A stretch of 64,000 nt of DNA. Origin: Bacteroidota bacterium (GTDB taxonomy: Bacteria > Bacteroidota > Ignavibacteria > Palsa-1295). Below the pieces are notes generated by a model. That model made no database searches and was not told the origin of the DNA. It saw nothing but the letters and a program-made list of their open reading frames with translations. A program made the position numbers and the translations under genes. Location of the stretch: contig JAFDZW010000002.1 of assembly GCA_018266755.1 (NCBI GenBank), positions 353,166 through 417,165 on the forward strand, in the 5' to 3' direction. Positions 1-64,000 of this stretch are shown here, one piece after another; the first letter of the stretch is position 1; each line of letters starts with the position of its first letter.

Positions 1-1
1 T

Positions 2-247
2 GCTGCCGCACTTCGCGCCATGGCGAACCGTGACGATTCTCGAGACCTCCTCGCGCAGATCACGTGCCCGACGCTCGTGATCTCCTCGTCCGAAGACACA
101 TTAATGCCAAGCAGCGTCACGAAGTCGATCGCTCTTGGGATCGAAGGGGCACGCTACGAAGAACTCCCGGATACCGGGCATCTATCCCCATTCGAAACGC
201 CGCGCGAATGGAAGTCCGTCGTCGCTCACTTCGTAACTAGCCTCTGA
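2..247 (+). CDS. alpha/beta hydrolase, C-terminal fragment
   Basis: The reading frame is open from the window edge, so the 5' part of the gene is missing. The visible 81 residues look like the C-terminal third of an alpha/beta-hydrolase fold protein. ITCPTLVISSSEDTLMP is the usual strand with the acid residue (the D of SSEDTLMP), and LPDTGHLSPFETPREW carries the catalytic-type histidine in a GH(L/M)-P-E context, followed by the closing helix VVAHFVTSL. The nucleophile elbow lies outside the window, so the substrate cannot be guessed. It converges on the methionine synthase gene with a gap of only 7 bp. Confidence 0.75.
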   Translation, partial: AAALRAMANRDDSRDLLAQITCPTLVISSSEDTLMPSSVTKSIALGIEGARYEELPDTGHLSPFETPREWKSVVAHFVTSL

Positions 248-254
248 GCCTCGC

Positions 255-2075
255 TTATTTCAAGCCAAAGTATCTGGCTTCCGGATGATGGCAGATGATG
301 GCTGTCGTCGATTGCTCCGGTTCGAGATGATATTCTTCGGTGAGTGTAATACCAACGCGTTCGGGACGGATGAGATCGAACAACTTTGTCTGATCTTCAA
401 GATTCGGACAAGCAGGATACCCGAACGAGAACCGCGAGCCTTGATATCCCTGACTAAAGAGCCGCTGAATATCAGTTGCATCCGATGTCCCGATTCCGAG
501 TTCGGCACGGACGATCTTATGAAGATACTCGGCAAGCGCTTCGGCCGTTTCGACGGAAAGGCCGTGCAGGTATAGATAATCGGTGTACTGGTTCGACTCG
601 AAGAGTTTCGCCGTGTACTCACTTGCCTCGCGGCCGACCGTCACCGCACTCATCGCGACGACATCGTACGTGCCTTGCGCGTTCGCACGTTCCTTCGAGA
701 GGAAGAAGTCGGCAATGCAGAGCCGCTTTCCCGATGACTGACGTGGGAAGATGAAGCGTTTCCATTCGACGAGGGCACCGGCAACGTCGTCGTTCGACCA
801 TCGAGACTGCAATGCAGCGTCGTCGTATGATGACGGCTTCAAGATCACAAGATCGTCGCCCTCGCTATAGCACGGGAAATACCCATACACTGCTTTCGGC
901 CGGAGAATGTGCTGTTGTTTACACAACAGTTTCAACTCGTTGAGCTTCGGGCGCGCGACAGTTTCGAGTAGCGCGGCATGATCTTCGGCGCTTTTCTTTC
1001 CTCGTTTGAATTGCCACTGTCCGCGGAAGAGCGCCACTTCGTTCAGATACTCCCAAATCTTATCGAGGATCCATTGCTCGCGTACTTCTACGCCCCAAAA
1101 CGGAGGAGTCGGGATGATCGTCGCAGGTTTGACCCGCTCTTGGGTGGCCTGCGGAGTGCGCACATCCTGCTGTTGGCTTGCTCCACCGAGCCACGGCAGA
1201 TCGCGCTTGGCAAGCACCATTTTCGACTCTTCGCCCGTCGCACTGTCGAGTTCTTCCTCGAGCAGATCTTCCTCACTGAGATCCGGGACAGATGCCGCAG
1301 ATAACGATTCGCTGGCAGCATCGGGAAACTTCAATCGCTCCATGAAGTGCAGTCCGTCGAATGCGTCCTGCGCATACGCCAGCGTCCCTCCGTAAAGAGC
1401 ACGCAGATCGTGCTCGACAAATTTGCGGGTCAACGCAGCGCCACCGAGCACGACCGGCACCGCAAGGCCGCGACCTGCCATCACTTCAAGATTCTCCTTC
1501 ATGATGGCGGTGGACTTTACCAGCAACCCCGACATCCCGATCGCATCTGCATTCCGGCGATCGTACTCTTCGAGCATCTGTTCGAGCGAAACCTTGATCC
1601 CAAGATTATATACCGTATATCCGTTGTTCGTCAGAATGATATCGACGAGATTCTTCCCGATATCGTGGACATCGCCTTTGACCGTTGCGAGCACCATCTT
1701 GCCTTTGGAAGTATCTCCACCGGTACGCTCCATATACGGTTCGAGATACTTGACCGCGGCTTTCATCGTCTCGGCCGATTGCAACACAAACGGGAGCTGC
1801 ATTTCGCCGGAGCCGAAGAGCTCGCCGACGACCTTCATTCCGCCAAGCAGAATGTTGTTGATAATATCGAGTGCAGGGTAAGACTTCAGGGCAAGCGCAA
1901 GATCGTTATCCATTCCGATCTTATCGCCGTCGATGATGCGTTGCTTGAGGCGTTCTTCGATCGAGAGATTCTCATAGCCGGATGCTTCCTTCTTCGCGGA
2001 TTTCACATCGGCATAATGCGACATAAACTCCGTCAACGGATCATAAATCAATTTTCGCTCGTGACTATCCGACAT
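255..2075 (-). CDS. metH: split cobalamin-dependent methionine synthase, C-terminal half (cap, B12-binding, AdoMet-activation)
   Basis: This 606-residue protein matches the C-terminal half of MetH, which makes methionine from homocysteine and methyl-tetrahydrofolate in the cytosol. The helical cap covers roughly residues 10-115. The cobalamin-binding motif D135-V-H137-D-I-G140 supplies the lower-axial histidine, with GMSGLLVKS and VLGGAALT further along the Rossmann domain. The reactivation domain (from about 300) has YGYFPCYSEGDD, RLCIADFF and GYPACPNLEDQ, as in E. coli MetH. The homocysteine- and folate-binding modules are absent; a divergent gene and a leader RNA lie upstream, so the gene is a free-standing half rather than a truncation by the window. 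The linker around residues 250-310 is longer and more acidic than usual. A SAM-II riboswitch and terminator precede the ATG at 2075, so expression should fall when S-adenosylmethionine is plentiful. Confidence 0.93.
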   Translation of the reverse strand: MSDSHERKLIYDPLTEFMSHYADVKSAKKEASGYENLSIEERLKQRIIDGDKIGMDNDLALALKSYPALDIINNILLGGMKVVGELFGSGEMQLPFVLQSAETMKAAVKYLEPYMERTGGDTSKGKMVLATVKGDVHDIGKNLVDIILTNNGYTVYNLGIKVSLEQMLEEYDRRNADAIGMSGLLVKSTAIMKENLEVMAGRGLAVPVVLGGAALTRKFVEHDLRALYGGTLAYAQDAFDGLHFMERLKFPDAASESLSAASVPDLSEEDLLEEELDSATGEESKMVLAKRDLPWLGGASQQQDVRTPQATQERVKPATIIPTPPFWGVEVREQWILDKIWEYLNEVALFRGQWQFKRGKKSAEDHAALLETVARPKLNELKLLCKQQHILRPKAVYGYFPCYSEGDDLVILKPSSYDDAALQSRWSNDDVAGALVEWKRFIFPRQSSGKRLCIADFFLSKERANAQGTYDVVAMSAVTVGREASEYTAKLFESNQYTDYLYLHGLSVETAEALAEYLHKIVRAELGIGTSDATDIQRLFSQGYQGSRFSFGYPACPNLEDQTKLFDLIRPERVGITLTEEYHLEPEQSTTAIICHHPEARYFGLK

Positions 2076-2089
2076 TTCCAGGTGACAAT

Positions 2090-2122
2090 AAAAAAAATCC
2101 CTGCGCCGAGGTGCGCAGGGAT
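2090..2122 (-). terminator. intrinsic terminator in the metH leader (riboswitch expression platform)
   Basis: Reading the minus strand, a perfect 10-bp stem (ATCCCTGCGC with GCGCAGGGAT, loop ACCTCG) is followed by a run of eight T residues, ending about 14 nt before the metH start codon. A terminator directly in front of a start codon only makes sense as a regulated attenuator. The segment GCGCCGGAGGT (2134-2144) can pair with ACCTCGGCGC (2103-2112) through 10 base pairs with one bulged G. That pairing would break the terminator, and its 5' end overlaps the 3' end of the SAM-II aptamer. Confidence 0.85.
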
Positions 2123-2140
2123 CGAAACATTCTACCTCCG

Positions 2141-2194
2141 GCGCTTTAGCACTTCTTTAACGTGGCTGCAAGCTACCTCGGTCAACGTGCCACG
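2141..2194 (-). promoter_or_regulatory. SAM-II riboswitch aptamer
   Basis: On the minus strand the leader has P1 arms CGTGGC and GCCACG, with the conserved blocks TTGCA, CGTTAAA and GCTAAAGCG in SAM-II order and spacing. TAGC in the loop can pair with GCTA downstream to form the pseudoknot. The family (Rfam SAM_alpha/SAM-II) binds S-adenosylmethionine and normally controls methionine-synthesis genes, which fits the metH gene 66 nt downstream. The 3' end of the aptamer (GCG) overlaps the antiterminator strand, so ligand binding should favour the terminator and switch metH off. I recognised it by eye; no covariance search was run. Confidence 0.85.
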
Positions 2195-2320
2195 TGAATT
2201 ACTAAACGGCATGTCGCGGTGTAGAGTTCGGCGTTGGCTATGCGGTGAGAACTATCACGGTAGAGCTCTGTTTGAAGTGTATTGTTCTTCATTTCTTCGT
2301 ATACACTCATCGGTCAGATC

Positions 2321-4321
2321 ATGAAGATACGAGCACCATTCTTCACACTGGTTGTATTGCAGATGTTGGTTGCAGGGGTACAGGCCCAATGGGCATATTT
2401 CCGCGGACCACTTGCGAGCGGTGCCGTCACAACACTCGTATCGAACGATTCCTCGATCTTCATCGGCTGCAACGGTGTAGCGCATAGCGAGGACACTGGG
2501 AAGACCTGGACATTCGGTACAGGATCGCTTACCGGTGCACCCCAGCAGCTTGTAATTCAGAAAAACGTGCTCGCGGCGGCAGCAGGCGAGGTGCATGTGT
2601 CGGTGGACGGCGGCATGCGCTGGACTCGCCATACGGCCGGGCTTCCAAGTGGTATCCCGGTCTATGCAATTGCGCTGCAAGATTCTACCATTCTCGCCGG
2701 AACATATTCTGCAGGTGTGTATCGCTCCACTGACCTCGGCACGTCATTTAGCGTTTCTGACAGTGGGATCACCAACAATTCGATACGTTCGATGACGTAC
2801 CTCGGCACGTTGGCGTTTGCAGGCACAGGCGGCGGTGTCTTCCGTTCGGACGATGACGGCAAAACCTGGAGTAGTGCAAACAACGGTATACTCACCCCGT
2901 ATATCAGTGTGCTCGTTGTGTACGACTCCTTGCTACTTGCCGGCACGTACGGCGGAGGCATCTACCGGTCTCTCGATTCCGGCAAGACGTGGATTCGCAC
3001 GCTCGACAAAATCTCCAACGACAACGTTTCAGGCATTGCCTGTACGGGAGATCTGTTCCTCGCAAGCACGTCGAAGCAAGTGCTGCGTTCGACCGATGCT
3101 TACAATTGGGATGTTGTTACGGGGCCCTACTCACCTACTGCGATCACTGGTCATTGGGGAATGGTCTTCGTGGGTACATCCGAGGGCGTGTTCAGATCGC
3201 CACAACTTGATGCCGCATGGCAGGTGTGCGGTATCGCGCGTGGCACTGTTTCTCTTCTGAGCAAGCAGAATGGGATATTCTATGCAGGCACGCACACTGG
3301 CGTGTTCCGATCAACCGACCATGGAGATCACTGGAATGCCATCGGTATCGGTCCAACCTCATTCACTGCCGATCAGCTAATCCCGGGCGATACGTCAGTC
3401 TTACTGTGCGGCACAAACTCGCCGCTGCGATGGAGCACGACTATGGATGTCTGGTCCTCGTCGGATACACTTTTGCGTGGCCTAACCGTCAATACAGGCG
3501 TACGGATGGGTGACCGCATCATTATTGGAACTTCTAATCGAGGAGTTTGGTACTCGAAGGACGACGGCCAGAGTTGGCAACAATCCGATAGCATTGCAGA
3601 TAATCAATATGTCGTTTCGCTTACCTCCATTGGTGGCGAACTATTCGCTGCTGTTTCAGGCCAACCAATACAGCACTCCACCGATAGCGGAGCAACCTGG
3701 ACTCGCAGTGGCGCCGCGTCCCCAATTTCCTTCAATGATAAGCTTGCCACCAACGGATCCCTACTATATGATTGTGGTGGTTATGACCACATTCTCGTTT
3801 CGGAGGATCGTGGTCAGACGTGGACGCAATATCTCGTACAGACGTCATTTTCCGCAGCGCATATAGCTACAGACAGGAATTACGTTTTCTTATCGAACTA
3901 CAACGGAAATATTTTTGCCAGCAAGGACTTTGGTCACACGTGGCAACAACGATTCTGGATTCCGAACCTTCAGGACATGATGGCCGACAGCGGCTACCTC
4001 TACGTTGCCTCCCCGAACGGCATAGCATACATACCTGAGGATTCGCTCAGCGTCAGCCCTCTGACGATGGGCAGCAACAGCCCAACAGTCGTGATCTACC
4101 CGAATCCTACGAGGGAGAACATTTGTGCAACGGGACTTCCTGACGATGCGACAACGATAGCAGTCTGCGATCTACTCGGTAGAACCGTTCGCACAGTTGT
4201 TCCCGATGCATCACACTCTACAAGTTTCTCATGTATAGGCATGACACCGGGAACGTACGTGATGAGGATTGTGACGCCTTCCGGAGTGATCGCCCGATTG
4301 TTCGTGATCGCAGCGCGATAG
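2321..4321 (+). CDS. T9SS-secreted BNR/YCF48-type beta-propeller protein
   Basis: A signal peptide (MKIRAPFFTLVVLQMLVAGVQAQ) opens the 666-residue protein; I chose the ATG at 2321 because it gives this clean N-terminus. About a dozen repeats follow, of the type GVFRSTDxGxTW or SxDxGxTW with the Asp-box signature, as in sialidase/BNR and photosystem-assembly YCF48-like propellers. The last 75 residues form a type A T9SS sorting domain: VVIYPNPTRENI, then VCDLLGRTVRTV, then GMTPGTYVMRIVTPSGVIARLFVI. The protein is therefore predicted to be surface-attached or released. Its ligand is unknown. It is divergent from metH and convergent with the small lipoprotein. Confidence 0.88.
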   Translation: MKIRAPFFTLVVLQMLVAGVQAQWAYFRGPLASGAVTTLVSNDSSIFIGCNGVAHSEDTGKTWTFGTGSLTGAPQQLVIQKNVLAAAAGEVHVSVDGGMRWTRHTAGLPSGIPVYAIALQDSTILAGTYSAGVYRSTDLGTSFSVSDSGITNNSIRSMTYLGTLAFAGTGGGVFRSDDDGKTWSSANNGILTPYISVLVVYDSLLLAGTYGGGIYRSLDSGKTWIRTLDKISNDNVSGIACTGDLFLASTSKQVLRSTDAYNWDVVTGPYSPTAITGHWGMVFVGTSEGVFRSPQLDAAWQVCGIARGTVSLLSKQNGIFYAGTHTGVFRSTDHGDHWNAIGIGPTSFTADQLIPGDTSVLLCGTNSPLRWSTTMDVWSSSDTLLRGLTVNTGVRMGDRIIIGTSNRGVWYSKDDGQSWQQSDSIADNQYVVSLTSIGGELFAAVSGQPIQHSTDSGATWTRSGAASPISFNDKLATNGSLLYDCGGYDHILVSEDRGQTWTQYLVQTSFSAAHIATDRNYVFLSNYNGNIFASKDFGHTWQQRFWIPNLQDMMADSGYLYVASPNGIAYIPEDSLSVSPLTMGSNSPTVVIYPNPTRENICATGLPDDATTIAVCDLLGRTVRTVVPDASHSTSFSCIGMTPGTYVMRIVTPSGVIARLFVIAAR

Positions 4322-4345
4322 TGAGTCACCAACATCATTGCTTAA

Positions 4346-4711
4346 TCAGTGTTGCCAGTGAATGTCAGGATCGCTAAAGGTGATGATCGCGCCGTCGCTG
4401 GTGCGGACGTTCACATCGATCGTCAGCACTCCGACAAGCTCTTGCACGTCGAAATAACCGATATCGGCAGTGGTGTGCTGCGACGATGATATAGTCTTCC
4501 CGGTCGATGCAGATTCCGCAATCAGCCGTGCCGTCGAGTCGACGATCGGTCGCGTGGTAATTCCAAGTTTCGCGACGACCGACGTGTCGGCAGTCACGGT
4601 AACGACATCGGCGTGAGAACCGGCGGGATTATCCTTGCAGCCGGTAAAGAACCACGATGAGAATACAAGCGCAAACAGCGCAGCAATGATGAGAGGTGTA
4701 TTGGTCTTCAT
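4346..4711 (-). CDS. small lipoprotein, function unknown
   Basis: The protein has 121 residues. The N-terminus MKTNTPLIIAALFALVFSSWFFTGC is a lipoprotein signal peptide with Cys25 as the predicted lipidated residue. The remainder is Thr/Val-rich and looks like a short beta-strand domain (VVTVTADTSVVAKLGI, LTIDVNVRTSDGAIITF). I recognise no family. It ends in DPDIHWQH 24 bp from the end of the convergent propeller gene. Confidence 0.65.
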   Translation of the reverse strand: MKTNTPLIIAALFALVFSSWFFTGCKDNPAGSHADVVTVTADTSVVAKLGITTRPIVDSTARLIAESASTGKTISSSQHTTADIGYFDVQELVGVLTIDVNVRTSDGAIITFSDPDIHWQH

Positions 4712-4845
4712 ACGTTAATCTTCATATTCATCCCCGGCCAAACTAGCCGGCGTCTATGATGAAGACCCACCACTGCTCTCGTTGTTTCGCAGAAATGAAG
4801 GGGAATGATTCGTGACCTATCGAAGCGCCAACCGCGTTGCACCAA

Positions 4846-5613
4846 TCAAATATGCCACACAAAATTCGCAACCGGTGTCAGCAGCGGAAGCGTGAAGTAC
4901 ATAAAGCCAAAGTCGGAAGAGAATCGCTGGCTTTCGACACGAACCGCAAACAGCAGCGCGAGTTTGTTCGGCGTTGAGAGATCGTGATTCCAGGCCTCGA
5001 CCACCAACCGAGAATTCGGCACACCTTTGATCGGGGTATCGAACCCAATACCTGCTCCGAGCGAACTCCCGTAGCTAAATGAGAACTGACCGTACGGATA
5101 CACACTGACAACAGGATAGTCGTCGCCAGACACCTTATAGAAGAACAAGCCGGTATAGCGTATCTCATTCTGCATCTCGATCGTCGCAGCCGCAAAGGCA
5201 TGCAGGTAGAGATGCTCACTCGTTAAGCGCAGCAGATTTGCACCGACTGCAAACGAGACACCGTCCTCTTCGGCCAACGTTGCTTTCGCTTGCAGATAGG
5301 CGAACTGCGATTTGAAGGAAACCGTCGGAAGGATCGTCGCGCCTCCGGTGACACTCAGAACATTACCGATCCCAAAGCCCCCTTGCAGAAATGCAAGCTC
5401 CCAAAACCCAACGTATGGATTATCGATCGGCTTTGCCGACGGCATGATAAAATGTCGGTATGCATCGACAGGCGACGTGAGCGAATCGGTCGGCGATGCA
5501 ATTGACGTCGAACAAAACAGCACCATCAGCAACAACGCAACTGCACTGCGATGCCGGAAGGACCGTCCTGGTTGGTGTATGGTCTGCACTGTAATGGAAG
5601 AGGTTTGCCGCAT
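4846..5613 (-). CDS. exported outer-membrane beta-barrel-like protein
   Basis: The frame can begin at a TTG at 5640, but the ATG at 5613 is preferred. An Arg-rich stretch (RSFRHR) and a hydrophobic core (SAVALLLMVLFCSTSIAS) give a signal peptide. The rest (about 200 residues) consists of alternating amphipathic strands rich in Gly, Phe and Tyr (FKSQFAYLQAKATLAEEDGVSFAVGANLLRL, YPYGQFSFSYGSSLGAGIGFD), typical of a small outer-membrane beta-barrel. It ends in VANFVWHI, near the terminal aromatic signal expected of barrels. No specific family is recognised. Confidence 0.7.
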   Translation of the reverse strand: MRQTSSITVQTIHQPGRSFRHRSAVALLLMVLFCSTSIASPTDSLTSPVDAYRHFIMPSAKPIDNPYVGFWELAFLQGGFGIGNVLSVTGGATILPTVSFKSQFAYLQAKATLAEEDGVSFAVGANLLRLTSEHLYLHAFAAATIEMQNEIRYTGLFFYKVSGDDYPVVSVYPYGQFSFSYGSSLGAGIGFDTPIKGVPNSRLVVEAWNHDLSTPNKLALLFAVRVESQRFSSDFGFMYFTLPLLTPVANFVWHI

Positions 5614-5663
5614 GCGCCAGTTAGAACCAGAGATACGCAATACTCAATTCCCCATTCTCGCGG

Positions 5664-7922
5664 TTATAACATTCCCGACCGCTTTCGGAGAAACCATTCG
5701 GTGCTCAACAAACCGATCGCCAATACAAGGAAATACCACGCAGTGCGGGCTTCATATTCTGAACGCTCCTCGATCTTCTTCGGCTGATAACTTGGCAATG
5801 CACGAATACGCGAGAGCAGATCCGCATCGTTTTCGGGTGTGAAGAATGCACCGCCCGTCCGCGCGGCGATCTCGCGCAGCAGCTCGCTGCGCATTCTAGG
5901 TTCGGCAAATTCGATCGAGTACTCGCCGACATTGAATCGTCCGCCATCGGTGCCGATCTGAGCTTTCCCTGAGACCGCAGATCCGGAGTATGTATAATCA
6001 CCTGCGGGCAATCCTTGGGGAAGCCGCGCCGAATACCGGCCGTTCGAGAGCGGCTCCAGCGTCAGATCCAACGCTTGCTTGAGCCCAGGTCCGACAACTT
6101 TCATCGACACGATCGCTCCGTCAACCGGTTCGAAACTCTCGTCATATACCTGCGCAGTAAATTCGATCGTTTCTCCGGCATCATAGAGCCGCTGGGTTGG
6201 CTCGATGCGGACTCGTTTGCGGTCGTCGCGCATCACGAGCCAGCGTGTCGCGTTTCCGAGGAACAGGTCCAGGGCACTCTCAGACCCGACGGTTGTGTCT
6301 TTCGTACGTGAAAGCGAAGCAAACGCACGCTCCCGTCCGAATGACGTCAGCTTCCAGCGCCAGAGGCCATAACTGGTGAATGCGATCTCGCGCGATTTCC
6401 CGACTGTGCGTGAAAGCAACATCGGCTCGCCGATCTTCACGCCCTGCACCGTCGCTTCGATCAACACATCGCTTTCCGGCTTCGGGGCAAAGTGCATCTC
6501 CGTCTTCGCCAGCGGCGCAAGCGATTCCCATTTTACCGCTGCCGTTTGTTCCTTGTCCGCTCGCAGAATGGGGTTTGTAACGGTAGATTGGTTCACGGCG
6601 GCAGAGACACTGAGTTCGTTGCCCGATGCAGCCCCCTCTCTAAGAGTGAACGGCAATGCTTCTTCAATCTCGCGAAGCTTGGCGATATCGAGCATCTTTG
6701 AAGGGACGAAGAGCATCGACTTTCCTTCCGAAACCACGAGCCGCTTGAGCAGTGCCATGCTTTCCGTCGATGTCGATGCGATCGGGAATCCGACGACGAT
6801 CACGAGATCGGCGTCGTGCAGTTTTTCGAACGTCGGAGTGCCCTCGTAGAACTCGGCTCCTTGCTTTTGAATATATGTCGTCAGTTCGATCTCCTTGCGC
6901 GCCCGAAAATAATCCCGAACGAACGAGACATCGGAGCTCGGAGCCCCCGCAAAGAGCACGATATGGAATTTGTTTTTCAGGACGTTCACGTATCGAATAC
7001 TGACGTTATTCGACATCGTTGTTTCGCCTCCAGAAAGCGGAGTAACTCGCGCAGTGAGTTTCACACTACCCTCCTGTGCCGGAGTGTAGTTGATACTCAC
7101 CTCCGCATCGTTCGCTCCTGCTTTGAATGTTACTTCTTCTTCAGCGATCTTCTCCGACTCGGCATACAAACTCACAACCGCCTTCTCCCCTGCATTCGCA
7201 CCGGCCGCATGTACTTCGATATCGACAGGCTGTGAGACGCCAACCGTAGCGATATCGTTGGTAAACATCGAGGTGATTCCCACATCGCGCCGCTCACTCG
7301 AATCGCCAAGGCCGACGGTAAATACCGGAACGCCAAGACGCTCCGCAGCATAGAGCGGGTTCGATCCGGCCGTATATGCTCCATCACTGAAGAGGACAAC
7401 AGCGCTGATATTCTGCGACTTTTCCGCCTCGGCAAGCAAACCGAACGCGCCGGCAATATCCGTGGCCGATCCATCCGCCTTCATTGAAGAAAGTACGTGC
7501 GTAAACGGAGTATCGACCGAAGAAGCCTTCTCGGAGAATACTTCGAGAAGACGAGCCGAACGATCCGATCGAAACGACTCGGGAAAGATATTTAGTAGGT
7601 TTCGGTGCATCGCCGAAAGCCTCGTCTTCGCCGTATCGCCCGGTGCCGGCGGTAATTGCATCGACCGCGAGTTGTCCAGCATGATGACGACGCGAGGTGT
7701 TCGCTCCTGGGTCTTCGTGAGTGTGAGAATCGGTTGAAAGAGGACGAAGAGGATGAGCGCGATGGCAATCGATCGAAGTGCGACGAGCAGCCTCCGGCGC
7801 GCCGGTGTTGTTCTCGGGACGGTGTGCCGATAGGTCCAGACTGCAAGACCGATGCCAATGAGTATGGCAGGAATTGCGATCCACCACGAACCCGATGCAA
7901 GATGAACGGAGAACGAACTCAA
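5664..7922 (-). CDS. membrane-anchored von Willebrand factor A domain protein
   Basis: The 752-residue protein starts with TTG. Two membrane segments open it (about residues 12-30 and 44-66: SWWIAIPAILIGIGLAVW, LLVALRSIAIALILFVLFQPIL). A VWA-like domain follows, with VVIMLDNSRSMQLPP (MIDAS-like DxSxS) and VVLFSDGAYTAGSNP. A CARDB-like beta region comes next (VSLYAESEKIAEEEVTF), then a glutamine-amidotransferase-like segment, and one C-terminal membrane helix (AWYFLVLAIGLLSTEWFLRKR). This layout matches the large BatA/VWA-type membrane proteins of Bacteroidota, whose role is not settled. It ends 51 bp before the outer-membrane protein gene and may share a transcript with it. Confidence 0.82.
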   Translation of the reverse strand: MSSFSVHLASGSWWIAIPAILIGIGLAVWTYRHTVPRTTPARRRLLVALRSIAIALILFVLFQPILTLTKTQERTPRVVIMLDNSRSMQLPPAPGDTAKTRLSAMHRNLLNIFPESFRSDRSARLLEVFSEKASSVDTPFTHVLSSMKADGSATDIAGAFGLLAEAEKSQNISAVVLFSDGAYTAGSNPLYAAERLGVPVFTVGLGDSSERRDVGITSMFTNDIATVGVSQPVDIEVHAAGANAGEKAVVSLYAESEKIAEEEVTFKAGANDAEVSINYTPAQEGSVKLTARVTPLSGGETTMSNNVSIRYVNVLKNKFHIVLFAGAPSSDVSFVRDYFRARKEIELTTYIQKQGAEFYEGTPTFEKLHDADLVIVVGFPIASTSTESMALLKRLVVSEGKSMLFVPSKMLDIAKLREIEEALPFTLREGAASGNELSVSAAVNQSTVTNPILRADKEQTAAVKWESLAPLAKTEMHFAPKPESDVLIEATVQGVKIGEPMLLSRTVGKSREIAFTSYGLWRWKLTSFGRERAFASLSRTKDTTVGSESALDLFLGNATRWLVMRDDRKRVRIEPTQRLYDAGETIEFTAQVYDESFEPVDGAIVSMKVVGPGLKQALDLTLEPLSNGRYSARLPQGLPAGDYTYSGSAVSGKAQIGTDGGRFNVGEYSIEFAEPRMRSELLREIAARTGGAFFTPENDADLLSRIRALPSYQPKKIEERSEYEARTAWYFLVLAIGLLSTEWFLRKRSGML

Positions 7923-7986
7923 TACTTCAAACTATGAGCGATAGAACGTACATTGTGATCGGTTTCTCTGGCTGTGCAAAAACACC

Positions 7987-8598
7987 TCATTTTTTCAGCC
8001 AGTCGAGGGTCGCAGAGCGAAGTGCATCGGGGCTCAGTTGCGGAGTGTCGTACATCCCCTTCTCCATCCGCTGGCGCATCGCTTCGAACAAACAGATCGC
8101 CGAAGCAACCGAGACATTCACACTTTCGACCATACCCATCATGGGGATATATACGAGTCCGTCGGAAAGTGTTGCAGCCTCATCCGAGATACCGCGATGT
8201 TCGTTACCAAGGACGAGCGCGGTCGGCTTCGTTAGATCGTATGCATAAATACTGGCCGCCTTCGGCTCGATCTTTGTCGCAAGGATCTGAAATCCTTCCC
8301 GATGCAACTCATCGAAACAGGGTTTGATCGAACGATACCGTTTGAATTCGAGCCACTTGACGGCCCCTGAAGCGCTCGTCGTACCGATCCCGGGTGGCTG
8401 TTCGATCGAATAGACCATCATGACGCGTTGCACTCCGACGGCGTCACATGTACGTAGAATGGCGCCGACATTATGCGGGTCGTGCACGTTCTCGAGCACG
8501 AGTACGAGCCCCGGTTGTCTGCGCTCGAGTGTTCGGGCGATCCGCTCCGAACGCCCCTCGCTTCGCGTCCATGCTGCTTCTTGGTTTGCCACCGCCAT
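7987..8598 (-). CDS. TrmH/SpoU-family RNA 2'-O-methyltransferase
   Basis: The protein has 203 residues. The SPOUT fold is visible from all three family motifs: motif 1 in LENVHDPHNVGAILRTCDAVG (Asn and Arg in NxxxxxR), motif 2 in LVLGNEHRGIS, and motif 3 in IPMMGMVESVNVSVASAICLFEA. These motifs form the knot that binds S-adenosylmethionine. The short N-terminal helical extension and overall length fit tRNA (Gm18) methyltransferase TrmH better than RlmB, which has an extra L30e-like domain. The exact target nucleotide cannot be decided from the sequence alone. Confidence 0.9.
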   Translation of the reverse strand: MAVANQEAAWTRSEGRSERIARTLERRQPGLVLVLENVHDPHNVGAILRTCDAVGVQRVMMVYSIEQPPGIGTTSASGAVKWLEFKRYRSIKPCFDELHREGFQILATKIEPKAASIYAYDLTKPTALVLGNEHRGISDEAATLSDGLVYIPMMGMVESVNVSVASAICLFEAMRQRMEKGMYDTPQLSPDALRSATLDWLKK

Positions 8599-8724
8599 CT
8601 GAAACGAACCCTACAGGCTTCGGGTTGCGCCCGCACTTCGCAAGTGAATGAAAAATCATTGTCTTGACATGCCGCAGATGTAAACGTATCCGCATCATTT
8701 GACTGTTAGATGTAGTGGATAGAT

Positions 8725-11700
8725 ATGCCCGAAACCGGCGAAACAACGGCCAATCAGCAACCGCAGGCGAACCCCGCCGTGCGGCCACCGTCGCGCTTCA
8801 AGCGCGCGATGCGCGTTGTGCGCCGCACGTTGCTCGTCCTGTTCCTCTTGGTGCTCGCCTTGCTCAGCAGTTTGCAGACCGGGCCGATGCGCGAATTTCT
8901 GAAAAACAAACTCGTTTCGATCGTCGAATCGAACACCAACGGAACCGTCTCCATCGGCGAGATCGGCGGCAATCTGATCACAGGCTTGTCCCTTTCGAAC
9001 GTGACGGTTCGATTGAAGTCGGACACGGCAGCGATCGCCCGCATTCACTTCCTTTCGGTTCGGTATTCGATCATCGATTACTTCGTCAGTAACTCGATTA
9101 CGATCCATTCGTTGCTTGTCGATGCTCCGGAGATCCGTTTCCACCGATCGTTCGGGGACTCGCTCTGGAATTACGAACGGTTTTTCAAACCGTCGGCACC
9201 TTCGACCAAGCCATCGCAGCCCTTCTCGCAAACCGTTCGCCTCGAGGCGCTGAGTGTCGCGGGCGGGTCGTTTCGTGTACTCGATGCGAACGATACCAGC
9301 CTAGTGCGTTTGTTACCCGACGGAAAGAAACGCTACATCCGCTGGAGCGATCTCGATGTCCGGGATATTGCACTCACACTCAGCGGACGCTATCAAGGCA
9401 GTGTGAAACAATATGTAAACCTCGAGCACCTGAGCTGCCGCGAAGCAAACGCGCCGTTCAATCTCTACCAACTGTCGTTGTCAGCATATCACGACGGAAA
9501 TATTACGGAAGTAAAGAACGTACGATTGCTGACCGATCATACCGAACTCAAGCTCGATGCCAGTCTCTCGCCGCTTGTGATGCTCAACGGTCAGCCGTAT
9601 GATTCGCTGCGCACGTCAGCGACACATGTGAAGCTCACAGCAGGTTCGATCGGTCAGGATGAACTTGCTCAATTCATCCCCGACATTTCCTTCCTCGCCG
9701 GAAGACCCAGTCTCGACTTCGAAGCAGAAGGTCCGTACGGAGCGCTCAAGATTCGTCGCGGTCGTCTCGGTCTCGGGCGTGGAAGCTTCATCACCTTCGG
9801 TGGTGAAGTCAAAAATCTCCACCAACCGGACAAGCTCTACCTTGATGTTGATGTGGCTGCACGCTCGCTTTCGGATAAGAGTATTCGGGATTATATCCCA
9901 GGACTCGGATTGCCCGACATGAAACGGTTCGGTACGATCGACATCGACCACATCGGCTTTGTCGGACGACCCGATAACTTCAAGACTGAACTCGCTGTGC
10001 GCACCACGCACGGCAATGTCAACGGGACGGCCGCTCTTAACCTGAGTATTCCATCACCGACATACGAAACACAGCTCACGACCACATCACTTGACCTCGC
10101 CCCGCTCTTGGGCGATTCCGTGCTTCGTAGTTCGCTTAATATGACGTTCGCAGCCAAAGGCAACGGATTCGACTTGAAAACGATGAGCACCACGTTTTCT
10201 GTCGAAAGTGCAACGCCATCTTCCTTCTACGGGCTCGATCTGACCAGCACACATCTCGTTGGTGCGATCGACCACGATGCGATCAATCTCGATCAGAGCA
10301 ATATTCATTTCGCCGATGGCTCTCATATCGACGCGAATTACTTGACGCTCGATCTTGCTCCAGCCACACCGACTTATGAATGCGATCTCTCGACGACCGA
10401 CATCCCGATCGGCCGCTTGGTACCAGTATTCCCTCATGCATCGACATTGAGTGCCAGTGCGACGATCGCGGGCGATCTCAAATCGGTGAACAGTACGACA
10501 GGAAGTATTCAGGCCGTTATTACGGGTATGCCGTACCGAGGCTCGACCCTTGCCCCGATATCGGTAAATACAACGATGCAGATCGATTCGGTAACCGGCG
10601 AACGTTCCGACGTCATCGCCAGCGATATTGCCGATCTGACCGTGCGCGGTAAATACGATATCGTGTCGATCGGCGGCGTGCTCGCAGAACGATTCGCTGC
10701 CTTCGCCGGGTCGATTCAACACATGCGCGATACGTCGAAGCATAACGGATCGATATCGCCGCATCCGGATTCTTCGTTCGCCCGCAACAGCGATTCGATT
10801 GCCTGCACCTACACACTCCACATGAAGGATATGCGGCCACTTACGCATTTTCTTCCGAATCTTACCTTGCTCGCCAAGGGACGTCTCGACGGCGCGGTTG
10901 CAGGCGACCCGCATGCCCTAATGAACGTATCGATGGCCGGAACGCTCGATCACTTCCTGATTGCGGATGCCGGCAGCGGAGCAGGGGCAGGCGTGCCGAA
11001 GATCAGCGTAAAAAAATTAGGAGTTCAAGTCGCCCTGCGCGGACTTGCACACAACGATGTCGACGTGCTGAACACACTTCAGGGTTCGCTTTCGTTGCAG
11101 TCCGATTCGGCATTACGAGTTGCAGATGTAGCAGTGTTCGCTCCGCACGTAACGCTCAAGCTCAGCGGTGAAGCAATGCAATATGTGATCGGCGGATCGC
11201 TCGAGGGAAAAACGGCGCTCGACGTTCGCGGCGCCGGTTCGATCGCCGGAGCAGAGAAGACATTCGGCATCGATTCGCTTCGATTGACATTCTCGGACGG
11301 GTTCGATTGGTTCAATGACGCCCCCTCTCGTGTTCACATCGATGAGCATGGCACATTGACACTGGATACGCTCCGGCTCTTCAAACCGGAACCGAGTTAC
11401 GATCCGGGCCATGTGTTCGCGCAAAAGCTGCAGCTTGGAATGCAATTGCGAGGCGATACGATCGCCTACGGTTTCGTGCACTCGTCGCTGCTTCGCCTGC
11501 CGGAGCTGCCTCGCTTCCTCTCATCATGGGTCGATGTATCGAGCCTCAGGCCGACACAAGGAAAACTAACGCGCCTGCTCTTTGATGTTTCCGGGACATT
11601 GGCACAGCCGAGAATGGCCCTTGATCTTGCCGCGCAGAATTTTGCCTATAATAATGTGACACTCGATAGCATGCGGGCAAACTTGTCGTACGGACTGGGT

Positions 11701-13545
11701 AACGTTCGAGGGAACATTGATGCTCATATTGACAGCAGCGCCTACGGTATCGGGAGCATGGCACGCGGCTTGGAGAGATGGATTCCTTCGGCAAAGAATA
11801 CGCTCAGTGTCGCGATCGACAGCATTCCGATGCTGCTCTCGTTTGCCGACTATCCCGAAAAGCGCACTGATAGCGCACGGATCGCTTCGGCGCCCACAAG
11901 CGTATCTGTCACGGCCCGGGATTTTGCAATCGATATGTTCGGACCGTTCATCCCCGTGCTTACACAGATCCACGGACTCGCCGACGCGACCATATCGCTT
12001 CACGGGAGCCTGACCTCTCCCACCATACAAGGTGAAGGGTATATCACGAAGGGATCCTTCCTCGTGCCCTTTACCAACATCCGATATCAAATGGGCGGCA
12101 GAGTGACGCTTGCCCATTTGGATCTGAATTTTGACGATGTGCGTGTCAGTAACTATCCCGTGGATCTCGAAGGAGGCCGCGCTTTTCTCAGCGGCGGATT
12201 TCACTTCCACGGATTCGACGTAGAGAACTTCGATCTGAAGCTTCGAACCGACGACCGTCTGCTCGTACTCAACGACGCATCGAAGGATGCGATGAAGACT
12301 ATCTACGGTCCGCTCATTGTTCGCTCGGGGAATACTCCACTCCATTTTTACGGGACGTTCGATGCTCCGCATCTGGATGGCGACCTGACGATCGCGCAGG
12401 CATACTTAACACTTCCACAATCATCGAATACGATTGCGCAGGTGGAATCGGAAGGCATTACCTATATCGAGGCGACAAAGCCGAAACCTCCTGCCGATAC
12501 GGCCAACATTCAACCATCCCCGCAACCTGAGAGCGCCGAAGATGCCGAAGCCAGGGAGTTCGAGCTTCGCAGCGCTCCGTCAGTTGCCGCCGATGCGACG
12601 GGAATCGAAGCGAATAAGAGTACTACTCAGCAGTCTGCGCCACAGTTATCGTTTATGGACAAGATGCTCTATGATATGAACATCATGATCCCGGGCGATT
12701 GCTGGCTCATCATCACCTTCCCACAAGCCTACGGGATCTTCGGCACCCAATTGAAGGCCGAGTTAAAATCCGACGGACCATTCCACTTCTATCGATACGA
12801 ACCGAAAGCCGACTATGGGTCCACCGGTACCCTCCGGCTGACCGAGCGCTCCAGCTATACCTTCATCAAGGAGTTTACTCCGGTGAAGGGTACCATGCAA
12901 TTTTATAAAGCCCTCGATAATCCGACGCTCGATCTGAGCGCCGAATATACCGGCTCCTATGGTCCGGGTGATATTCGTATCAGAATGCTTGTCGGCGGCA
13001 CCCGATACGACCCATCACTACGGTTCGAGTTGTGGCAAAAGAACCAGCAGGGTGAATACGTAAAGCGAACAGAACCCCAGGAACAGCAGCGGAATGAAAG
13101 CTTCTTTTTCCTGGCGACCGGCATGCTGCCAAACGATGCGAACGCGGCAAGCGCAGTATCGACATTGGGTTCGATCAAAGATAAATCAGGGTACAGCATC
13201 GGGTCGAGTTTCGTATCGTCAGCGCTGAACAATGCGATCGCCTCGACATCGTTGAAGGACTATATCCGATCGGCCCGCATCGAATTTGGCGCCAATAATG
13301 CTGTGAAAGTAAATGCAACGCTTAACGTGTACCGCGATATCGTGTTGCGTGGCGGTGTGTCGAACGCAGGCTTTGGTAATGCCTCTGACTTCTCACTCGA
13401 GATCCCATTCTCTACGTTTCTCACTTTCCAAGAAGCACAGAATATCGTATTTCAGGCTGAGGGACATATCAACTCGTCGATTCAATCGCTCGTTGCTCCA
13501 CCCGCCTATGTGGGGCGGTTCGGCTGGCGAATTCCGTTGAACTGA
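8725..13545 (+). CDS. tamB: TamB-like translocation/assembly and lipid-transfer protein (DUF490)
   Basis: The protein has 1606 residues. A single N-terminal membrane anchor (VVRRTLLVLFLLVLALLSSLQTG, about residues 31-53) is followed by KNKLVSIVESNTNGTVSIGEIGGNLITGLSLSNVTV, the classical AsmA/TamB start. The long middle is repetitive beta-sheet, predicted as a periplasm-spanning hydrophobic groove. The C-terminal domain has the DUF490/TamB hallmarks: GTLRLTERSSYTFIKEFTPVKGTMQFYKALDNPTLDLSAEY, a NESFFFLATGMLP block, and an amphipathic ending. TamB homologues bridge inner and outer membranes and act in phospholipid transfer or outer-membrane protein assembly. An insertion rich in Pro, Glu and Ala lies near residues 1250-1300. 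The response-regulator gene begins 1 bp after its stop codon. Confidence 0.92.
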   Translation: MPETGETTANQQPQANPAVRPPSRFKRAMRVVRRTLLVLFLLVLALLSSLQTGPMREFLKNKLVSIVESNTNGTVSIGEIGGNLITGLSLSNVTVRLKSDTAAIARIHFLSVRYSIIDYFVSNSITIHSLLVDAPEIRFHRSFGDSLWNYERFFKPSAPSTKPSQPFSQTVRLEALSVAGGSFRVLDANDTSLVRLLPDGKKRYIRWSDLDVRDIALTLSGRYQGSVKQYVNLEHLSCREANAPFNLYQLSLSAYHDGNITEVKNVRLLTDHTELKLDASLSPLVMLNGQPYDSLRTSATHVKLTAGSIGQDELAQFIPDISFLAGRPSLDFEAEGPYGALKIRRGRLGLGRGSFITFGGEVKNLHQPDKLYLDVDVAARSLSDKSIRDYIPGLGLPDMKRFGTIDIDHIGFVGRPDNFKTELAVRTTHGNVNGTAALNLSIPSPTYETQLTTTSLDLAPLLGDSVLRSSLNMTFAAKGNGFDLKTMSTTFSVESATPSSFYGLDLTSTHLVGAIDHDAINLDQSNIHFADGSHIDANYLTLDLAPATPTYECDLSTTDIPIGRLVPVFPHASTLSASATIAGDLKSVNSTTGSIQAVITGMPYRGSTLAPISVNTTMQIDSVTGERSDVIASDIADLTVRGKYDIVSIGGVLAERFAAFAGSIQHMRDTSKHNGSISPHPDSSFARNSDSIACTYTLHMKDMRPLTHFLPNLTLLAKGRLDGAVAGDPHALMNVSMAGTLDHFLIADAGSGAGAGVPKISVKKLGVQVALRGLAHNDVDVLNTLQGSLSLQSDSALRVADVAVFAPHVTLKLSGEAMQYVIGGSLEGKTALDVRGAGSIAGAEKTFGIDSLRLTFSDGFDWFNDAPSRVHIDEHGTLTLDTLRLFKPEPSYDPGHVFAQKLQLGMQLRGDTIAYGFVHSSLLRLPELPRFLSSWVDVSSLRPTQGKLTRLLFDVSGTLAQPRMALDLAAQNFAYNNVTLDSMRANLSYGLGNVRGNIDAHIDSSAYGIGSMARGLERWIPSAKNTLSVAIDSIPMLLSFADYPEKRTDSARIASAPTSVSVTARDFAIDMFGPFIPVLTQIHGLADATISLHGSLTSPTIQGEGYITKGSFLVPFTNIRYQMGGRVTLAHLDLNFDDVRVSNYPVDLEGGRAFLSGGFHFHGFDVENFDLKLRTDDRLLVLNDASKDAMKTIYGPLIVRSGNTPLHFYGTFDAPHLDGDLTIAQAYLTLPQSSNTIAQVESEGITYIEATKPKPPADTANIQPSPQPESAEDAEAREFELRSAPSVAADATGIEANKSTTQQSAPQLSFMDKMLYDMNIMIPGDCWLIITFPQAYGIFGTQLKAELKSDGPFHFYRYEPKADYGSTGTLRLTERSSYTFIKEFTPVKGTMQFYKALDNPTLDLSAEYTGSYGPGDIRIRMLVGGTRYDPSLRFELWQKNQQGEYVKRTEPQEQQRNESFFFLATGMLPNDANAASAVSTLGSIKDKSGYSIGSSFVSSALNNAIASTSLKDYIRSARIEFGANNAVKVNATLNVYRDIVLRGGVSNAGFGNASDFSLEIPFSTFLTFQEAQNIVFQAEGHINSSIQSLVAPPAYVGRFGWRIPLN

Positions 13546-13546
13546 C

Positions 13547-14233
13547 ATGGCACGTATATTGGTCATCGAGGACGAACCCAAAGTCGCGCAGTTCATCAAA
13601 CGCGGACTCACCGCAGAAGGCTTTCAGACCGATACGGCAGAAACTCCTTCGGCAGCGCTCCGACTGGCACAAACACAACCGTACGATGTGATCACCGTCG
13701 ATATACTCTTGCCGCAGACGAGCGGCTTCGACGTGATCCGGTCGTTGCGAGAGATTCAACCGAATGCAGGAGTATTGATCCTTTCGGCGCTCGATCAATT
13801 AGATGACAAATTGAAGGGATTCCGTGTAGGCGCCGACGATTACCTCCCCAAACCATTCGCCTTCGAAGAACTTGTAGCACGCATCGGCGCGCTGCTCCGG
13901 CGCCGCGAACCCGTACCGGCAGTACAAACAACATTGCAATATGCCGACCTCGAGATCAACCCTATCACACGCAGTGTGCGCCGGGGTTCTCGTGCGATCG
14001 AACTGACCAACACCGAGTTTCGGCTGCTCGAATATCTCATGCGTCATGCAGGCTCACCGTGTACCCGGACACAGCTTGCCGCCGATGTTTGGAATGAACA
14101 CTTTGATCGCGAGACGAATATCGTCGACGTCTATATGATGTATCTGCGCAAGAAAGTCGATGGGCCGTCCGAACATCCATTGATTCAGACGGTTCGCGGC
14201 GTCGGGTACGTCCTCCGATTGAGCGAGCGATGA
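13547..14233 (+). CDS. OmpR-family response regulator
   Basis: The protein has 228 residues. The receiver domain has the acidic pair (VIEDEPKVAQF), the phospho-acceptor Asp in YDVITVDILLPQTSGFDVI, the Thr/Ser position (VLILSALD) and the Lys of YLPKPF. The winged-helix C-terminus (ITRSVRRGSRAIELTNTEFRLLEYLMRHAGSPCTR, then NIVDVYMMYLRKKVD and IQTVRGVGYVLR) is OmpR/PhoB type. The gene starts 1 bp after tamB and its stop overlaps the kinase start (ATGA), so the pair, and possibly tamB, are co-transcribed. Confidence 0.95.
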   Translation: MARILVIEDEPKVAQFIKRGLTAEGFQTDTAETPSAALRLAQTQPYDVITVDILLPQTSGFDVIRSLREIQPNAGVLILSALDQLDDKLKGFRVGADDYLPKPFAFEELVARIGALLRRREPVPAVQTTLQYADLEINPITRSVRRGSRAIELTNTEFRLLEYLMRHAGSPCTRTQLAADVWNEHFDRETNIVDVYMMYLRKKVDGPSEHPLIQTVRGVGYVLRLSER

Positions 14234-15627
14234 GAACCAAGCAGCCGATCAGCTTTCGCCTTCGCACCGGGCTCTTCATTGCCGCCGCATTCACGGTGTT
14301 ACTCTCGGTATTCTTTATTGCCAGCTATCTTTCGATCGAACGGACCCTTGTAGTCCGTAGTGACGCTGAGGTAACGGCCGCACTCGATGCGATCCTTTCG
14401 GCACTGCACGAGCCGCCGACGCAGGCCGTGTTCGATTCCCTCTATCGAAGTCATAGTACGACCGGTGAATCGGCCATCGCGATCTCGTTGCGTCATTCTG
14501 ATGGAAGCCATACCGGGATTCTTGCGCGGGGTCCGTCGCATGCAGTTGCGATCCTCGATTCGGTTCATCTTTCGCTGCTCGATCCTCCACAGATTGTTCA
14601 CGGATTTGAACACAGTTATAGAATTATCTCACGTGTAGCCCGTCCGCATGCACTGGTCGGTGCGATAGATATGCTGCCACTCGACGAGGTGCAGGATACG
14701 ATGATCAGTCAGTTTCTGTTTTTGCTTGGTGTGGGTGTGATCGTGTCGTTTGTGATCGGGATGATCACAGCGAATCTTGCCCTGAAACCATTAAAGGTAT
14801 TGATTTCATCTGCATTTAGGATCCGTTCGCACTCGCAACAACATGACGCACTCCCGACCGACACCCGGACAGCCGAGATCAACGAGCTTGCATCGCTGAT
14901 CAACGATGTACTTGCCGAACGCAATCGCAATATCGAAGCACTCCGTACCTTTACGGCTGATGCAGCACACGAACTGCGAACCCCGCTGACCATCCTCAAA
15001 GGTGAAATGGAAGTCGATCTTCGGACGAAAGAATTTACGCTAAGTGATCGGGCCGCCATCGAAAGTAACCTTGAAGAAGTAGCCCGATTGATTCGGATCG
15101 TCGAAGACCTGCTGACGCTTGCACGCCTTGATCGCGATACGCATACGCAGGACCACGCATCGTCGCCATGGTCGCCGAATGAATTACTCGACGAGACACT
15201 CGGCCGGTTTGTACTTGTCGCAGACGAGAAGCGACTGGCCGTCGTCCGCGATCTGCAATCGACACACAATTGCACGATCCATCGCGAAGACGTCCGGACG
15301 ATCGTAGCAAACTTGATCGATAACGCAATCCGCTATACGCCGGAAGGAGGCTCGCTCACGGTACGATCGTTCGATGCACCCGACGGTAGTTCCGTCATCG
15401 AGATCAGCGATACCGGCATCGGGATTGCTGCCTCGGATCTTCCGTATATCTTCGATCGGTTTTGGCGTGCGGACCGTGCACGTACCCGCTCCGCCGGGGG
15501 CACCGGATTGGGACTGACCATTGCGAAACGCCTTGCAGACCTGCATCACATCGCCCTCGAAGTCGAGAGCGAAAGTGGCCGGGGCACTATCGTACGGTGC
15601 CGGATCCCGACGAATCGGCGGCCATAA
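14230..15627 (+). CDS. sensor histidine kinase of an OmpR-type two-component system
   Basis: The protein has 465 residues. Two membrane helices (about 17-37, and FLFLLGVGVIVSFVIGMITANLAL near 165-187) flank a periplasmic sensor of about 120 residues. A HAMP-like linker (LKPLKVLISSAFRIRS) leads to the H-box FTADAAHELRTPLTILKGEME, whose His is the autophosphorylation site. The ATPase part has the N-box (NLIDNAIRYTPEGG), G1 (DTGIGI), F (YIFDRFWRA) and G2 (GGTGLGLTIAKRL). The signal is unknown; heavy-metal and envelope-stress kinases share this layout. It overlaps its regulator gene by 4 bp. Confidence 0.95.
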   Translation: MRTKQPISFRLRTGLFIAAAFTVLLSVFFIASYLSIERTLVVRSDAEVTAALDAILSALHEPPTQAVFDSLYRSHSTTGESAIAISLRHSDGSHTGILARGPSHAVAILDSVHLSLLDPPQIVHGFEHSYRIISRVARPHALVGAIDMLPLDEVQDTMISQFLFLLGVGVIVSFVIGMITANLALKPLKVLISSAFRIRSHSQQHDALPTDTRTAEINELASLINDVLAERNRNIEALRTFTADAAHELRTPLTILKGEMEVDLRTKEFTLSDRAAIESNLEEVARLIRIVEDLLTLARLDRDTHTQDHASSPWSPNELLDETLGRFVLVADEKRLAVVRDLQSTHNCTIHREDVRTIVANLIDNAIRYTPEGGSLTVRSFDAPDGSSVIEISDTGIGIAASDLPYIFDRFWRADRARTRSAGGTGLGLTIAKRLADLHHIALEVESESGRGTIVRCRIPTNRRP

Positions 15628-15669
15628 TTTATTGTGGAACTAAGCGAGCGCGAAAATCATTTTCGACTC

Positions 15670-15742
15670 GCTTCCTTAGCTCAGTTGGTAGAGCAACTGA
15701 CTCTTAATCAGTGGGTCGACGGTTCGAGTCCGTCAGGAAGCA
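15670..15742 (+). tRNA. tRNA-Lys (anticodon CTT)
   Basis: The 73-nt cloverleaf has an acceptor stem GCTTCCT/AGGAAGC with discriminator A, D-arm AGCTCAGTTGGTAGAGC, anticodon stem ACTGA/TCAGT around loop CTCTTAA (anticodon CTT), and T-arm with GGTTCGAGTCC. CCA is not encoded. The 3' 42 bases, from the anticodon loop onward, are the attachment site of the island that follows. The tRNA stays intact because the integrating element re-supplied the 3' end. Confidence 0.97.
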
Positions 15743-15743
15743 C
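15701..15743 (+). repeat. left attachment-site repeat (within tRNA-Lys)
   Basis: This is the left copy of the 43-bp direct repeat. It runs from CTCTTAATCA of the anticodon loop to the C after the discriminator base. Flanking bases differ from the right copy on both sides (ACTGA before versus CATTTT; TACC after versus CCCC), so the identity block is sharply bounded. It is the crossover region used by the island integrase. Confidence 0.93.
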
Positions 15744-15773
15744 TACCAAAATCGCAGTACAAAATGCTGCATA

Positions 15774-15807
15774 AGCCCGTTACAACCCGCGTCGTAACGG
15801 GCTTTTT
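15774..15807 (+). terminator. intrinsic terminator downstream of tRNA-Lys, supplied by the island
   Basis: A perfect 10-bp stem AGCCCGTTAC/GTAACGGGCT with a 10-nt loop is followed by TTTTT. It lies inside the island, 31 bp past the tRNA, so the element restores transcription termination for the tRNA it interrupts. The presumed original terminator is now 37 kb away, after the right repeat at 52705-52733. Confidence 0.85.
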
Positions 15808-15864
15808 CGTATGCAGTTACAAAAACACTCTTAGCACACTCGCCGTTTCTTGGTAGAGGATGTC

Positions 15865-15941
15865 TGAGAACTCGGAGAAGGTCTCACTACCCCCGAACCC
15901 CCCATTTCAGTTCTCATTTCGAGTTCTCATACGGTTCTCAT
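15865..15941 (+). repeat. GTTCTCAT repeats, probable recombinase arm-type or excisionase sites (left)
   Basis: GTTCTCAT occurs at 15910-15917, 15923-15930 and 15934-15941 in the same orientation, and an inverted GTTCTCA lies at 15865-15871. The same octamer recurs inside the right end of the island. Clustered short repeats 120-240 bp from the crossover core are what arm-type binding sites of a tyrosine recombinase or excisionase sites look like. The assignment is inference; the repeats themselves are plain in the sequence. Confidence 0.6.
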
Positions 15942-16028
15942 TCGACGGCCAGTATCGGGTAGAACGAGATTGGGGATCTATCACGAAATCAGCGCTATAT
16001 ATATGGAGTACGAGCAGATGGTACTCTG

Positions 16029-16820
16029 TCACTGACTCGGTTGCACCGGGGACCGTAACGTCGATGATTCACCAGTGGAGTGGATCATTAAATGGTCCAG
16101 ATTACTCCGAATCTTTGTAACCATTGTTTCGAGCTCTATGCCGTATAACGTCGCGAGTTGGCTGACGGTAGTTGCGAGTGACGTTCGCTGAGAGAAAACC
16201 GACTGATCGAATGTGAAAGGGGCATCGGTTTCTGTAAGAATACGATCAATTGGAACAACTTCAAGAATTCGCTTACCTCTCGCGGAATTCAGCATCCGAT
16301 GATTTACGGAAAAGAAGTAGCCGTGCTCGATAGCGGAAGCAGCCACAGAGGCAGGCCCTGAATACCAATGTAGTACAACACGAGAATCCGTGTCAGCAAG
16401 GTGGTTGTGCAATGTTTGAATCGCCTCCCTTTCGGCCCCGCGGGTGTGGACAGAGAGAATCTTGGAGCGTCCCTTCGCAATCATGGCGAGGATTTGATCG
16501 AAAACTTCACGTTGACGGGGAAGAGAACCAACACTCTGGGGTGATCCGTCAAGACCAATTTCTCCAACCCATCCGGTCTGAGAAAGAAGAGATGCAAATT
16601 TGTCAAGCTGTCCCCCGAACTGGTCAACAAGTTGTGGATGCATACCCAACGCTACAGAAACGTTTGTGAATTTCGAGAAAAGTGCTCTGTTAGGCTCATA
16701 GAGATATGGTGCATTTGTAACAGCAATATATTGAACATTCGGGGAAATCATGGATGCAGCATCGAGTTCAATGCCCTTCAGGAGATCCAGGTGACAATGT
16801 GTGTCACAAAATTCCATCAT
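16029..16820 (-). CDS. qatD: QatD: TatD-like metal-dependent nuclease of the Qat defence system
   Basis: The 263-residue TatD/amidohydrolase-fold protein has metal ligands in order: FCDTHCHLDLL near the N-terminus, WVGEIGLDG, LSVHTRGAERE, VVLHWYSG and LTETDAPF. TatD proteins are metal-dependent DNases. Here the gene is the last of a four-gene operon with the Qat order (ATPase, QatB, QueC-like, TatD-like), so the role is anti-phage defence rather than housekeeping DNA repair. Its start overlaps the end of qatC by 4 bp. It lies closest to the left attachment site. Confidence 0.9.
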   Translation of the reverse strand: MMEFCDTHCHLDLLKGIELDAASMISPNVQYIAVTNAPYLYEPNRALFSKFTNVSVALGMHPQLVDQFGGQLDKFASLLSQTGWVGEIGLDGSPQSVGSLPRQREVFDQILAMIAKGRSKILSVHTRGAEREAIQTLHNHLADTDSRVVLHWYSGPASVAASAIEHGYFFSVNHRMLNSARGKRILEVVPIDRILTETDAPFTFDQSVFSQRTSLATTVSQLATLYGIELETMVTKIRSNLDHLMIHSTGESSTLRSPVQPSQ

Positions 16821-18160
16821 TTTTTGAAAGTGACATTCTGCAGTAAGGTCGATACTTCGGCCAACCCTCTGGTGTATACCTGCACGTATTGAGTCACATC
16901 TGAGTCAAGTGGGCCAGTATTTCGCACTGAGACCTCAACATAGTTCGGGTCTCTTTTGGCGCGTGATTGCATGTAGTGAAATGCAAATGCATCTTTGCCC
17001 TCCGCCCCTGTTATGTCTAAACTGTGACTTGACAAATCCACGCGCATTTGCGCCGGGTCAGGGATGCCAGAGCATAGGTATGCAGCTTGCCGGATAATAC
17101 ACGGCACACAATAGCCACAATGAATATTCCCTTTGCCATGGTACCGAGCGTTTGGATGACTGCATGACATTGTAACCGCATTTCTGATCAGTGCAGGATT
17201 TGTGCATCCGCTGATCATCTCGCCCTTCGTTTTGAATTGGTATGGATTGAGTAGAGAAACTCCCAGTCGTAAATGGGAGAACAATGTACTCATCAAACCC
17301 ATATAGTAAGGGTGGGTCGTTCTCGTGCTGTGTGAACCAATGCGAAGAGGAGTAAGAGGAAGGTTTAGGCTGATCATTCCGTTCTCAGGCACTACTAAGG
17401 TTGAGGCATTCGAGATAGACGAGGCGCACAGAGCGCCGAGAGATAGGAACAGGAATGACCTGCCTCGCTCTGTATGATCTTCGCTCGAAGACAAGCCCTT
17501 CTTGGGTATCCCGACGTATCCATTGATTCTCGCGGGCACCAAATTCGGGTAAGCTGTTTTCAACGCGTGATGACACTGCGATTGATAGGTAGATACATCT
17601 GCGCTCTTCGAATGCCCAACCAGGATCGGTCGAATTCCACGGTCGAGAAGTTCCACAGCACCTATGAAGCTGTCCAAGCCACCCGAGAATAAGCAGACGG
17701 TGTCCGTAGCATAAGGAATTGTGTATTTCCTCTTTCTGCCGGCTGGAGGCAGGTACAGGTCCTGCCCAGTGCGCTGTCGAAATTCAATCGACCAAATGTC
17801 CCCAGTCAAGAATCGGAAGATTCGTTCCAATAATTGGGATCCACCTTGCCAAAGAGTTAGGTCGCGAACAGGCACCTCGAGTCGAAAGACCCGTGTCCAT
17901 CCGTCCTCACCATACTGTTTGCGGTCTACCCTAGTGTCCGCGGCAGCCATCGTGCAGGCGAGCACGAACAAGTCCATTGAGGTCTCTGATGGCTTCAATC
18001 CCAATCTAGTAATTGACTCGATGATCGTGTCCATCCGGACACAAGCAGACCCCTGGTGTCCAAAAAAGCTGAGAGTTGCACAGTTGTCATCGATCGATCG
18101 GGCAGTACTTGCAATGCTGTCGTTGGCGCCAACTGCAGCCCGGAAAGTGAAAGTGGCCAT
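16817..18160 (-). CDS. qatC: QatC: QueC-like PP-loop protein of the Qat defence system
   Basis: The protein has 447 residues. The pyrophosphatase-type nucleotide-binding loop SGGLDS is at residues 159-164, preceded by TDTVCLF. Cys333, Cys348, Cys351 and Cys354 (MSCSH...HCGYCVPC) match the zinc-binding cluster of QueC, the 7-cyano-7-deazaguanine synthase. About 150 N-terminal residues are not present in housekeeping QueC, which is only about 230 residues long; this extension is typical of QatC. The chemistry of QatC in defence is not established, though a deazaguanine-type or other ATP-driven modification is suspected. It starts 7 bp after qatB and overlaps qatD by 4 bp. Confidence 0.92.
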   Translation of the reverse strand: MATFTFRAAVGANDSIASTARSIDDNCATLSFFGHQGSACVRMDTIIESITRLGLKPSETSMDLFVLACTMAAADTRVDRKQYGEDGWTRVFRLEVPVRDLTLWQGGSQLLERIFRFLTGDIWSIEFRQRTGQDLYLPPAGRKRKYTIPYATDTVCLFSGGLDSFIGAVELLDRGIRPILVGHSKSADVSTYQSQCHHALKTAYPNLVPARINGYVGIPKKGLSSSEDHTERGRSFLFLSLGALCASSISNASTLVVPENGMISLNLPLTPLRIGSHSTRTTHPYYMGLMSTLFSHLRLGVSLLNPYQFKTKGEMISGCTNPALIRNAVTMSCSHPNARYHGKGNIHCGYCVPCIIRQAAYLCSGIPDPAQMRVDLSSHSLDITGAEGKDAFAFHYMQSRAKRDPNYVEVSVRNTGPLDSDVTQYVQVYTRGLAEVSTLLQNVTFKK

Positions 18161-18167
18161 AGCAGAT

Positions 18168-19085
18168 CTACTCCCCTACCCCTTCTATTGAATTGAACGC
18201 AATCTGGTACACGCTCTGCATCAAGCGTTCGACGTCTTCCTTAGTAGTGGTGGGGGTAGACGCGATATGGTTCATAACCGTATTCCGTACTAACCCTTCA
18301 ACCAATTGATACACATCCTCCTCGACTCGGAGGATTCTGTTCACATCGGTCGTCGACTTATAGAGATGAACACCGATGTCATGAAGAACGCGCAATGCGA
18401 TAGACTCGCAGATAAATATGGAAGTCATGGCGGCGACGGACTCTGACGTAAGATTATCTAGTGACACGTCCGGCTCTCTCAAAATCCGAAGTACAGTATT
18501 ACCGTACGCCTCCTTGACAAGATAGTCATCTTCTGTATTTTCAAAGGATTTACCGTCTGGTTGAAAAATGAGGTCAGACAATGCCCCGAGGATATCTTGA
18601 GCAGGACGATTTACATAACCGTCAAGATTGAGGCGTAGGAGTCCAGCTATCTTACCGTACTGTTGGATTGTGTCTAATGCCGAATAGAAACTGCCGACAC
18701 GGTTTCTTGCCGCTTCCATCCGTCGCGTGAGCACCCTTGAGCCACCGGCTCCCTTGCTGACATAGCTGCGCATTGCCGTCCTCAGCCTCGTTCTACCGGC
18801 TTCTGCTGTCGAGGCCCTAAGAGCGTCGTTGAAGGCACGTCGCGAGGTTGAGTAACGATTCCCAACTTCACTTGGAGGAGTCAGCGGAGATGACACAGCA
18901 CCTGGCGAAACGATTTCGTGCGCACTGTTAGTGGCCGGCGTGACCAGATCCACCTGTTCCCCTCCGGTAACTGCATCGCTAGCCAGCATAGACGTCGGTG
19001 CTTCATTGTTACCAATAGGCGAAATCCAGGACGGGATCAATGGATGTGACCCATTCGCCCCTGAAGATGAAGATGAGGTTCCCAT
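18168..19085 (-). CDS. qatB: QatB: Qat defence system component of unknown activity
   Basis: The 305-residue protein has the QatB look: a Ser/Gly-rich N-terminus (MGTSSSSSGANG) followed by PLIPSWI, a low-complexity linker of about 70 residues, and an all-helical C-terminal half that begins after RYSTSRRAFNDALRAS. No catalytic motif is visible. Identification rests mostly on its place between the KAP ATPase and the QueC-like gene. Its start codon shares bases with the qatA stop (TAATG), implying translational coupling. Confidence 0.85.
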   Translation of the reverse strand: MGTSSSSSGANGSHPLIPSWISPIGNNEAPTSMLASDAVTGGEQVDLVTPATNSAHEIVSPGAVSSPLTPPSEVGNRYSTSRRAFNDALRASTAEAGRTRLRTAMRSYVSKGAGGSRVLTRRMEAARNRVGSFYSALDTIQQYGKIAGLLRLNLDGYVNRPAQDILGALSDLIFQPDGKSFENTEDDYLVKEAYGNTVLRILREPDVSLDNLTSESVAAMTSIFICESIALRVLHDIGVHLYKSTTDVNRILRVEEDVYQLVEGLVRNTVMNHIASTPTTTKEDVERLMQSVYQIAFNSIEGVGE

Positions 19086-20980
19086 TAGGACCTTGATTTA
19101 GTAGCTTGTAGGATAGCTTTTGCGGCTGATTTTAGTTCAGGATTCTCAGCACGCTCAGCCCACGCGGTAAGCAACTTCCGAACTTTCTCGCTTGAACCAG
19201 ATGTAAGCCCGCCACTGAGTTCTGCTGCAACCCACGGTCCTAGATTTCGAGTGGGGAGAGACTCCAAAAGTAGTAGTACAGCATCAGACTTAGCAGGATT
19301 TACCTTCGTTATTGCGATAAGCCCATGTACCGCCCCGGGCATTTTCCTGAGATCCTGTACCGATCGCAGTTCGGATTCAAACATAGCGAAGAGCTTCGTG
19401 ACTTCCACATCAGTAACCGTCTGAAGCAGTTTGGTCGCGCCATTTCGGAGGATAATCGAACTACTCCGGAGATGGGCCGCAATCTCAGAGAGGCGCTCCG
19501 ATGCACCATCGATTGCTCCCGCACCGATTACTTTTTCCCTTGACACGAATATGTAGGGTCTCAGGTCAACACCAGCGAGACTAGGCTCCTGCACCCTCCA
19601 CTCCTCAAATCGTTCAGTCGCTTCATCAATTGGCCTTTCCTCGTTTGCGCCTTGCGCAGGATCATCTTTACCCACAATCGCAATGTCTTGATCACCTAGC
19701 ATACCATCAGGAGAAGCAATTACCCGTGACACCAACTGATCGTATAATTCGGGGTGAAAATTCTCGAGGAGCATCAACTTACCCAGCACGCCTAACAGAA
19801 CGTTTTCGCTCAATCCATAAATCTTAGCAATACGGATCCGCAGAAAGAGCGTGTTAAGAAAGCGTTTGGTATTTCGAGGATTTCCCCTCAGATTCCTCGA
19901 TAAGAATCTGCCAAGTTGATCGGCAATCTGAAGCGTCATGCGTAATTCCTCTGATTCCGACCCAAGCTTTCCGATCACAAAATCATAGCTCAATTCAACA
20001 GGTTGATATGGGGTCTTCCTGGTCGCTTCGAGTGAGGCATACAACTCCCTTACGCTATCAGTTTCATTCCCGAAGTGGGCTTGAAGAACCAAGAACTTAA
20101 TGTAGTTTGTGGTCTGAAGTTGATTTTGAGCTGGAATCCGAATGGGAATTTGAATCAGCTTTTCAAGATATTGACGAGGGTATAAGGCAAGATGATTTGG
20201 TAGATCAGGGAAATGCTGCTGTACCGCGTACTCGATCATCTGTTCGTCCGCGGAGATGACGAACACGGTGCCGTCTACAAACAGGAACAGCCGAATCGCT
20301 TCCAGTATCTCAATGACAGCCGAAGGCAAACATCGATCGAGATCATCGACCAGCACGACAACACTGTCAACGTCTCCCAACTCCACCAAGGTTCGAAATT
20401 CCTCCCGGAACGCGTTAATGTGCTGCGCTATCGTCTGAGATGCGGGCCTCAAGAGACTGGTCTCATTTTCCTTCTCGACGTTCACCTCGACCCTCTCATT
20501 GCCACCCGAATTTGGAGCCTCCTTGGCTACGCTACCCCCGGCTAGGAAAGCTAGCGATGCAAGACCGCCCCCAGCGCCGCCGGCAGCGGCAAGTGCAAGC
20601 TTCCCTCCCAGTTTCGCAACGCTGAGCCACTCTATCCTATGGAAAAGTGATTGTGCGAGTCGCTTGATCTTGTCTGTAGGCTTGAGTTTAGAAACCAATT
20701 CGGAGACAATCGTTTCCATCAGGGCTGTTCGGGTGTCCTCGAATCCCTGAAACAACCATCCGTTGAACTTGATGACGTGATTTCGCGTACGGCCCTCTGC
20801 GTTCGCTTCCTCGAGCTTTTTCGAAAGGATCGAGAGTACGGATGACTTCCCCGCCCCCCAGTCACCGTACACCCCAACGGTCAATGGTCGGAGACTTGGA
20901 TCGTCGATAATTTCTACAATCGTCTGTGCGATCTTTTCATGACCAAGAAGATCAACATCAGTTTCTCTATCATTCCACAT
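19085..20980 (-). CDS. qatA: QatA: KAP-family P-loop ATPase of the Qat defence system
   Basis: This is a KAP-type NTPase: Walker A GDWGAGKSS (residues 39-47 from the start used here), Walker B VVVLVDDLDRCLPS, and the KAP signature insertion with Ala/Gly-rich hydrophobic stretches (KLGGKLALAAAGGAGGGLASLAFLAGGS) that may contact a membrane. KPGN/NTKRFLNTLFLR lies in the sensor region. The frame is open to 21109, but the ATG at 20980 gives MWNDRETDVDLLGHEKIA, the usual KAP beginning, and leaves room for a promoter facing the divergent gene. It is the first gene of qatABCD. Confidence 0.9.
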   Translation of the reverse strand: MWNDRETDVDLLGHEKIAQTIVEIIDDPSLRPLTVGVYGDWGAGKSSVLSILSKKLEEANAEGRTRNHVIKFNGWLFQGFEDTRTALMETIVSELVSKLKPTDKIKRLAQSLFHRIEWLSVAKLGGKLALAAAGGAGGGLASLAFLAGGSVAKEAPNSGGNERVEVNVEKENETSLLRPASQTIAQHINAFREEFRTLVELGDVDSVVVLVDDLDRCLPSAVIEILEAIRLFLFVDGTVFVISADEQMIEYAVQQHFPDLPNHLALYPRQYLEKLIQIPIRIPAQNQLQTTNYIKFLVLQAHFGNETDSVRELYASLEATRKTPYQPVELSYDFVIGKLGSESEELRMTLQIADQLGRFLSRNLRGNPRNTKRFLNTLFLRIRIAKIYGLSENVLLGVLGKLMLLENFHPELYDQLVSRVIASPDGMLGDQDIAIVGKDDPAQGANEERPIDEATERFEEWRVQEPSLAGVDLRPYIFVSREKVIGAGAIDGASERLSEIAAHLRSSSIILRNGATKLLQTVTDVEVTKLFAMFESELRSVQDLRKMPGAVHGLIAITKVNPAKSDAVLLLLESLPTRNLGPWVAAELSGGLTSGSSEKVRKLLTAWAERAENPELKSAAKAILQATKSRS

Positions 20981-21129
20981 TGATTTGCAGGGTAGGTCGT
21001 GTGTTTCTAAGCCAACTTCCGCGAGAGGGAGTATTGTTCCCCACGTTGGTGAGATCCCAAGTCTTGGGATTGTGACCCGTTTACTAGAGGTGAGCGTGCA
21101 CTTCGGCACTATAACTTTCCATAATCGCT

Positions 21130-21703
21130 ATGACCAACAAACACCTGTCTCGCTACGTGAAGGACGTTATCACTCTCATTCCAGAAGAACTCGGATACCT
21201 TGCCGCAACGTCGAAGATCGAAGTACCTATCCGAGACCGTGTTGCATGGGCCATTCAACGTGCAATAAGCAGCAACTTGACCGTCGCCCGCGAATGGAAT
21301 CTACCTGTTCGTGGCGTAACATCACGATTCGACATCGCCATACTGGACCAGGACAGACCCCCAAACAATCATTGAGTTTAAGGCAGGTTGGCTATTTGAT
21401 AATGCGTCGATCCGAAGTCATCGTAACAGCGGTGACTACACGAAGGATCTGCAGCATGATATTAGCAAATTCAGATCCACCGCTCGCGAGCTGAAATGGA
21501 ACAAGCTGTCTCATGGCGTGCAGTACTTCGCTGTTCTACTCTTATCACACACCATGGGCCTATTCCCAACGGACACGAACAGGCGTTTCACTACAGGGAT
21601 CGTATCCGCTCATTCGAATCAGACAATAAGAGACAGAGCACCACTAGCGCAATTTGTGTCTCCCGAGTCACATCCCGTTTACTCAAAAGCTTACCCAGGA
21701 TAA
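21130..21703 (+). pseudogene. frameshifted PD-(D/E)XK nuclease-like gene beside Qat
   Basis: The first frame runs MTNKHLSRYVKDVITLIP to DIAILDQDRP and stops at 21375. Removing one C from the CCCCC tract at 21358-21362 restores an open frame to the TAG at 21703: DQDRPQTIIEFKAG, then WNKLSHGVQYFAVLLLSHTMGL. The joined 190-residue product has the DIAILD...IIEFKA arrangement of the PD-(D/E)XK fold (D, then ExK about 15 residues later). Either the gene is dead, or the read has a homopolymer error, or slippage produces the full product. It is divergent from qatA. No specific family is recognised. Confidence 0.65.
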
Positions 21704-21992
21704 CCAGCCTAGGGTTGGACTGCGAGTACTCCCAGCAGGGTGCCCCATTTGGTGTCGCCACTGAACTTCACTTTTGGGTACTCGGACCCTTGTAGCTCAA
21801 CATCAAGATTCAAGCAGCAACACTTCAACAACATCACTTCGCGGAGGTGTTGAGTGTGATGGCTTGCAGGTTCATGGCTGTCAGACGCAATGTGGCCAAT
21901 TCTCCAAGCGAACAGAATTCTGCCCACGCCGCAACCGTTGGCTTCCAATTTTGTTAATCGTGTACAAATGTAGTTGTGCAGAGTTAGCAAGA

Positions 21993-23039
21993 TCACTGAT
22001 TAGTAAATCGTTCTTCTTTCGTCCGATATTCAACGTTTCCCGTCCTTGGTACCCCCTCATCGTCAATTTGCTCTTTTACCTGCGCCTTCATCGTTACCGG
22101 GTGCTCTTTGTACACCTCATCACAAAGACGCCTGATTCCGTTGAACACTTCGCTTCTTGCTTCCTCGACTTTCCTTTTCAGCGACCTGTGATATGTTGCC
22201 TCCAGCACCACCTCTCCATTCCTTCCCTGCTCTGCGATCACCTCATCGATCAACCTGTCAAGTTCATCCGAGTGCTTTGAAGCAAGACGTCTCATAGCCT
22301 CATTCTCCACCCTCTGTACGCTTAAAGGCTTCTTCCTTTCAAACCGTCCTCTTCTCTCAGCATCAACCATTCCGAGCAGACGTCTTGAGAAACGATCGAA
22401 TGTGTTCACCATCGCGACCATGCCATAATCGGTTGCAAGCGTTCTCATCGTCAGAGCTGGCATCTCCTTACTAATCCTTGCATGACGCTCCACATGACGA
22501 AGGATCCTGAGTTCAATGCGAGCAAGATGTTTCCCTTCACTTCCATCGAGCGGATCGAACCCGTGATTGTCCATGATCTCCTGCCTTTTGTCATACAAGG
22601 CAAGCGTTCGTTCTTTGCTCTTGCTGTTGAGGTAGAATGAATTTTCCTCTCGATGCCGCTTATACCCCATCCTCTCTCCCATCAATGCACCATAGCTCAC
22701 GACAGGTCGTGCAACCATGAGGTTCATTGCAACATCAACACGACTGATCGCAGCATCCGACACCTCTAGTCCGCTCACTTCTTCAAATTTCCTTCTCGAA
22801 GCGTCGATCTCAGTTGGCCCTGCCGGAACAAGGTTTGTCCCGTCATCACTTGTCACACGAGGGACCGATAGCTGAAATGAGAACGCATGAGGATCTTGCC
22901 GATGACGGAATGTAAGAAACCCATGAAACCATGCCATTCCATCCGCAGAATAGCGAAATGATGGTAATATCCTCTCGTTTGTGATCTCAGGACCAAACCC
23001 CTTGTGAAAGCGAACCGAATCAATGCCAATCTTTTGCAT
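21993..23039 (-). CDS. phage/plasmid-type replication initiation protein (G2P/Phage_CRI-like)
   Basis: The ATG at 23039 is chosen for the strong GGGAGG ribosome site just upstream; the protein then has 348 residues. The middle resembles filamentous-phage gene II/phage X and related Rep proteins: ISRVDVAMNLMVARPVVSYGALM, NSFYLNSKSKERTLALYDKRQEI (the NSxYxxSxxxxxxxYDK pattern), and ARIELRILRHVERH. The C-terminal third is charged and helical, likely coiled coil. Such proteins nick or bind an origin to start rolling-circle replication. It suggests that the island, or an element nested in it, can replicate after excision. The family call is by pattern only. Confidence 0.6.
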   Translation of the reverse strand: MQKIGIDSVRFHKGFGPEITNERILPSFRYSADGMAWFHGFLTFRHRQDPHAFSFQLSVPRVTSDDGTNLVPAGPTEIDASRRKFEEVSGLEVSDAAISRVDVAMNLMVARPVVSYGALMGERMGYKRHREENSFYLNSKSKERTLALYDKRQEIMDNHGFDPLDGSEGKHLARIELRILRHVERHARISKEMPALTMRTLATDYGMVAMVNTFDRFSRRLLGMVDAERRGRFERKKPLSVQRVENEAMRRLASKHSDELDRLIDEVIAEQGRNGEVVLEATYHRSLKRKVEEARSEVFNGIRRLCDEVYKEHPVTMKAQVKEQIDDEGVPRTGNVEYRTKEERFTNQ

Positions 23040-23372
23040 GTGCAAACCTCCCTGTTTTGCGTAATTATCACTCACATCATGGACCGTGATGGGGTTTATT
23101 ATTATGCTAGGTGTCCATGAGTACGGACACATGCAGGGTGGCTTGGATCACGAGCGGGCCGAAGATGGAACAGACTATATCCAAATTCAGGTAGTCGCCA
23201 GACCAAATGACCTCATCGGGAAGACAATATGCAGGTAGATCGTCCACGCTCGAAGAGAGAATTCAATGAGTGCGATTTGGAAATGCTGCAGTACGAGGTC
23301 GATGATGAACGAGATGACGAAGTTGAGAATCCTGAAGGTTGTTTTCGCTCGCGTTATCAATGATCTGTCATC
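23040..23372. other. gene-free stretch between the Rep gene and gajB
   Basis: No convincing coding frame is seen here. The segment next to the Rep start has the ribosome-binding site GGGAGG and presumably its promoter. The rest shows no repeat or clear hairpin terminator to the eye. Confidence 0.4.
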
Positions 23373-25154
23373 CTATAGTTTTGTAGGAAGTTCTAGGGTT
23401 TCAGTGAAGCTATCCACGAATTCTGGCCGTTCATTCTTCAGTCTAGTAAATGTATCTAGATGAACACAGAGCGCAAATTCATGCCTGGCTCTGGTCACGG
23501 CGACGAACGCAACACGCCTCTCTTCGTTCAATGGATCGGTATCCCACCATTGGGTAGACGGACAATCCGTCTCCTTTCCTTTTGGTACGATCATGCACAC
23601 GCAATCAAATTCTGCACCTTTGACACCATGAACTGTTGAAGTCTTGAAAGACCCGTTGTGGATACTTGAACCCACTGAAGAAGACTTCCGCAGCCGGTTG
23701 CCGTTAGTGCTATCCTTCCTAAACTTCCCAGCGATTGTTTTTGCATCACAACCGTAATCCGCAAGTTGCGATGCAACCGTTTCCCTTATTCGCGAGAGCC
23801 AATCGTTCCATGTCTCGTCTCTGATAGTCGTCGACGATTCCAGGAGCACCGCATAAATGATCCTCTTCCACCTTTCAAGATTCACTCCTAACGAAGTCAA
23901 TCGCTCATCCGAGAAATGCTGAGGTTCGTTCGCGCCTATCTTGTTTGTGAACACCATTTGTCCAAGCAAATTTGAGATGATGCGACGGGCAGCTGCCGGG
24001 TCACCGGATCGAGATAGATCTACAGCAAGTTGAAGTTTTTTACCACCAGACGCACTACAAGGGTATTCAAGCGAAGCAAGGTTCTTAAATGACTTGAGTA
24101 TTGATGCCTTTCTTGCAAGAATAACCCTTTCCCTATCCGTCCATCGAGCAAGGAGGTAGGCTTCTAGGTCGGCCGTGAGAGTTTTGTCACTCTCATAACT
24201 GATGAGTAACGTGTGGCCAACTTGAGCTCCCTCCTTAGGAAGCACAGGATTGTCCGCACTAGAGAGGCATGATGCAACCGTGCATACACAGATCGAACAA
24301 CGTTGAGAGACCTGCATCGGTAAAACTTTTGCACCGTTGAGCTTACTCGTCTGCTCAAAGATCCGGGATGAAGCTCCCGTAAAGCCATATATAGCCTGGT
24401 CTGGATCACCAACCGCAATCACGCGAACTGGACAATCGCGAATGAGTTTGAGAAGTGCACGATACTGAAAATGGCCGGTATCTTGAAACTCGTCGACTAG
24501 GAGGACCGGGAAACGACGGGTGACAATGCTCGCGACTGCCGCCCGGTGACGTGCGAAGTTCAAGATGTAGGAGGCAAGATAATGGCTGTCGTCATATGTG
24601 ATCAAGCCACTCTTTCTCCAGATCGATTGCTTGGATCGAAGAGCGGCCGCATTGTCACGATCGCTCAACGCATGAAGTTGGTGCCAACGGTAACTGAGTT
24701 TAGTAGTATACCTCGGCTGATGTTCTGTTCCTCCGGTGGCGTTTGTTTGGAAAATGAATGCACGCTTCGACTTATCATCATCCAACGCAAGATCAGGTTT
24801 GTCGAGTAAATTCGCTACGTCGGCTGAAATCAACCGTGGGGTGGAGAAGGGGAAACCAGCTTCCTTCCAGAACGGCTTGATGATGAAACGGAGCAAGAAT
24901 GAATCGATGGTGCCGACGAAATGAGGATACGGCACAGCAAAACCCAATCGTTCCCTGATCGTCCGCTCCGCAACGTTCGTAAATGACAGCGCCGCGACCC
25001 CCTGTGTCGGACTCTGCCAATTCTTGATCTCCCGTGCAAGCAACTCGGCAAATACCTTTGTCTTGCCACTACCGGGACCCGCTTTGACGATTACGATCCT
25101 CTCATCACAGGCGAGGATCTCCTTCTGTTCATCCGTCCAAGTGATTTCGGTCAT
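23373..25154 (-). CDS. gajB: GajB: UvrD-like helicase of the Gabija defence system
   Basis: The 593-residue superfamily 1A helicase has motif Q/I (ITWTDEQKEILAC, IVKAGPGSGKTKVF), Ia (ALSFTNVAERTIRERL), II (LLVDEFQDTGHFQYRALL), III (IAVGDPDQAIYGFTGAS), V (TVHGVKGAEFDCVCMIVP) and VI (ERRVAFVAVTRARHEFAL). Its start overlaps the gajA stop by 4 bp. This pairing of an OLD-type nuclease and a UvrD-like protein defines Gabija, where GajB is thought to sense or amplify DNA-end signals and activate the GajA nuclease. It is about 100 residues longer than the well-studied Bacillus GajB. Confidence 0.92.
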   Translation of the reverse strand: MTEITWTDEQKEILACDERIVIVKAGPGSGKTKVFAELLAREIKNWQSPTQGVAALSFTNVAERTIRERLGFAVPYPHFVGTIDSFLLRFIIKPFWKEAGFPFSTPRLISADVANLLDKPDLALDDDKSKRAFIFQTNATGGTEHQPRYTTKLSYRWHQLHALSDRDNAAALRSKQSIWRKSGLITYDDSHYLASYILNFARHRAAVASIVTRRFPVLLVDEFQDTGHFQYRALLKLIRDCPVRVIAVGDPDQAIYGFTGASSRIFEQTSKLNGAKVLPMQVSQRCSICVCTVASCLSSADNPVLPKEGAQVGHTLLISYESDKTLTADLEAYLLARWTDRERVILARKASILKSFKNLASLEYPCSASGGKKLQLAVDLSRSGDPAAARRIISNLLGQMVFTNKIGANEPQHFSDERLTSLGVNLERWKRIIYAVLLESSTTIRDETWNDWLSRIRETVASQLADYGCDAKTIAGKFRKDSTNGNRLRKSSSVGSSIHNGSFKTSTVHGVKGAEFDCVCMIVPKGKETDCPSTQWWDTDPLNEERRVAFVAVTRARHEFALCVHLDTFTRLKNERPEFVDSFTETLELPTKL

Positions 25155-26962
25155 GCGTTCTTCGGCACTCTGTTTCCGACCACATGAGCAAATGCCTGAC
25201 TCAAGTACGTTGGCACCACAAATCTATTTTGGGCAACTGCGTACGTTCCCCCTTCGCTTCTAGTGGATAACATCTCGGCGAGCTCCTGCGCAAATACAGG
25301 TTTCCTAACATTTGGACTAGCTATGCAAATGCCTCGCCAGACTGCAAGAGTGCGTTCATGATCTGAGGGCAATGCGGTTATGATGTCAGTGGTGAGAGTT
25401 CTAGGCGATCCCACTTCATAACAGCGCTGCCAAGCAATCGTCATCACTTCGGGGTTGGTATTTCCTGCGTCTGCGATATCATACTCGAGTGTCACGGACG
25501 ACACGAAGAGTTTCAAGTACGCGTCAGCGCCGAACAGCTCGATCAAATTGGTTACTCGTGCACACTGTTCGAGTTTGTCACCAACCTTACGCGGCACTGC
25601 ATATTTCCATTGGTCTTTTTTTGAATCTTGAGCATAATCCACCGCTGGGTCGCCATCAGTAACCACTGCGACCGGAATCTGAATTCGTGTTTCGCCGAAC
25701 AGGCTGGCGAGCGTAGTGAAGTCGACACCACAAACGGACACGATCGCTATCGCGTGATGAAGAAGGTCTTGATTGCTTCGTTCAGCGAGGACTGGCAAGA
25801 GAATGGTCTCCGATTCTCCTTCGACAAAAATGATCCCCTTTGCAAACAACATGCTCGCACGAGTTACATCAAGCATGCGCTGAACTCGTCGTTCTTCACT
25901 TTTCGACAGAATCCCTTCGAATGAGAAAAACCGAACAGCGCCCTTGTTGTCCTTATATAGATACCGAATCTGGCTTGGCATGACGTGAGCTGCTATAGTC
26001 GGAGAGTGGGTGGTTATGATAACCTGGGGCTTTCGCTTGAATTGCGCCACGTCACGAAGGCCGTTCGACAGGAAGGACGCAAGAATTGTTTGTAGTTGTG
26101 GGTGAAGATGTGCCTCAGGTTCCTCCACCAAGAGAAGTGGATAGTCACCTTCCTGTGAAGAGCCAAGCTCCGCCAGTACGCATGCGATGTATAGCAGATT
26201 GTTGTAGCCAAGTCCGTTTGCTGAAAGCTCATGGGCCTCACTGTCCCCTATAAGAATCTTGAGGTTCCGTACGATCCTTTCGAACTCTGATTCTGACGTG
26301 GCCACCTCGGTCGACTGGCCCAAAGTCTTCCCCGTTGAGCCTGTAAGCGTGCTCTGGAGCAAATCCGATGTTCGCTTTACAAGCGGGTCCTTCTTAAGCT
26401 CCTGATTCGCCTTGCGAAATACTTCCACAATCGTTGCCTTTTCATCCTCCTTCGCCAAAAGCCCGAACAGGCTGGCTAGTCGATTGCGCGGGCCCGGACG
26501 CAACTCAGAAACCGAATCGCGAAGTGCATCAAGCGCAGTGACCTTTAGGGCCTGAAGGACATCCTCCGGTACAGTTCGTTCAGTATCAGGGTCTCTTCCT
26601 CCCCAACGGCGTCGAGTCCACTTATTAGTATCATTGCTGAATGACCACTCGAAATTGATCCGCGCAGTGGATGCTTCAGGGTGCTCAGCATCAAAATCAA
26701 GAATGTCGAGAAATGCGGCTCTTTCCGCTTCCGACTCCGGCTTGTACGTGAGGGCGATCTTAATCGTGGCATTTGAACCCATCGCGTACGGTAGATCATC
26801 CCTAGATGCCTGAAGACTTCCAAGCCCAATTTGAATCGCGTCGACGATATTGCTCTTGCCAATATTGTTCTCACCCACAATGACGTTCAACCCATGACTG
26901 AACGATAGAGCAAGGCTGGTGATGTTTCGGAAATTCTCGATCGATAATTGTTGAAGGTACAT
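25151..26962 (-). CDS. gajA: GajA: OLD-family ATPase/TOPRIM nuclease of the Gabija defence system
   Basis: The start at 26962 is chosen because MYLQQLSIENFRNITSLALSF is the normal SMC/OLD N-terminus; the frame is open to 27019. Walker A is GENNIGKSN, the ABC signature region is NGLGYNNLLYIACVLAEL, and Walker B is YPLLLVEEPEAHLHP with the His-loop ITTHSP. The C-terminal TOPRIM domain has FAKGIIFVEGESETILLPVLAE (catalytic Glu) and VAVVTDGDPAVDYA (DxD). GajA is a nucleotide-sensing, sequence-selective DNA nicking enzyme that degrades phage DNA when NTPs fall. The operon continues directly into gajB. Confidence 0.92.
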   Translation of the reverse strand: MYLQQLSIENFRNITSLALSFSHGLNVIVGENNIGKSNIVDAIQIGLGSLQASRDDLPYAMGSNATIKIALTYKPESEAERAAFLDILDFDAEHPEASTARINFEWSFSNDTNKWTRRRWGGRDPDTERTVPEDVLQALKVTALDALRDSVSELRPGPRNRLASLFGLLAKEDEKATIVEVFRKANQELKKDPLVKRTSDLLQSTLTGSTGKTLGQSTEVATSESEFERIVRNLKILIGDSEAHELSANGLGYNNLLYIACVLAELGSSQEGDYPLLLVEEPEAHLHPQLQTILASFLSNGLRDVAQFKRKPQVIITTHSPTIAAHVMPSQIRYLYKDNKGAVRFFSFEGILSKSEERRVQRMLDVTRASMLFAKGIIFVEGESETILLPVLAERSNQDLLHHAIAIVSVCGVDFTTLASLFGETRIQIPVAVVTDGDPAVDYAQDSKKDQWKYAVPRKVGDKLEQCARVTNLIELFGADAYLKLFVSSVTLEYDIADAGNTNPEVMTIAWQRCYEVGSPRTLTTDIITALPSDHERTLAVWRGICIASPNVRKPVFAQELAEMLSTRSEGGTYAVAQNRFVVPTYLSQAFAHVVGNRVPKNA

Positions 26963-27038
26963 TGGCGTATAGCGATCAATAGGACAAATATATGCAATCT
27001 CGGCTCGACGAAACAGCACTGTGCTGATTTACATGGGC

Positions 27039-28001
27039 TCATGGGTTCAGCTCACGGCTGTTCCCTATGCATTCTAACCCGGATGAGCCTACGGCTTCGA
27101 TGAGCCGACTAACCATTTCCCGCGAGGACTCCTCCATACGCACATGCGGATGAGGGAAGCCGCCACGTGAACCTCGCTTTGTCACTCGCAGATGTGAACG
27201 ACTGTGCTGCACCAGAGCTTGAACCTGCGTTGCAACGTCGTGTCTCTCCCACCGTTCATGCTCTCCGGTGAGAACGGAAGCGATAGTAATTCCATTGCGC
27301 AGAACGATGGATTGAGTATCGAAGACGACATAGTTATCCTTCGGGACATACCCCCAGTTTGCCTGTGCGTGAGCTAATTCAAGCACAGCATTGCCATGAA
27401 GACCGTATCGTTCAAAGCCTTTTCGAAACTCTTTGCGATTAGAGTTTTCGAGATGTGTAACGAGCGAAGGGTGATGCCAGTCGAAGGCCCCGACTCGTTC
27501 GTACCAATCTCCATGCCCGTCAATTCTCAGGCCAGTCGATCCATGCCGCGCGATCTGATCGAAGTACTCCTGGTGCTGAAAACTCCCATTTCCACTCGCC
27601 GTGATGAGGAGGTTTCCGTAACCGCTAAATACGCTACCTGCACCACCCACAATGGTGAACTGATTTTCTAGATTCTGGACGTCACAGATCGCCTTTAGAT
27701 GGTAGGTGTCAACAGGCTTACCAGCCTCACGCGCTATGAAGATCACTGTGCACCGTTGCCCCAAAGTCATCAGCTCAGCGATCTTGTTTCGCACGTTCGG
27801 GCGGCATATCCCCCACGTTAGCGGAAGGCTTGAGCCGCTGTGCAGTTCATGGGCAAGGAAGGAAGGATCCTCGGAGACGTCGATCAAATGGTCTCGGTAC
27901 GACTGCCATTGAATACTCTGGCCGGTCTTCATCGAATAGAAACCGCACAACTGAGCAAGCAGCCTATCATTGGCGACGGTATAGACGCATATGTAAATCA
28001 T
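27039..28001 (-). CDS. unknown protein upstream of Gabija, weakly Nmad/PUA-like
   Basis: The protein has 320 residues, with no family I can name firmly. The N-terminal half has IYICVYTVAND..., GICRPNVRNKIAELMTLGQRCTVIFIAREAGKPVDTYHLKAICDVQ and NLLITASGNGSF. This resembles the (A/G)xCKPxIRxxAxxGD...vYamkV pattern of nucleotide-modification-associated (Nmad) domains of the PUA/ASCH superfold, which contact or process modified bases. The C-terminal half is basic, with HSRSHLRVTKRGSRGGFPHPHVR. It is co-directional with gajA and ends 77 bp before it, so it may be a Gabija accessory gene. The resemblance is weak and by eye. Confidence 0.6.
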   Translation of the reverse strand: MIYICVYTVANDRLLAQLCGFYSMKTGQSIQWQSYRDHLIDVSEDPSFLAHELHSGSSLPLTWGICRPNVRNKIAELMTLGQRCTVIFIAREAGKPVDTYHLKAICDVQNLENQFTIVGGAGSVFSGYGNLLITASGNGSFQHQEYFDQIARHGSTGLRIDGHGDWYERVGAFDWHHPSLVTHLENSNRKEFRKGFERYGLHGNAVLELAHAQANWGYVPKDNYVVFDTQSIVLRNGITIASVLTGEHERWERHDVATQVQALVQHSRSHLRVTKRGSRGGFPHPHVRMEESSREMVSRLIEAVGSSGLECIGNSRELNP

Positions 28002-28205
28002 CGGGATACTAATGGTTTATGAAGCACTGGGCCCTGTTATTCTACGTTCGGCCGCGTCATATGGTTCTTTGCATTCAGCGGTTCAATTAGTCACCGAACA
28101 GGGTTGGTATCCGGCTCGGCCGTAGCATCGCGACATTCGGGAACCCTGCAGGGGGTGCGAGGCGGTTATCTACTCCGCTACGGGATCATACAATATTACA
28201 ATACC

Positions 28206-29621
28206 ATGGGCACCCACAATTCCTCGCGTCAGCGCAACAGCAATTCCACCACAACTGGATACGTTACAATCAACCCGACTTCCGATCTCATCAAGTGCAC
28301 ACAGCCGTTCCGTGTCGAAGGTAGAACGACGTGGTATGTAAAGATCAGTGTTCGCTCTTCGCGCACGGAGAGATGGAGACATCTTAAGCGATCAACCGGT
28401 GTGCTGATCGGGTCAACAGCATCAAAAAAGGCTGCACGTATCGCCGCCATTCAAATGCTCGCGAACTTCCAAGTGGAACACGATCCCACTGCGTCTCGGA
28501 AATTGAGCACGTTCCTCGCCGCGTACATACAGGAATGCGAAGCCAGAAATCTTTCCAAACAATACCTCACGCAGGTGCGCGCCGCTGCAACTGCTCTCCT
28601 AAAGGCTATCGACGGGGGCACGTTACTGACGCATATCAAAGTATCGACGCTTCGCTCATTCTTCAATTCGGTAAGATCGGCCTCGGTCGCCCTATCGTAC
28701 TACCGTTGTCTTCACGCCGCGTTCGCTCGAGCGGTGGTTGACGGCGATCTGGATCACAATCCGTTCGTGCGTGCCGACAAACGCGCGCTTAAGGAACGTC
28801 TGAACCCACGGCCTCGCGGTATTATGAGACCGGAGCAGATCTTCGCAATCCATGCTGCGATGCCACGCGGGACATACCTGGACCGGCTATCGGCCTCTCT
28901 GATGCTCGTCCTATTCGGTGAGGGCGTGAGAAGATCTGAAGCATGCTTTCTAAAGGTAGAGGACTTCGACACCGGTACGATGCGCGTATCGATCCGACCG
29001 AAGCCTGAGTACCGCCTAAAGAACCGTGCTTCAGCGGCGACAATCCCACTCACCTCACCGGCGGAGCGTGCTTTTCGTGATCAGCTGCAGAACCGGGATC
29101 AGCATCCGAACGAGAGTGTGCGCACCTCGGCATGGTTGTTCTGCAACGAGCGTGGGGAACACTATCATCCCGATAGCATAACAAAGGCGGTGCTCAAACG
29201 AGTGCGATCCGTATGCGAAAGCCTTGGTCTCAAAATCGATGGTATGGATCTGCACTCGTTCCGCCACAGCACACCACAGAACCTTGTCGAAGGCGGCATC
29301 AATCCCGCCCTGGTGTCACGCATGATACGCCACAGCTCCTTGCAAACGACTCTGTCGACGTACCACAAGAACTCGGACAGTTCGGTGCCGATGGACCCGA
29401 TCATCGACCGCATGAGGACCTGGGATCTCCAACGCCTTCACATCAGCTCCTTGTTGCGGTTTGTTTTCGTAGAGGACGGGTCGTCATCTGAATTCATGAT
29501 CGAGGTGAAGAGCAACGTACGGAGGGCGAACGGCAATCGATCCATGCGGAGCCTTTACAGTCTACTGGGGTTCGACACCAGCTCTCCTCGAAGCGGCGGG
29601 TGGCCGCACGCGACGAACTAG
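28206..29621 (+). CDS. tyrosine recombinase/integrase, internal to the island
   Basis: The catalytic set is complete: the first Arg in GEGVRRSEACFL, Lys in YRLKNRASA, HxxR in LHSFRHSTPQ, second His in MIRHSSLQTTL, and nucleophile Tyr in STYHKNSD. The SAM-like core-binding domain precedes it (LSTFLAAYIQECEARNLSKQYL). The ATG at 28206 fits the homologous start of the integrase at 51.3-52.5 kb, with which it shares YVK(I/V)...RRHLK(R/K)STxVL, PRPRGI and DLHS(F/L)RHS. The two are clear paralogues. No attachment repeat is seen beside this copy. The protein has a C-terminal tail of about 65 residues beyond the usual end. Confidence 0.92.
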   Translation: MGTHNSSRQRNSNSTTTGYVTINPTSDLIKCTQPFRVEGRTTWYVKISVRSSRTERWRHLKRSTGVLIGSTASKKAARIAAIQMLANFQVEHDPTASRKLSTFLAAYIQECEARNLSKQYLTQVRAAATALLKAIDGGTLLTHIKVSTLRSFFNSVRSASVALSYYRCLHAAFARAVVDGDLDHNPFVRADKRALKERLNPRPRGIMRPEQIFAIHAAMPRGTYLDRLSASLMLVLFGEGVRRSEACFLKVEDFDTGTMRVSIRPKPEYRLKNRASAATIPLTSPAERAFRDQLQNRDQHPNESVRTSAWLFCNERGEHYHPDSITKAVLKRVRSVCESLGLKIDGMDLHSFRHSTPQNLVEGGINPALVSRMIRHSSLQTTLSTYHKNSDSSVPMDPIIDRMRTWDLQRLHISSLLRFVFVEDGSSSEFMIEVKSNVRRANGNRSMRSLYSLLGFDTSSPRSGGWPHATN

Positions 29622-29705
29622 CGGGCATCCATCTCGTTTGAGACGGATGCCAACTTGCGTTCTCTGTCACATCCGAAGGTTCTGCTTCCACGGGGCGGGA
29701 ATTTC

Positions 29706-30809
29706 TCAGATTCGCGAAAGGCTTCTGATGAGCCTGTCAACTGACGCTGGGCGGTACACAGGCCCAGATTCGTCGTCGCCAACAAATTCGGCGGGAATTT
29801 CATCAGGAGGGAGTACGTCGAAGACACTCGAATGCGGGAAGTTATCAACGGCCACCCGAGCAGCTGATGGAAGCGAACGCTCACATGCATCGACGATATC
29901 CTTCCTAAGCTGCAAGAGCGTAGCGTCCCGCTCGAGTTCTTTTTCCGTCTTCCGAATCTGATGAAGCCTGCCTTCAGGGATGCCGACTTGATTTAGAACC
30001 TCAAGCAGAATCCGTGCATATTTCTGCGGATCGTCCTCTGCGAGACGACACGCGATCAAGCCCATCACCGCGAGACCCCCTGACGCTTTGCCCACCCATT
30101 TTCTGAGTATTGGCTTGACGCCGAGGTACATGAACAAAAGTTCTTGATACCTGCGGATCACGTGAATGAATGTGGCCTCGTCTGCGAGTTGTCCTAAGGT
30201 CACGTTTGACAGAGGGCCCGCCATGAGCTTATCTGCCATTCTACGCTTGCAGCGCAGCGTGAAGCTGGTAATGTGCTTCTCGACATTGTCTGGGGAGAGA
30301 GCACCGGCCGAGACAAGATCACGGAGCACATCGCTCACACGAACTTCTACCTCTTTGGACGAGAAAACGGAAGCGGAGATATCGTCAGACGGTTCTAGGG
30401 TGCCGGCAGAATCGAACAGGTCATCGTAGCCAGCGGCTCGCCATCGCGAATCGAACAGGCACCCAACCTCCAATTCAGAAACGTTCGCGCCCGAGATATC
30501 AACGTCCGTCCTTTCGCGAAACAGATCAATCGCAAGCTTCACCATATCGTCGTTCGCCAGTTGGAGTGCCCCCAGATCCTTCCCCGCCATGGCCGCGATC
30601 GATCCCCGAAGTGTGAACTTGTCACCAGATCCTCTCGTGAGTTGCATCCCGAAGAGCCACTCAATACCGCTCTTCTCTTCAATATGAGGCTCTACGGATT
30701 GCCTGAACGCGTTAGGCATCACCTCAAAAGTGATCTCCATCTCGCCGAATCCGGCGTGAGGGGTGAAGGCTTGGACATCTTGACTGAAAACGCGAAATCT
30801 ACTGGACAT
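29706..30809 (-). CDS. hypothetical protein
   Basis: The 367-residue protein is predicted soluble and mixed alpha/beta N-terminally (FRVFSQDVQAFTPHAGFGEMEITFEVMP), mainly helical after about 150. I recognise no family. A single hydrophobic stretch (KASGGLAVMGLIACRLAE) is too short and polar-flanked to call a membrane helix with confidence. Codon use and steady composition over 1.1 kb support that it is a real gene. It is convergent with the internal integrase and downstream of a long perfect palindrome. Confidence 0.65.
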   Translation of the reverse strand: MSSRFRVFSQDVQAFTPHAGFGEMEITFEVMPNAFRQSVEPHIEEKSGIEWLFGMQLTRGSGDKFTLRGSIAAMAGKDLGALQLANDDMVKLAIDLFRERTDVDISGANVSELEVGCLFDSRWRAAGYDDLFDSAGTLEPSDDISASVFSSKEVEVRVSDVLRDLVSAGALSPDNVEKHITSFTLRCKRRMADKLMAGPLSNVTLGQLADEATFIHVIRRYQELLFMYLGVKPILRKWVGKASGGLAVMGLIACRLAEDDPQKYARILLEVLNQVGIPEGRLHQIRKTEKELERDATLLQLRKDIVDACERSLPSAARVAVDNFPHSSVFDVLPPDEIPAEFVGDDESGPVYRPASVDRLIRSLSRI

Positions 30810-31149
30810 ATATTCTTAAGCTGTATGAGAAATAGTATTGGTGCTTCATTGGGTAACGACATCGACCAAGTCGAACGGAGTCGCGGTTCGTGTATTACGA
30901 TGTTCCAGATGATCCGTTTCATAGTGCGGCGTTCGAGAAAGAGCGTGGTTGCTTTGCACCGCTGATGCATGATCCTCCCACCGTTCGCAGACTGTTTGTA
31001 CTTCTGCAGGATCCCTGAGATCATGCTCACCATAAGAGCTGATTTTCGAGCGTTCAAAGTTCGGTAGGTTCTGCCGCGTCCAATTCGATAATTTAGCTTT
31101 GTACACCGAATGCCATTTCGACTGTCCTCCCTGCAAGGGAGCACTGGGC

Positions 31150-31184
31150 CATGCTGTCGTTCGTCCGGATCGAACGACAGCATG
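31150..31184. repeat. perfect 14-bp inverted repeat between two unknown genes
   Basis: CATGCTGTCGTTCG and CGAACGACAGCATG form perfect arms around the 7-nt spacer TCCGGAT. It lies 11 bp downstream of the minus-strand gene at 31195-31869, where a terminator would be expected, but there is no T run on either strand. It may be a factor-assisted terminator, an RNA-processing hairpin or a protein-binding palindrome. Confidence 0.6.
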
Positions 31185-31194
31185 ACTATGCTCC

Positions 31195-31869
31195 CTAGGC
31201 AGCTAAAGCATCGCCGTCACTCCGCGCCTCAGCGGAAGCTGGACGTATCGCATCGTTAGCGGGCGCCAACCTCTGGTCGAACCCCCTTCTTTTCTGCCCC
31301 TTCCGGGCCGCGGCATCAGCAGCATACTTGAGCCATGCGGGCCGGTTCGCACGGACGATTTCGAGAAGAGCCTCGAAGTCCTTCTCATCATCTAGAGCCT
31401 GGGCTACAGCCCTCCCTTGCTCGTCCGCTTCGTCCACGCTGAAGTACCACCCAGACTTCGTGGCTCTCATCCTCCGTCGCAATTGTGGTGGTGTCCCATC
31501 GGCACCATTCTCATGAGTGTTCTGCTCACCCAGAGCATCTTTGGCCGTTGGGGACGATCCCAAGAGATCATCGCGCAACGCCTGATACCTAGTCCTGAGC
31601 AAATGCACATTACCGTTGGTCATCACAATCGCTGATCGCGTTCGTTTTCTAGCGAGCGACGATGCAGGTCCCAACTGTTCCCAGTTCTGGAGATGCTCAA
31701 CGTCGCAAATCGCCCTGATGCTTGAGCGCAGCAAAGTGAGCCCATAGAAGCCAGCATATTTGCGATGCATGAACAGCACCTGGATGTGTCGGTGCGATAG
31801 TTTTCTGCCCCTCTTCACACGTCGTGCCTTCTTGGCTTTGACGTCATTGAGTTTATTGATTGTCTTCAT
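31195..31869 (-). CDS. hypothetical basic protein
   Basis: The protein has 224 residues. The N-terminus is strongly basic (MKTINKLNDVKAKKARRVKRGRKLSHRH), suggesting nucleic-acid binding. The middle has RSAIVMTNGNVHLLRTRYQALRDDLL. After a polar linker there is a motif-like stretch RRRMRATKSGWYFSVDEADEQGRAVAQALDDEKDFEALLEIVRANRPAWLKYAADAAARKGQ. I recognise no family. Upstream is very AT-rich (TATAGATATATTAATAATAA), which could be its promoter. Confidence 0.6.
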   Translation of the reverse strand: MKTINKLNDVKAKKARRVKRGRKLSHRHIQVLFMHRKYAGFYGLTLLRSSIRAICDVEHLQNWEQLGPASSLARKRTRSAIVMTNGNVHLLRTRYQALRDDLLGSSPTAKDALGEQNTHENGADGTPPQLRRRMRATKSGWYFSVDEADEQGRAVAQALDDEKDFEALLEIVRANRPAWLKYAADAAARKGQKRRGFDQRLAPANDAIRPASAEARSDGDALAA

Positions 31870-32700
31870 ATAGATATATTAATAATAACTCGCCGGCTTG
31901 TGCCGAGCGACGCGAGCATCAACCGAAAGTTAGCGGAGGGGTGTTCCGAAGTGGGCCCCACTCCAGTAACACGTGCTCACATCCGCTATCTGATTATGTG
32001 GCAATATGTTACTGGTTGTTTTTGGTCACTATCCGGTCATCGAGTTGCCCGGTGTCGCCCCACAGTTTCTTTGGCCTCATCCATTTGTTTGTTCAATCGC
32101 ACCAAAATTGTAAGGAAGTGGCTTTTCACAAGGTCTTGTTGCTGTTCGTGTCTGCTGTTGGGACCGCAGTAGCTGAGCTACCATGTGCCGGTTGGGACAC
32201 CCGCTATAGCCAGTCGAGCTCACCGTTCTCTGGCGCATCACACACACCCTCGGGTATCTCGAACTCCACCAATCATACGCTGTATTGCAATTCACCGTGC
32301 GCCACCTGACCGCACTTCTCCCGGCACCATGACCTTCGGCAGAGTTCCTGCCGTATCGGACGCAACTGACGTCCAAGCCAAGATTCGGATCTCTCGGAAA
32401 CCTGATGATGATTCAATCTTGCACAGTATCGGACCGCCGACTGCACTCTATAGGTTGATCCAACGAACCTTACGAGCCCGCCTTGAGTGGGGGCTCATGC
32501 TCATGGGTCATTGTTCCCCAGACTGGCGTCGGCCTGTGAGCATGAGCATGTTGGCATATTCATCACCGCACTGACCAAGAGGACTGAGGCGAGCACGTTT
32601 GTCAGTAGGAAGAGCGCCAACCGGTTGCTCTCAACTGTGCTAAGGGTAGTCTTTGGAATAGGGTGGAGCTGTTCGGATTCGGCCCCACCCACCCAATCGC
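31870..32700. other. gene-poor 0.8-kb stretch
   Basis: Short frames exist on both strands, but none has a credible start, composition or recognisable motif. The first 30 bp are AT-rich promoter-like sequence for the gene at 31195-31869. No tRNA-like attachment copy, tandem repeat or iteron series is visible. The region lies 3' of the helicase gene and may be decayed DNA or hold part of a replication origin. Confidence 0.35.
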
Positions 32701-34410
32701 TCACTTCGGTTCTACCACCGCGATGAATCCCTCACCCGACGCCGTCACATCGACATCCGAGTCAGGCTTCGTTGTAGTGAGCATCTCGACCACGGAACTA
32801 GCAAGCAGCCCCTCAGGCGAACGTTTCGTCGCCTCGGTACCGATCTTGCTTGATTCTACAGGATTTGCATCGCCCTGTTTTGTCGGAGCGACCACTTCCG
32901 CGGCGCTACCAGCTTCCCAGTCTTCGAGCCAACCGTGGTCGCTGCCGTCTTCCCCTCGAACACGGTATTTCTGCTCCGGGATATCCATACCCAGCTTTTG
33001 AACGTGCAGTCTTCGGACAGTCGCAGCGTACTCGACCGGGATGATACCGTCAGCATTCATCGATGCGAGTATCGCCGCAAGCGTTGGCTCAAGAGACAGC
33101 ACGTTTGCAGGGAGAGCATACCGCCCGTCATCCCTTTTGCTCAGTTTCTCGATCAACCGACGCGAGTGCGACTGGCTTAGGCCGTACTTGGCCATACAGC
33201 GCTTGACGAGTTCGCCGTGACGGAGGACTTCATCTATGCTCCTAAACAGGCGATTGAGATTGTACTTCGGCCCAGGGGGCTGAAGTTCCGATTCCTTTTC
33301 CTGTTCGGTGCGGCGCCCCGGATCGAACGAATCCAGCGATCGCGTCTCACCGCTCCGGCTGAACGTCAGCGTGGTCTCGTCCAACTTGATGCCGATCGTG
33401 TACTGCTTCATCTCACTCGAGACTCCATTCCCCTTCAGGATGAGCAGATGACGCATCGTTGGATCGTCCCGATCGGCAAGTAACTGAAGAACGAGGCGTA
33501 CCTTCTGCCCCAGCGCGGACGCACCCTGCATGTGTCGAAGGGATGGCTTGTCATCGTACCCGCTCTTATTGATGTGGTGGTTAAAGAGCAGCAGGCACTT
33601 GTATCGCTGTGCAAGTTCGTAGAACGGGCGCAGGAAGCTGGACACCTCCGTATTATTATTCGCATCCCGCATCGTGAAGAGATCGCGGAATCCGTCAAGG
33701 ACGACCAGGTCAGCCGGTGCTTCCCTGAGCATGCGCTCCAGTCGACCCAGGACTTGCTTCGGGTCGATCGATTCCGTGAACAGGAAGCGAAGCTTGCCTC
33801 GGGTCGTATTTGCAAGAGCACCCTCCCCGGCAAGCATTCGGTCGAAGACGCGCCGTGTATCGTAACGCCCATCCTCCGTCGATACGTAAATTACGCCACC
33901 GCTATCCGTCCACAACGGGATGTCCAGAAACTGTTTGTCCCTGCGGTTGATCGCTAGCGATAAGTTGCGACAGAGCATGCTTTTCCCCAGATCTGGACGA
34001 GCGATGAGAACAGCGATTCCAATCTTTGGTAGGTAGTTCTCAAGCATGAAAGGCTCAGGATCGACGCTGATCTGCATCAGCGCTTCAAGCGTGATCTCGC
34101 CGTCGAATTCGTCCCATTGCTGCTCTGAATCGCCGCCATCACCTAGGTATGGTCTACCCGGTTCCGATGGTGGTACAGTGTACTCAAAGATCTCACCCGT
34201 ATCGGTATCGATCTCTGAGTAATCCGAGTCACCGGGCGACGCGTAGTCTTCGACCAGCGATGAAGCATCGCCGCTCGTGAACTGCACTTCGTCGTCGCCT
34301 ACGTTATCATGTTTGTGTAATGAGTCCTCCGACGGACGGGCTGATGATTCGTCGTGAGGTCTGTCAGGCACAGAAGGATCGTGCCCAAATGTATAGTTTG
34401 TAGTGGTCAT
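32701..34410 (-). CDS. RepA-like RecA-fold replicative helicase ATPase (AAA_25 type)
   Basis: From the ATG at 34410 the protein has 569 residues. An acidic, disordered N-terminus of about 100 residues precedes LPKIGIAVLIARPDLGKSMLC (Walker A, with Ala in place of the first Gly), GGVIYVSTEDGRYDTRRVFDRM, Walker B APADLVVLDGFRDLFTM, and LLLFNHHINKSG, HMQGASALGQKVRLVLQL and LILKGNGVSSEMK, as in plasmid RepA hexameric helicases and related AAA_25 proteins. The C-terminal part has a helix-turn-helix-like segment (GELVKRCMAKYGLSQSHSRRLIEKLSKRDDGRYAL). It probably unwinds DNA for element replication. The same strand carries the two unknown genes downstream. Confidence 0.8.
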   Translation of the reverse strand: MTTTNYTFGHDPSVPDRPHDESSARPSEDSLHKHDNVGDDEVQFTSGDASSLVEDYASPGDSDYSEIDTDTGEIFEYTVPPSEPGRPYLGDGGDSEQQWDEFDGEITLEALMQISVDPEPFMLENYLPKIGIAVLIARPDLGKSMLCRNLSLAINRRDKQFLDIPLWTDSGGVIYVSTEDGRYDTRRVFDRMLAGEGALANTTRGKLRFLFTESIDPKQVLGRLERMLREAPADLVVLDGFRDLFTMRDANNNTEVSSFLRPFYELAQRYKCLLLFNHHINKSGYDDKPSLRHMQGASALGQKVRLVLQLLADRDDPTMRHLLILKGNGVSSEMKQYTIGIKLDETTLTFSRSGETRSLDSFDPGRRTEQEKESELQPPGPKYNLNRLFRSIDEVLRHGELVKRCMAKYGLSQSHSRRLIEKLSKRDDGRYALPANVLSLEPTLAAILASMNADGIIPVEYAATVRRLHVQKLGMDIPEQKYRVRGEDGSDHGWLEDWEAGSAAEVVAPTKQGDANPVESSKIGTEATKRSPEGLLASSVVEMLTTTKPDSDVDVTASGEGFIAVVEPK

Positions 34411-35882
34411 GTGTATATACTTTATGTTCATCAATTTCAGTCGTGTTTGGCAAGGAAGCAAAACCTACCTGCCTCGACTTGTTCATTCGAACGAGTCGGT
34501 TGCGCTTGGTCTTGCTCAACGCATGCCGCACGAATTGCTGCTGTTCTGTCCGATGCGAATAACTCGCACGAGCAGAACAGCGCCCGTAGAACCGAAGTGA
34601 GTCGCGGCGAAATCCGACTGGCGAGTCATATTGGCTTCATTTCTGCTCAGAGAGCCAAATTACTTAGGAGCGCATCCGATTTTGTTTGTAATCATCTCAC
34701 AATTGGATAGCATTCATCCCAAAGGTCGTTGGAAGCGTTAGATTATAACCCTCCCTAAATCCATTGAAACAGCGACTGGGATCGCTGCCAGCCGTCGCGT
34801 TGCAACGATCATAAAGGCTCCACAGCCCGTGTCCGACGGGGCTTCTGGGATATTGGAACTGAGAAAATTATTCGCTACGTTTTTCCCGCATGACACGAGC
34901 ACATGCGCAACGGAGTATCAAGGTGACAACGAACACGCAACACTGCTCCATCGTATGCTACGAATTCATCACGTTGTTCAACAACGAATGTGATCAACGT
35001 CGTGATTCAGCAATGCGAGTGAACAGCAGAGACGATCACGGTTCGATGCTGCTGATTCTTGCAACAACTACGACGTACGATGGCACTGCATGAACTCATG
35101 CCTGACAAAGCGGTTGTGTGGTTGTTGCAATTTTGTCCATTGCACACCGAAGACATTCATCGTTCGTTCGGCTGTCGCACCGATGCGTTTCGTAGCAAAC
35201 GATCAGCGATTGAGTTCGTCGAACAGAGTGATGTGTACGTTGGTGTCGATGTTGATGCATTACGCGCTTCAGACTCGTGCGATGCAAACTATGTTCACGC
35301 TGCCGGCAAGCTCTACCTGTTCTTCACGATGCTGAAGTGATCTACTCACGTCCCGTCTTTGCTTGTTCATGCATTTGTAGTCTGATGAAGAGATGTCCAA
35401 TCAGTACTGTGATCGCGTTTGTTTACGAACGGTAATGGACTAGGTTGCTAACTTCATAGTCTCAGGAGCATCGCAGTGAAGAGAACTGAGTGAGATGAGA
35501 CGGAGAGACCATGACAAAGGGTTCAATGTAGCAAGGTTCCGAACACCAACGAAAACTGCACTGTGGCACGATGATAGCACGCCGAGCGCTTGTCTCATCG
35601 TATCAATATTGCCGCTTCCCTGGGTTGCAAAAGAGATGATAGTATGGCACCTCGCGATCCTGTCTTCGTGAGGGCTGTAGACACGAGGACGCAGCATTCT
35701 TCAGGAGACCGGTTCACTGGCTTCGGCCAAAACTTCTTCGTGAACCATTGTCCCGCCTAGCTATCCCCTCGTACGAGCTCCCTCGCACTGAGACTCTCCA
35801 AAGCAGGTTGGACCAGCAGACTCGCCGGTAATCTCGTCCGAGCCAAGCGAAGCCTCTCCCTTACGCAAGACACCCCGAATCG
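34411..35882. other. long gene-poor region upstream of the helicase gene
   Basis: About 1.5 kb has no convincing gene except a weak candidate at 35080-35340. The first part contains short palindromic tracts (for example GTTCATTCGAAC), and the middle (34.9-35.4 kb) has an unusual composition rich in short GAT/CATGA/ACGA words. Directly upstream of a replicative helicase, such a region could hold the origin of replication or an unrecognised structured RNA. I see no regular iterons, CRISPR array or tRNA. Confidence 0.4.
35080..35340 (+). CDS. possible small protein
   Basis: An 86-residue frame starts MALHELMPDKAVVWLLQFCPLHTEDIHRSF and ends KLYLFFTMLK. It has a plausible amino-acid mix (AIEFVEQSDVYVGVDVDALR) but no recognised family and no clear ribosome site, and it is the only candidate gene in a 1.5-kb gap. 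It may be spurious. Confidence 0.25.
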   Translation: MALHELMPDKAVVWLLQFCPLHTEDIHRSFGCRTDAFRSKRSAIEFVEQSDVYVGVDVDALRASDSCDANYVHAAGKLYLFFTMLK

Positions 35883-36135
35883 CTATTTTATGGTTCCGAG
35901 TATGGCTCGAGTGTTCCCGAGGGCAAGGAAAGGCCCTTCCGTGACCAGCGACTCACGATAGTAATCCGACCCAAAAAACCGAGAGCCGCTACCGGGCTAG
36001 GAGCGAGTACAATTTTCCGTAGGAACCTGCTTCATCACGAAGGCAAAGCAGCGAGCTCTTGGCAGACTCGACAGCCGGTGAACTGGCATCGCGTGCAAAC
36101 TTGAAAAGAGCTTCCGCAGAGGCAAACCCATACAT
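35883..36135 (-). pseudogene. possible frameshifted remnant of a small gene
   Basis: On the minus strand an ATG at 36135 opens MYGFASAEALFKFARDASSP...SYGKLYSLLAR, stopping at 35989. In another frame immediately after comes GSGSRFFGSDYYRESLVTEG followed by PFLALGNTRAILGTIK and a stop at 35883. Both segments look protein-like and would join into about 84 residues with one frameshift. The pattern (ExAGxLY.LLxL) is loosely like a recurring small bacterial family, but I cannot name it. Confidence 0.3.
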
Positions 36136-36173
36136 CCGGCATCTAGCAGCTCAGACTACCGTTGAGGCGGCCG

Positions 36174-36446
36174 TCATTTTCGTTTCTTCGCATCCCCCGA
36201 ACCTGCTATCACCTGGTACACCTCAGCGTCCATGAACGCTCCTTTGAGCAAGAGCACATGTGCCTCCACCTGTAGGGCCTTCGACAGTTTCTTCAACGTA
36301 TCGATCGACAGATTGGCGTTCGAGCGTTCGATGTCACCAACGTAGGTAGGATGTAGCTCGGCAACCTCGGCAAGCCGTTCCTGTGTCCATCCAAGCCGCT
36401 TGCGAAATCCTCGCACATTGCTTCCGATAATCTCTTCCAAAGTCAT
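36174..36446 (-). CDS. XRE-family helix-turn-helix regulator
   Basis: The protein has 90 residues. The Cro/C1-type HTH is IGSNVRGFRKRLGWTQERLAEVAELHPTYVGDIERSNANLSIDTLKKLSKALQV. The form (LGWTQERLAE.A.LH.TYVGDIERG.AN.S) is that of restriction-modification controller (C) proteins and similar small regulators. It is divergent from the gene at 36579, and two palindromes lie in the gap, so it probably controls its own promoter and that of the divergent gene. No methylase or restriction enzyme is adjacent. Confidence 0.88.
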   Translation of the reverse strand: MTLEEIIGSNVRGFRKRLGWTQERLAEVAELHPTYVGDIERSNANLSIDTLKKLSKALQVEAHVLLLKGAFMDAEVYQVIAGSGDAKKRK

Positions 36447-36485
36447 TGGAACAAATTATCCACTGAGGGCCTTGTTGACAAGAGG

Positions 36486-36516
36486 ATATATGCCATATAT
36501 CTCGTTTATATACGAG
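36486..36516. promoter_or_regulatory. tandem palindromes, likely operator for the XRE regulator
   Basis: ATATATGCCATATAT (36486-36500, 7-bp arms around one C) is followed directly by CTCGTTTATATACGAG (36501-36516, CTCGT/ACGAG arms). They sit between the divergent XRE gene and the gene at 36579, where an autoregulatory operator is expected. Function is inferred from position. Confidence 0.55.
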
Positions 36517-36578
36517 AATAGGGTGTTTTAGCCGTTAATACTGTTCGCGATACTCTTCTGGATGTTGCTTCACAGCTT

Positions 36579-37250
36579 GTGACCGAGCACGTAACGTTCG
36601 CTTGCGATATTGGCTCTACCCGACGTGGCCGGTTCGGGTGGGTTCGGATCGCGGATGACACTGGAGTCGCGAGTCACCCCACCACTGGGTCAGACATTTC
36701 CGGACTCGTTGAGGCGTTAGCGAACGACCTGATCATCGGGCATAAGGTATCCCTCGGCATTGAGGCCCCTCTGTTTATCCCAATCCCGGACAGTGCGACG
36801 GAACTGTCGATCGGGAGAGAACACGAAGGCGATCGCTCGTGCTTTGCGCCGGCCGGTTCGGCTGTCGCTCTGCTTATGCTGCACCAGATGGCGTGGATGT
36901 TCCGCCAGCTCAGTTCAAGCCTCCGGGCTCGATGTCTGGATCTGAAGTATTGCTTCGCCCTAGAAGAGTGGGGAGAAAGTCCAGGCACACTCCTGATCTG
37001 GGAAGCCTTCGTTTCGCGTCGAGGACACCATGAAAACGACGCTGATAGACACGTGCGCGACGCCCTACTAGCAGCGAAGCAGTTTCGGCAGCAGTTTAGC
37101 AACGGGTGGCCACACTATGCAAATACCATCCACATCCGTCAGGGCAGTTCATCTCTATCGCTCATCGATGTTGCATTGCTATACGCAACTGCGAGTGCGG
37201 ACATCGCAGGCTTACACCGCTCGAACATCCAAGTCGTGAGCATCCCTTGA
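36579..37250 (+). CDS. hypothetical protein, possibly DUF429-like RNase H-fold
   Basis: The 223-residue protein starts with GTG. VTFACDIGSTRRGRFGWVRI at the N-terminus and KVSLGIEAPLFIPIPDSATELSIGREHEGDRSCFAPAGS resemble the GIDxS/T...(A/G)(I/V)(D/E)APL arrangement of DUF429-type proteins, a predicted RNase H-like nuclease fold. A later EAFVSRRGHHENDADRHVRDALLAA supplies further conserved-looking acidic and His residues. Activity is unknown. It is divergently transcribed from the XRE regulator and is followed by an exported protein gene. Confidence 0.6.
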   Translation: MTEHVTFACDIGSTRRGRFGWVRIADDTGVASHPTTGSDISGLVEALANDLIIGHKVSLGIEAPLFIPIPDSATELSIGREHEGDRSCFAPAGSAVALLMLHQMAWMFRQLSSSLRARCLDLKYCFALEEWGESPGTLLIWEAFVSRRGHHENDADRHVRDALLAAKQFRQQFSNGWPHYANTIHIRQGSSSLSLIDVALLYATASADIAGLHRSNIQVVSIP

Positions 37251-37327
37251 ACGGTGAACTTGTGATTGAAACCCGGAATATGCACGAGCACGTTTTCCCC
37301 GAATTTTCATCATTCAACCTACACATT

Positions 37328-37681
37328 ATGCGACACATCACACTCATAATTCTCACGCTGATCAGTCTCACTTTTGTAAGCACAACGCCGACGAATGCAC
37401 AGAAGAAAGGCAAGGCAAATTCGAAGGCGCAGTGGAAGGAAGCACGTAAAGGGCAGAAGGTCGCTGTCAACTGGACCATGACGGTAACTCTCGTCTTCAA
37501 TGACTACGCGGTCTGTTACCTTGACGGTGACTATCACTACGACGTGCGGCTCTATCAGATCGATCCCGTTGAGTTGCACCGAGACGACATCGTCATAGTG
37601 AAGGGTGAGACCTTCGGCGTTTCGGACATGGGGCAGGTGCAGGTGATGGCAACGAGCGTCACGAACAAGGGGCCACGCTAA
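37328..37681 (+). CDS. small exported protein, unknown
   Basis: The ATG at 37328 gives a clean signal peptide (MRHITLIILTLISLTFVSTTPTNA-Q). The mature part of about 93 residues starts Lys-rich (KKGKANSKAQWKEARKGQKV) and continues as a beta-rich domain (VNWTMTVTLVFNDYAVCYLDGDYHYDVRLYQID, DDIVIVKGETFGVSD). The stop overlaps the next start (TAATG), so the two genes are translationally coupled. No family is recognised. Confidence 0.65.
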   Translation: MRHITLIILTLISLTFVSTTPTNAQKKGKANSKAQWKEARKGQKVAVNWTMTVTLVFNDYAVCYLDGDYHYDVRLYQIDPVELHRDDIVIVKGETFGVSDMGQVQVMATSVTNKGPR

Positions 37682-38349
37682 TGCTGGTTATCCCGTACAA
37701 AGACTACACGCTCCGGAAGAACTTCTGGAAACGCTTGATCTGGCAAGGCACCAAGCGCAGGATATACCTGGCCTCTCTACTTGCCTATGGGTTTATGGGG
37801 CTGACGAGTCTTTCGTCTGGTGGCACTCATAGTTCGCCAACCACCGATCGGATAGTACTTGCAAGTCTAGGATTGCTGCTGGTCGTCCCCGTACTCCTTA
37901 AACTGTACAAGGGAGGGGCGGATGAGATTGCCAGACAGTCCATGATCGCCCAACACATCCCTGAGACGCACTTTCAAACCGAACTGTCCGAGACACCCGC
38001 ACATAAGTTGTTCTACTGGCCTGACCACCCTGATCTCTTCACTGTTCTGCTGACAAAGAATTTCATTGTCAATCTCCCCTACCTTGGCGCTGACGTTCAG
38101 AGTGCTGTCCGACTCGATACGATTGGCTCGATCGAATATGCAGAAGGTGACTCAAAACGACCATACAAGTGCCGAGTACGATTCCATATGAAAGATGGAA
38201 GCGTCGTGAACTTCACTGTGGAGCGAGGACTGTGGCTTTCACTTCCGGAAGAGGAGATCGCATCGCTGCTAAAAGCAAGAAAAGCTCTCTTGACACAAAT
38301 TTCGATCACCATTCCGCATGTCGAAATCAAACACGCAGAGGAATGGTGA
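37681..38349 (+). CDS. membrane protein with two N-terminal helices, unknown
   Basis: The protein has 222 residues. Two membrane segments (IYLASLLAYGFMGLTSL and IVLASLGLLLVVPVLLKLY) precede a cytosolic or periplasmic domain of about 140 residues with FYWPDHPDLFTVLLTKNFIVNLP and CRVRFHMKDGSVVNFTVERGLWLSLP, which look PH/GRAM-like in strand pattern. It is coupled to the exported protein gene by a TAATG overlap. Confidence 0.65.
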   Translation: MLVIPYKDYTLRKNFWKRLIWQGTKRRIYLASLLAYGFMGLTSLSSGGTHSSPTTDRIVLASLGLLLVVPVLLKLYKGGADEIARQSMIAQHIPETHFQTELSETPAHKLFYWPDHPDLFTVLLTKNFIVNLPYLGADVQSAVRLDTIGSIEYAEGDSKRPYKCRVRFHMKDGSVVNFTVERGLWLSLPEEEIASLLKARKALLTQISITIPHVEIKHAEEW

Positions 38350-38635
38350 CTAGCGTCACAAAAAAGGAGCCGAGACAGACGCATGCGTCCGGTATGCAGT
38401 ATTAGTCCAGTTTTCCCAGACTGTGACGACACCCACCACTTCGATCGTCCACTTCTGCAACTCCACAGGACAATGCTGATTGATGCTTCTTGGGGATATC
38501 TCCGGGTGGCATAATACTATCCTTACTTTGCCCCGCCTCCCAAGCACAACTCCAGGATTGGGCAGATCGTCGTAAACCGAGATAGAAGTCAGAGAACTTA
38601 TCCTCTACTCCTATCCGTAGGTTTGGGTAGATCGC

Positions 38636-39640
38636 CTAGCGACATTGATCGACCCAAGATGAAATCAGCAGTGGAATCACTAGTTGAGAGTACTTCCTTC
38701 GTGTATGCCATCCCCCAAGGTCGACATCTTGAAGATCCAACGCCGAATAGATACTAAAAATACGATTTCTGTACATATCGAAATAAGCGACCATCCCACT
38801 TGCAGTCATCCCGCAAGGGGCAAATAGGTTTGGATGATCGTTATCTATGTCCTTCTCCAAGTCCACAATGTCATCTAAGATAGCGATGAGTTCAGCAATC
38901 CTATACACCTTTCTCCACAAACTCTCGCCTAACTTGGGATCATAGTTCTTCTGGACCAAGAACCCGCCCTGGAGCATTATCAGAATTGGAAGCACCTTTC
39001 TTCGTAGCAGCAGGTAGGAGTTTCGTGATGAATTACGAGAGGCAAGATGGCTATCAAACATCTTGAGGCATAGGTTGCGAAGACAATCTGCCTGGCTATC
39101 GGAACGATGTTCCACTTGAAGTGATTGAACCATCGAAAGATATCTACTAACCATCACCCACCAGCAATAAGCGATCTTGTTAGCTTGCCTAGATTTTGGG
39201 ACCGCCAAATCATTTGAAGACAATATACTTCTAAGCGCATCCCTTGTTATGAGGTCATCCACCTTAAGATACTCTCTATCAACGAGAACATCGAATAGCG
39301 ATGTAATCAGATTCGCAATTCCACCTAATACGGCTACATACTCATGCCTTTCATTTGTAAGCTTAAGTGGGCCGATGAACGAGGACGACAGGTAATAACC
39401 TACGCCTGTTGTAATATAGATGGCATTTACAAAGTCTGGCCCAAACTCTTTTGACTCTTCCATTTCCCTCATGCCTGCGACTAAGTCCGGTAACTGAGAA
39501 GCAAATACGTCAGTGCCTGCGTGACGAGAAGCCTCGTAGAATTCAGAGACGGGAAGCGGCAGGTTCGTACCGCGAAGTGACTGTGCGACTTCGCGTCGAA
39601 GTTCACCAGCCAATTCAAGCATGAAATCCATTTCTTTCAT
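38636..39640 (-). CDS. class I isoprenoid-synthase-like protein
   Basis: The protein is all-helical, 334 residues from the ATG at 39640 (an upstream TTG at 39670 is possible). Two acidic clusters lie where class I trans-prenyltransferases and terpene synthases bind diphosphate-magnesium: FDVLVD at 116-121, and ELIAILDDIVDLEKDIDND at 249-267 with a DDxxD core at 256-260. The preceding FLVQKNYDPKLGESLWRKVYRIAEL is typical of the helix leading to the second motif. The first motif is DxxxD rather than DDxxD, so it is not an ordinary chain-elongating prenyl synthase. It lies 67 bp behind the DxDD toroid gene on the same strand; together they suggest a terpenoid-type pathway. The fold assignment is inference from motifs. 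Confidence 0.7.
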   Translation of the reverse strand: MKEMDFMLELAGELRREVAQSLRGTNLPLPVSEFYEASRHAGTDVFASQLPDLVAGMREMEESKEFGPDFVNAIYITTGVGYYLSSSFIGPLKLTNERHEYVAVLGGIANLITSLFDVLVDREYLKVDDLITRDALRSILSSNDLAVPKSRQANKIAYCWWVMVSRYLSMVQSLQVEHRSDSQADCLRNLCLKMFDSHLASRNSSRNSYLLLRRKVLPILIMLQGGFLVQKNYDPKLGESLWRKVYRIAELIAILDDIVDLEKDIDNDHPNLFAPCGMTASGMVAYFDMYRNRIFSIYSALDLQDVDLGGWHTRRKYSQLVIPLLISSWVDQCR

Positions 39641-39707
39641 GATGATCACTATACTAACCTTCTGATGCAATCTGACTTGTTAGCAATATACTCTCAGTCA
39701 GTAGAAG

Positions 39708-40610
39708 TCATTCCATATGATCATGCTTCAACATCTTACGTATGATCTGGAGTGTCGGGGCATGCCAGTGGATTTTTCTGTCCGAGCTACAAGATAGACT
39801 CCTAGAGGCTGAGAATCTCTTCCCCTCATCAATAGTTGACCAATCGGATTCAAGGAGCTCGTCCAAGACCCACTGCAATCGCTCAGCACCATATAAAACC
39901 GCCCGTTGAATTGCATAAACTAGTTCAATTGGATGGGAGTAGTAAGGAGCGATCTCTGCAAACTTGACTCCTTGATGCAGAAAACAATATGTTGCGGACT
40001 CCACGGATTCGCAAACTGTACGAAACAGAGCCGATCCCCTGAGCCCACACAGCGCCATCGCTGCTGCGGCATTGACGTTAACACATACATCAACTGGATT
40101 GTGTGGCAAATTCGCAGAGCTGACCAACCAAGTACGCAGAGCTCCCAATCGCACCCAATAACCGTCATCGTTGGAAAGACGACTCACTTCCAACTGTGGT
40201 ACGACTTTCTGGAAGAACACTGCCACCTCGCTGACACTCAGACGATTATGTTTGATAAGTGCAAGGTAGGCCAAGCAGGTATCATCAAGATCAGGAATAC
40301 GGCAATCAAAAATCTGATGCGAAATCTTCGGCGTTAGGTTTTTACTCGGGTAGAAACGAAACCAACCCGAGTTAGCCTCATCCATGCATTCCTCGACAAA
40401 ATCTAGAATTCTCGACAAGGTCCGCTTAAGACTCTCCGAGAAAACCAACTGATCACATGCACACTCGATGGCTACGAGACTAGATACTGCGCAGTTCAAA
40501 TCGGTGACCACCTGTCCCCCGTAACTCACCTCTGAGAGAATTCCCCCATATTCGGATTGACCCTTTCTTAGCTCTTCCAGAACGAGATCGCTACGATGTT
40601 TCAAAGACAT
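39708..40610 (-). CDS. class II terpene-cyclase/prenyltransferase-repeat-like protein with DxDD motif
   Basis: The protein is helical, 300 residues. IPDLDDTCLAYLAL (DxDD at 107-110) matches the catalytic acid motif of class II terpene cyclases, and the pattern (p)DLDDT...LaLl, VDVCVNVNAAAAMALCGL (172-190) and APYYSHPIELVYAIQRA (221-237) is that of a bacterial family of alpha/alpha-toroid proteins. At 300 residues it is short compared with squalene-hopene cyclases (about 630), so it may be a single domain. DxDD protonates an alkene or epoxide in known cyclases; its substrate here is unknown. It is followed closely by the class I-like gene and preceded by a DUF1360-like membrane protein. Confidence 0.72.
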   Translation of the reverse strand: MSLKHRSDLVLEELRKGQSEYGGILSEVSYGGQVVTDLNCAVSSLVAIECACDQLVFSESLKRTLSRILDFVEECMDEANSGWFRFYPSKNLTPKISHQIFDCRIPDLDDTCLAYLALIKHNRLSVSEVAVFFQKVVPQLEVSRLSNDDGYWVRLGALRTWLVSSANLPHNPVDVCVNVNAAAAMALCGLRGSALFRTVCESVESATYCFLHQGVKFAEIAPYYSHPIELVYAIQRAVLYGAERLQWVLDELLESDWSTIDEGKRFSASRSLSCSSDRKIHWHAPTLQIIRKMLKHDHME

Positions 40611-40821
40611 TCGATGTACAATTTAAGATATCCCAAGTTGAATTGCTCATTTGAACAATTGTCACTTGATTCGATGCCAATATGTTGTTAGTGCGAGTAT
40701 GACTAGTATTGCGATGCAGTCACAACATACTCAGCCACTACTCTAGAACAATACCCAACGCTTGGTTTAGTCGCCATTTTTAACGCAAGGAGCAACTATC
40801 CCTCAAATTTGCCGAAGGACC

Positions 40822-41121
40822 TCATAAGAGTTTTCCTATCAGCCTGTCTGTAAATATCGCCAGCGCCGACAGAGACAATGTCATCATTATGCCCTCTTCA
40901 ATTGTTGTTGCTCGACATATTGCAAACGGTATAGCAATCCAAATGCTCAAGCAATAGAAACAATCAAAGAGCTTTCCAAGCAAGGAATCACGAAGAGCCA
41001 TCCTGCCCTTCAATACCAAGTCAAATGGACCGTCTTCGGATGAAAGCAAGTGGCTTATGCGCCACACAGATAACACTGCCAAAAAGTACCAAAACATATC
41101 TTGGCGGAATGGACGAATCAC
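40822..41121 (-). CDS. DUF1360-like small membrane protein
   Basis: The 99-residue frame starts at GTG 41121; the ATG at 41097 is an alternative. It has FLAVLSVWRISHLLSSEDGPFDLV (the VxRxxxLLxxExGPF core), then RDSLLGKLFDCFYCLSIWIAIPFAI (the CxxC...W motif) and a last hydrophobic segment (MMTLSLSALAIFTDRLIGKL). This is the DUF1360 arrangement: three membrane helices with a conserved Cys pair. Function is unknown. It lies upstream of, and on the same strand as, the two terpenoid-like genes with a 211-bp gap. Confidence 0.78.
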   Translation of the reverse strand: MIRPFRQDMFWYFLAVLSVWRISHLLSSEDGPFDLVLKGRMALRDSLLGKLFDCFYCLSIWIAIPFAICRATTIEEGIMMTLSLSALAIFTDRLIGKLL

Positions 41122-41228
41122 CGATCAATCGGCTCTTATGAATTACAATAAATCAGTAATTATATGAACGCTTGTAGAAACCATCTTAGGAAATGGGTGG
41201 TTCCAACTAAGGACATTCAACTAAAATT

Positions 41229-41741
41229 ATGATCCGATTTGCAACCTTTTGGTGGCTTTTTCTTTCCATCGGGTTCACGATTCTCTACCAAGGTTGCACA
41301 CAAGAATATATGAAACAAACAAGAACAAATATGAACCAGATCGATAACCTTGTACTTCCGTCGAATTTGTTGCGCGTCGCACCCTCGGTCACTGAGTTCC
41401 AAGATGGGACTTGGTATGGGCAATATCGTGACATTGCTGATCACTTCGGTTCGATCGAGTTGAACTTGGCACGAAGAGACTCTTCCATCGAGGGCACTTT
41501 GACATTCAGCTTTCTCGATAGCACTGGAAGGAAAGTCTATGGCGGCAACGTAAGGGGACTGATTTCAAGGGATCTCATTAATTTTGAAATTGCAATGGGA
41601 GAGTCTTTCCCCGCTCTTAAGTTTCAAGGCAAGTGGGTTGTTACGTCAAATGGTCTACAGTCAATGTACGGATATGTAGCTAGCACCTCCAATCTACCTT
41701 TCTTTGGAGGAATTTGGTGTGTCTGGATTGAGTCGAAGTAG
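41229..41741 (+). CDS. exported lipoprotein-like protein, paralogue of the protein at 44.2-44.7 kb
   Basis: The 170-residue protein has a hydrophobic N-terminus MIRFATFWWLFLSIGFTILYQGC, with Cys23 as a possible lipid-attachment site (the lipobox is imperfect). The domain TWYGQYRDIADHFGSIELNLARRDSSIEGTLTFSFLDSTGRKVYGGNVRGLI...FFGGIWCVWIES looks like a small beta-barrel. The minus-strand protein at 44225-44704 has the same series (WxG, G-E/V, IxG, GxVxGxI, FFLGGSWIVW). The gene is divergent from the DUF1360/terpenoid-like operon. Confidence 0.65.
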   Translation: MIRFATFWWLFLSIGFTILYQGCTQEYMKQTRTNMNQIDNLVLPSNLLRVAPSVTEFQDGTWYGQYRDIADHFGSIELNLARRDSSIEGTLTFSFLDSTGRKVYGGNVRGLISRDLINFEIAMGESFPALKFQGKWVVTSNGLQSMYGYVASTSNLPFFGGIWCVWIESK

Positions 41742-42021
41742 ATTGATCGACGAGTCTATGAAAGATTAGCCAGACAGGACGCTATTCTTATTTAACATGT
41801 TTGAAGCATCTTGGATAAAACACTCCTCCTATTACACGGTACTTCAGTACGACTTGAAGACACCCAACATAGAGCAGTCACTTACATGACCAAGCCGGCG
41901 AGTTATATGATCTTTTAGCATGACAAGTGACGTTACCAAAATCTACCAATAGAAAGTTTATGAAAATCAATTCTGACGGCATGGTCAGCAATTAGAGTAT
42001 AATTATGATGCCCCAAAAAAA

Positions 42022-42842
42022 TTAGGACAGCAAACAGGGTGTAGTTACATTGGGTCTGAGTACATATCATGCAGCCTGTTTGTATCGCATTGCGGCTGTC
42101 TGATAGTCGAACGACTGATGTAGCCGTTCGTGATAATAGAAGTCGATATACCAGCGGACTCCCTCGTCGAGGATCACCCGATAGTCCGCCGGCATCAGAT
42201 AGACGTGCTCATACTTGAGCGTCCTCCAGAAGCGTTCGATGAAGATGTTGTCGATCGCCCGACCCTTCGAGCCCATGCTGATGCGAACACTGCTCTGGCG
42301 CAAGAGCGGCGTGAAGCTCTCGATGGTAAACTGACAGCCCTGATCGGTATTGACGATCTCGGGTGCCCCGAACGTCTCGAACGCCTCTCGCATCTCTCGG
42401 CCGTCATCGTGTTCGAGATCCGATACCCGACGATATAGCGGCTGTGCTCGTCTATGATCGCCGCTATGCACAGGAACCCACGCCGCATCGGGATGCAGTT
42501 GATGTCCATCGACCACACATGTCCGCCCCTGGTGATCTCGAGCCCCTTCAGTTGGCCGATCCACGCGTAGAGTTTCTCGCTCTGATCCTCCGACGGCTTC
42601 TCCGACCCCGCACCACGCTCGAAGACCTGCGACAACCGTTCGGTCGCCTCCTTCTTCCACTGCGTGATCTGGTTCGGATGCAGTTCGTACCGACGCGCAA
42701 GATCTTCGATCGTCCGTCGCTCGCGCAACGGCTCCAAAACCACTTTCGCTTTGAATGCCGGACTGATCTTCCGGCGGGTGCCTTCTTCCATATCGGTACA
42801 AGTAGTAGACCCAATGAATCCCACCCTAACTACCTGTCCTAA
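42022..42842 (-). mobile_element. deleted IS3-family insertion sequence
   Basis: Terminal inverted repeats share TTAGGACAG at both tips (42022-42030, and reverse complement at 42834-42842), with partial agreement continuing inward (AGGGTG). The length of 821 bp is short of the usual 1.2-1.4 kb, because the middle of the transposase region is missing. Next to the right end is a 20-base G run. No obvious target duplication is seen. Confidence 0.75.
42067..42824 (-). pseudogene. IS3-family transposase, internally deleted and frameshifted
   Basis: The OrfA start is typical (RRKISPAFKAKVVLEPLRERRTIEDLARRYELHPNQITQWKKEATERLSQVFERG), the HTH of IS3/IS911 OrfA. After EKLYAWIGQLK it jumps straight to LEITRGGHVWSMDINCIPMRRGFLCIAAIIDEHSRYIVGYRISNTM, the rve/DDE core of OrfB, omitting the HTH_21 part. 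A second frame change near 42430 is needed to continue into EIVNTDQGCQFTIESF, GSKGRAIDNIFIERFWRTLKYEHVYL and FYYHERLHQSFDYQTAAMRY. It is inactive as read. Confidence 0.85.
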
Positions 42843-42846
42843 GATC

Positions 42847-42866
42847 GGGGGGGGGGGGGGGGGGGG
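42847..42866 (+). repeat. 20-base G homopolymer
   Basis: Twenty consecutive G residues lie 4 bp outside the right tip of the IS remnant. No other run of this length occurs in the window. It may be a true slippage-prone tract or an assembly artefact. Confidence 0.95.
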
Positions 42867-43070
42867 ATCATAGTCCCTTGGTCGTCACTTACCAGATATT
42901 CTTTTGCAGAAATGAATTAGAGAAAAGGGAACTAGGCAACAATCTATGCAAACACATACCATAGCATGTATAGCGTTGCTTGGCAAACTGAGTCAGCCCC
43001 CTCAGGCATATCAAACATGGCCCTTCCGTTCAGAACGGTATCGGTCAGGCGTAACCAAGAAGTAGTAAGG

Positions 43071-44129
43071 TTAGCAATTATAGTCTTGGCAGCTCATCCC
43101 TGGTCGAAACCCAAGCATTTGACTAGCAAAAGACCCCGAGTCAGTGAATGCACTTAGAATAGGACTATGATCCTTATCAAAATACTCGTGGCGTCTGTCC
43201 CAGCTTGGCCTACTCCCAAAAAGAGGATCGCTAGGGTCATCAGGATCAATGTGTACTTTTGTTACAACGTTCCCAGTTCGAAGATCCAGCGCGATACAAG
43301 TTCCCTTCAGCATCATGGGATCGTCGTAATAATGGTCTATATTGGCGCTATGACAAAGAGCGCAGATCAACTGATTACCCTTGTATGAACGAGGAGATAA
43401 CCCTGGGCTCAACTGACTGCCAAAACAAAACCAGGTAAGGAAATAGGCATCAATCTCGGACCCTCCACAAGCGTGAATTAGTTCATGGAATAGTACCTGA
43501 CAAAGCAAATCTAGGTTATCTCCAATGTTATCAAAATTCAGGTGAATATGTACCGTGTCACCAAGTGCGTACCCGTCCGTGTGCCCGTACTTGTTGGAAT
43601 CTGTCAAATCGCAATCGATTTCAATACGTCTATGCCAAATGTCGTGGTTCAGGAGACAATCAATTATTGTGTCGAGGCAATCATTGATACCTTGTAGGTT
43701 TGGCAGACAACTATGAAGTTCGGTGCATACACAGGTCCATGCCTCCCTTATCGCATTCTCTCGGGAAGGGTACGCCGGCGGACTGCCGCTACGACCGGAG
43801 CGACCAACTGGCCGTATGGGGTGACTGCAAGGCCAATCGTCTGCGGGAGGGTCAGGATGCCACACTGTACCAGATGAATGCGTGGACCCGTATGCGTATG
43901 GGTCACGATGAATATTGGTACAATCAGTCCCGGTATCCGAATGCGGCTTGGCATTTTTCTTCCATGAAAGGCGTGGATCGGGATCATTTATTTGGATCGG
44001 GGGACCGTTTGGAGGAGGAGGAGGAGGATTCATGGGAGGCGGGGGGGGCGGAATTTCCCCCAAGGGAACAGTCTGAATTTCCGAACTGGAGACCGCCATA
44101 CCTCCGGGCAACCGGTTAGGCGCATCCAT
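43071..44129 (-). CDS. HExxH zincin-like protein with proline-rich N-terminus
   Basis: The ATG at 44129 is chosen for the GGAGAG ribosome site upstream; the protein has 352 residues. It begins MDAPNRLPGGMAVSSSEIQTVPLGE, which has a double-glycine (LPGG) like a leader-peptide cleavage site, then a polyproline tract (PPPPPPMNPPPPPP). The middle is Cys-rich (CVCTELHSCLPNLQGINDCLDTIIDCLL). LCQVLFHELIHACGGSEIDAYFLTWF contains HELIH with a downstream Glu in SEIDAY, the zinc-peptidase arrangement. The C-terminus adds more Cys residues. Peptidase activity is inference; no known family is matched. It lies between the IS remnant and the exported paralogue. Confidence 0.72.
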   Translation of the reverse strand: MDAPNRLPGGMAVSSSEIQTVPLGEIPPPPPPMNPPPPPPNGPPIQINDPDPRLSWKKNAKPHSDTGTDCTNIHRDPYAYGSTHSSGTVWHPDPPADDWPCSHPIRPVGRSGRSGSPPAYPSRENAIREAWTCVCTELHSCLPNLQGINDCLDTIIDCLLNHDIWHRRIEIDCDLTDSNKYGHTDGYALGDTVHIHLNFDNIGDNLDLLCQVLFHELIHACGGSEIDAYFLTWFCFGSQLSPGLSPRSYKGNQLICALCHSANIDHYYDDPMMLKGTCIALDLRTGNVVTKVHIDPDDPSDPLFGSRPSWDRRHEYFDKDHSPILSAFTDSGSFASQMLGFRPGMSCQDYNC

Positions 44130-44224
44130 ATTTGTCTCTCCAAGCGAATAAACTCTGTCTTGCATTGGTCAAAGTAGCGAAAGTATCAACAAAGCTAGGA
44201 ATGATTCGGACAATCTTCAACTCC

Positions 44225-44704
44225 CTATCTACTACTCCATACGATCCAGCTTCCGCCCAAGAAGAATTTATGGAGACTATCCGCAAAGACTCCAAAAGCA
44301 CAAAGTGGCGATTCCGGAGTGCTATCGGTTAGAACTCCAGAGAAATGGATTATTGCACGAGATGAAGATTCTGTAGTGGCAAGTAAATCTACCCTCCCAG
44401 TCTCGATCTTGCCCTTTACCTCACCAAAAACGACCTCTTCACCAAAGTACGTTTTGGTTATTAACTTGAAAACGCCATCAAGGATAGTATCCGCACGATC
44501 AAAATAAAAATGAACTTCGCCCGTACTCTTCGAGGCGTCCATGAAGACACCCGTCCAATGTGCCTGATATGGTTGAACACCAATAATGGTTGAAGTCATA
44601 CTCTGAAGCTTGTTTAGATTCACTAGAGATTTCTGATCCACGGAAACACTATTCGAATCCACGAAACTACCAATCAAACTCAGAATCAGCCACCTCAACA
44701 ACAT
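44225..44704 (-). CDS. exported small beta-domain protein, paralogue of the protein at 41.2-41.7 kb
   Basis: The protein has 159 residues. MLLRWLILSLIGSFVDS is a probable signal peptide. HWTGVFMDASKSTGEVHFYFDRADTILDGVFKLI...VVFGEVKGKI...HFSGVLTD...CAFGVFADSLHKFFLGGSWIVWSSR follows the same strand pattern as the plus-strand protein at 41229-41741. The two frame the IS remnant and zincin gene, which suggests a local duplication. Function is unknown. Confidence 0.65.
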   Translation of the reverse strand: MLLRWLILSLIGSFVDSNSVSVDQKSLVNLNKLQSMTSTIIGVQPYQAHWTGVFMDASKSTGEVHFYFDRADTILDGVFKLITKTYFGEEVVFGEVKGKIETGRVDLLATTESSSRAIIHFSGVLTDSTPESPLCAFGVFADSLHKFFLGGSWIVWSSR

Positions 44705-44752
44705 AGTCTATGGATTCGCTATACAGCCACAAATACTCAAGACAGATAAATG

Positions 44753-44986
44753 TCAAATGAACACGTCGCAAAATTTTAGGAGCGTATCCGTTATCACGTT
44801 AGAGTCACTCGAATCTACAGCGATACGTGATCCATGCCCTAAAAAAACGTACTCCACATTGGAAAAGTTACCCTTCACAACGTGAACCCCCTCACCCTTA
44901 AACTCCATCAATTTTCGATTCTTTGGGACGTAGGGCGCTCCTCCCCCCTTCCCAATGGCTCGTCGACGATCACCACAACATCCCAT
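44753..44986 (-). CDS. small Cys/Gly-start protein, unknown
   Basis: The protein has 77 residues: MGCCGDRRRAIGKGGGAPYVPKNRKLMEFKGEGVHVVKGNFSNVEYVFLGHGSRIAVDSSDSNVITDTLLKFCDVFI. A flexible basic N-terminus leads into a short beta domain. It is co-directional with its neighbours and 39 bp from the next minus-strand gene to the right. No family is recognised. Confidence 0.5.
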   Translation of the reverse strand: MGCCGDRRRAIGKGGGAPYVPKNRKLMEFKGEGVHVVKGNFSNVEYVFLGHGSRIAVDSSDSNVITDTLLKFCDVFI

Positions 44987-45025
44987 TGCTTTTTTTACTT
45001 TCTACTATGAATAAGTTTGATTTTC

Positions 45026-45658
45026 CTAGCCCAGTTGAAACGGCTGGATGGAGATTGCCGGGCTGGAAACATCTACCACCGCAATCCACCTCATGTCAAA
45101 CATCGAATAATTCGTGCCCGATTTCGCCCACACTCCGATATTGAACGCACCTCCAAATCGAAGTGTAACGTAGAGATCGACAACACCGGTAAAACTCCCA
45201 GTCCAATCCACGACTGGAAACGTTCCTTGAGCATCTCCTCGTGTGGCAGCTGAATCAAGAAATCCCAATTGCACCTCGGTATATGTGGAGGCACCAAAGT
45301 CGAGCGATATCTTCATCTGCCATTTTGTCCCCGCCCTCAGGAACAGCACTTTACGCAGGGGGATAGCAGTGGAACTAGCTAGATTCGCTGTTAGATTTAG
45401 AAAATTCCATTGTGCAGCATCCGCTACATTTTGTAGATTATCTGTTCCAAGTGCTACGCACGTTGGACTCGACGACACCACAATTGGGCTAGCAATCCAT
45501 GTGCCAGGCGCTGCATAAGTTGAACTATTAGTAAGAGTACCTGTCGTGCCGCCTAAGGTTGCGTTGGCAACCAAATCTGAGATATTGACGGGGGTTGACT
45601 TCTGCAGCTCGTTCCAATTTGCTGCCGATGATGGAGCAAAACAACAATCACTAGCCAT
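45026..45658 (-). CDS. unknown beta-rich protein, paralogue of the protein at 46.7-47.7 kb
   Basis: The protein has 210 residues, with an AGGAAG ribosome site before the ATG. It starts MASDCCFAPSSAANWNELQKSTPVNISDLVANATLGGT and shares with the larger neighbour NWN(E/D), P(V/)DI...N, AQWNF...TANL, FLRAG.(K/R)WQM.I.L, TY(T/S).(V/L)QLGF, TRGD.QGT.PV and the aromatic C-terminal strands. There is no signal peptide. The common domain looks like a beta-sandwich. Function is unknown. Confidence 0.65.
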   Translation of the reverse strand: MASDCCFAPSSAANWNELQKSTPVNISDLVANATLGGTTGTLTNSSTYAAPGTWIASPIVVSSSPTCVALGTDNLQNVADAAQWNFLNLTANLASSTAIPLRKVLFLRAGTKWQMKISLDFGASTYTEVQLGFLDSAATRGDAQGTFPVVDWTGSFTGVVDLYVTLRFGGAFNIGVWAKSGTNYSMFDMRWIAVVDVSSPAISIQPFQLG

Positions 45659-45826
45659 ATTCTTCCTTTCAAATTAGATGAATGAATCTTTACACATTTG
45701 GCGGGCAACTTGAAGCATAAATTTGCTCAGATCGACCACGCCTTCATAAGCAGAACGTGAAAAACGCGATTGTCTCCAGAATGTAATTGCAAATATACTC
45801 AACTTGGCTGCATAATGCTATTCCGA

Positions 45827-46591
45827 TTAATTCAATTTCTTATCCGATATTGTCAATCTGGTGCTGCAGAATTGGACCGCGGCGAGCGCATCGGTCATCC
45901 CCCGATCTCGACAATCAGAAGGAGCGACCCCAAAACGTGATTTGAAATCACGAGTGAATGTAGGATGACTACGATATCCGACAGACCATGCAATACTACA
46001 AATTGTCTCCGGCGTGCTATATATTAAATCATGGGCTAATCTCAATCGTAATTCTCTTATTATCCTTGTGGGCGTATCGCCTAAATCGATCTTGCAATGC
46101 CTGAGCAAGCTGGAGATAGACATCCCGAGAGATATACGTGTTTTTTGAAGCGCGATCTGAACAGGGAGACTCATATTCTCTAGGATGGAACGTAACATCC
46201 GGTAACTCAATTCTGTTGAATTGTCAAGTCGAACGGGCAATAGCTGGTCTCGGAATACATCGATCAACGTCGGGATTTCCAGATTTGATGCTTCTATCCG
46301 CAGAGCCAATGGAAAGCGTTTCTCCATGATTCTCTCGAGTAATGCCGACCTTGCCGGCGCACGAACCGGATCCACGAAGTAGAATGGGACGTACAGTTCT
46401 AGTGCCTCAACTCGGAGTGATGTTGTCCCATCGAACACAAGAGGAGTGTAGCCTAAATTAACGATAGCAATTACTTCGTTAACTTCGCCTGCGGCAATTG
46501 TCTCTGAAGACCGAACGAAGGGCACTACCAGTTTCATAGTTGATACAACTGTTCCTTTTGATAAACTGAGAAGTAACACATAGATCTTCAA
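45827..46591 (-). CDS. AraC-family transcriptional regulator
   Basis: The protein has 254 residues from a TTG start at 46591, preferred because AGGGGGAG lies 3-10 nt upstream; an ATG at 46537 is the alternative. The C-terminal double HTH is visible: ISLGMSISSLLRHCKIDLGDTPTRIIRELRLRLAHDLI and then ETICSIAWSVGYRSHPTFTRDFKSRFGVAPSDCR, the AraC signature. The N-terminal 150 residues are a ligand or dimerization domain of no recognised type. It lies between two paralogous unknown genes and probably controls them. Confidence 0.88.
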   Translation of the reverse strand: MKIYVLLLSLSKGTVVSTMKLVVPFVRSSETIAAGEVNEVIAIVNLGYTPLVFDGTTSLRVEALELYVPFYFVDPVRAPARSALLERIMEKRFPLALRIEASNLEIPTLIDVFRDQLLPVRLDNSTELSYRMLRSILENMSLPVQIALQKTRISLGMSISSLLRHCKIDLGDTPTRIIRELRLRLAHDLIYSTPETICSIAWSVGYRSHPTFTRDFKSRFGVAPSDCRDRGMTDALAAVQFCSTRLTISDKKLN

Positions 46592-46651
46592 TATCTCCCC
46601 CTTAGCAACACACTGATGCTGTGGGACTGCTTGAATCCATTTTTCTGATGG

Positions 46652-47722
46652 CTATGGGACAATATTCCACACCGTCTCATACATATAGTAGTTTCCTCGT
46701 ACATCAATTGCACGCAGGCCCATCCGATATCTACCTTGACGCTTCAGCGTCAGAAACATTGTTGCCGGCCCCGTATAACCTCCGGTGGCGAATTCGATGA
46801 CTGGGATCGTCCCCTGACAATCTCCTCTTGTACCAGCATCAAATTGGAAACCTAACTGCAAATTCGAATACGTCAGAGTACCAAGGTTTAGGTCAATCGC
46901 CATCTGCCATCTAACTCCTGCTCGAAGAAAGATAGTATTTTCCAGAGGTAGAGGGTTGGAGGACTGCAGGTTTGCGGTGTCATGCGAAAATGTCCACTGT
47001 TGTGCATTGGCAACAGCCAGTTGATCATCAAGTCTCAGAGCCGTACATAGTGGGTCGCTATTCAGAGCAAATTGAGTGCCATTCCAGCCTCCAATATTAG
47101 CGCCTGGATACAAGATGGGATTGGAAGGTGACACTGAAACCTTGAAAGTAAAAGTGAAAGTCCCCCCGCTTGTTCCGTTCCCAGAAGGTAATTGGAGAGG
47201 ATCACCATCAAGGATTCTTGTCCCGCCTGCAAAAGTCACATGTGGCGGCCCTGCTGCACCTATGAGGGTAACACTGTACGTCCCAACCCCAAAGGGTACA
47301 AATGCCGTGAACCTCGCTACGTTCGCACTGGGAACGCTGACAGTTCCGGCGACGCCTGCCCCACCAGTGGTAACCGTAAAACTCGCAGTAGTGACACTTG
47401 CGGCGTCCACAGCACTACTAAATGTAATATCAATCACCTGAGGATTACCAGCCAGTGCCGTCTCAAGCGTAACGATATCTGTCGGCATGTTGGCTAACGT
47501 CTGTATCGGACCTAGACTTGATATCGAAACACCTGTTACCTGACCAATAGGAAGTACCCTTGAGGTAGGCGTTCGAAAGGTTGTGCTATTAACTCTTGAT
47601 CCCGTCTCAATCGGGTTCGTCCCCGCGATCATCTGACAGTTTGCTAGAATGTCAACCGGATCGACAGGTGCAAAATCTTGCCAATCATTCCAGTTTGCCA
47701 AACGCATCGGAGTGCAGTTCAT
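46652..47722 (-). CDS. unknown beta-rich protein with Ig-like insertion, paralogue of the protein at 45.0-45.7 kb
   Basis: The protein has 356 residues. The N-terminus (MNCTPMRLANWNDWQDFAPVDPVDILANCQMIAGT) and the last 140 residues (from LRLDDQLAVANAQQWTFSHDTANL to YMYETVWNIVP) match the 210-residue neighbour. Between them sits an extra Big/Ig-like module (IDITFSSAVDAASVTTASFTVTTGGAGVAGTVSV...YSVTLIGAAGP). It lacks a signal peptide. Function is unknown. Confidence 0.65.
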   Translation of the reverse strand: MNCTPMRLANWNDWQDFAPVDPVDILANCQMIAGTNPIETGSRVNSTTFRTPTSRVLPIGQVTGVSISSLGPIQTLANMPTDIVTLETALAGNPQVIDITFSSAVDAASVTTASFTVTTGGAGVAGTVSVPSANVARFTAFVPFGVGTYSVTLIGAAGPPHVTFAGGTRILDGDPLQLPSGNGTSGGTFTFTFKVSVSPSNPILYPGANIGGWNGTQFALNSDPLCTALRLDDQLAVANAQQWTFSHDTANLQSSNPLPLENTIFLRAGVRWQMAIDLNLGTLTYSNLQLGFQFDAGTRGDCQGTIPVIEFATGGYTGPATMFLTLKRQGRYRMGLRAIDVRGNYYMYETVWNIVP

Positions 47723-47796
47723 AAGAATACTTGCTTAATGTGTTATTGTGTTGGTTAATCTCTAAATATCCCCAAAGTACCACATGGGCCGTTCGA

Positions 47797-50700
47797 CTAA
47801 TGATCATCCACAAGCATGGTAGACAAATATCTACTCCCATTGCGGACCAGCAAAAGGTAAACACCTCGGAATAATGGCCGTTCGAGGTTAAGGACGAATC
47901 CGTTACTCATAACATCCGCCCTTGCTGTACCAGAATCAAAGACACACCGTCCCAACAGATCGAATAACTGGCATGAGACCTCGACCGGACTCTCGAAGGA
48001 ACCCCTTACGAACAGATGTACTCCATCCGTGAAGGCAGTGATAACCGACGCCGGACTCTTCGAATCCGACCCGACGGATGAAGAACCGCTGAACGAGCCG
48101 GACAATATTCCAAAGCTGGAATCAACTGTATTTCCCCCGCCCTCGATCTGGAACGCAGCACCGATAGATCCATTACGCATGGCAAACCGTGCAGGATACG
48201 GCTTGGTCACGTCGGGTTTGAACGTGATATCGTACCAAACACTGTCGTTCGCGCTGAGACTGAATGCAGAAGATACCGGATGCTGCGAATTCGTTATCAA
48301 GAAGTCCGACGCATCTACCCCGCCGATAATGACAGACGGGACGGTCACAGAATGGCTCGCATCATGATTGACAAGATACACCCGCAAGGTTTGCTCGGGC
48401 GATGCCAACGTGGAGTCAACGGAGAACGCGATGACACCGGGCGAGAATCTGCAAGAGCCTCCGAATCCGGGCGCAAGCAGAGAAGTGGTGCTCTTCGATA
48501 GCGACTGAAGCTCGGTCGTCGAAGCCATGTTCGTTACCCAATGCACGATCGCAGAGTGTGCGTTACGATCATACGGTGAGTAACAGAGTGTTGCACTTAC
48601 TGCTGCTCCCGGAGGAATCGTCAGAGGAAACGCAGCTTCAGATGATGCCGCAAGATGAAAATTCGCTGTATCTCCCGTAACGGCCGCTGAAGACACAACC
48701 AGTGGCAATGTCCCGACATTTCTCAGCAATACAGTATCGCAACTGACATGACCGGAATCAGTAGCATCGAAGGTGATATCGCTCGCCTTGAGAATCGGCG
48801 AGAGGCCCTTCCCCCGGAGCACGTAGTCGAAGGATCGGCCGCAATCGGAATAGACCCGTAGCGTGGCAGTCGAGGTTACCGTGTCCAACGCATGATAGCA
48901 GACCGGAATGTTGAGGGCACCACCTGTTGGCAAAGAGATGGGGAATGTCCCGACCGATCCATTCACCGTGAACCGACCAAGCGCCCCCACGATTCGCAAA
49001 GAGTCAATGCGTACGCTGACTCCAGCGGTCGTTGTGGCATTCGATACCTTGACGATCCCGCATACCTCGGAATCAATAGAATGGGCCCCAAACGTGAACG
49101 ACTGTGCCGAGAGTTGAGCGAGCGAGCCGGTCGCACTCGCGCTCACGGCTGTCGTAGCGGAAAGGGTGAACGTCTTCGACGCGCCGGAATTGTCATAGAC
49201 TCGTACGACAGCGGTAGCTGAGTCCGCCGGGTTGACGATCGACACGCTGAAGCAATACTCGGCATCGCTACCCGGGAGCAGTATCTCCCCTTTCCCAAGC
49301 GGATCCCGAGTTGGGTCGATCTGTACATTCCTCGAGATAGGTAATGGGCTTGTATACGTATTGTCCGGATAGTTGACCAGTTCGATGTAGCGGATCCCGG
49401 AATTCGTCGAGCCTGTGCCATGCACACAGATATCCCATACTCCACAGTTATTCGTGATCGTCGCCCCAAGCTTCGAGCCGCTCACCCCGAACTGACCATA
49501 CTGCATGCCGAGTGGATTCGCAAATTCAAACGGTACATCCGGGTAGATCGGCTGTGCTCCTGGCCAGGCATTCCCCTCTACAACCGGGGATTGGATCGCC
49601 GCGCCGAAGGTTGAATGTCGTGAAGGGTCTGCGGCCGGTGCAACATCCGTCAAGCGGAAGGTGCCGGAACCGTTAACAACGAGCAAGACCCCAACAAGTG
49701 CAGAATCCCCGGGAATAGTATTCCACGTTCGTTTAACGCCGAATCCTGCGCTCGTTAATGATGAGGCAGGTGCACCAGCATGACTGACAAGAATCTTCTG
49801 CCCGTTCCAATCGCTTCGAGGAGCCGTAATCAGCAGGTACATCGAACGAGTGTTGTTCTTTGAGGAAGGGTTGCTAAAATAGTATTCACTCTTCCATCGT
49901 GAACGTGGGATGATCGAAAGCATACTCGGCGCCGGGTTCGGCGGCCGCACCGCCTGCATGCTCTGGTCGTATTGCATCACACCAAACGGCTTGCCGTTCA
50001 CATCCTTCAGACCGAGTGCTACGGTGGTGGAGGGGAGATTTACAGAACTATAAGACGGTGTCGGCTGGGCCGTCGAGCTGCTCCCGTTCTGGATCAGCAC
50101 CGAATTGCCATTCCCTGGTAGACCGACGATCCGAATCTCGTCGCCTGTTCCAGGATCCCCCGAAGCGCTGCCTTCGTAGAAGGGCAACGTAACGTAGCCG
50201 GTACTGTCCCAGGCTTCAACCGGGATGATTTGCTCAATTACGTAATCACGCGCATCGTCAAAAGTCAGTTCATCCGCGCCATCGGTAGGAAATGCATTTT
50301 CATGACCACTTAACACACCGATCGGCTTATTCGCGGTGAGGAGTGTACCGGTAAGATCGAAGCTCGGGTCAGCCCCGCCGCTATATACCGTGTAGAACTG
50401 ACCGCGATTTAGCGTGACGGTAAATGGCTGAGGCTTGCCGTTCCCACCGGTTCCGCTGATCGCCCCGGGATGCCCGCCTGCCGTGGTCGTGGAAGGTGTG
50501 ATCGTAACTTCAGTACCATTCTCGGCAGCACTGACTTGAAAGAACCCTCTCGATGCGAACTGATTGATCATCCCGCCGCTTCCGTTCGGGTTGTCCAGGT
50601 AACTCTGAACCACATACCGCTTTCCCCAACAGGACACCGGAAGTGCAAGATAGGAACCACCGGTACATGCGCCGGTGCTGAGCATACTTACCGTGATCGG

Positions 50701-51084
50701 TGCTCGCGAAACGATATGTAATGTCCCATAGTGAACGGCTTCGCCATTCACGTATGAGTTACCAATTGCGCTGAGGTCAGGTGAGTAACTGGTCGTTGTT
50801 CCGGCCTTGATCGTCAGGGTACTTCCGTTCACAGCATTACCGCTTTCGTCAAAATAGGATACGTCCACGGAGTTATCGACCCCGCTGGTAATGAGTACGG
50901 CGACAGTGATCTGTGGAGTAAAACTGACCTGCACGCCTTGCTGACGCATGATCGACGGAGTAACGAACCCAAGAAAGTACTCGCGGCCATCGCTGGAGAT
51001 ACCGCCCTGTGCTTTCAATTGTGAGATTGCGCAAGATAAGAAGACGATGCCAAAAATCAGCAAACATAGCTTTCGCTTATTCAT
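47797..51084 (-). CDS. T9SS-secreted IgGFc-binding-like cell-surface protein
   Basis: From the ATG at 51084 the protein has 1095 residues and starts MNKRKLCLLIFGIVFLSCAISQLKA, a signal peptide. The first 450 residues have the IgGFc-binding N-terminal-like pattern: DGREYFLGFVTPS, GTTTSYSPDL, VHYGTLHIVSRAPITVSMLSTG, SYLALPVSCWGKRYVVQSYLD, GQFYTVYSGGADPSFDLTGTLLTANKPIGVLSGHENAFP. Several Ig/CHU_C-like beta-sandwich modules follow. The C-terminus ends in a T9SS type A domain (VSCQLFDLLGRCVFDSG, RGVYLLLVRNGSRYLSTMLV). It is inside the island, so the element carries cargo that uses the host secretion machine. Confidence 0.85.
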   Translation of the reverse strand: MNKRKLCLLIFGIVFLSCAISQLKAQGGISSDGREYFLGFVTPSIMRQQGVQVSFTPQITVAVLITSGVDNSVDVSYFDESGNAVNGSTLTIKAGTTTSYSPDLSAIGNSYVNGEAVHYGTLHIVSRAPITVSMLSTGACTGGSYLALPVSCWGKRYVVQSYLDNPNGSGGMINQFASRGFFQVSAAENGTEVTITPSTTTAGGHPGAISGTGGNGKPQPFTVTLNRGQFYTVYSGGADPSFDLTGTLLTANKPIGVLSGHENAFPTDGADELTFDDARDYVIEQIIPVEAWDSTGYVTLPFYEGSASGDPGTGDEIRIVGLPGNGNSVLIQNGSSSTAQPTPSYSSVNLPSTTVALGLKDVNGKPFGVMQYDQSMQAVRPPNPAPSMLSIIPRSRWKSEYYFSNPSSKNNTRSMYLLITAPRSDWNGQKILVSHAGAPASSLTSAGFGVKRTWNTIPGDSALVGVLLVVNGSGTFRLTDVAPAADPSRHSTFGAAIQSPVVEGNAWPGAQPIYPDVPFEFANPLGMQYGQFGVSGSKLGATITNNCGVWDICVHGTGSTNSGIRYIELVNYPDNTYTSPLPISRNVQIDPTRDPLGKGEILLPGSDAEYCFSVSIVNPADSATAVVRVYDNSGASKTFTLSATTAVSASATGSLAQLSAQSFTFGAHSIDSEVCGIVKVSNATTTAGVSVRIDSLRIVGALGRFTVNGSVGTFPISLPTGGALNIPVCYHALDTVTSTATLRVYSDCGRSFDYVLRGKGLSPILKASDITFDATDSGHVSCDTVLLRNVGTLPLVVSSAAVTGDTANFHLAASSEAAFPLTIPPGAAVSATLCYSPYDRNAHSAIVHWVTNMASTTELQSLSKSTTSLLAPGFGGSCRFSPGVIAFSVDSTLASPEQTLRVYLVNHDASHSVTVPSVIIGGVDASDFLITNSQHPVSSAFSLSANDSVWYDITFKPDVTKPYPARFAMRNGSIGAAFQIEGGGNTVDSSFGILSGSFSGSSSVGSDSKSPASVITAFTDGVHLFVRGSFESPVEVSCQLFDLLGRCVFDSGTARADVMSNGFVLNLERPLFRGVYLLLVRNGSRYLSTMLVDDH

Positions 51085-51281
51085 GATACAGGCGACTATG
51101 AAATGACCGAATACCGTTTGTGGGTACAAGAATTTAATTCCAGAACGCCATAGATTAGTTCCATATCGTACACAAATATTGAAGATACCTACCCTCTTGA
51201 CAGGTATTTGTAGGACTCCTCAGTGATCAATCCGGTGTTTGCGCCGTCAAGTAAGGTTCTTTTTGTCGGAGCTCTGTCGTG

Positions 51282-52505
51282 CTAAACGTATACTCCAATT
51301 GACCTCGTCAGCTTCTCGATCTGGTCAAACCCGCTCGTTGAGTCCCGCATCTTATGGTACGCACTCAATGTCGTACTAAGGTTAGCGTGTCGCGCAAATT
51401 TGGCCACCACCACCGGATCGGTTCCGCTGTCGATCAAGTGTTGGATCATCGAGTGACGGAGTGAGTGTAGGTCAAACCCGTCCGTCCTGATCCCAAGCGA
51501 TCGTGCAGCTAGCTTTACACGCCGAATAACCTGCTTTGTCAGAGAATCGGGGTAGTAATGGAAGCCTAATCGGTTGCAGAAAATGTACTCCGATTCCCGG
51601 ACCTCCTCCTTCGAATGTAGTCTCTTCAACTTGAGCTGAGACTCGATTGCCGTCCGGGCAAGCGAAGTCATCAGAATCGCTCCCTCACTCGCCGCATTCT
51701 TCAGTCGGTGCACTTCACTCGGCCGGATGATAATCGTTGAAGCAGCAAGATCGACGTCCCTGGTGGTCAAGTAGCATGCTTCCCCGCGTCTAAGAGCGCC
51801 ACCAAATAGTAGCAGGAAGTAGTTTGCGAACGTCGCATCGCAGAACTCTGTCTTCGGCATCGTTTCGTAGATCGCCATGACATCCTTAGGACTCAGGATG
51901 CCTCGCGGTCTCGGCTTGAACCTCTTCTTGAGTAGATGCTTGTCGATCTGATCGAAGGGGTTTGCGCCGATCAACCCGTCCCGCACCGCACGAGCGAATG
52001 CTGCATGAAGATAGCGATAGTTGATCACTGCCATAGCTGGGTTCTTGAGATACTTAAACACGAAGCTGCGAACGTCTGTCACGGAGAGGTCCTGCAGCAG
52101 TCTCCCCTTCCCGGAGTATTTGACGAATTCGGCAAACGCCCGCGTTATCCCTGAGATCGAAGAACGGCTAAGATGCTCCGCTTCCCTCTCTGCAATGTAG
52201 TGCTTCCCAAAATCTCTCAATGTTAATGGCGCACCAGGATCGTGGTTCTCGTTGAAATCGGCGAGAATACGAAGCCGTGCTTGGTGTGCCTTGCTCAGGG
52301 CATTTGGAGCAGTAACAAGTACTTCAGTGGACTTCTTGAGATGGCGTCGCTGCCCTGTTCTAGGATCAGTGAGCGTCACTTTGACATAGTAGCAGGAGCG
52401 CCCAGAGGCAACGAACGGATTACCGACAGAGATATGCTGAGACATGAGTTGTTTGGATCTGGAAAACTCATTCGAACCACCCAACGACCCGCGCTCTCGA
52501 TCCAT
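51282..52505 (-). CDS. int: tyrosine recombinase/integrase of the tRNA-Lys island
   Basis: The catalytic residues are all present: Arg in GGALRRGEAC, Lys in HRLKNAASEG, HxxR in LHSLRHSMIQHL, second His in FARHANLSTTL and Tyr in SAYHKMRD. A core-binding domain (LRDFGKHYIAEREAEHLSRSSISGITRAFAEFV) precedes them. The start is uncertain: ATG 52505, or ATG 52445, which matches the shorter N-terminus of its internal paralogue. It lies 150 bp from the right attachment repeat and reads inward, the normal arrangement, so this is the enzyme that integrates the island at tRNA-Lys. Confidence 0.93.
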   Translation of the reverse strand: MDRERGSLGGSNEFSRSKQLMSQHISVGNPFVASGRSCYYVKVTLTDPRTGQRRHLKKSTEVLVTAPNALSKAHQARLRILADFNENHDPGAPLTLRDFGKHYIAEREAEHLSRSSISGITRAFAEFVKYSGKGRLLQDLSVTDVRSFVFKYLKNPAMAVINYRYLHAAFARAVRDGLIGANPFDQIDKHLLKKRFKPRPRGILSPKDVMAIYETMPKTEFCDATFANYFLLLFGGALRRGEACYLTTRDVDLAASTIIIRPSEVHRLKNAASEGAILMTSLARTAIESQLKLKRLHSKEEVRESEYIFCNRLGFHYYPDSLTKQVIRRVKLAARSLGIRTDGFDLHSLRHSMIQHLIDSGTDPVVVAKFARHANLSTTLSAYHKMRDSTSGFDQIEKLTRSIGVYV

Positions 52506-52518
52506 CAACGATGTTCAA

Positions 52519-52614
52519 GTTCTCACGGGGCGTTTGCGATCCCGTTCGTGCGTCCCTGACCGGTTTATACTCGTTCTTTGACCCGTCATTTCGGTTCTCA
52601 TCGTCGGTTCTCAT
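52519..52614 (+). repeat. GTTCTCAT repeats, probable arm-type sites (right)
   Basis: GTTCTCAT occurs at 52594-52601 and 52607-52614, with the variant GTTCTCAC at 52519-52526, all in the orientation of the three left-end copies. The 13-bp spacing of the inner pair equals that of two left copies. They lie 41-136 bp from the right attachment repeat. Confidence 0.6.
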
Positions 52615-52654
52615 TCTGCCTCAAAGTGGCGTCACGACGCGGTTCATCCATTTT

Positions 52655-52697
52655 CTCTTAATCAGTGGGTCGACGGTTCGAGTCCGTCAGGAAGCAC
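52655..52697 (+). repeat. right attachment-site repeat (partial tRNA-Lys copy)
   Basis: This is the second copy of the 43-bp direct repeat, covering the anticodon loop to the tRNA 3' end. The 5' half of the tRNA is missing, so it is not a gene. It marks the right boundary of the island. Confidence 0.93.
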
Positions 52698-52704
52698 CCC
52701 AAAA

Positions 52705-52733
52705 AAAAGCCGGGCCAATGGCCCGGCTTTTTT
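52705..52733 (+). terminator. terminator, probably the original tRNA-Lys terminator
   Basis: Stem GCCGGGCC/GGCCCGGC (loop AAT between the pairing arms) is followed by TTTTTT and preceded by an A run, so it can work on both strands. It sits 12 bp past the partial tRNA copy, where the tRNA terminator would have been before insertion, and also downstream of the minus-strand lipoprotein gene. Confidence 0.85.
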
Positions 52734-52754
52734 GTATTCAGTAAATCGGTTTGC

Positions 52755-55124
52755 TTATTTCAGCTTCCAGATTCTGATCGATGTGTTGCTGCTGGCCGCG
52801 ATGGTGGATTCATCTCGGCTGGCCGCGATCGTGTGAACATATGAGTTCGAATCGCTGAGCAGTCGGATCGTAGAAGTGCCGCTGGCAATATTTGTCGCTC
52901 GGACAATCGCCGCGCCATTTAGATGGTCAGTCGAATAGAAGAGATTCTTCGTAATCTGGTAATTGTACTCACGACCCGTAAGGGGAAGTGCGACAGTACC
53001 GATCAACTGCCCGCTCTTGGTATCGTAGCAAGAAAACGTTGAGTTATCCGGTGAATGCGCAACCGTCTCGCCGTCCTCCGAGGTTACCATCGAGTACGAA
53101 CTGCCCGTTACCTGGAAGTTACGGACTTGCGTGTTCGATCCGACCGACCATACGTAGTCACTGGCCGGTGTACCATAGTCGGTATAGACGATTTCGTTCG
53201 AGCTTCGAATCAGCCCAAACCGAGAGATCGAATCCTGCATCGTAGAGAATGTCGGCGTAATCGTGGAGACGGTCGAGCCATCGCTTACTGCATATACCGT
53301 CACTGGCGACGGAGTGCCCATTGTATTCACCAAACCGGCGATCACCTTCGTGCCGTCATCGTAGAAGTGTGGTGATGCAAGTTTCGGCTTTGTGAACAGC
53401 AACGATCCGGTCGCGCCGGTAATGTCATAGACATCGGTATGTCCCCACGGTCCGGTGGAAATCATCAGTCGTTTGTTGTCAGCGCTGAACTCAATTTGAT
53501 TGGAGTATTCGTTCTGCGACAGAGCGATTGTACTGACAACATTCCCGGTCTTGGTATCGTAGATATTCACCGTCCCATCTGAAATCCAGCCTGCAAGCAA
53601 CGATCCATCGTGCGACAGCTCGATAAATGTTGGAATTGCGTTTTTCCCGGTGAACTTCACGTCAAGGAATGTTGGGGTCCCGTTGCCACAGATTTTGATT
53701 GTCCCGACATCGCGCAACTCGCCCTGGCCGAGCGCCGGAACCGCGATAGTCTGGGCCTGGTCGCCATTGACATTCATGGCGTCGAGATTCAGCGCAACAG
53801 TCGCAGGCACCTGGAATGTGAAGTCGCCGGTCTTCGTGTAAAAGTACGTGGACGTTGTACCGGCGGTTGCGTACACCAATCCCTCGGCGGCCGTGTCGCT
53901 ACAGTTATTGAGCACGCCTTTGATCGACGCCGGACACGGTGAATCGAGACTGATATCTCCCATATCGAACTTCTGACCGGACGTAATATTGACCTTAATC
54001 GGATTATTGATCCAATAGAGTCCTTGATTCTTCGCCGAACGAATATCTACGAGCACATCGCGGTTTGCCGGGAATCGGTAGAAATGCAACTTCCCGTCCG
54101 GCCCCGTCTTCCCCCCCGGATGGACGAAGTACTTTCCGGGTGCATCGTCACCAACGATCGTAATCGTGACTCCCTCGATCGGCACACCATTACACACGAC
54201 GCGCAAATAGACGTCTCCGTTTGCACCAAATGAGCCGGTCGAATCGAAATAGTCAAGATTCCAATCGGTGAAGTGCGAAACCTTGCCGACATACTTCCCG
54301 CCTGCAAGCGTTGCAGAACCGTCCTGCTTCCACTTCCCGAGCGTTTCATCGAAATACCACAATGGCATCGATGTCGGAGCCTTGGGATCGATCGGTTGCG
54401 GATACGACAGTGTCGCCGGCTTTGCAGGATTGAGCTGCAACTGTTGTCCGGCAGAACCGAGGATCGCAACGCGCAGTACTCCGCAGCTAATGAGTCCGAC
54501 GGTGTTGCCACTTGTCGTCTGCGCTACGTTGTCGCCGGGGAAATAATCGAAATAATCGACATTGCGAGGATCGAGAAACCGTGCGGCAACATTCACCGTG
54601 CCGTTGTACGGTGCACCGGACCCATCGACAAAACTCCCTGGCTGGAAGACAACCTGCGCAGCACCACTGACGTTGACTGTGCCGCCTGCCGAAGCATTGA
54701 CGGTACCGGTCGTTACGAGTTGCATCATCGCGGCGTCGATGCGCGTCACACCGCCGGAACGCGGTTCGACCGCCTTTGCCGCATCGAAGTAGCCGCTACG
54801 TCGAGCGATGATCACGGCCCGACTCGACGGTACCGAAGCATTTCTGATGATATAAAAACCACGGCTATCGGTCGTAGCCGACCCCGTACCGGCGCTGATC
54901 TGCACTCCGGAGAGCGGCATGCCGGATTCATCGAGGACACGCCCATAGATCGTCGTGGTTACAGGCTGCCCTTCCGCACCGATCACGGTTTGCGTCGCAT
55001 CGGTCGTACTGGATTTACATCCGATCTGTACCAGACCGGCCAACAACAACACAGTAAGCATTACACCGTACCGCCGAACCGTGCCGACGAGCGCATCAAT
55101 GTATGCAGGACTTGTACTCTTCAT
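52755..55124 (-). CDS. lipoprotein with carboxypeptidase-regulatory-like domain and beta-propeller
   Basis: The protein has 789 residues. A lipoprotein signal ends VLLLAGLVQIGC (Cys about 36). Residues near 55-120 form a CarboxypepD_reg-like domain (TIYGRVLDESGMPLSGVQISAGTGSATTDSRGFYIIRNA, RRSGYFDAAKAVEP). A further region has FVDGSGAPYNGTVNVAARFLDPRN and repeated GVxNNC/VTI-type modules. The last 300 residues are a WD40/YVTN-like propeller (LLAGWISDGTVNIYDTKTGNVVSTIAL, NQIEFSADNKRLMIST, TIAASSNTSIRIWKLK). It is predicted to be periplasmic or surface exposed. No enzyme residues are evident. Confidence 0.82.
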   Translation of the reverse strand: MKSTSPAYIDALVGTVRRYGVMLTVLLLAGLVQIGCKSSTTDATQTVIGAEGQPVTTTIYGRVLDESGMPLSGVQISAGTGSATTDSRGFYIIRNASVPSSRAVIIARRSGYFDAAKAVEPRSGGVTRIDAAMMQLVTTGTVNASAGGTVNVSGAAQVVFQPGSFVDGSGAPYNGTVNVAARFLDPRNVDYFDYFPGDNVAQTTSGNTVGLISCGVLRVAILGSAGQQLQLNPAKPATLSYPQPIDPKAPTSMPLWYFDETLGKWKQDGSATLAGGKYVGKVSHFTDWNLDYFDSTGSFGANGDVYLRVVCNGVPIEGVTITIVGDDAPGKYFVHPGGKTGPDGKLHFYRFPANRDVLVDIRSAKNQGLYWINNPIKVNITSGQKFDMGDISLDSPCPASIKGVLNNCSDTAAEGLVYATAGTTSTYFYTKTGDFTFQVPATVALNLDAMNVNGDQAQTIAVPALGQGELRDVGTIKICGNGTPTFLDVKFTGKNAIPTFIELSHDGSLLAGWISDGTVNIYDTKTGNVVSTIALSQNEYSNQIEFSADNKRLMISTGPWGHTDVYDITGATGSLLFTKPKLASPHFYDDGTKVIAGLVNTMGTPSPVTVYAVSDGSTVSTITPTFSTMQDSISRFGLIRSSNEIVYTDYGTPASDYVWSVGSNTQVRNFQVTGSSYSMVTSEDGETVAHSPDNSTFSCYDTKSGQLIGTVALPLTGREYNYQITKNLFYSTDHLNGAAIVRATNIASGTSTIRLLSDSNSYVHTIAASRDESTIAASSNTSIRIWKLK

Positions 55125-55756
55125 AGTGAATGAAATGAATTGTTCAGACCCACATACAACACACCCCGGATATCACAGTTACAGTCATATAGCATACTTT
55201 CTTCGGTCGACGTCATTGTCGGCATCGGGATTCGTAAGTAATTATTACATGTGGACTACCGAGGCGCCGAAAACATCTTGGAAGCTGTTGAAAACACACG
55301 GCATTACGGGACTTAAGAATTCTTACTCAACCATAATTTCCGCTCTCTTTACCGAGTGATGCTCCCGAAGGCGTTGGATGTTCGGTTGATGTATCATACA
55401 TATAAATAAGTAACTTCGTACTCATCTTTATATTTTCACTCCCTCTCCTACTCCGATCTCGCATTGAGCTACATTTTTCCTGAAACGACTATATCTGACA
55501 CGTGTGGTCACACACTCCATCGAGTATATAGCGAACCTGCACCCTATTCGCCATAAGTAAGAATATCCTCACGAGTGTGCGACGTGGCATAACGATTGCT
55601 TGATTCGCTCTCAGCTTACACTCACTGCGTGAGTCGGGGCGAGATAGCACAGGATACAAGTTATTTCTCTATCGACTCGTCACGGATCCCACTTCTCCGG
55701 CGAAGGAACCGATTGCTCCTCGCACCGCAGCTCACGCGAACGATCCAGTGTATCTC
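55125..55756. other. intergenic region between divergent genes
   Basis: About 630 bp between the divergent lipoprotein gene and the first of three secreted-protein genes. It is AT-richer than its surroundings in the middle (ATAAATAAGTAACTTCG) and presumably holds both promoters. No RNA gene, repeat or riboswitch-like fold is recognised. Confidence 0.4.
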
Positions 55757-56548
55757 ATGCATACCAAATCTCTTCTATTGGCTGCAGCGATCACCGTCTC
55801 GCTGATTATCAGGGCACATGCGCAAGATCTACCTCGGACGTTCGGCGCTCGCGCTCTGCAACTCGACGACGGCACGGGTTCCGGTAACACACTTGTGCTG
55901 GACCTCAATGGTGAACTCCAGGCAACGTACCGACTGCATTTCCCATTGGCCGGTCCGCCGAGCGAACTGAATTTCTTCGCCGTCGATCAGTTCGGAAACA
56001 TCAGTTGGACGAACTCGACGTTACCACCGCTGCCACTCGGACACATGTGGTGTGGAAACGTGCTCGGTCAAGCGGAGCCAATGCCGCCTGGGCAACTCGG
56101 TGCCATACTCGTAGTCGGCACGGCGGAGTACGGCGTTCCCGCACCTGAATGGGCAACGATCATCCCCGGACCGGTAACCATCTCTGCTAGCCAGATCACT
56201 ACCGGTACGATCCAACCCGGCGTGACGATCAATGTGGGCACAGGCGGCACGATCGTACCGACCGGAGGGACAGTCACTGCGAATATGCTCAACGGCTCAG
56301 GCCTCGGAGAGTATTCCGGAAGAGTATTCATCCCAACCGGTGCGAATCATATGGACATTTCCTTTCCCTCGATCCTTCCCCTTGCCTCAGTTACCGTCTC
56401 TGTCTTCGATCCGCAAGCAGGCACGTTCGGCTTTGTCGACGCGAAGGTTTCTCAGATCACAGCAGGTGTCGGCTTCACAGTGATTTTTGCAGCGGACTAT
56501 CCTGCGTCCGGCACGGGCGAGCTACACTACATCGTAGTCAACCCATAA
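55757..56548 (+). CDS. exported beta-repeat protein (first of three)
   Basis: The ATG at 55757 gives MHTKSLLLAAAITVSLIIRAHAQ, a signal peptide. Early on it has LQLDDGTGSGNTLVLDLNGELQATYRLHFPLAGPPSE, then short polar modules (TISASQITTGTIQPGVTINVGTGGTIVP) and a C-terminal beta domain (YSGRVFIPTGANHMDISFPSILPLASVTVSVFDP...ELHYIVVNP) that parallels the end of the next protein. The style resembles phage-tail-fibre and surface-repeat proteins. It has no T9SS domain and its function is unknown. Confidence 0.7.
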   Translation: MHTKSLLLAAAITVSLIIRAHAQDLPRTFGARALQLDDGTGSGNTLVLDLNGELQATYRLHFPLAGPPSELNFFAVDQFGNISWTNSTLPPLPLGHMWCGNVLGQAEPMPPGQLGAILVVGTAEYGVPAPEWATIIPGPVTISASQITTGTIQPGVTINVGTGGTIVPTGGTVTANMLNGSGLGEYSGRVFIPTGANHMDISFPSILPLASVTVSVFDPQAGTFGFVDAKVSQITAGVGFTVIFAADYPASGTGELHYIVVNP

Positions 56549-56597
56549 CGCAACGTTGTATTGTCTACCTCTTTTACTGACTAATTCATTAACCGTT

Positions 56598-57737
56598 ATG
56601 AAATCCTTAACACGTACCGCCATTGCTCTGCTACTATGTGTGGCGGCAATTGCAGCGAATGCACAAACACTGACACGGAGTTTGATGCTGAAGCCGTATC
56701 TCTCTTCGTTCAACACGACGATCGGTGTCTATACCACACCATCGGCGGGTAATTGGACACTCTCGTTACCGGATAGCGGCCAACTTGTCGCCGGCGGTCC
56801 GTTTATGAAGATCAGTACTGCCGCGGGAAACAAGTCGGTCAGCTTCGGGAAGGTCAACCTCGGTTTGGCTGCCGAAGTCAGCGGGATTCTGACGGTGCCG
56901 AATGGCGGAACCGGACTATCCAATATCCCGGCAGGAAATATGCTCGTCGGGAATGGTACCGGAGCACTGAATCTCGTCGCCGGTGGCAGCGCGACGGGCC
57001 AAGTCCTGACCTGGGATGCGGTCACGGGAGCACCGACTTGGACCACATCGATCGGAGGCGGAGGTCAAACGACAAACATCAGCAACACTGGTGTGAATAA
57101 TACGACCAACATCAATAACTCCTCGACCGGCGGTACGACGAATATCGGTAATTCGACCAGCACCACGAACATGTATGGTACGGTCATCTTCAATACACTG
57201 CCCGAGCTGCCGCTCACATACCATAATATGTACGTTGGCAATTCATCGGGATATGCTTCGGAACTGGCCACGGTATCGGACAAGGTGCTGACCTCACCGG
57301 GTGGAGTCCCGACCTGGACGACGTTGCTCCCGATCGCAAATGGCGGTACTAATAGTAGCACACCACCCGCACTAGGGCAGGTTGCCTATGGCGATGGTTC
57401 GAGCTACAAGTTCACATCTGCGGGAAATACCGGTGAAGTACTGCAGTATAATTCGGGTAGTGCACCGACATGGGTCCCCGTCAGCACACTCATCTCGAGC
57501 CTGGCATTCCAGCATACCGTGACGGCTCCGGAAGCTGCAGCAGGTGTTGTGACGATCTCCGGCGGCGGAAACCTGCCAACAGGCTACAGCGCCACATCGA
57601 AGATCATCGTGACATATCAAACCTCAGCCGGCCCGGCACAGGCATTTACGGTCAGCAATCAAACGGCGACATCGTTCGATGTCTATTCCGGTGCGATGAA
57701 CGCGGGAGACAAGATCAACTACATTATCGTCCCATAG
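56598..57737 (+). CDS. exported tail-fibre-like repeat protein (second of three)
   Basis: The ATG at 56598 gives MKSLTRTAIALLLCVAAIAANAQ, a signal peptide. Modules of the PNGGTGLSNIPAGNMLVGNGTGAL and IANGGTNSSTPPALGQVAYGDG type are the NGGTG repeats seen in tail fibres and in surface proteins of this bacterial group. A Thr/Asn-rich low-complexity tract (NISNTGVNNTTNINNSSTGG) sits in the middle. The C-terminal beta domain ends DKINYIIVP. It is 49 bp downstream of the first gene; the three are probably co-transcribed. Confidence 0.75.
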   Translation: MKSLTRTAIALLLCVAAIAANAQTLTRSLMLKPYLSSFNTTIGVYTTPSAGNWTLSLPDSGQLVAGGPFMKISTAAGNKSVSFGKVNLGLAAEVSGILTVPNGGTGLSNIPAGNMLVGNGTGALNLVAGGSATGQVLTWDAVTGAPTWTTSIGGGGQTTNISNTGVNNTTNINNSSTGGTTNIGNSTSTTNMYGTVIFNTLPELPLTYHNMYVGNSSGYASELATVSDKVLTSPGGVPTWTTLLPIANGGTNSSTPPALGQVAYGDGSSYKFTSAGNTGEVLQYNSGSAPTWVPVSTLISSLAFQHTVTAPEAAAGVVTISGGGNLPTGYSATSKIIVTYQTSAGPAQAFTVSNQTATSFDVYSGAMNAGDKINYIIVP

Positions 57738-57744
57738 TCTCTCA

Positions 57745-57782
57745 GCCTCTGCTGCCTGCTCGTACGGAGCGGCAGCAGAGGC
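57745..57782 (+). terminator. hairpin after the second secreted-protein gene
   Basis: A perfect 12-bp stem, GCCTCTGCTGCC/GGCAGCAGAGGC, with a 14-nt loop lies 7 bp after the stop codon. There is no T run, so it may be a partial terminator or an mRNA-stabilising hairpin before the third gene. Confidence 0.55.
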
Positions 57783-57858
57783 GCCACGGGTGACTCAGCG
57801 GAGCGCTTCTTCTCGACTATCGAGTGTACATGGCAACACGAACATCTGAAAGCCTCGT

Positions 57859-60081
57859 ATGAAACACGTCATATTCATCTTCTTGCTCGGTGTCTGTTTC
57901 GCATCTGTGGCGAACGCACAAACGCGGTCAAAGGATATTATTCTCTTGAACGCCACCGGCAACTCGATCACACTCGGTGCGCCGTCGAGCGTCATCAACA
58001 ATACACTGTTGTTACCCGGAACGCTTGGCACGCAGGGAGCTCTGCTGTACATCAGTTCGGTCGGTGCGGGCATCGGGACTTCCTCGTGGCTCAATCCGGG
58101 TTCGGAGGGGCAAGCACTGGTAATCGCCAGCGGCATGCCGACTTGGGCAACGATCACCAACGGGACCGTTACATCGTTTAGCTTCACCGATGCAAATGGT
58201 ATCGCCGGAGTGGTAACAAACGCAACGACGACACCGAACCTCACCCTCTCGCTCGGTGCGATCACGCCGACAACCGTGAACGGCCTAACACTTGCATCAC
58301 AGCCTGCCGGCTTCACCATATCGGGTGGAACAAGTGCGGCAACACTGACCGTCCCACTGAATGCATCCGTATCGGGCACGAATACCGGCGATCAGACGAT
58401 CACCTTGACGAGCGATGTCACCGGTACCGGTACCGGCACATTCGCGACGACGATCTCGAACAATGCTGTCACATACGCAAAGATGCAGGCAGTCTCGACA
58501 ACAAGCATGTTGCTCGGCAGCAGTTCGACGACAACACCGGTACAGGAGATCAGTCTCGGTTCGGGTCTTTCGATGACGGGGTCGGTACTTTCAGCGACAG
58601 GTTCGGGCGGGACGGTATCGAGTGTCGGTTTAACGATGCCCTCGGGATTTTCGGTATCGGGTTCGCCGGTAACCACAAGCGGCGTTCTTGCCGTCACGAC
58701 ATCGTTGAGCGGTGTACTTCATGGAAATGGAAGTGGCTTCACGGCCGGGAATGTCGATCTAGGTACCGAGGTCGTGAATCTTCTTGGCACGGCGAACGGG
58801 GGTACGGGTATTAATACATCCGCTACCACGTCCGGCAGCATACTATATACGAACGGAACTGGCAGTTGGGCGACCCGTTCCGCCGGCACGAGTGGATACG
58901 TACTGACTATGTCAGGAGGGTTTCCGGATTGGGTGGATCCGGGGACCCTCGTGTCCTTTTCGGGATGGGCTCTGAGCGGCAATTCGATCGTCTCGGCATA
59001 TAACGGAAGCAGCGGCAACTTCCTCGGTACGACGAACACACAACCGCTGGTCCTTGCCACTACAAACGTCTCGACCCCGCAACCCATACTCTTCATGACG
59101 AACAATGGCGAGCGCATGCGGTTGAGCGCAACCGGGTATCTCGGCATCAATCAGGTGAACCCTTCGCAACGGCTTGAGATCACCGACGGCAATCTGTATT
59201 TGTCAAACAACGGAACACCATCGCAACTGCAGATGCAAGGCACGGGCAACGGCAGTACACTTATACAGGCCGGCGCACAAGGTGACACGAATATCGCCTA
59301 CACGCTTCCCGTCTCCCAGGCGACGGCACCGGGACAAGCGCTGATCAACAATGGCTCCGGAACGCTCTCATGGGGTGAGCCGGAATACCGAGTTGGCTTC
59401 GGCGGATCGCGAGATAACTTCGAAGACTTTGTATTCGATGCGTACGCCGGTTCCGGCAGTAATGACAACCAATACGCATTCACTCAGGGAAGTTCGGGGT
59501 CCGGCGCCGATGCCGATGTCGATGGAACAGCAGCACTCTATACTGGCGGCAACGACTATTTTGGTCTGAATGTATTTCAGACCGGTACCAGTACAACAGG
59601 CAGAGCATATATCGGCTCCGGCAACTTCGTGAACAAACTCAAGCTCGGCGGGAGAGAGGTCGTATTCGAGATGCGAGCTCGTGTCGAGACACTGTCATCG
59701 TCCACTCAACGATTCATGGCGTGCGGCGGACTGATGGATAACAACAGTATTGCATTGAACGCGAACGGCGTTTGGTTCTGCTACAGCGACAATGAGAGCG
59801 GCGGGCAGTGGCAACTCAAAGCTCGCTCCGGCGGAGGGACGGTATCAGTAGTGACGGGCGGATCAGCGGTCGTGGCGAACCAGTGGTACATTCTCAAGGT
59901 AGTTGTCAGTGCCGACGGAAGCAAAGCAGATTTCTATATCGACGAGGCGTATATCGGTTCGATCACCTCGAATATTCCGACTACGAATCCGGTACGCATG
60001 GAGCTCATTATCGAAAAAAGCGTCGGCACGCTCAACCGGACGTGGTCATGCGATTGGGTGCTGCTGCGGATGGTTCGCTGA
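57859..60081 (+). CDS. exported repeat protein with C-terminal lectin-like domain (third of three)
   Basis: The protein has 740 residues. The signal peptide is MKHVIFIFLLGVCFASVANAQ. The long Thr/Ser/Gly-rich middle contains NGGTG-type tail-fibre modules (VVNLLGTANGGTGINTSATTSGSILYTNGTG, ERMRLSATGYLGINQVNPSQRLEI). The last 220 residues look like a concanavalin-A/LamG-type jelly roll (DYFGLNVFQTGTS, KLGGREVVFEMRARVETLSS, WYILKVVVSADGSKADFYIDEAYIGSI). It is probably a surface adhesin or carbohydrate-binding protein. No T9SS type A domain is visible. Confidence 0.75.
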   Translation: MKHVIFIFLLGVCFASVANAQTRSKDIILLNATGNSITLGAPSSVINNTLLLPGTLGTQGALLYISSVGAGIGTSSWLNPGSEGQALVIASGMPTWATITNGTVTSFSFTDANGIAGVVTNATTTPNLTLSLGAITPTTVNGLTLASQPAGFTISGGTSAATLTVPLNASVSGTNTGDQTITLTSDVTGTGTGTFATTISNNAVTYAKMQAVSTTSMLLGSSSTTTPVQEISLGSGLSMTGSVLSATGSGGTVSSVGLTMPSGFSVSGSPVTTSGVLAVTTSLSGVLHGNGSGFTAGNVDLGTEVVNLLGTANGGTGINTSATTSGSILYTNGTGSWATRSAGTSGYVLTMSGGFPDWVDPGTLVSFSGWALSGNSIVSAYNGSSGNFLGTTNTQPLVLATTNVSTPQPILFMTNNGERMRLSATGYLGINQVNPSQRLEITDGNLYLSNNGTPSQLQMQGTGNGSTLIQAGAQGDTNIAYTLPVSQATAPGQALINNGSGTLSWGEPEYRVGFGGSRDNFEDFVFDAYAGSGSNDNQYAFTQGSSGSGADADVDGTAALYTGGNDYFGLNVFQTGTSTTGRAYIGSGNFVNKLKLGGREVVFEMRARVETLSSSTQRFMACGGLMDNNSIALNANGVWFCYSDNESGGQWQLKARSGGGTVSVVTGGSAVVANQWYILKVVVSADGSKADFYIDEAYIGSITSNIPTTNPVRMELIIEKSVGTLNRTWSCDWVLLRMVR

Positions 60082-60603
60082 ACGGAATCGGATTGTTGAT
60101 ACGACACGCGCAGGTTGACGAAAGTACTCCGTGCCACGTTCGACGTGGATGAGATCTCGGACGGAAGCGGCAACCCGTCGCGCACCATGCAAATACGCAA
60201 CCGTCATCACTTTCACCGGTGATGACGGTTTCGGCAATTATGGGACTGTAAAACACATCAACGGATTTTCAACTCTGTCTTGAAAAAAGCATCTCACCTT
60301 CTGCTTCCAGAAACGAGTGTTAATCAGTGAATCGGAGTGCGGGGGTACAGTACTTCGTTCGTGTCCAAACTAATGAACGTTCGGTCTTCTCTCTTCCCTA
60401 AACAATAATTCAGGGTGCCGTAATTGGTTGGTCCATAAGGCGTTGCTTCGACTGCCCCTGAAGACGACGAACATTTGTATTTGCGTAGGAGGCTAAGACC
60501 AATGTATATTCGTACTCCCTTGGTAGTGGGGCGGTGGATAATACAAGTATTAGCTGTATTAGTCATACCCGTGGCAGCGCCGCCCTACTACTCCTATTTT
60601 TTC
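60082..60603. other. intergenic region after the secreted-protein cluster
   Basis: Apart from the hairpin at 60199-60230, about 520 bp show no credible gene, RNA or repeat. Both neighbouring genes end here, so little promoter content is expected. Confidence 0.4.
60199..60230. terminator. bidirectional hairpin terminator between convergent genes
   Basis: AACCGTCATCAC/GGTGATGACGGTT form a 12-bp stem around TTTCACC. It lies 118 bp after the third secreted-protein gene and is the only strong hairpin before the convergent gene. Confidence 0.65.
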
Positions 60604-62007
60604 TCATCCCAACGACCGAAACTTCGCACAGAGTCGCTCAAAGAGGAAGACGAATTGCTCGTGTCCACGATATTTCTGCCGAAACTCAGCGAAGATCGAC
60701 GCACAATTTCCTTTCCCTTCTTCAACGCCACGCAGTAATTCCCGCATTGCATTCAAAAAGATCAAGAGGTTGCTATCTTGCGGTTGTTGCACCTGTCGGC
60801 GCATATAGCGCATGTGTCGCTGCACCGATTCTTCGGCAACCAACGGGTTATGTCGCATCCCCATAAGAAATGCATCGTAGCAGCGGAGCTGCATTTCACT
60901 ATACATATTGCGATGCCGTCCGGTATTTGCGCGCATTGCGATAGCAAGCGATTCCTCGGCAGCAGCAAGATCGTTATCCGATATTCGAAGCAGTGTAAGA
61001 ATCATCGCGTAATGCACCGAGGCATCGGGCGCAACGAGCCCGAGTTGTTCCGGGAAGTGATCGCGAGCATATGCTTTCACCCATTCGTGTTCGCCCGACA
61101 CAATAATCATCGGGAGGTAGCGTTCGAGATAGCGGATCGAGCTTAAATTTTCTCCGTGCTCCGGTGCAATCAAAAACTTCTTCACGCGTTCGGTCTGCTG
61201 TTGCCGCGACGATAGATCGTGCAGGTCGGTCACCAGCTCAAACAGCGCCGCATAGTCACCGAATATGTCGGCGTGATCTCGGACCAATTGCTTCGCGTAC
61301 GCAATATACCGTAGCGCTTTCCCCCGGTCATAATAGATGCGGGCAAAGATGATCATCAAGGTGAAGCACACATTGAAGCGTACCAGAAACTGGCTGCTTG
61401 TGCGAGTTCGCCGAAAGATCGATTCTAACTCATGTACGTATGGATCGAGCTTGTCGCGACGGATTGTCTTCTCAAGCAACTTCCCTAAACGATCGGAGAT
61501 CTCGTAGACGCGCACTAAGTATTTATCATGCGGATGCGGCGTCTTGTACTTGACGTACCGTTTTACGTAGCCGTGCAGTTCATCCGAGAGATCGGGCAAC
61601 GTATTCAGCGGAAACATCTGAAGGCTCGATAGCACAAGCACCTGCAGATAATACTCCGCCAGCGCCGCGGTGTCGCCCGCCTCGAGCAGATCCGACTCCT
61701 GACTTCGGATCTCACGCAGAAAATGCCGGTAGAGTTGCTTGCGTCCCAAAAACTCCAACAGCGTGATCCCATCCCCGGGTGCGACTTCTTCATACATCGT
61801 ATGAAGCATTTCCGAAAGTACCTGATAGTAGCGAACGTCCGTCAGCTTGTGGCGACGCTTGATCGAAGCTGCATTGATGCCGTTGCGCGAACGGCACTCC
61901 AATATCTTGAAGATAATATCCCGCTTCGCTCCGCGAAATTGCAGCGGACGAAGTCTGGTCCGTTCGTTCTTGCTTAACGTGAAGACTAATTCCTCAACGA
62001 GAGTCAT
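60604..62007 (-). CDS. helical (TPR-like) protein, unknown
   Basis: The protein has 467 residues, nearly all alpha-helical by composition. The N-terminus (MTLVEELVFTLSKNERTRLRPLQFRGAKRDIIFKILECRSRNGINAASIKRRHKLTDVRYYQVLSEML) looks like a winged-helix or small helical domain. The remainder has repeated antiparallel-helix-like segments (for example AALFELVTDLHDLSSRQQQTERVKKFL, LTLLRISDNDLAAAEESLAIAMRANTG). No family is recognised. Similar proteins with a helical domain followed by TPR-like repeats occur in this bacterial group. Confidence 0.7.
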   Translation of the reverse strand: MTLVEELVFTLSKNERTRLRPLQFRGAKRDIIFKILECRSRNGINAASIKRRHKLTDVRYYQVLSEMLHTMYEEVAPGDGITLLEFLGRKQLYRHFLREIRSQESDLLEAGDTAALAEYYLQVLVLSSLQMFPLNTLPDLSDELHGYVKRYVKYKTPHPHDKYLVRVYEISDRLGKLLEKTIRRDKLDPYVHELESIFRRTRTSSQFLVRFNVCFTLMIIFARIYYDRGKALRYIAYAKQLVRDHADIFGDYAALFELVTDLHDLSSRQQQTERVKKFLIAPEHGENLSSIRYLERYLPMIIVSGEHEWVKAYARDHFPEQLGLVAPDASVHYAMILTLLRISDNDLAAAEESLAIAMRANTGRHRNMYSEMQLRCYDAFLMGMRHNPLVAEESVQRHMRYMRRQVQQPQDSNLLIFLNAMRELLRGVEEGKGNCASIFAEFRQKYRGHEQFVFLFERLCAKFRSLG

Positions 62008-62193
62008 TGTAGTGTCTGGGGAAATACAAATCGCGTTATCGAATCAGCCGCGATCGGTCAGCGAGCACAATCACACACAACAATCAAGCGTTCGTCGGCA
62101 GCAACGATGACGAAGCCCACGAAGTCCGAGATTCATGTGTCGGTCGCACCTGAACGCAGTTTGGGTAGGTGGGGCAACCCTAATACGGAATGT

Positions 62194-63825
62194 TTATTGT
62201 GCAGCTTCGGCCTTCGCCCGCTCGCGCAGAACGAAGCGTTGTACTTTGCCCGTGTCTGTTCTGGGTAATGCGTCTATGAATGCAATCTCGCGCGGATATT
62301 TGTACGGCGCGAGCTCACGTTTCACAAAATCCTGAATATCCTTTACCAGCGTATCGTTCCCCGTCGTGCCGGGCACGAGCACACAATATGCCTTGACGAT
62401 TTGTCCGCGAAGTTCGTCCGGTTTCGGCACAACCGCCGACTCTTTGACTGCTTCGTGTTCGTTAATCACTGCTTCGAGTTCGGGCGGCGAAACGTTATAG
62501 CCGCCGGTGACAATCAAATCGTCGTTGCGACACTGGTATGTGAAGTTTCCTTCTGTGTCTTTGATAAACACATCGCCCGGGATGTTCCAGCCGTCTTTCA
62601 CATACCCGGCCTGTCGTTCGGGCTTCTTGAGATACCGACAGCCCGTCGGCCCCTTGATCGCAATCAATCCAGGTACTCCGGGCGGTAGTTCGTTTCCGTT
62701 CTCATCGACAATCTTTGCTTGGTAGCCCGGCACCGGCTTGCCCGTGACCCCACCTTTTGCCTCGCCGGGGAAATTGCTCACGAAGATATGCAGCATCTCG
62801 GTACTGCCGATTCCATCGAGCAACTCGCGGCCGTAGGTGGCCTTCCATTTGTCAAACACACTTTTCGGCAAGGTCTCCCCTGCGCTCACACCCAAACGTA
62901 GGTTCGAAAGATCGTACTTCCCTCCCTCGTCGAGGCGCATCATCATGTTATAACACGTCGGCGCGCAGAAGCTGATCGTACACTTATAGTGTGCCAGCGT
63001 CTTAAGCATATTCTCCGGCGTGAACTGGTCGAGCAACACCGTCGAAGCTCCGAAGCGAAACGGAAACACCAGCAACCCACCCAGACCGAACGTAAATGAG
63101 AGCGACGGATGGCCGCCGAAGATATCGTTCTCGGTCGGATGTAGAATATTCTTCGCGTATGCGTCGGCGATGGCAAGGACGTCGTCTTGGAAATGCACGG
63201 TGCCCTTCGGATCACCCGTCGAGCCGGATGTATACCCGATCAGAGCGATGTCGTTACGGGAAAGAACGGCCGGTGCGCACTCTGCCGGCTGCTTCATCCA
63301 GTGATCCTCGAAGCTTTCGTAGTCGGAGTCCTTCCCGTCGCATACCAGAATCTTGTTGACCGAGGACATCATCGGCTCGGCCTTTCGTACTTCGTCGATC
63401 GACGCGATATCGCAGAGCACGAGCGAGCACTCGGCATCGTTCGTGCGGTAGAATAGCTCGCGTGAACGGAGCATCGGCATGACCATCACGGCCACTGCGC
63501 CGATGCGCAATGTCGCCAGCCATGTTGCAAGTGCCGTCGAGTTATTCGGAAAGCGGAGCATCACGCGGTCGCCCTGGCGAACGCCGAGTGCCCGCATCGC
63601 ATTGCCCATCTGGCCCACAATAGTCGCCAGATCGCCGTAGGTCAGTACGCGTTCCTTATAGAAGATAGCCGGACGCTTGGCACGACCAGCTTCGATATTC
63701 CGATCGAGCAGTTCGACTGCCGCATTTAACTCTTGCGGATAATTACAGTCGGCCGTCGTGTAGATACGCTCTCCCCACGCCTCCTTAGGTGGTAAACCTT
63801 GTATGAATTCGGAATACGATGACAT
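62194..63825 (-). CDS. acyl-CoA ligase of the benzoate/2-aminobenzoate-CoA ligase type
   Basis: The 543-residue ANL-superfamily enzyme has the P-loop ALIGYTSGSTGDPKGTVHFQDD, the LDGIGSTEMLHIFVSN motif, the hinge region YQCRNDDLIVTGGYNVSPPELEAVINEHEAVKESAVV and the catalytic Lys in PRTDTGKVQRFVLRERA. ENDIFGGHPSLSFTFGLGGLLVFPFRFGASTVLLD and GGVTGKPVPGYQAKIVDE closely resemble benzoate- and 2-aminobenzoate-CoA ligases, which activate aromatic acids with ATP and CoA. No aromatic ring-degradation genes are in view, so the true substrate is open. Confidence 0.88.
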   Translation of the reverse strand: MSSYSEFIQGLPPKEAWGERIYTTADCNYPQELNAAVELLDRNIEAGRAKRPAIFYKERVLTYGDLATIVGQMGNAMRALGVRQGDRVMLRFPNNSTALATWLATLRIGAVAVMVMPMLRSRELFYRTNDAECSLVLCDIASIDEVRKAEPMMSSVNKILVCDGKDSDYESFEDHWMKQPAECAPAVLSRNDIALIGYTSGSTGDPKGTVHFQDDVLAIADAYAKNILHPTENDIFGGHPSLSFTFGLGGLLVFPFRFGASTVLLDQFTPENMLKTLAHYKCTISFCAPTCYNMMMRLDEGGKYDLSNLRLGVSAGETLPKSVFDKWKATYGRELLDGIGSTEMLHIFVSNFPGEAKGGVTGKPVPGYQAKIVDENGNELPPGVPGLIAIKGPTGCRYLKKPERQAGYVKDGWNIPGDVFIKDTEGNFTYQCRNDDLIVTGGYNVSPPELEAVINEHEAVKESAVVPKPDELRGQIVKAYCVLVPGTTGNDTLVKDIQDFVKRELAPYKYPREIAFIDALPRTDTGKVQRFVLRERAKAEAAQ

Positions 63826-63922
63826 CGAGATCTGTGAGATGAAGTAGTGATGAACACGAAAATACGATATAATACATTTCCATATCGAACGTCAACGTTC
63901 CCGCCCCTGCAAAAAGAAAAAG

Positions 63923-63946
63923 GACGGGCACCGAAGTACCCGTCCC
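63923..63946 (-). terminator. intrinsic terminator
   Basis: GGACGGG/CCCGTCC arms (loop CACCGAAGTA) are followed, on the minus strand, by a T-rich tract. The hairpin lies 28 bp after the stop codon of the partial gene at the window edge. Confidence 0.75.
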
Positions 63947-63974
63947 TCAAGAACAATCGTGTAGTTCAGCGCTT

Positions 63975-64000
63975 TTAATGTTCGACGACGACTCGTTTCG
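63975..64000 (-). CDS. C-terminal end of a protein, partial
   Basis: The minus-strand frame reads KRVVVEH and then TAA, and a strong terminator follows within 30 bp. The basic, Val-rich ending would suit a T9SS sorting domain, but seven residues are too few to say. Confidence 0.4.

Follow-up and report, generated by a model that had tools for sequence, protein, structure and literature searches.

A pair of adjacent genes in the 64,000-nucleotide stretch of bacterial DNA analysed here (the window) encodes a protein that sequence comparison identifies as genuine kin of the class II terpene-cyclase beta domain (protein B) and a probable class I isoprenoid-synthase-like protein (protein A). The group of genes around them looks like an undescribed biosynthetic module. 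On balance, we favour the reading in which B and A form an accessory terpenoid biosynthetic pair on an island that was acquired horizontally. The firmest claim of the analysis is that B has class II chemistry, an activity predicted from its homology and its residues.

Organisation of the locus

The three adjacent minus-strand open reading frames predicted at 38636-41121 were recovered in the window by an ORF check with the same coordinates, and the DLDD motif was found at residues 107-110 of a 300-aa protein, as had been announced (Table 1). Protein A measures 344 aa from a TTG start and 334 aa from the ATG at 39640; the latter start gives the numbering D256/D257/D260 of the original prediction. 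The end of B and the start of A are separated by 37 bp on the same strand, and promoter-like or terminator-like matches at B/A are no more frequent than in shuffles. For protein C, comparison with homologues makes the ATG at 41097 the probable true start. Its assignment to DUF1360, already proposed for this small membrane protein, was confirmed above the Pfam cut-off (27 bits against 21, E=4.7e-6). Proteins A and B have no family match in Pfam, NCBIfam, PADLOC or PHROGs and, as single queries, gave no significant match to solved structures.

Table 1. Position and main characteristics of the features considered in the window
Feature	Position	Strand	Description
tRNA-Lys	15670-15743		Beside Qat and Gabija
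Qat (QatABCD)	16029-21109		Complete-looking
Gabija (GajA, GajB)	23373-27019		
Tyrosine recombinase	28104-29621		43% identical to the other tyrosine recombinase; the two bracket the A/B/C region
Protein A	38636-39670	minus	Probable class I isoprenoid-synthase-like protein; D127xxxD131; DDIVDLEKD 266-274, then HPN 279-281
Protein B	39708-40610	minus	300 aa, homologue of the class II terpene-cyclase beta domain, standalone; DLDDT 107-111, N180, Y224, F86-Y87
Protein C	40822-41121	minus	99 aa, DUF1360 small membrane protein, CFYC motif
Lipocalin-like lipoprotein	41229-41741	plus	Lipobox-like YQGC; homologous to three G100-locus proteins
IS integrase core (rve_3)	42067-42801	minus	Breaks up the conserved gene set
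Cys-rich, Pro-rich protein	43071-44165	minus	HELIH, metallopeptidase-like; homologous to L009:4987-5664 (z=6.7)
Second lipocalin-like protein	44225-44704	minus	Homologous to L009:5687-6088 (z=10.7)
Tyrosine recombinase	51282-52508		See first tyrosine recombinase

The IS integrase differs from its surroundings in GC content (0.574 vs 0.43-0.49). The name "lipocalin-like" is a label drawn from a sequence pattern only, and a PDB profile search did not confirm the fold of these proteins. Further along the window, 45026-45658 and 46652-47722 encode two paralogues that match no Pfam family (44% identity across 142 aa) and are located beside an AraC-type regulator, and 47797-51129 encodes a 1110-aa protein with an IgGFc-binding domain.

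Protein B and class II terpene cyclases

Comparison of the eight-sequence profile A4 with 177,635 PDB sequences retrieved AsDMS (E=2.8e-7) and an AsDMS mutant (E=5.8e-6). The four-sequence profile A3 has only three matches in the whole PDB, all of them class II cyclases: AsDMS (E=0.067), ent-copalyl diphosphate synthase (0.69) and the AsDMS mutant (0.86). None of the three is significant singly, and the Asp motif is in register in all of them. The class II-cyclase reading of the DLDD protein is thus upheld both by homology to AsDMS and by the register of the catalytic residues. The DxDDT motif is invariant across the four closest sequences, that is, B and three homologues of 18-29% identity. 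The conservation of D107, D109 and D110, proposed earlier as a check, was found for D107 and D109 in all eight homologues of profile A4, together with Y224, and for D110 in the four closest sequences; N180 is kept in these four and in one further relative (L014).

Considering AsDMS numbered as in PMC12365925 (PDB chain number + 10), residues D107, D109, Y224, Y87 and F86 of B, all invariant in A3, map to D331, D333, Y427, Y319 and F318. D331, D333 and Y427 are required, since their mutants are inactive; Y319 is inactive as Ala, and F318 was also reported (PMC12365925). N180 aligns with AsDMS N388, which would, by its spacing, be the counterpart of AstC N324, an essential residue (PMC13244436). 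No conserved Arg is present in B at the site aligned with AsDMS R378, the diphosphate-binding Arg, and B carries no fused HAD phosphatase, its 300 aa comprising the beta domain only. The preservation of every residue of the catalytic network at 18-29% identity points to catalysis in B and its closest relatives. AlphaFold (AF2), run from the single sequence with no alignment, returned an all-helical and unreliable model of B (pLDDT 37), with which a fold search gave no significant match.

Relatives of B and their loci

Relatives of B were found on the Azospirillum lipoferum plasmid AZO_p5 (E=3e-8) and on a Calothrix plasmid, the latter weak in the first search and then confirmed pairwise. A profile built from B and these two plasmid relatives led to a fourth member in genome G391 (6.6e-12) and to a more distant group of relatives, confirmed by the four-sequence profile. 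A is not located near the B homologues at these other loci. In a group of relatives (L012, L013 and L016), the motif is changed to DxDC and N180 to His, substitutions which suggest a chemistry altered or lost. Another relative, encoded by L014:1165-2745, is a 526-aa protein that carries DADDT, has a hydrophobic stretch at its N-terminus and shows no apparent HAD domain.

On both the Azospirillum and the Calothrix plasmids, an aromatic-prenyltransferase-like gene adjoins the B relative, and the only two plasmid records carrying this gene also carry a B relative. The resemblance is weak in both comparisons, with E=0.018 for the Calothrix gene against TIGR03429 and E=0.95 for the best PDB match of the two-sequence profile, tryptophan dimethylallyltransferase. 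On the A. lipoferum plasmid (L007:1234-9038), MakA-like alpha-pore-forming-toxin genes lie upstream of both the prenyltransferase-like gene and the B homologue. The tail of this B frame has been altered by an insertion, as residues about 286-361 match Tn3 transposon ends. In both plasmids, conserved proteins of 750-775 aa without known domains (L007:4754-7006 and L008:4568-6895) are encoded upstream of the cyclase-like gene and its prenyltransferase-like neighbour.

Protein A as a probable class I-type protein

A single homologue of A was detected, in a genome of the same family (G100; E=1.7e-10, about 21-22% identity), and wider searches in the class and the phylum gave no further one. Comparing the two sequences, D127, D131, D266, D267, D270 and D274 of A are all kept, including the three residues singled out in the original prediction (D256/D257/D260, that is, D266/D267/D270 in the 344-aa numbering). 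Residues 253-281 form the most conserved 29-residue stretch (14/29 identical vs a median of 6), and the conservation of the Asp motifs between the two proteins exceeds chance, as does that of DxDDT among B and its homologues.

At E<=10, the G100 homologue has one match in the PDB, a class I sesquiterpene synthase (presilphiperfolan-8-beta-ol synthase, E=0.81); DDAVDIEED of the homologue is in register with the NSE motif of this enzyme. Profile comparison of A by hhalign was significant neither with SQS nor with IPPS, although the second motif aligned with trans-prenyl synthases over 97 columns; no known class I family is significantly matched by A. AF2 prediction from the single sequence, with no alignment, gave an all-helical, unreliable model (pLDDT 39), and the fold search for A gave 38 insignificant matches, the few isoprenoid-synthase chains in this set not being counted as evidence. 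Given the divergence of the pair and a sole PDB match at E=0.81, class I is only probable for A. The class I-type motifs claimed at first are retained in the G100 homologue, but their attribution to a class I family is not significant.

Several candidates were rejected. DUF2600 (PF10776) has no match in A or in its homologue at thresholds up to E=10, and the homologue scores below the cut-off for DUF5685, over the second motif only. The weak matches of the A searches at L004-L006 are short stretches, and the frames there correspond to other proteins.

A larger conserved unit

At the G100 locus, the genes for DUF1360, for a small Cys protein and for three lipocalin-like proteins lie on the same strand as those for a Cys-rich HExxH protein, for A and for an FAD oxidase. 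Scored against shuffles, the window and G100 protein pairs reached z=31 for DUF1360, up to 20.7 for the lipocalin-like proteins, 20.7 for A and 6.7 for HExxH. As DUF1360, A, lipocalin-like and HExxH proteins are shared with a second genome, the conserved unit is larger than the three predicted genes and extends over about 38.6-44.7 kb. In G100, A overlaps by 8 bp the FAD oxidase, which is related to berberine-bridge and cannabinoid oxidases and occupies the place of B; the B query has no match in this assembly (67% complete). Since B is missing at the G100 locus, the two proteins do not form an obligate pair.

DUF1360 was found in 5 of the 197 relatives, and full-length homologues of A in two, both among those five, with A and DUF1360 within 3 kb of each other. 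The association of three families in one system consequently stands for DUF1360 and A, together at one locus in two genomes, but not for B, which lies outside the conserved unit in G100. That this unit, with B or with the FAD oxidase, is an undescribed envelope system through which a secreted protein or peptide receives a cyclised isoprenoid seems improbable to us. The other DUF1360 genes in the class adjoin other proteins without known domains; near 9.4-11.1 kb of L029 and L030, in two related genomes, DUF1360 lies beside a conserved 435-aa protein with no NCBIfam match.

Genomic context

The sampled island genes have a GC content of 0.43-0.50 vs 0.54-0.56 for core genes, and the two tyrosine recombinases may mark the island boundaries. 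The genes were originally placed inside a defence island: Qat and Gabija are present in the window, but the A/B/C genes begin 11.6 kb past Gabija, beyond a tyrosine recombinase. The statement that other terpenoid genes are lacking agrees with our scan of the neighbouring genes. Elsewhere in the genome, two polyprenyl synthases and two squalene/phytoene synthases are encoded, and squalene-hopene cyclase has no match.

At the few loci considered around the homologues of A and B, neither annotation nor inspection by eye showed a recognised defence gene, and ten proteins of these loci did not match PADLOC models. The G100 locus, inspected by eye, sits among housekeeping genes (e.g. panC- and glmU-like). 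When single proteins were used as queries, GTDB contigs and viral contigs gave no homologue, and neither A nor B was found in phage records.

Proposed pathway and alternatives

In the accessory terpenoid pathway that we favour, D109 of B, set up by D107, N180 and Y224, would drive ring closure of a polyprenyl chain by protonating its terminal double bond. A would be a metal-dependent class I-type enzyme in which two Asp-rich helices hold the diphosphate; most likely, it would act either ahead of B, attaching the prenyl chain to an acceptor, or after B, ionising the product of B. We lean towards A acting first and B second, because the diphosphate-holding Arg of AsDMS is not conserved in B and because the B relatives in Azospirillum and Calothrix adjoin an aromatic-prenyltransferase-like gene. 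The latter arrangement suggests the order known from MstE, prenylation followed by cyclisation. The polyprenyl synthases encoded in the genome speak for this pathway. Against it, A has a single homologue and no significant class I match, B is missing from the G100 locus, and no precursor-supply or tailoring gene adjoins B/A in the window. The DUF1360, lipocalin-like and HExxH proteins, conserved neighbours of A, would probably work at the cell envelope, where they would handle or anchor the product or its carrier, or process it, a role deduced from membrane and lipoprotein features only.

It is possible, though we doubt it, that only A belongs to the DUF1360/lipocalin-like/HExxH unit, B being the product of an unrelated cyclase gene inserted there by chance, and that the two serve separate pathways. 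G100 carries the unit and A without B (with the B query unmatched in its 67% complete assembly), and B homologues occur elsewhere without A nearby. Against this, only 37 bp separate the two genes, which share a strand, promoter- and terminator-like matches are at shuffle level, and both products look terpene-type; moreover, A has a different tailoring-type partner in G100, the FAD oxidase, as expected if the partner varies.

A non-enzymatic function, in which B and A keep a terpene-enzyme fold but use it to bind a prenyl lipid, either as sensors or in envelope protein assembly, would suit their envelope-type neighbours and the drift of the B family from the canonical site seen in L012, L013 and L016 (DxDC, N180 changed to His). 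We hold it to be unlikely in view of the catalytic network fully kept in B and its closest relatives at 18-29% identity. Finally, the pair was initially thought to yield a membrane-active terpenoid, here upon infection, as an anti-phage defence. Qat and Gabija share the window and the low, island-like GC spans them, but islands gather unrelated cargo, the homologous loci examined contain no recognised defence gene and no PADLOC match, and a literature search joining anti-phage defence with terpenoids found no paper. The absence of recognised defence genes around the homologues leaves the defence reading unsupported; as few loci were sampled, this makes such a role less likely and no more than that. 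Overall, we regard it as very improbable. The biosynthetic pair remains our preferred reading.

Significance

Very few class II cyclases are known in which the beta domain stands alone. According to one proposal, AsDMS-type enzymes arose when HAD and beta proteins, originally separate, became fused (PMC9128629); the B family, present in at least three bacterial phyla, represents beta proteins of this separate kind. The scanned Pfam and NCBIfam models miss this family, so genome mining relying on them would overlook B-type proteins. A, if confirmed, would add another divergent family of class I type.

Comparison with known systems

Labdane-type systems pair adjacent genes for class II-type and class I-type cyclases, a layout similar to that of B and A. 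Their usual class II partner has two or three domains, whereas B is far shorter, and A is without a terpene-synthase family match. The tetraprenyl-beta-curcumene synthase YtpB (DUF2600) has two Asp-rich motifs of a type similar to those of A, but the PF10776 model fails to match A or its homologue at E<=10.

The HAD-TCbeta drimenol/albicanol synthases, AsDMS of Aquimarina spongiae and the fungal AstC, possess a beta domain significantly homologous to B, with an Asp/Asp/Asn/Tyr protonation network in register with that of B. AsDMS combines a HAD phosphatase with DxDTT, whereas B has DxDDT and no HAD, and the diphosphate-binding R378 of AsDMS has no conserved counterpart in B. The short cyclase was described as unusual; it is, but a precedent exists in the merosterolic acid synthase MstE, a monodomain class II cyclase whose substrate is a prenylated aromatic acid (PMC9401909). 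Unlike AsDMS, MstE is absent from the A3 and A4 profile matches, and the likeness seen between it and B is one of layout: both consist of a single beta domain alone, with class II chemistry, predicted in the case of B.
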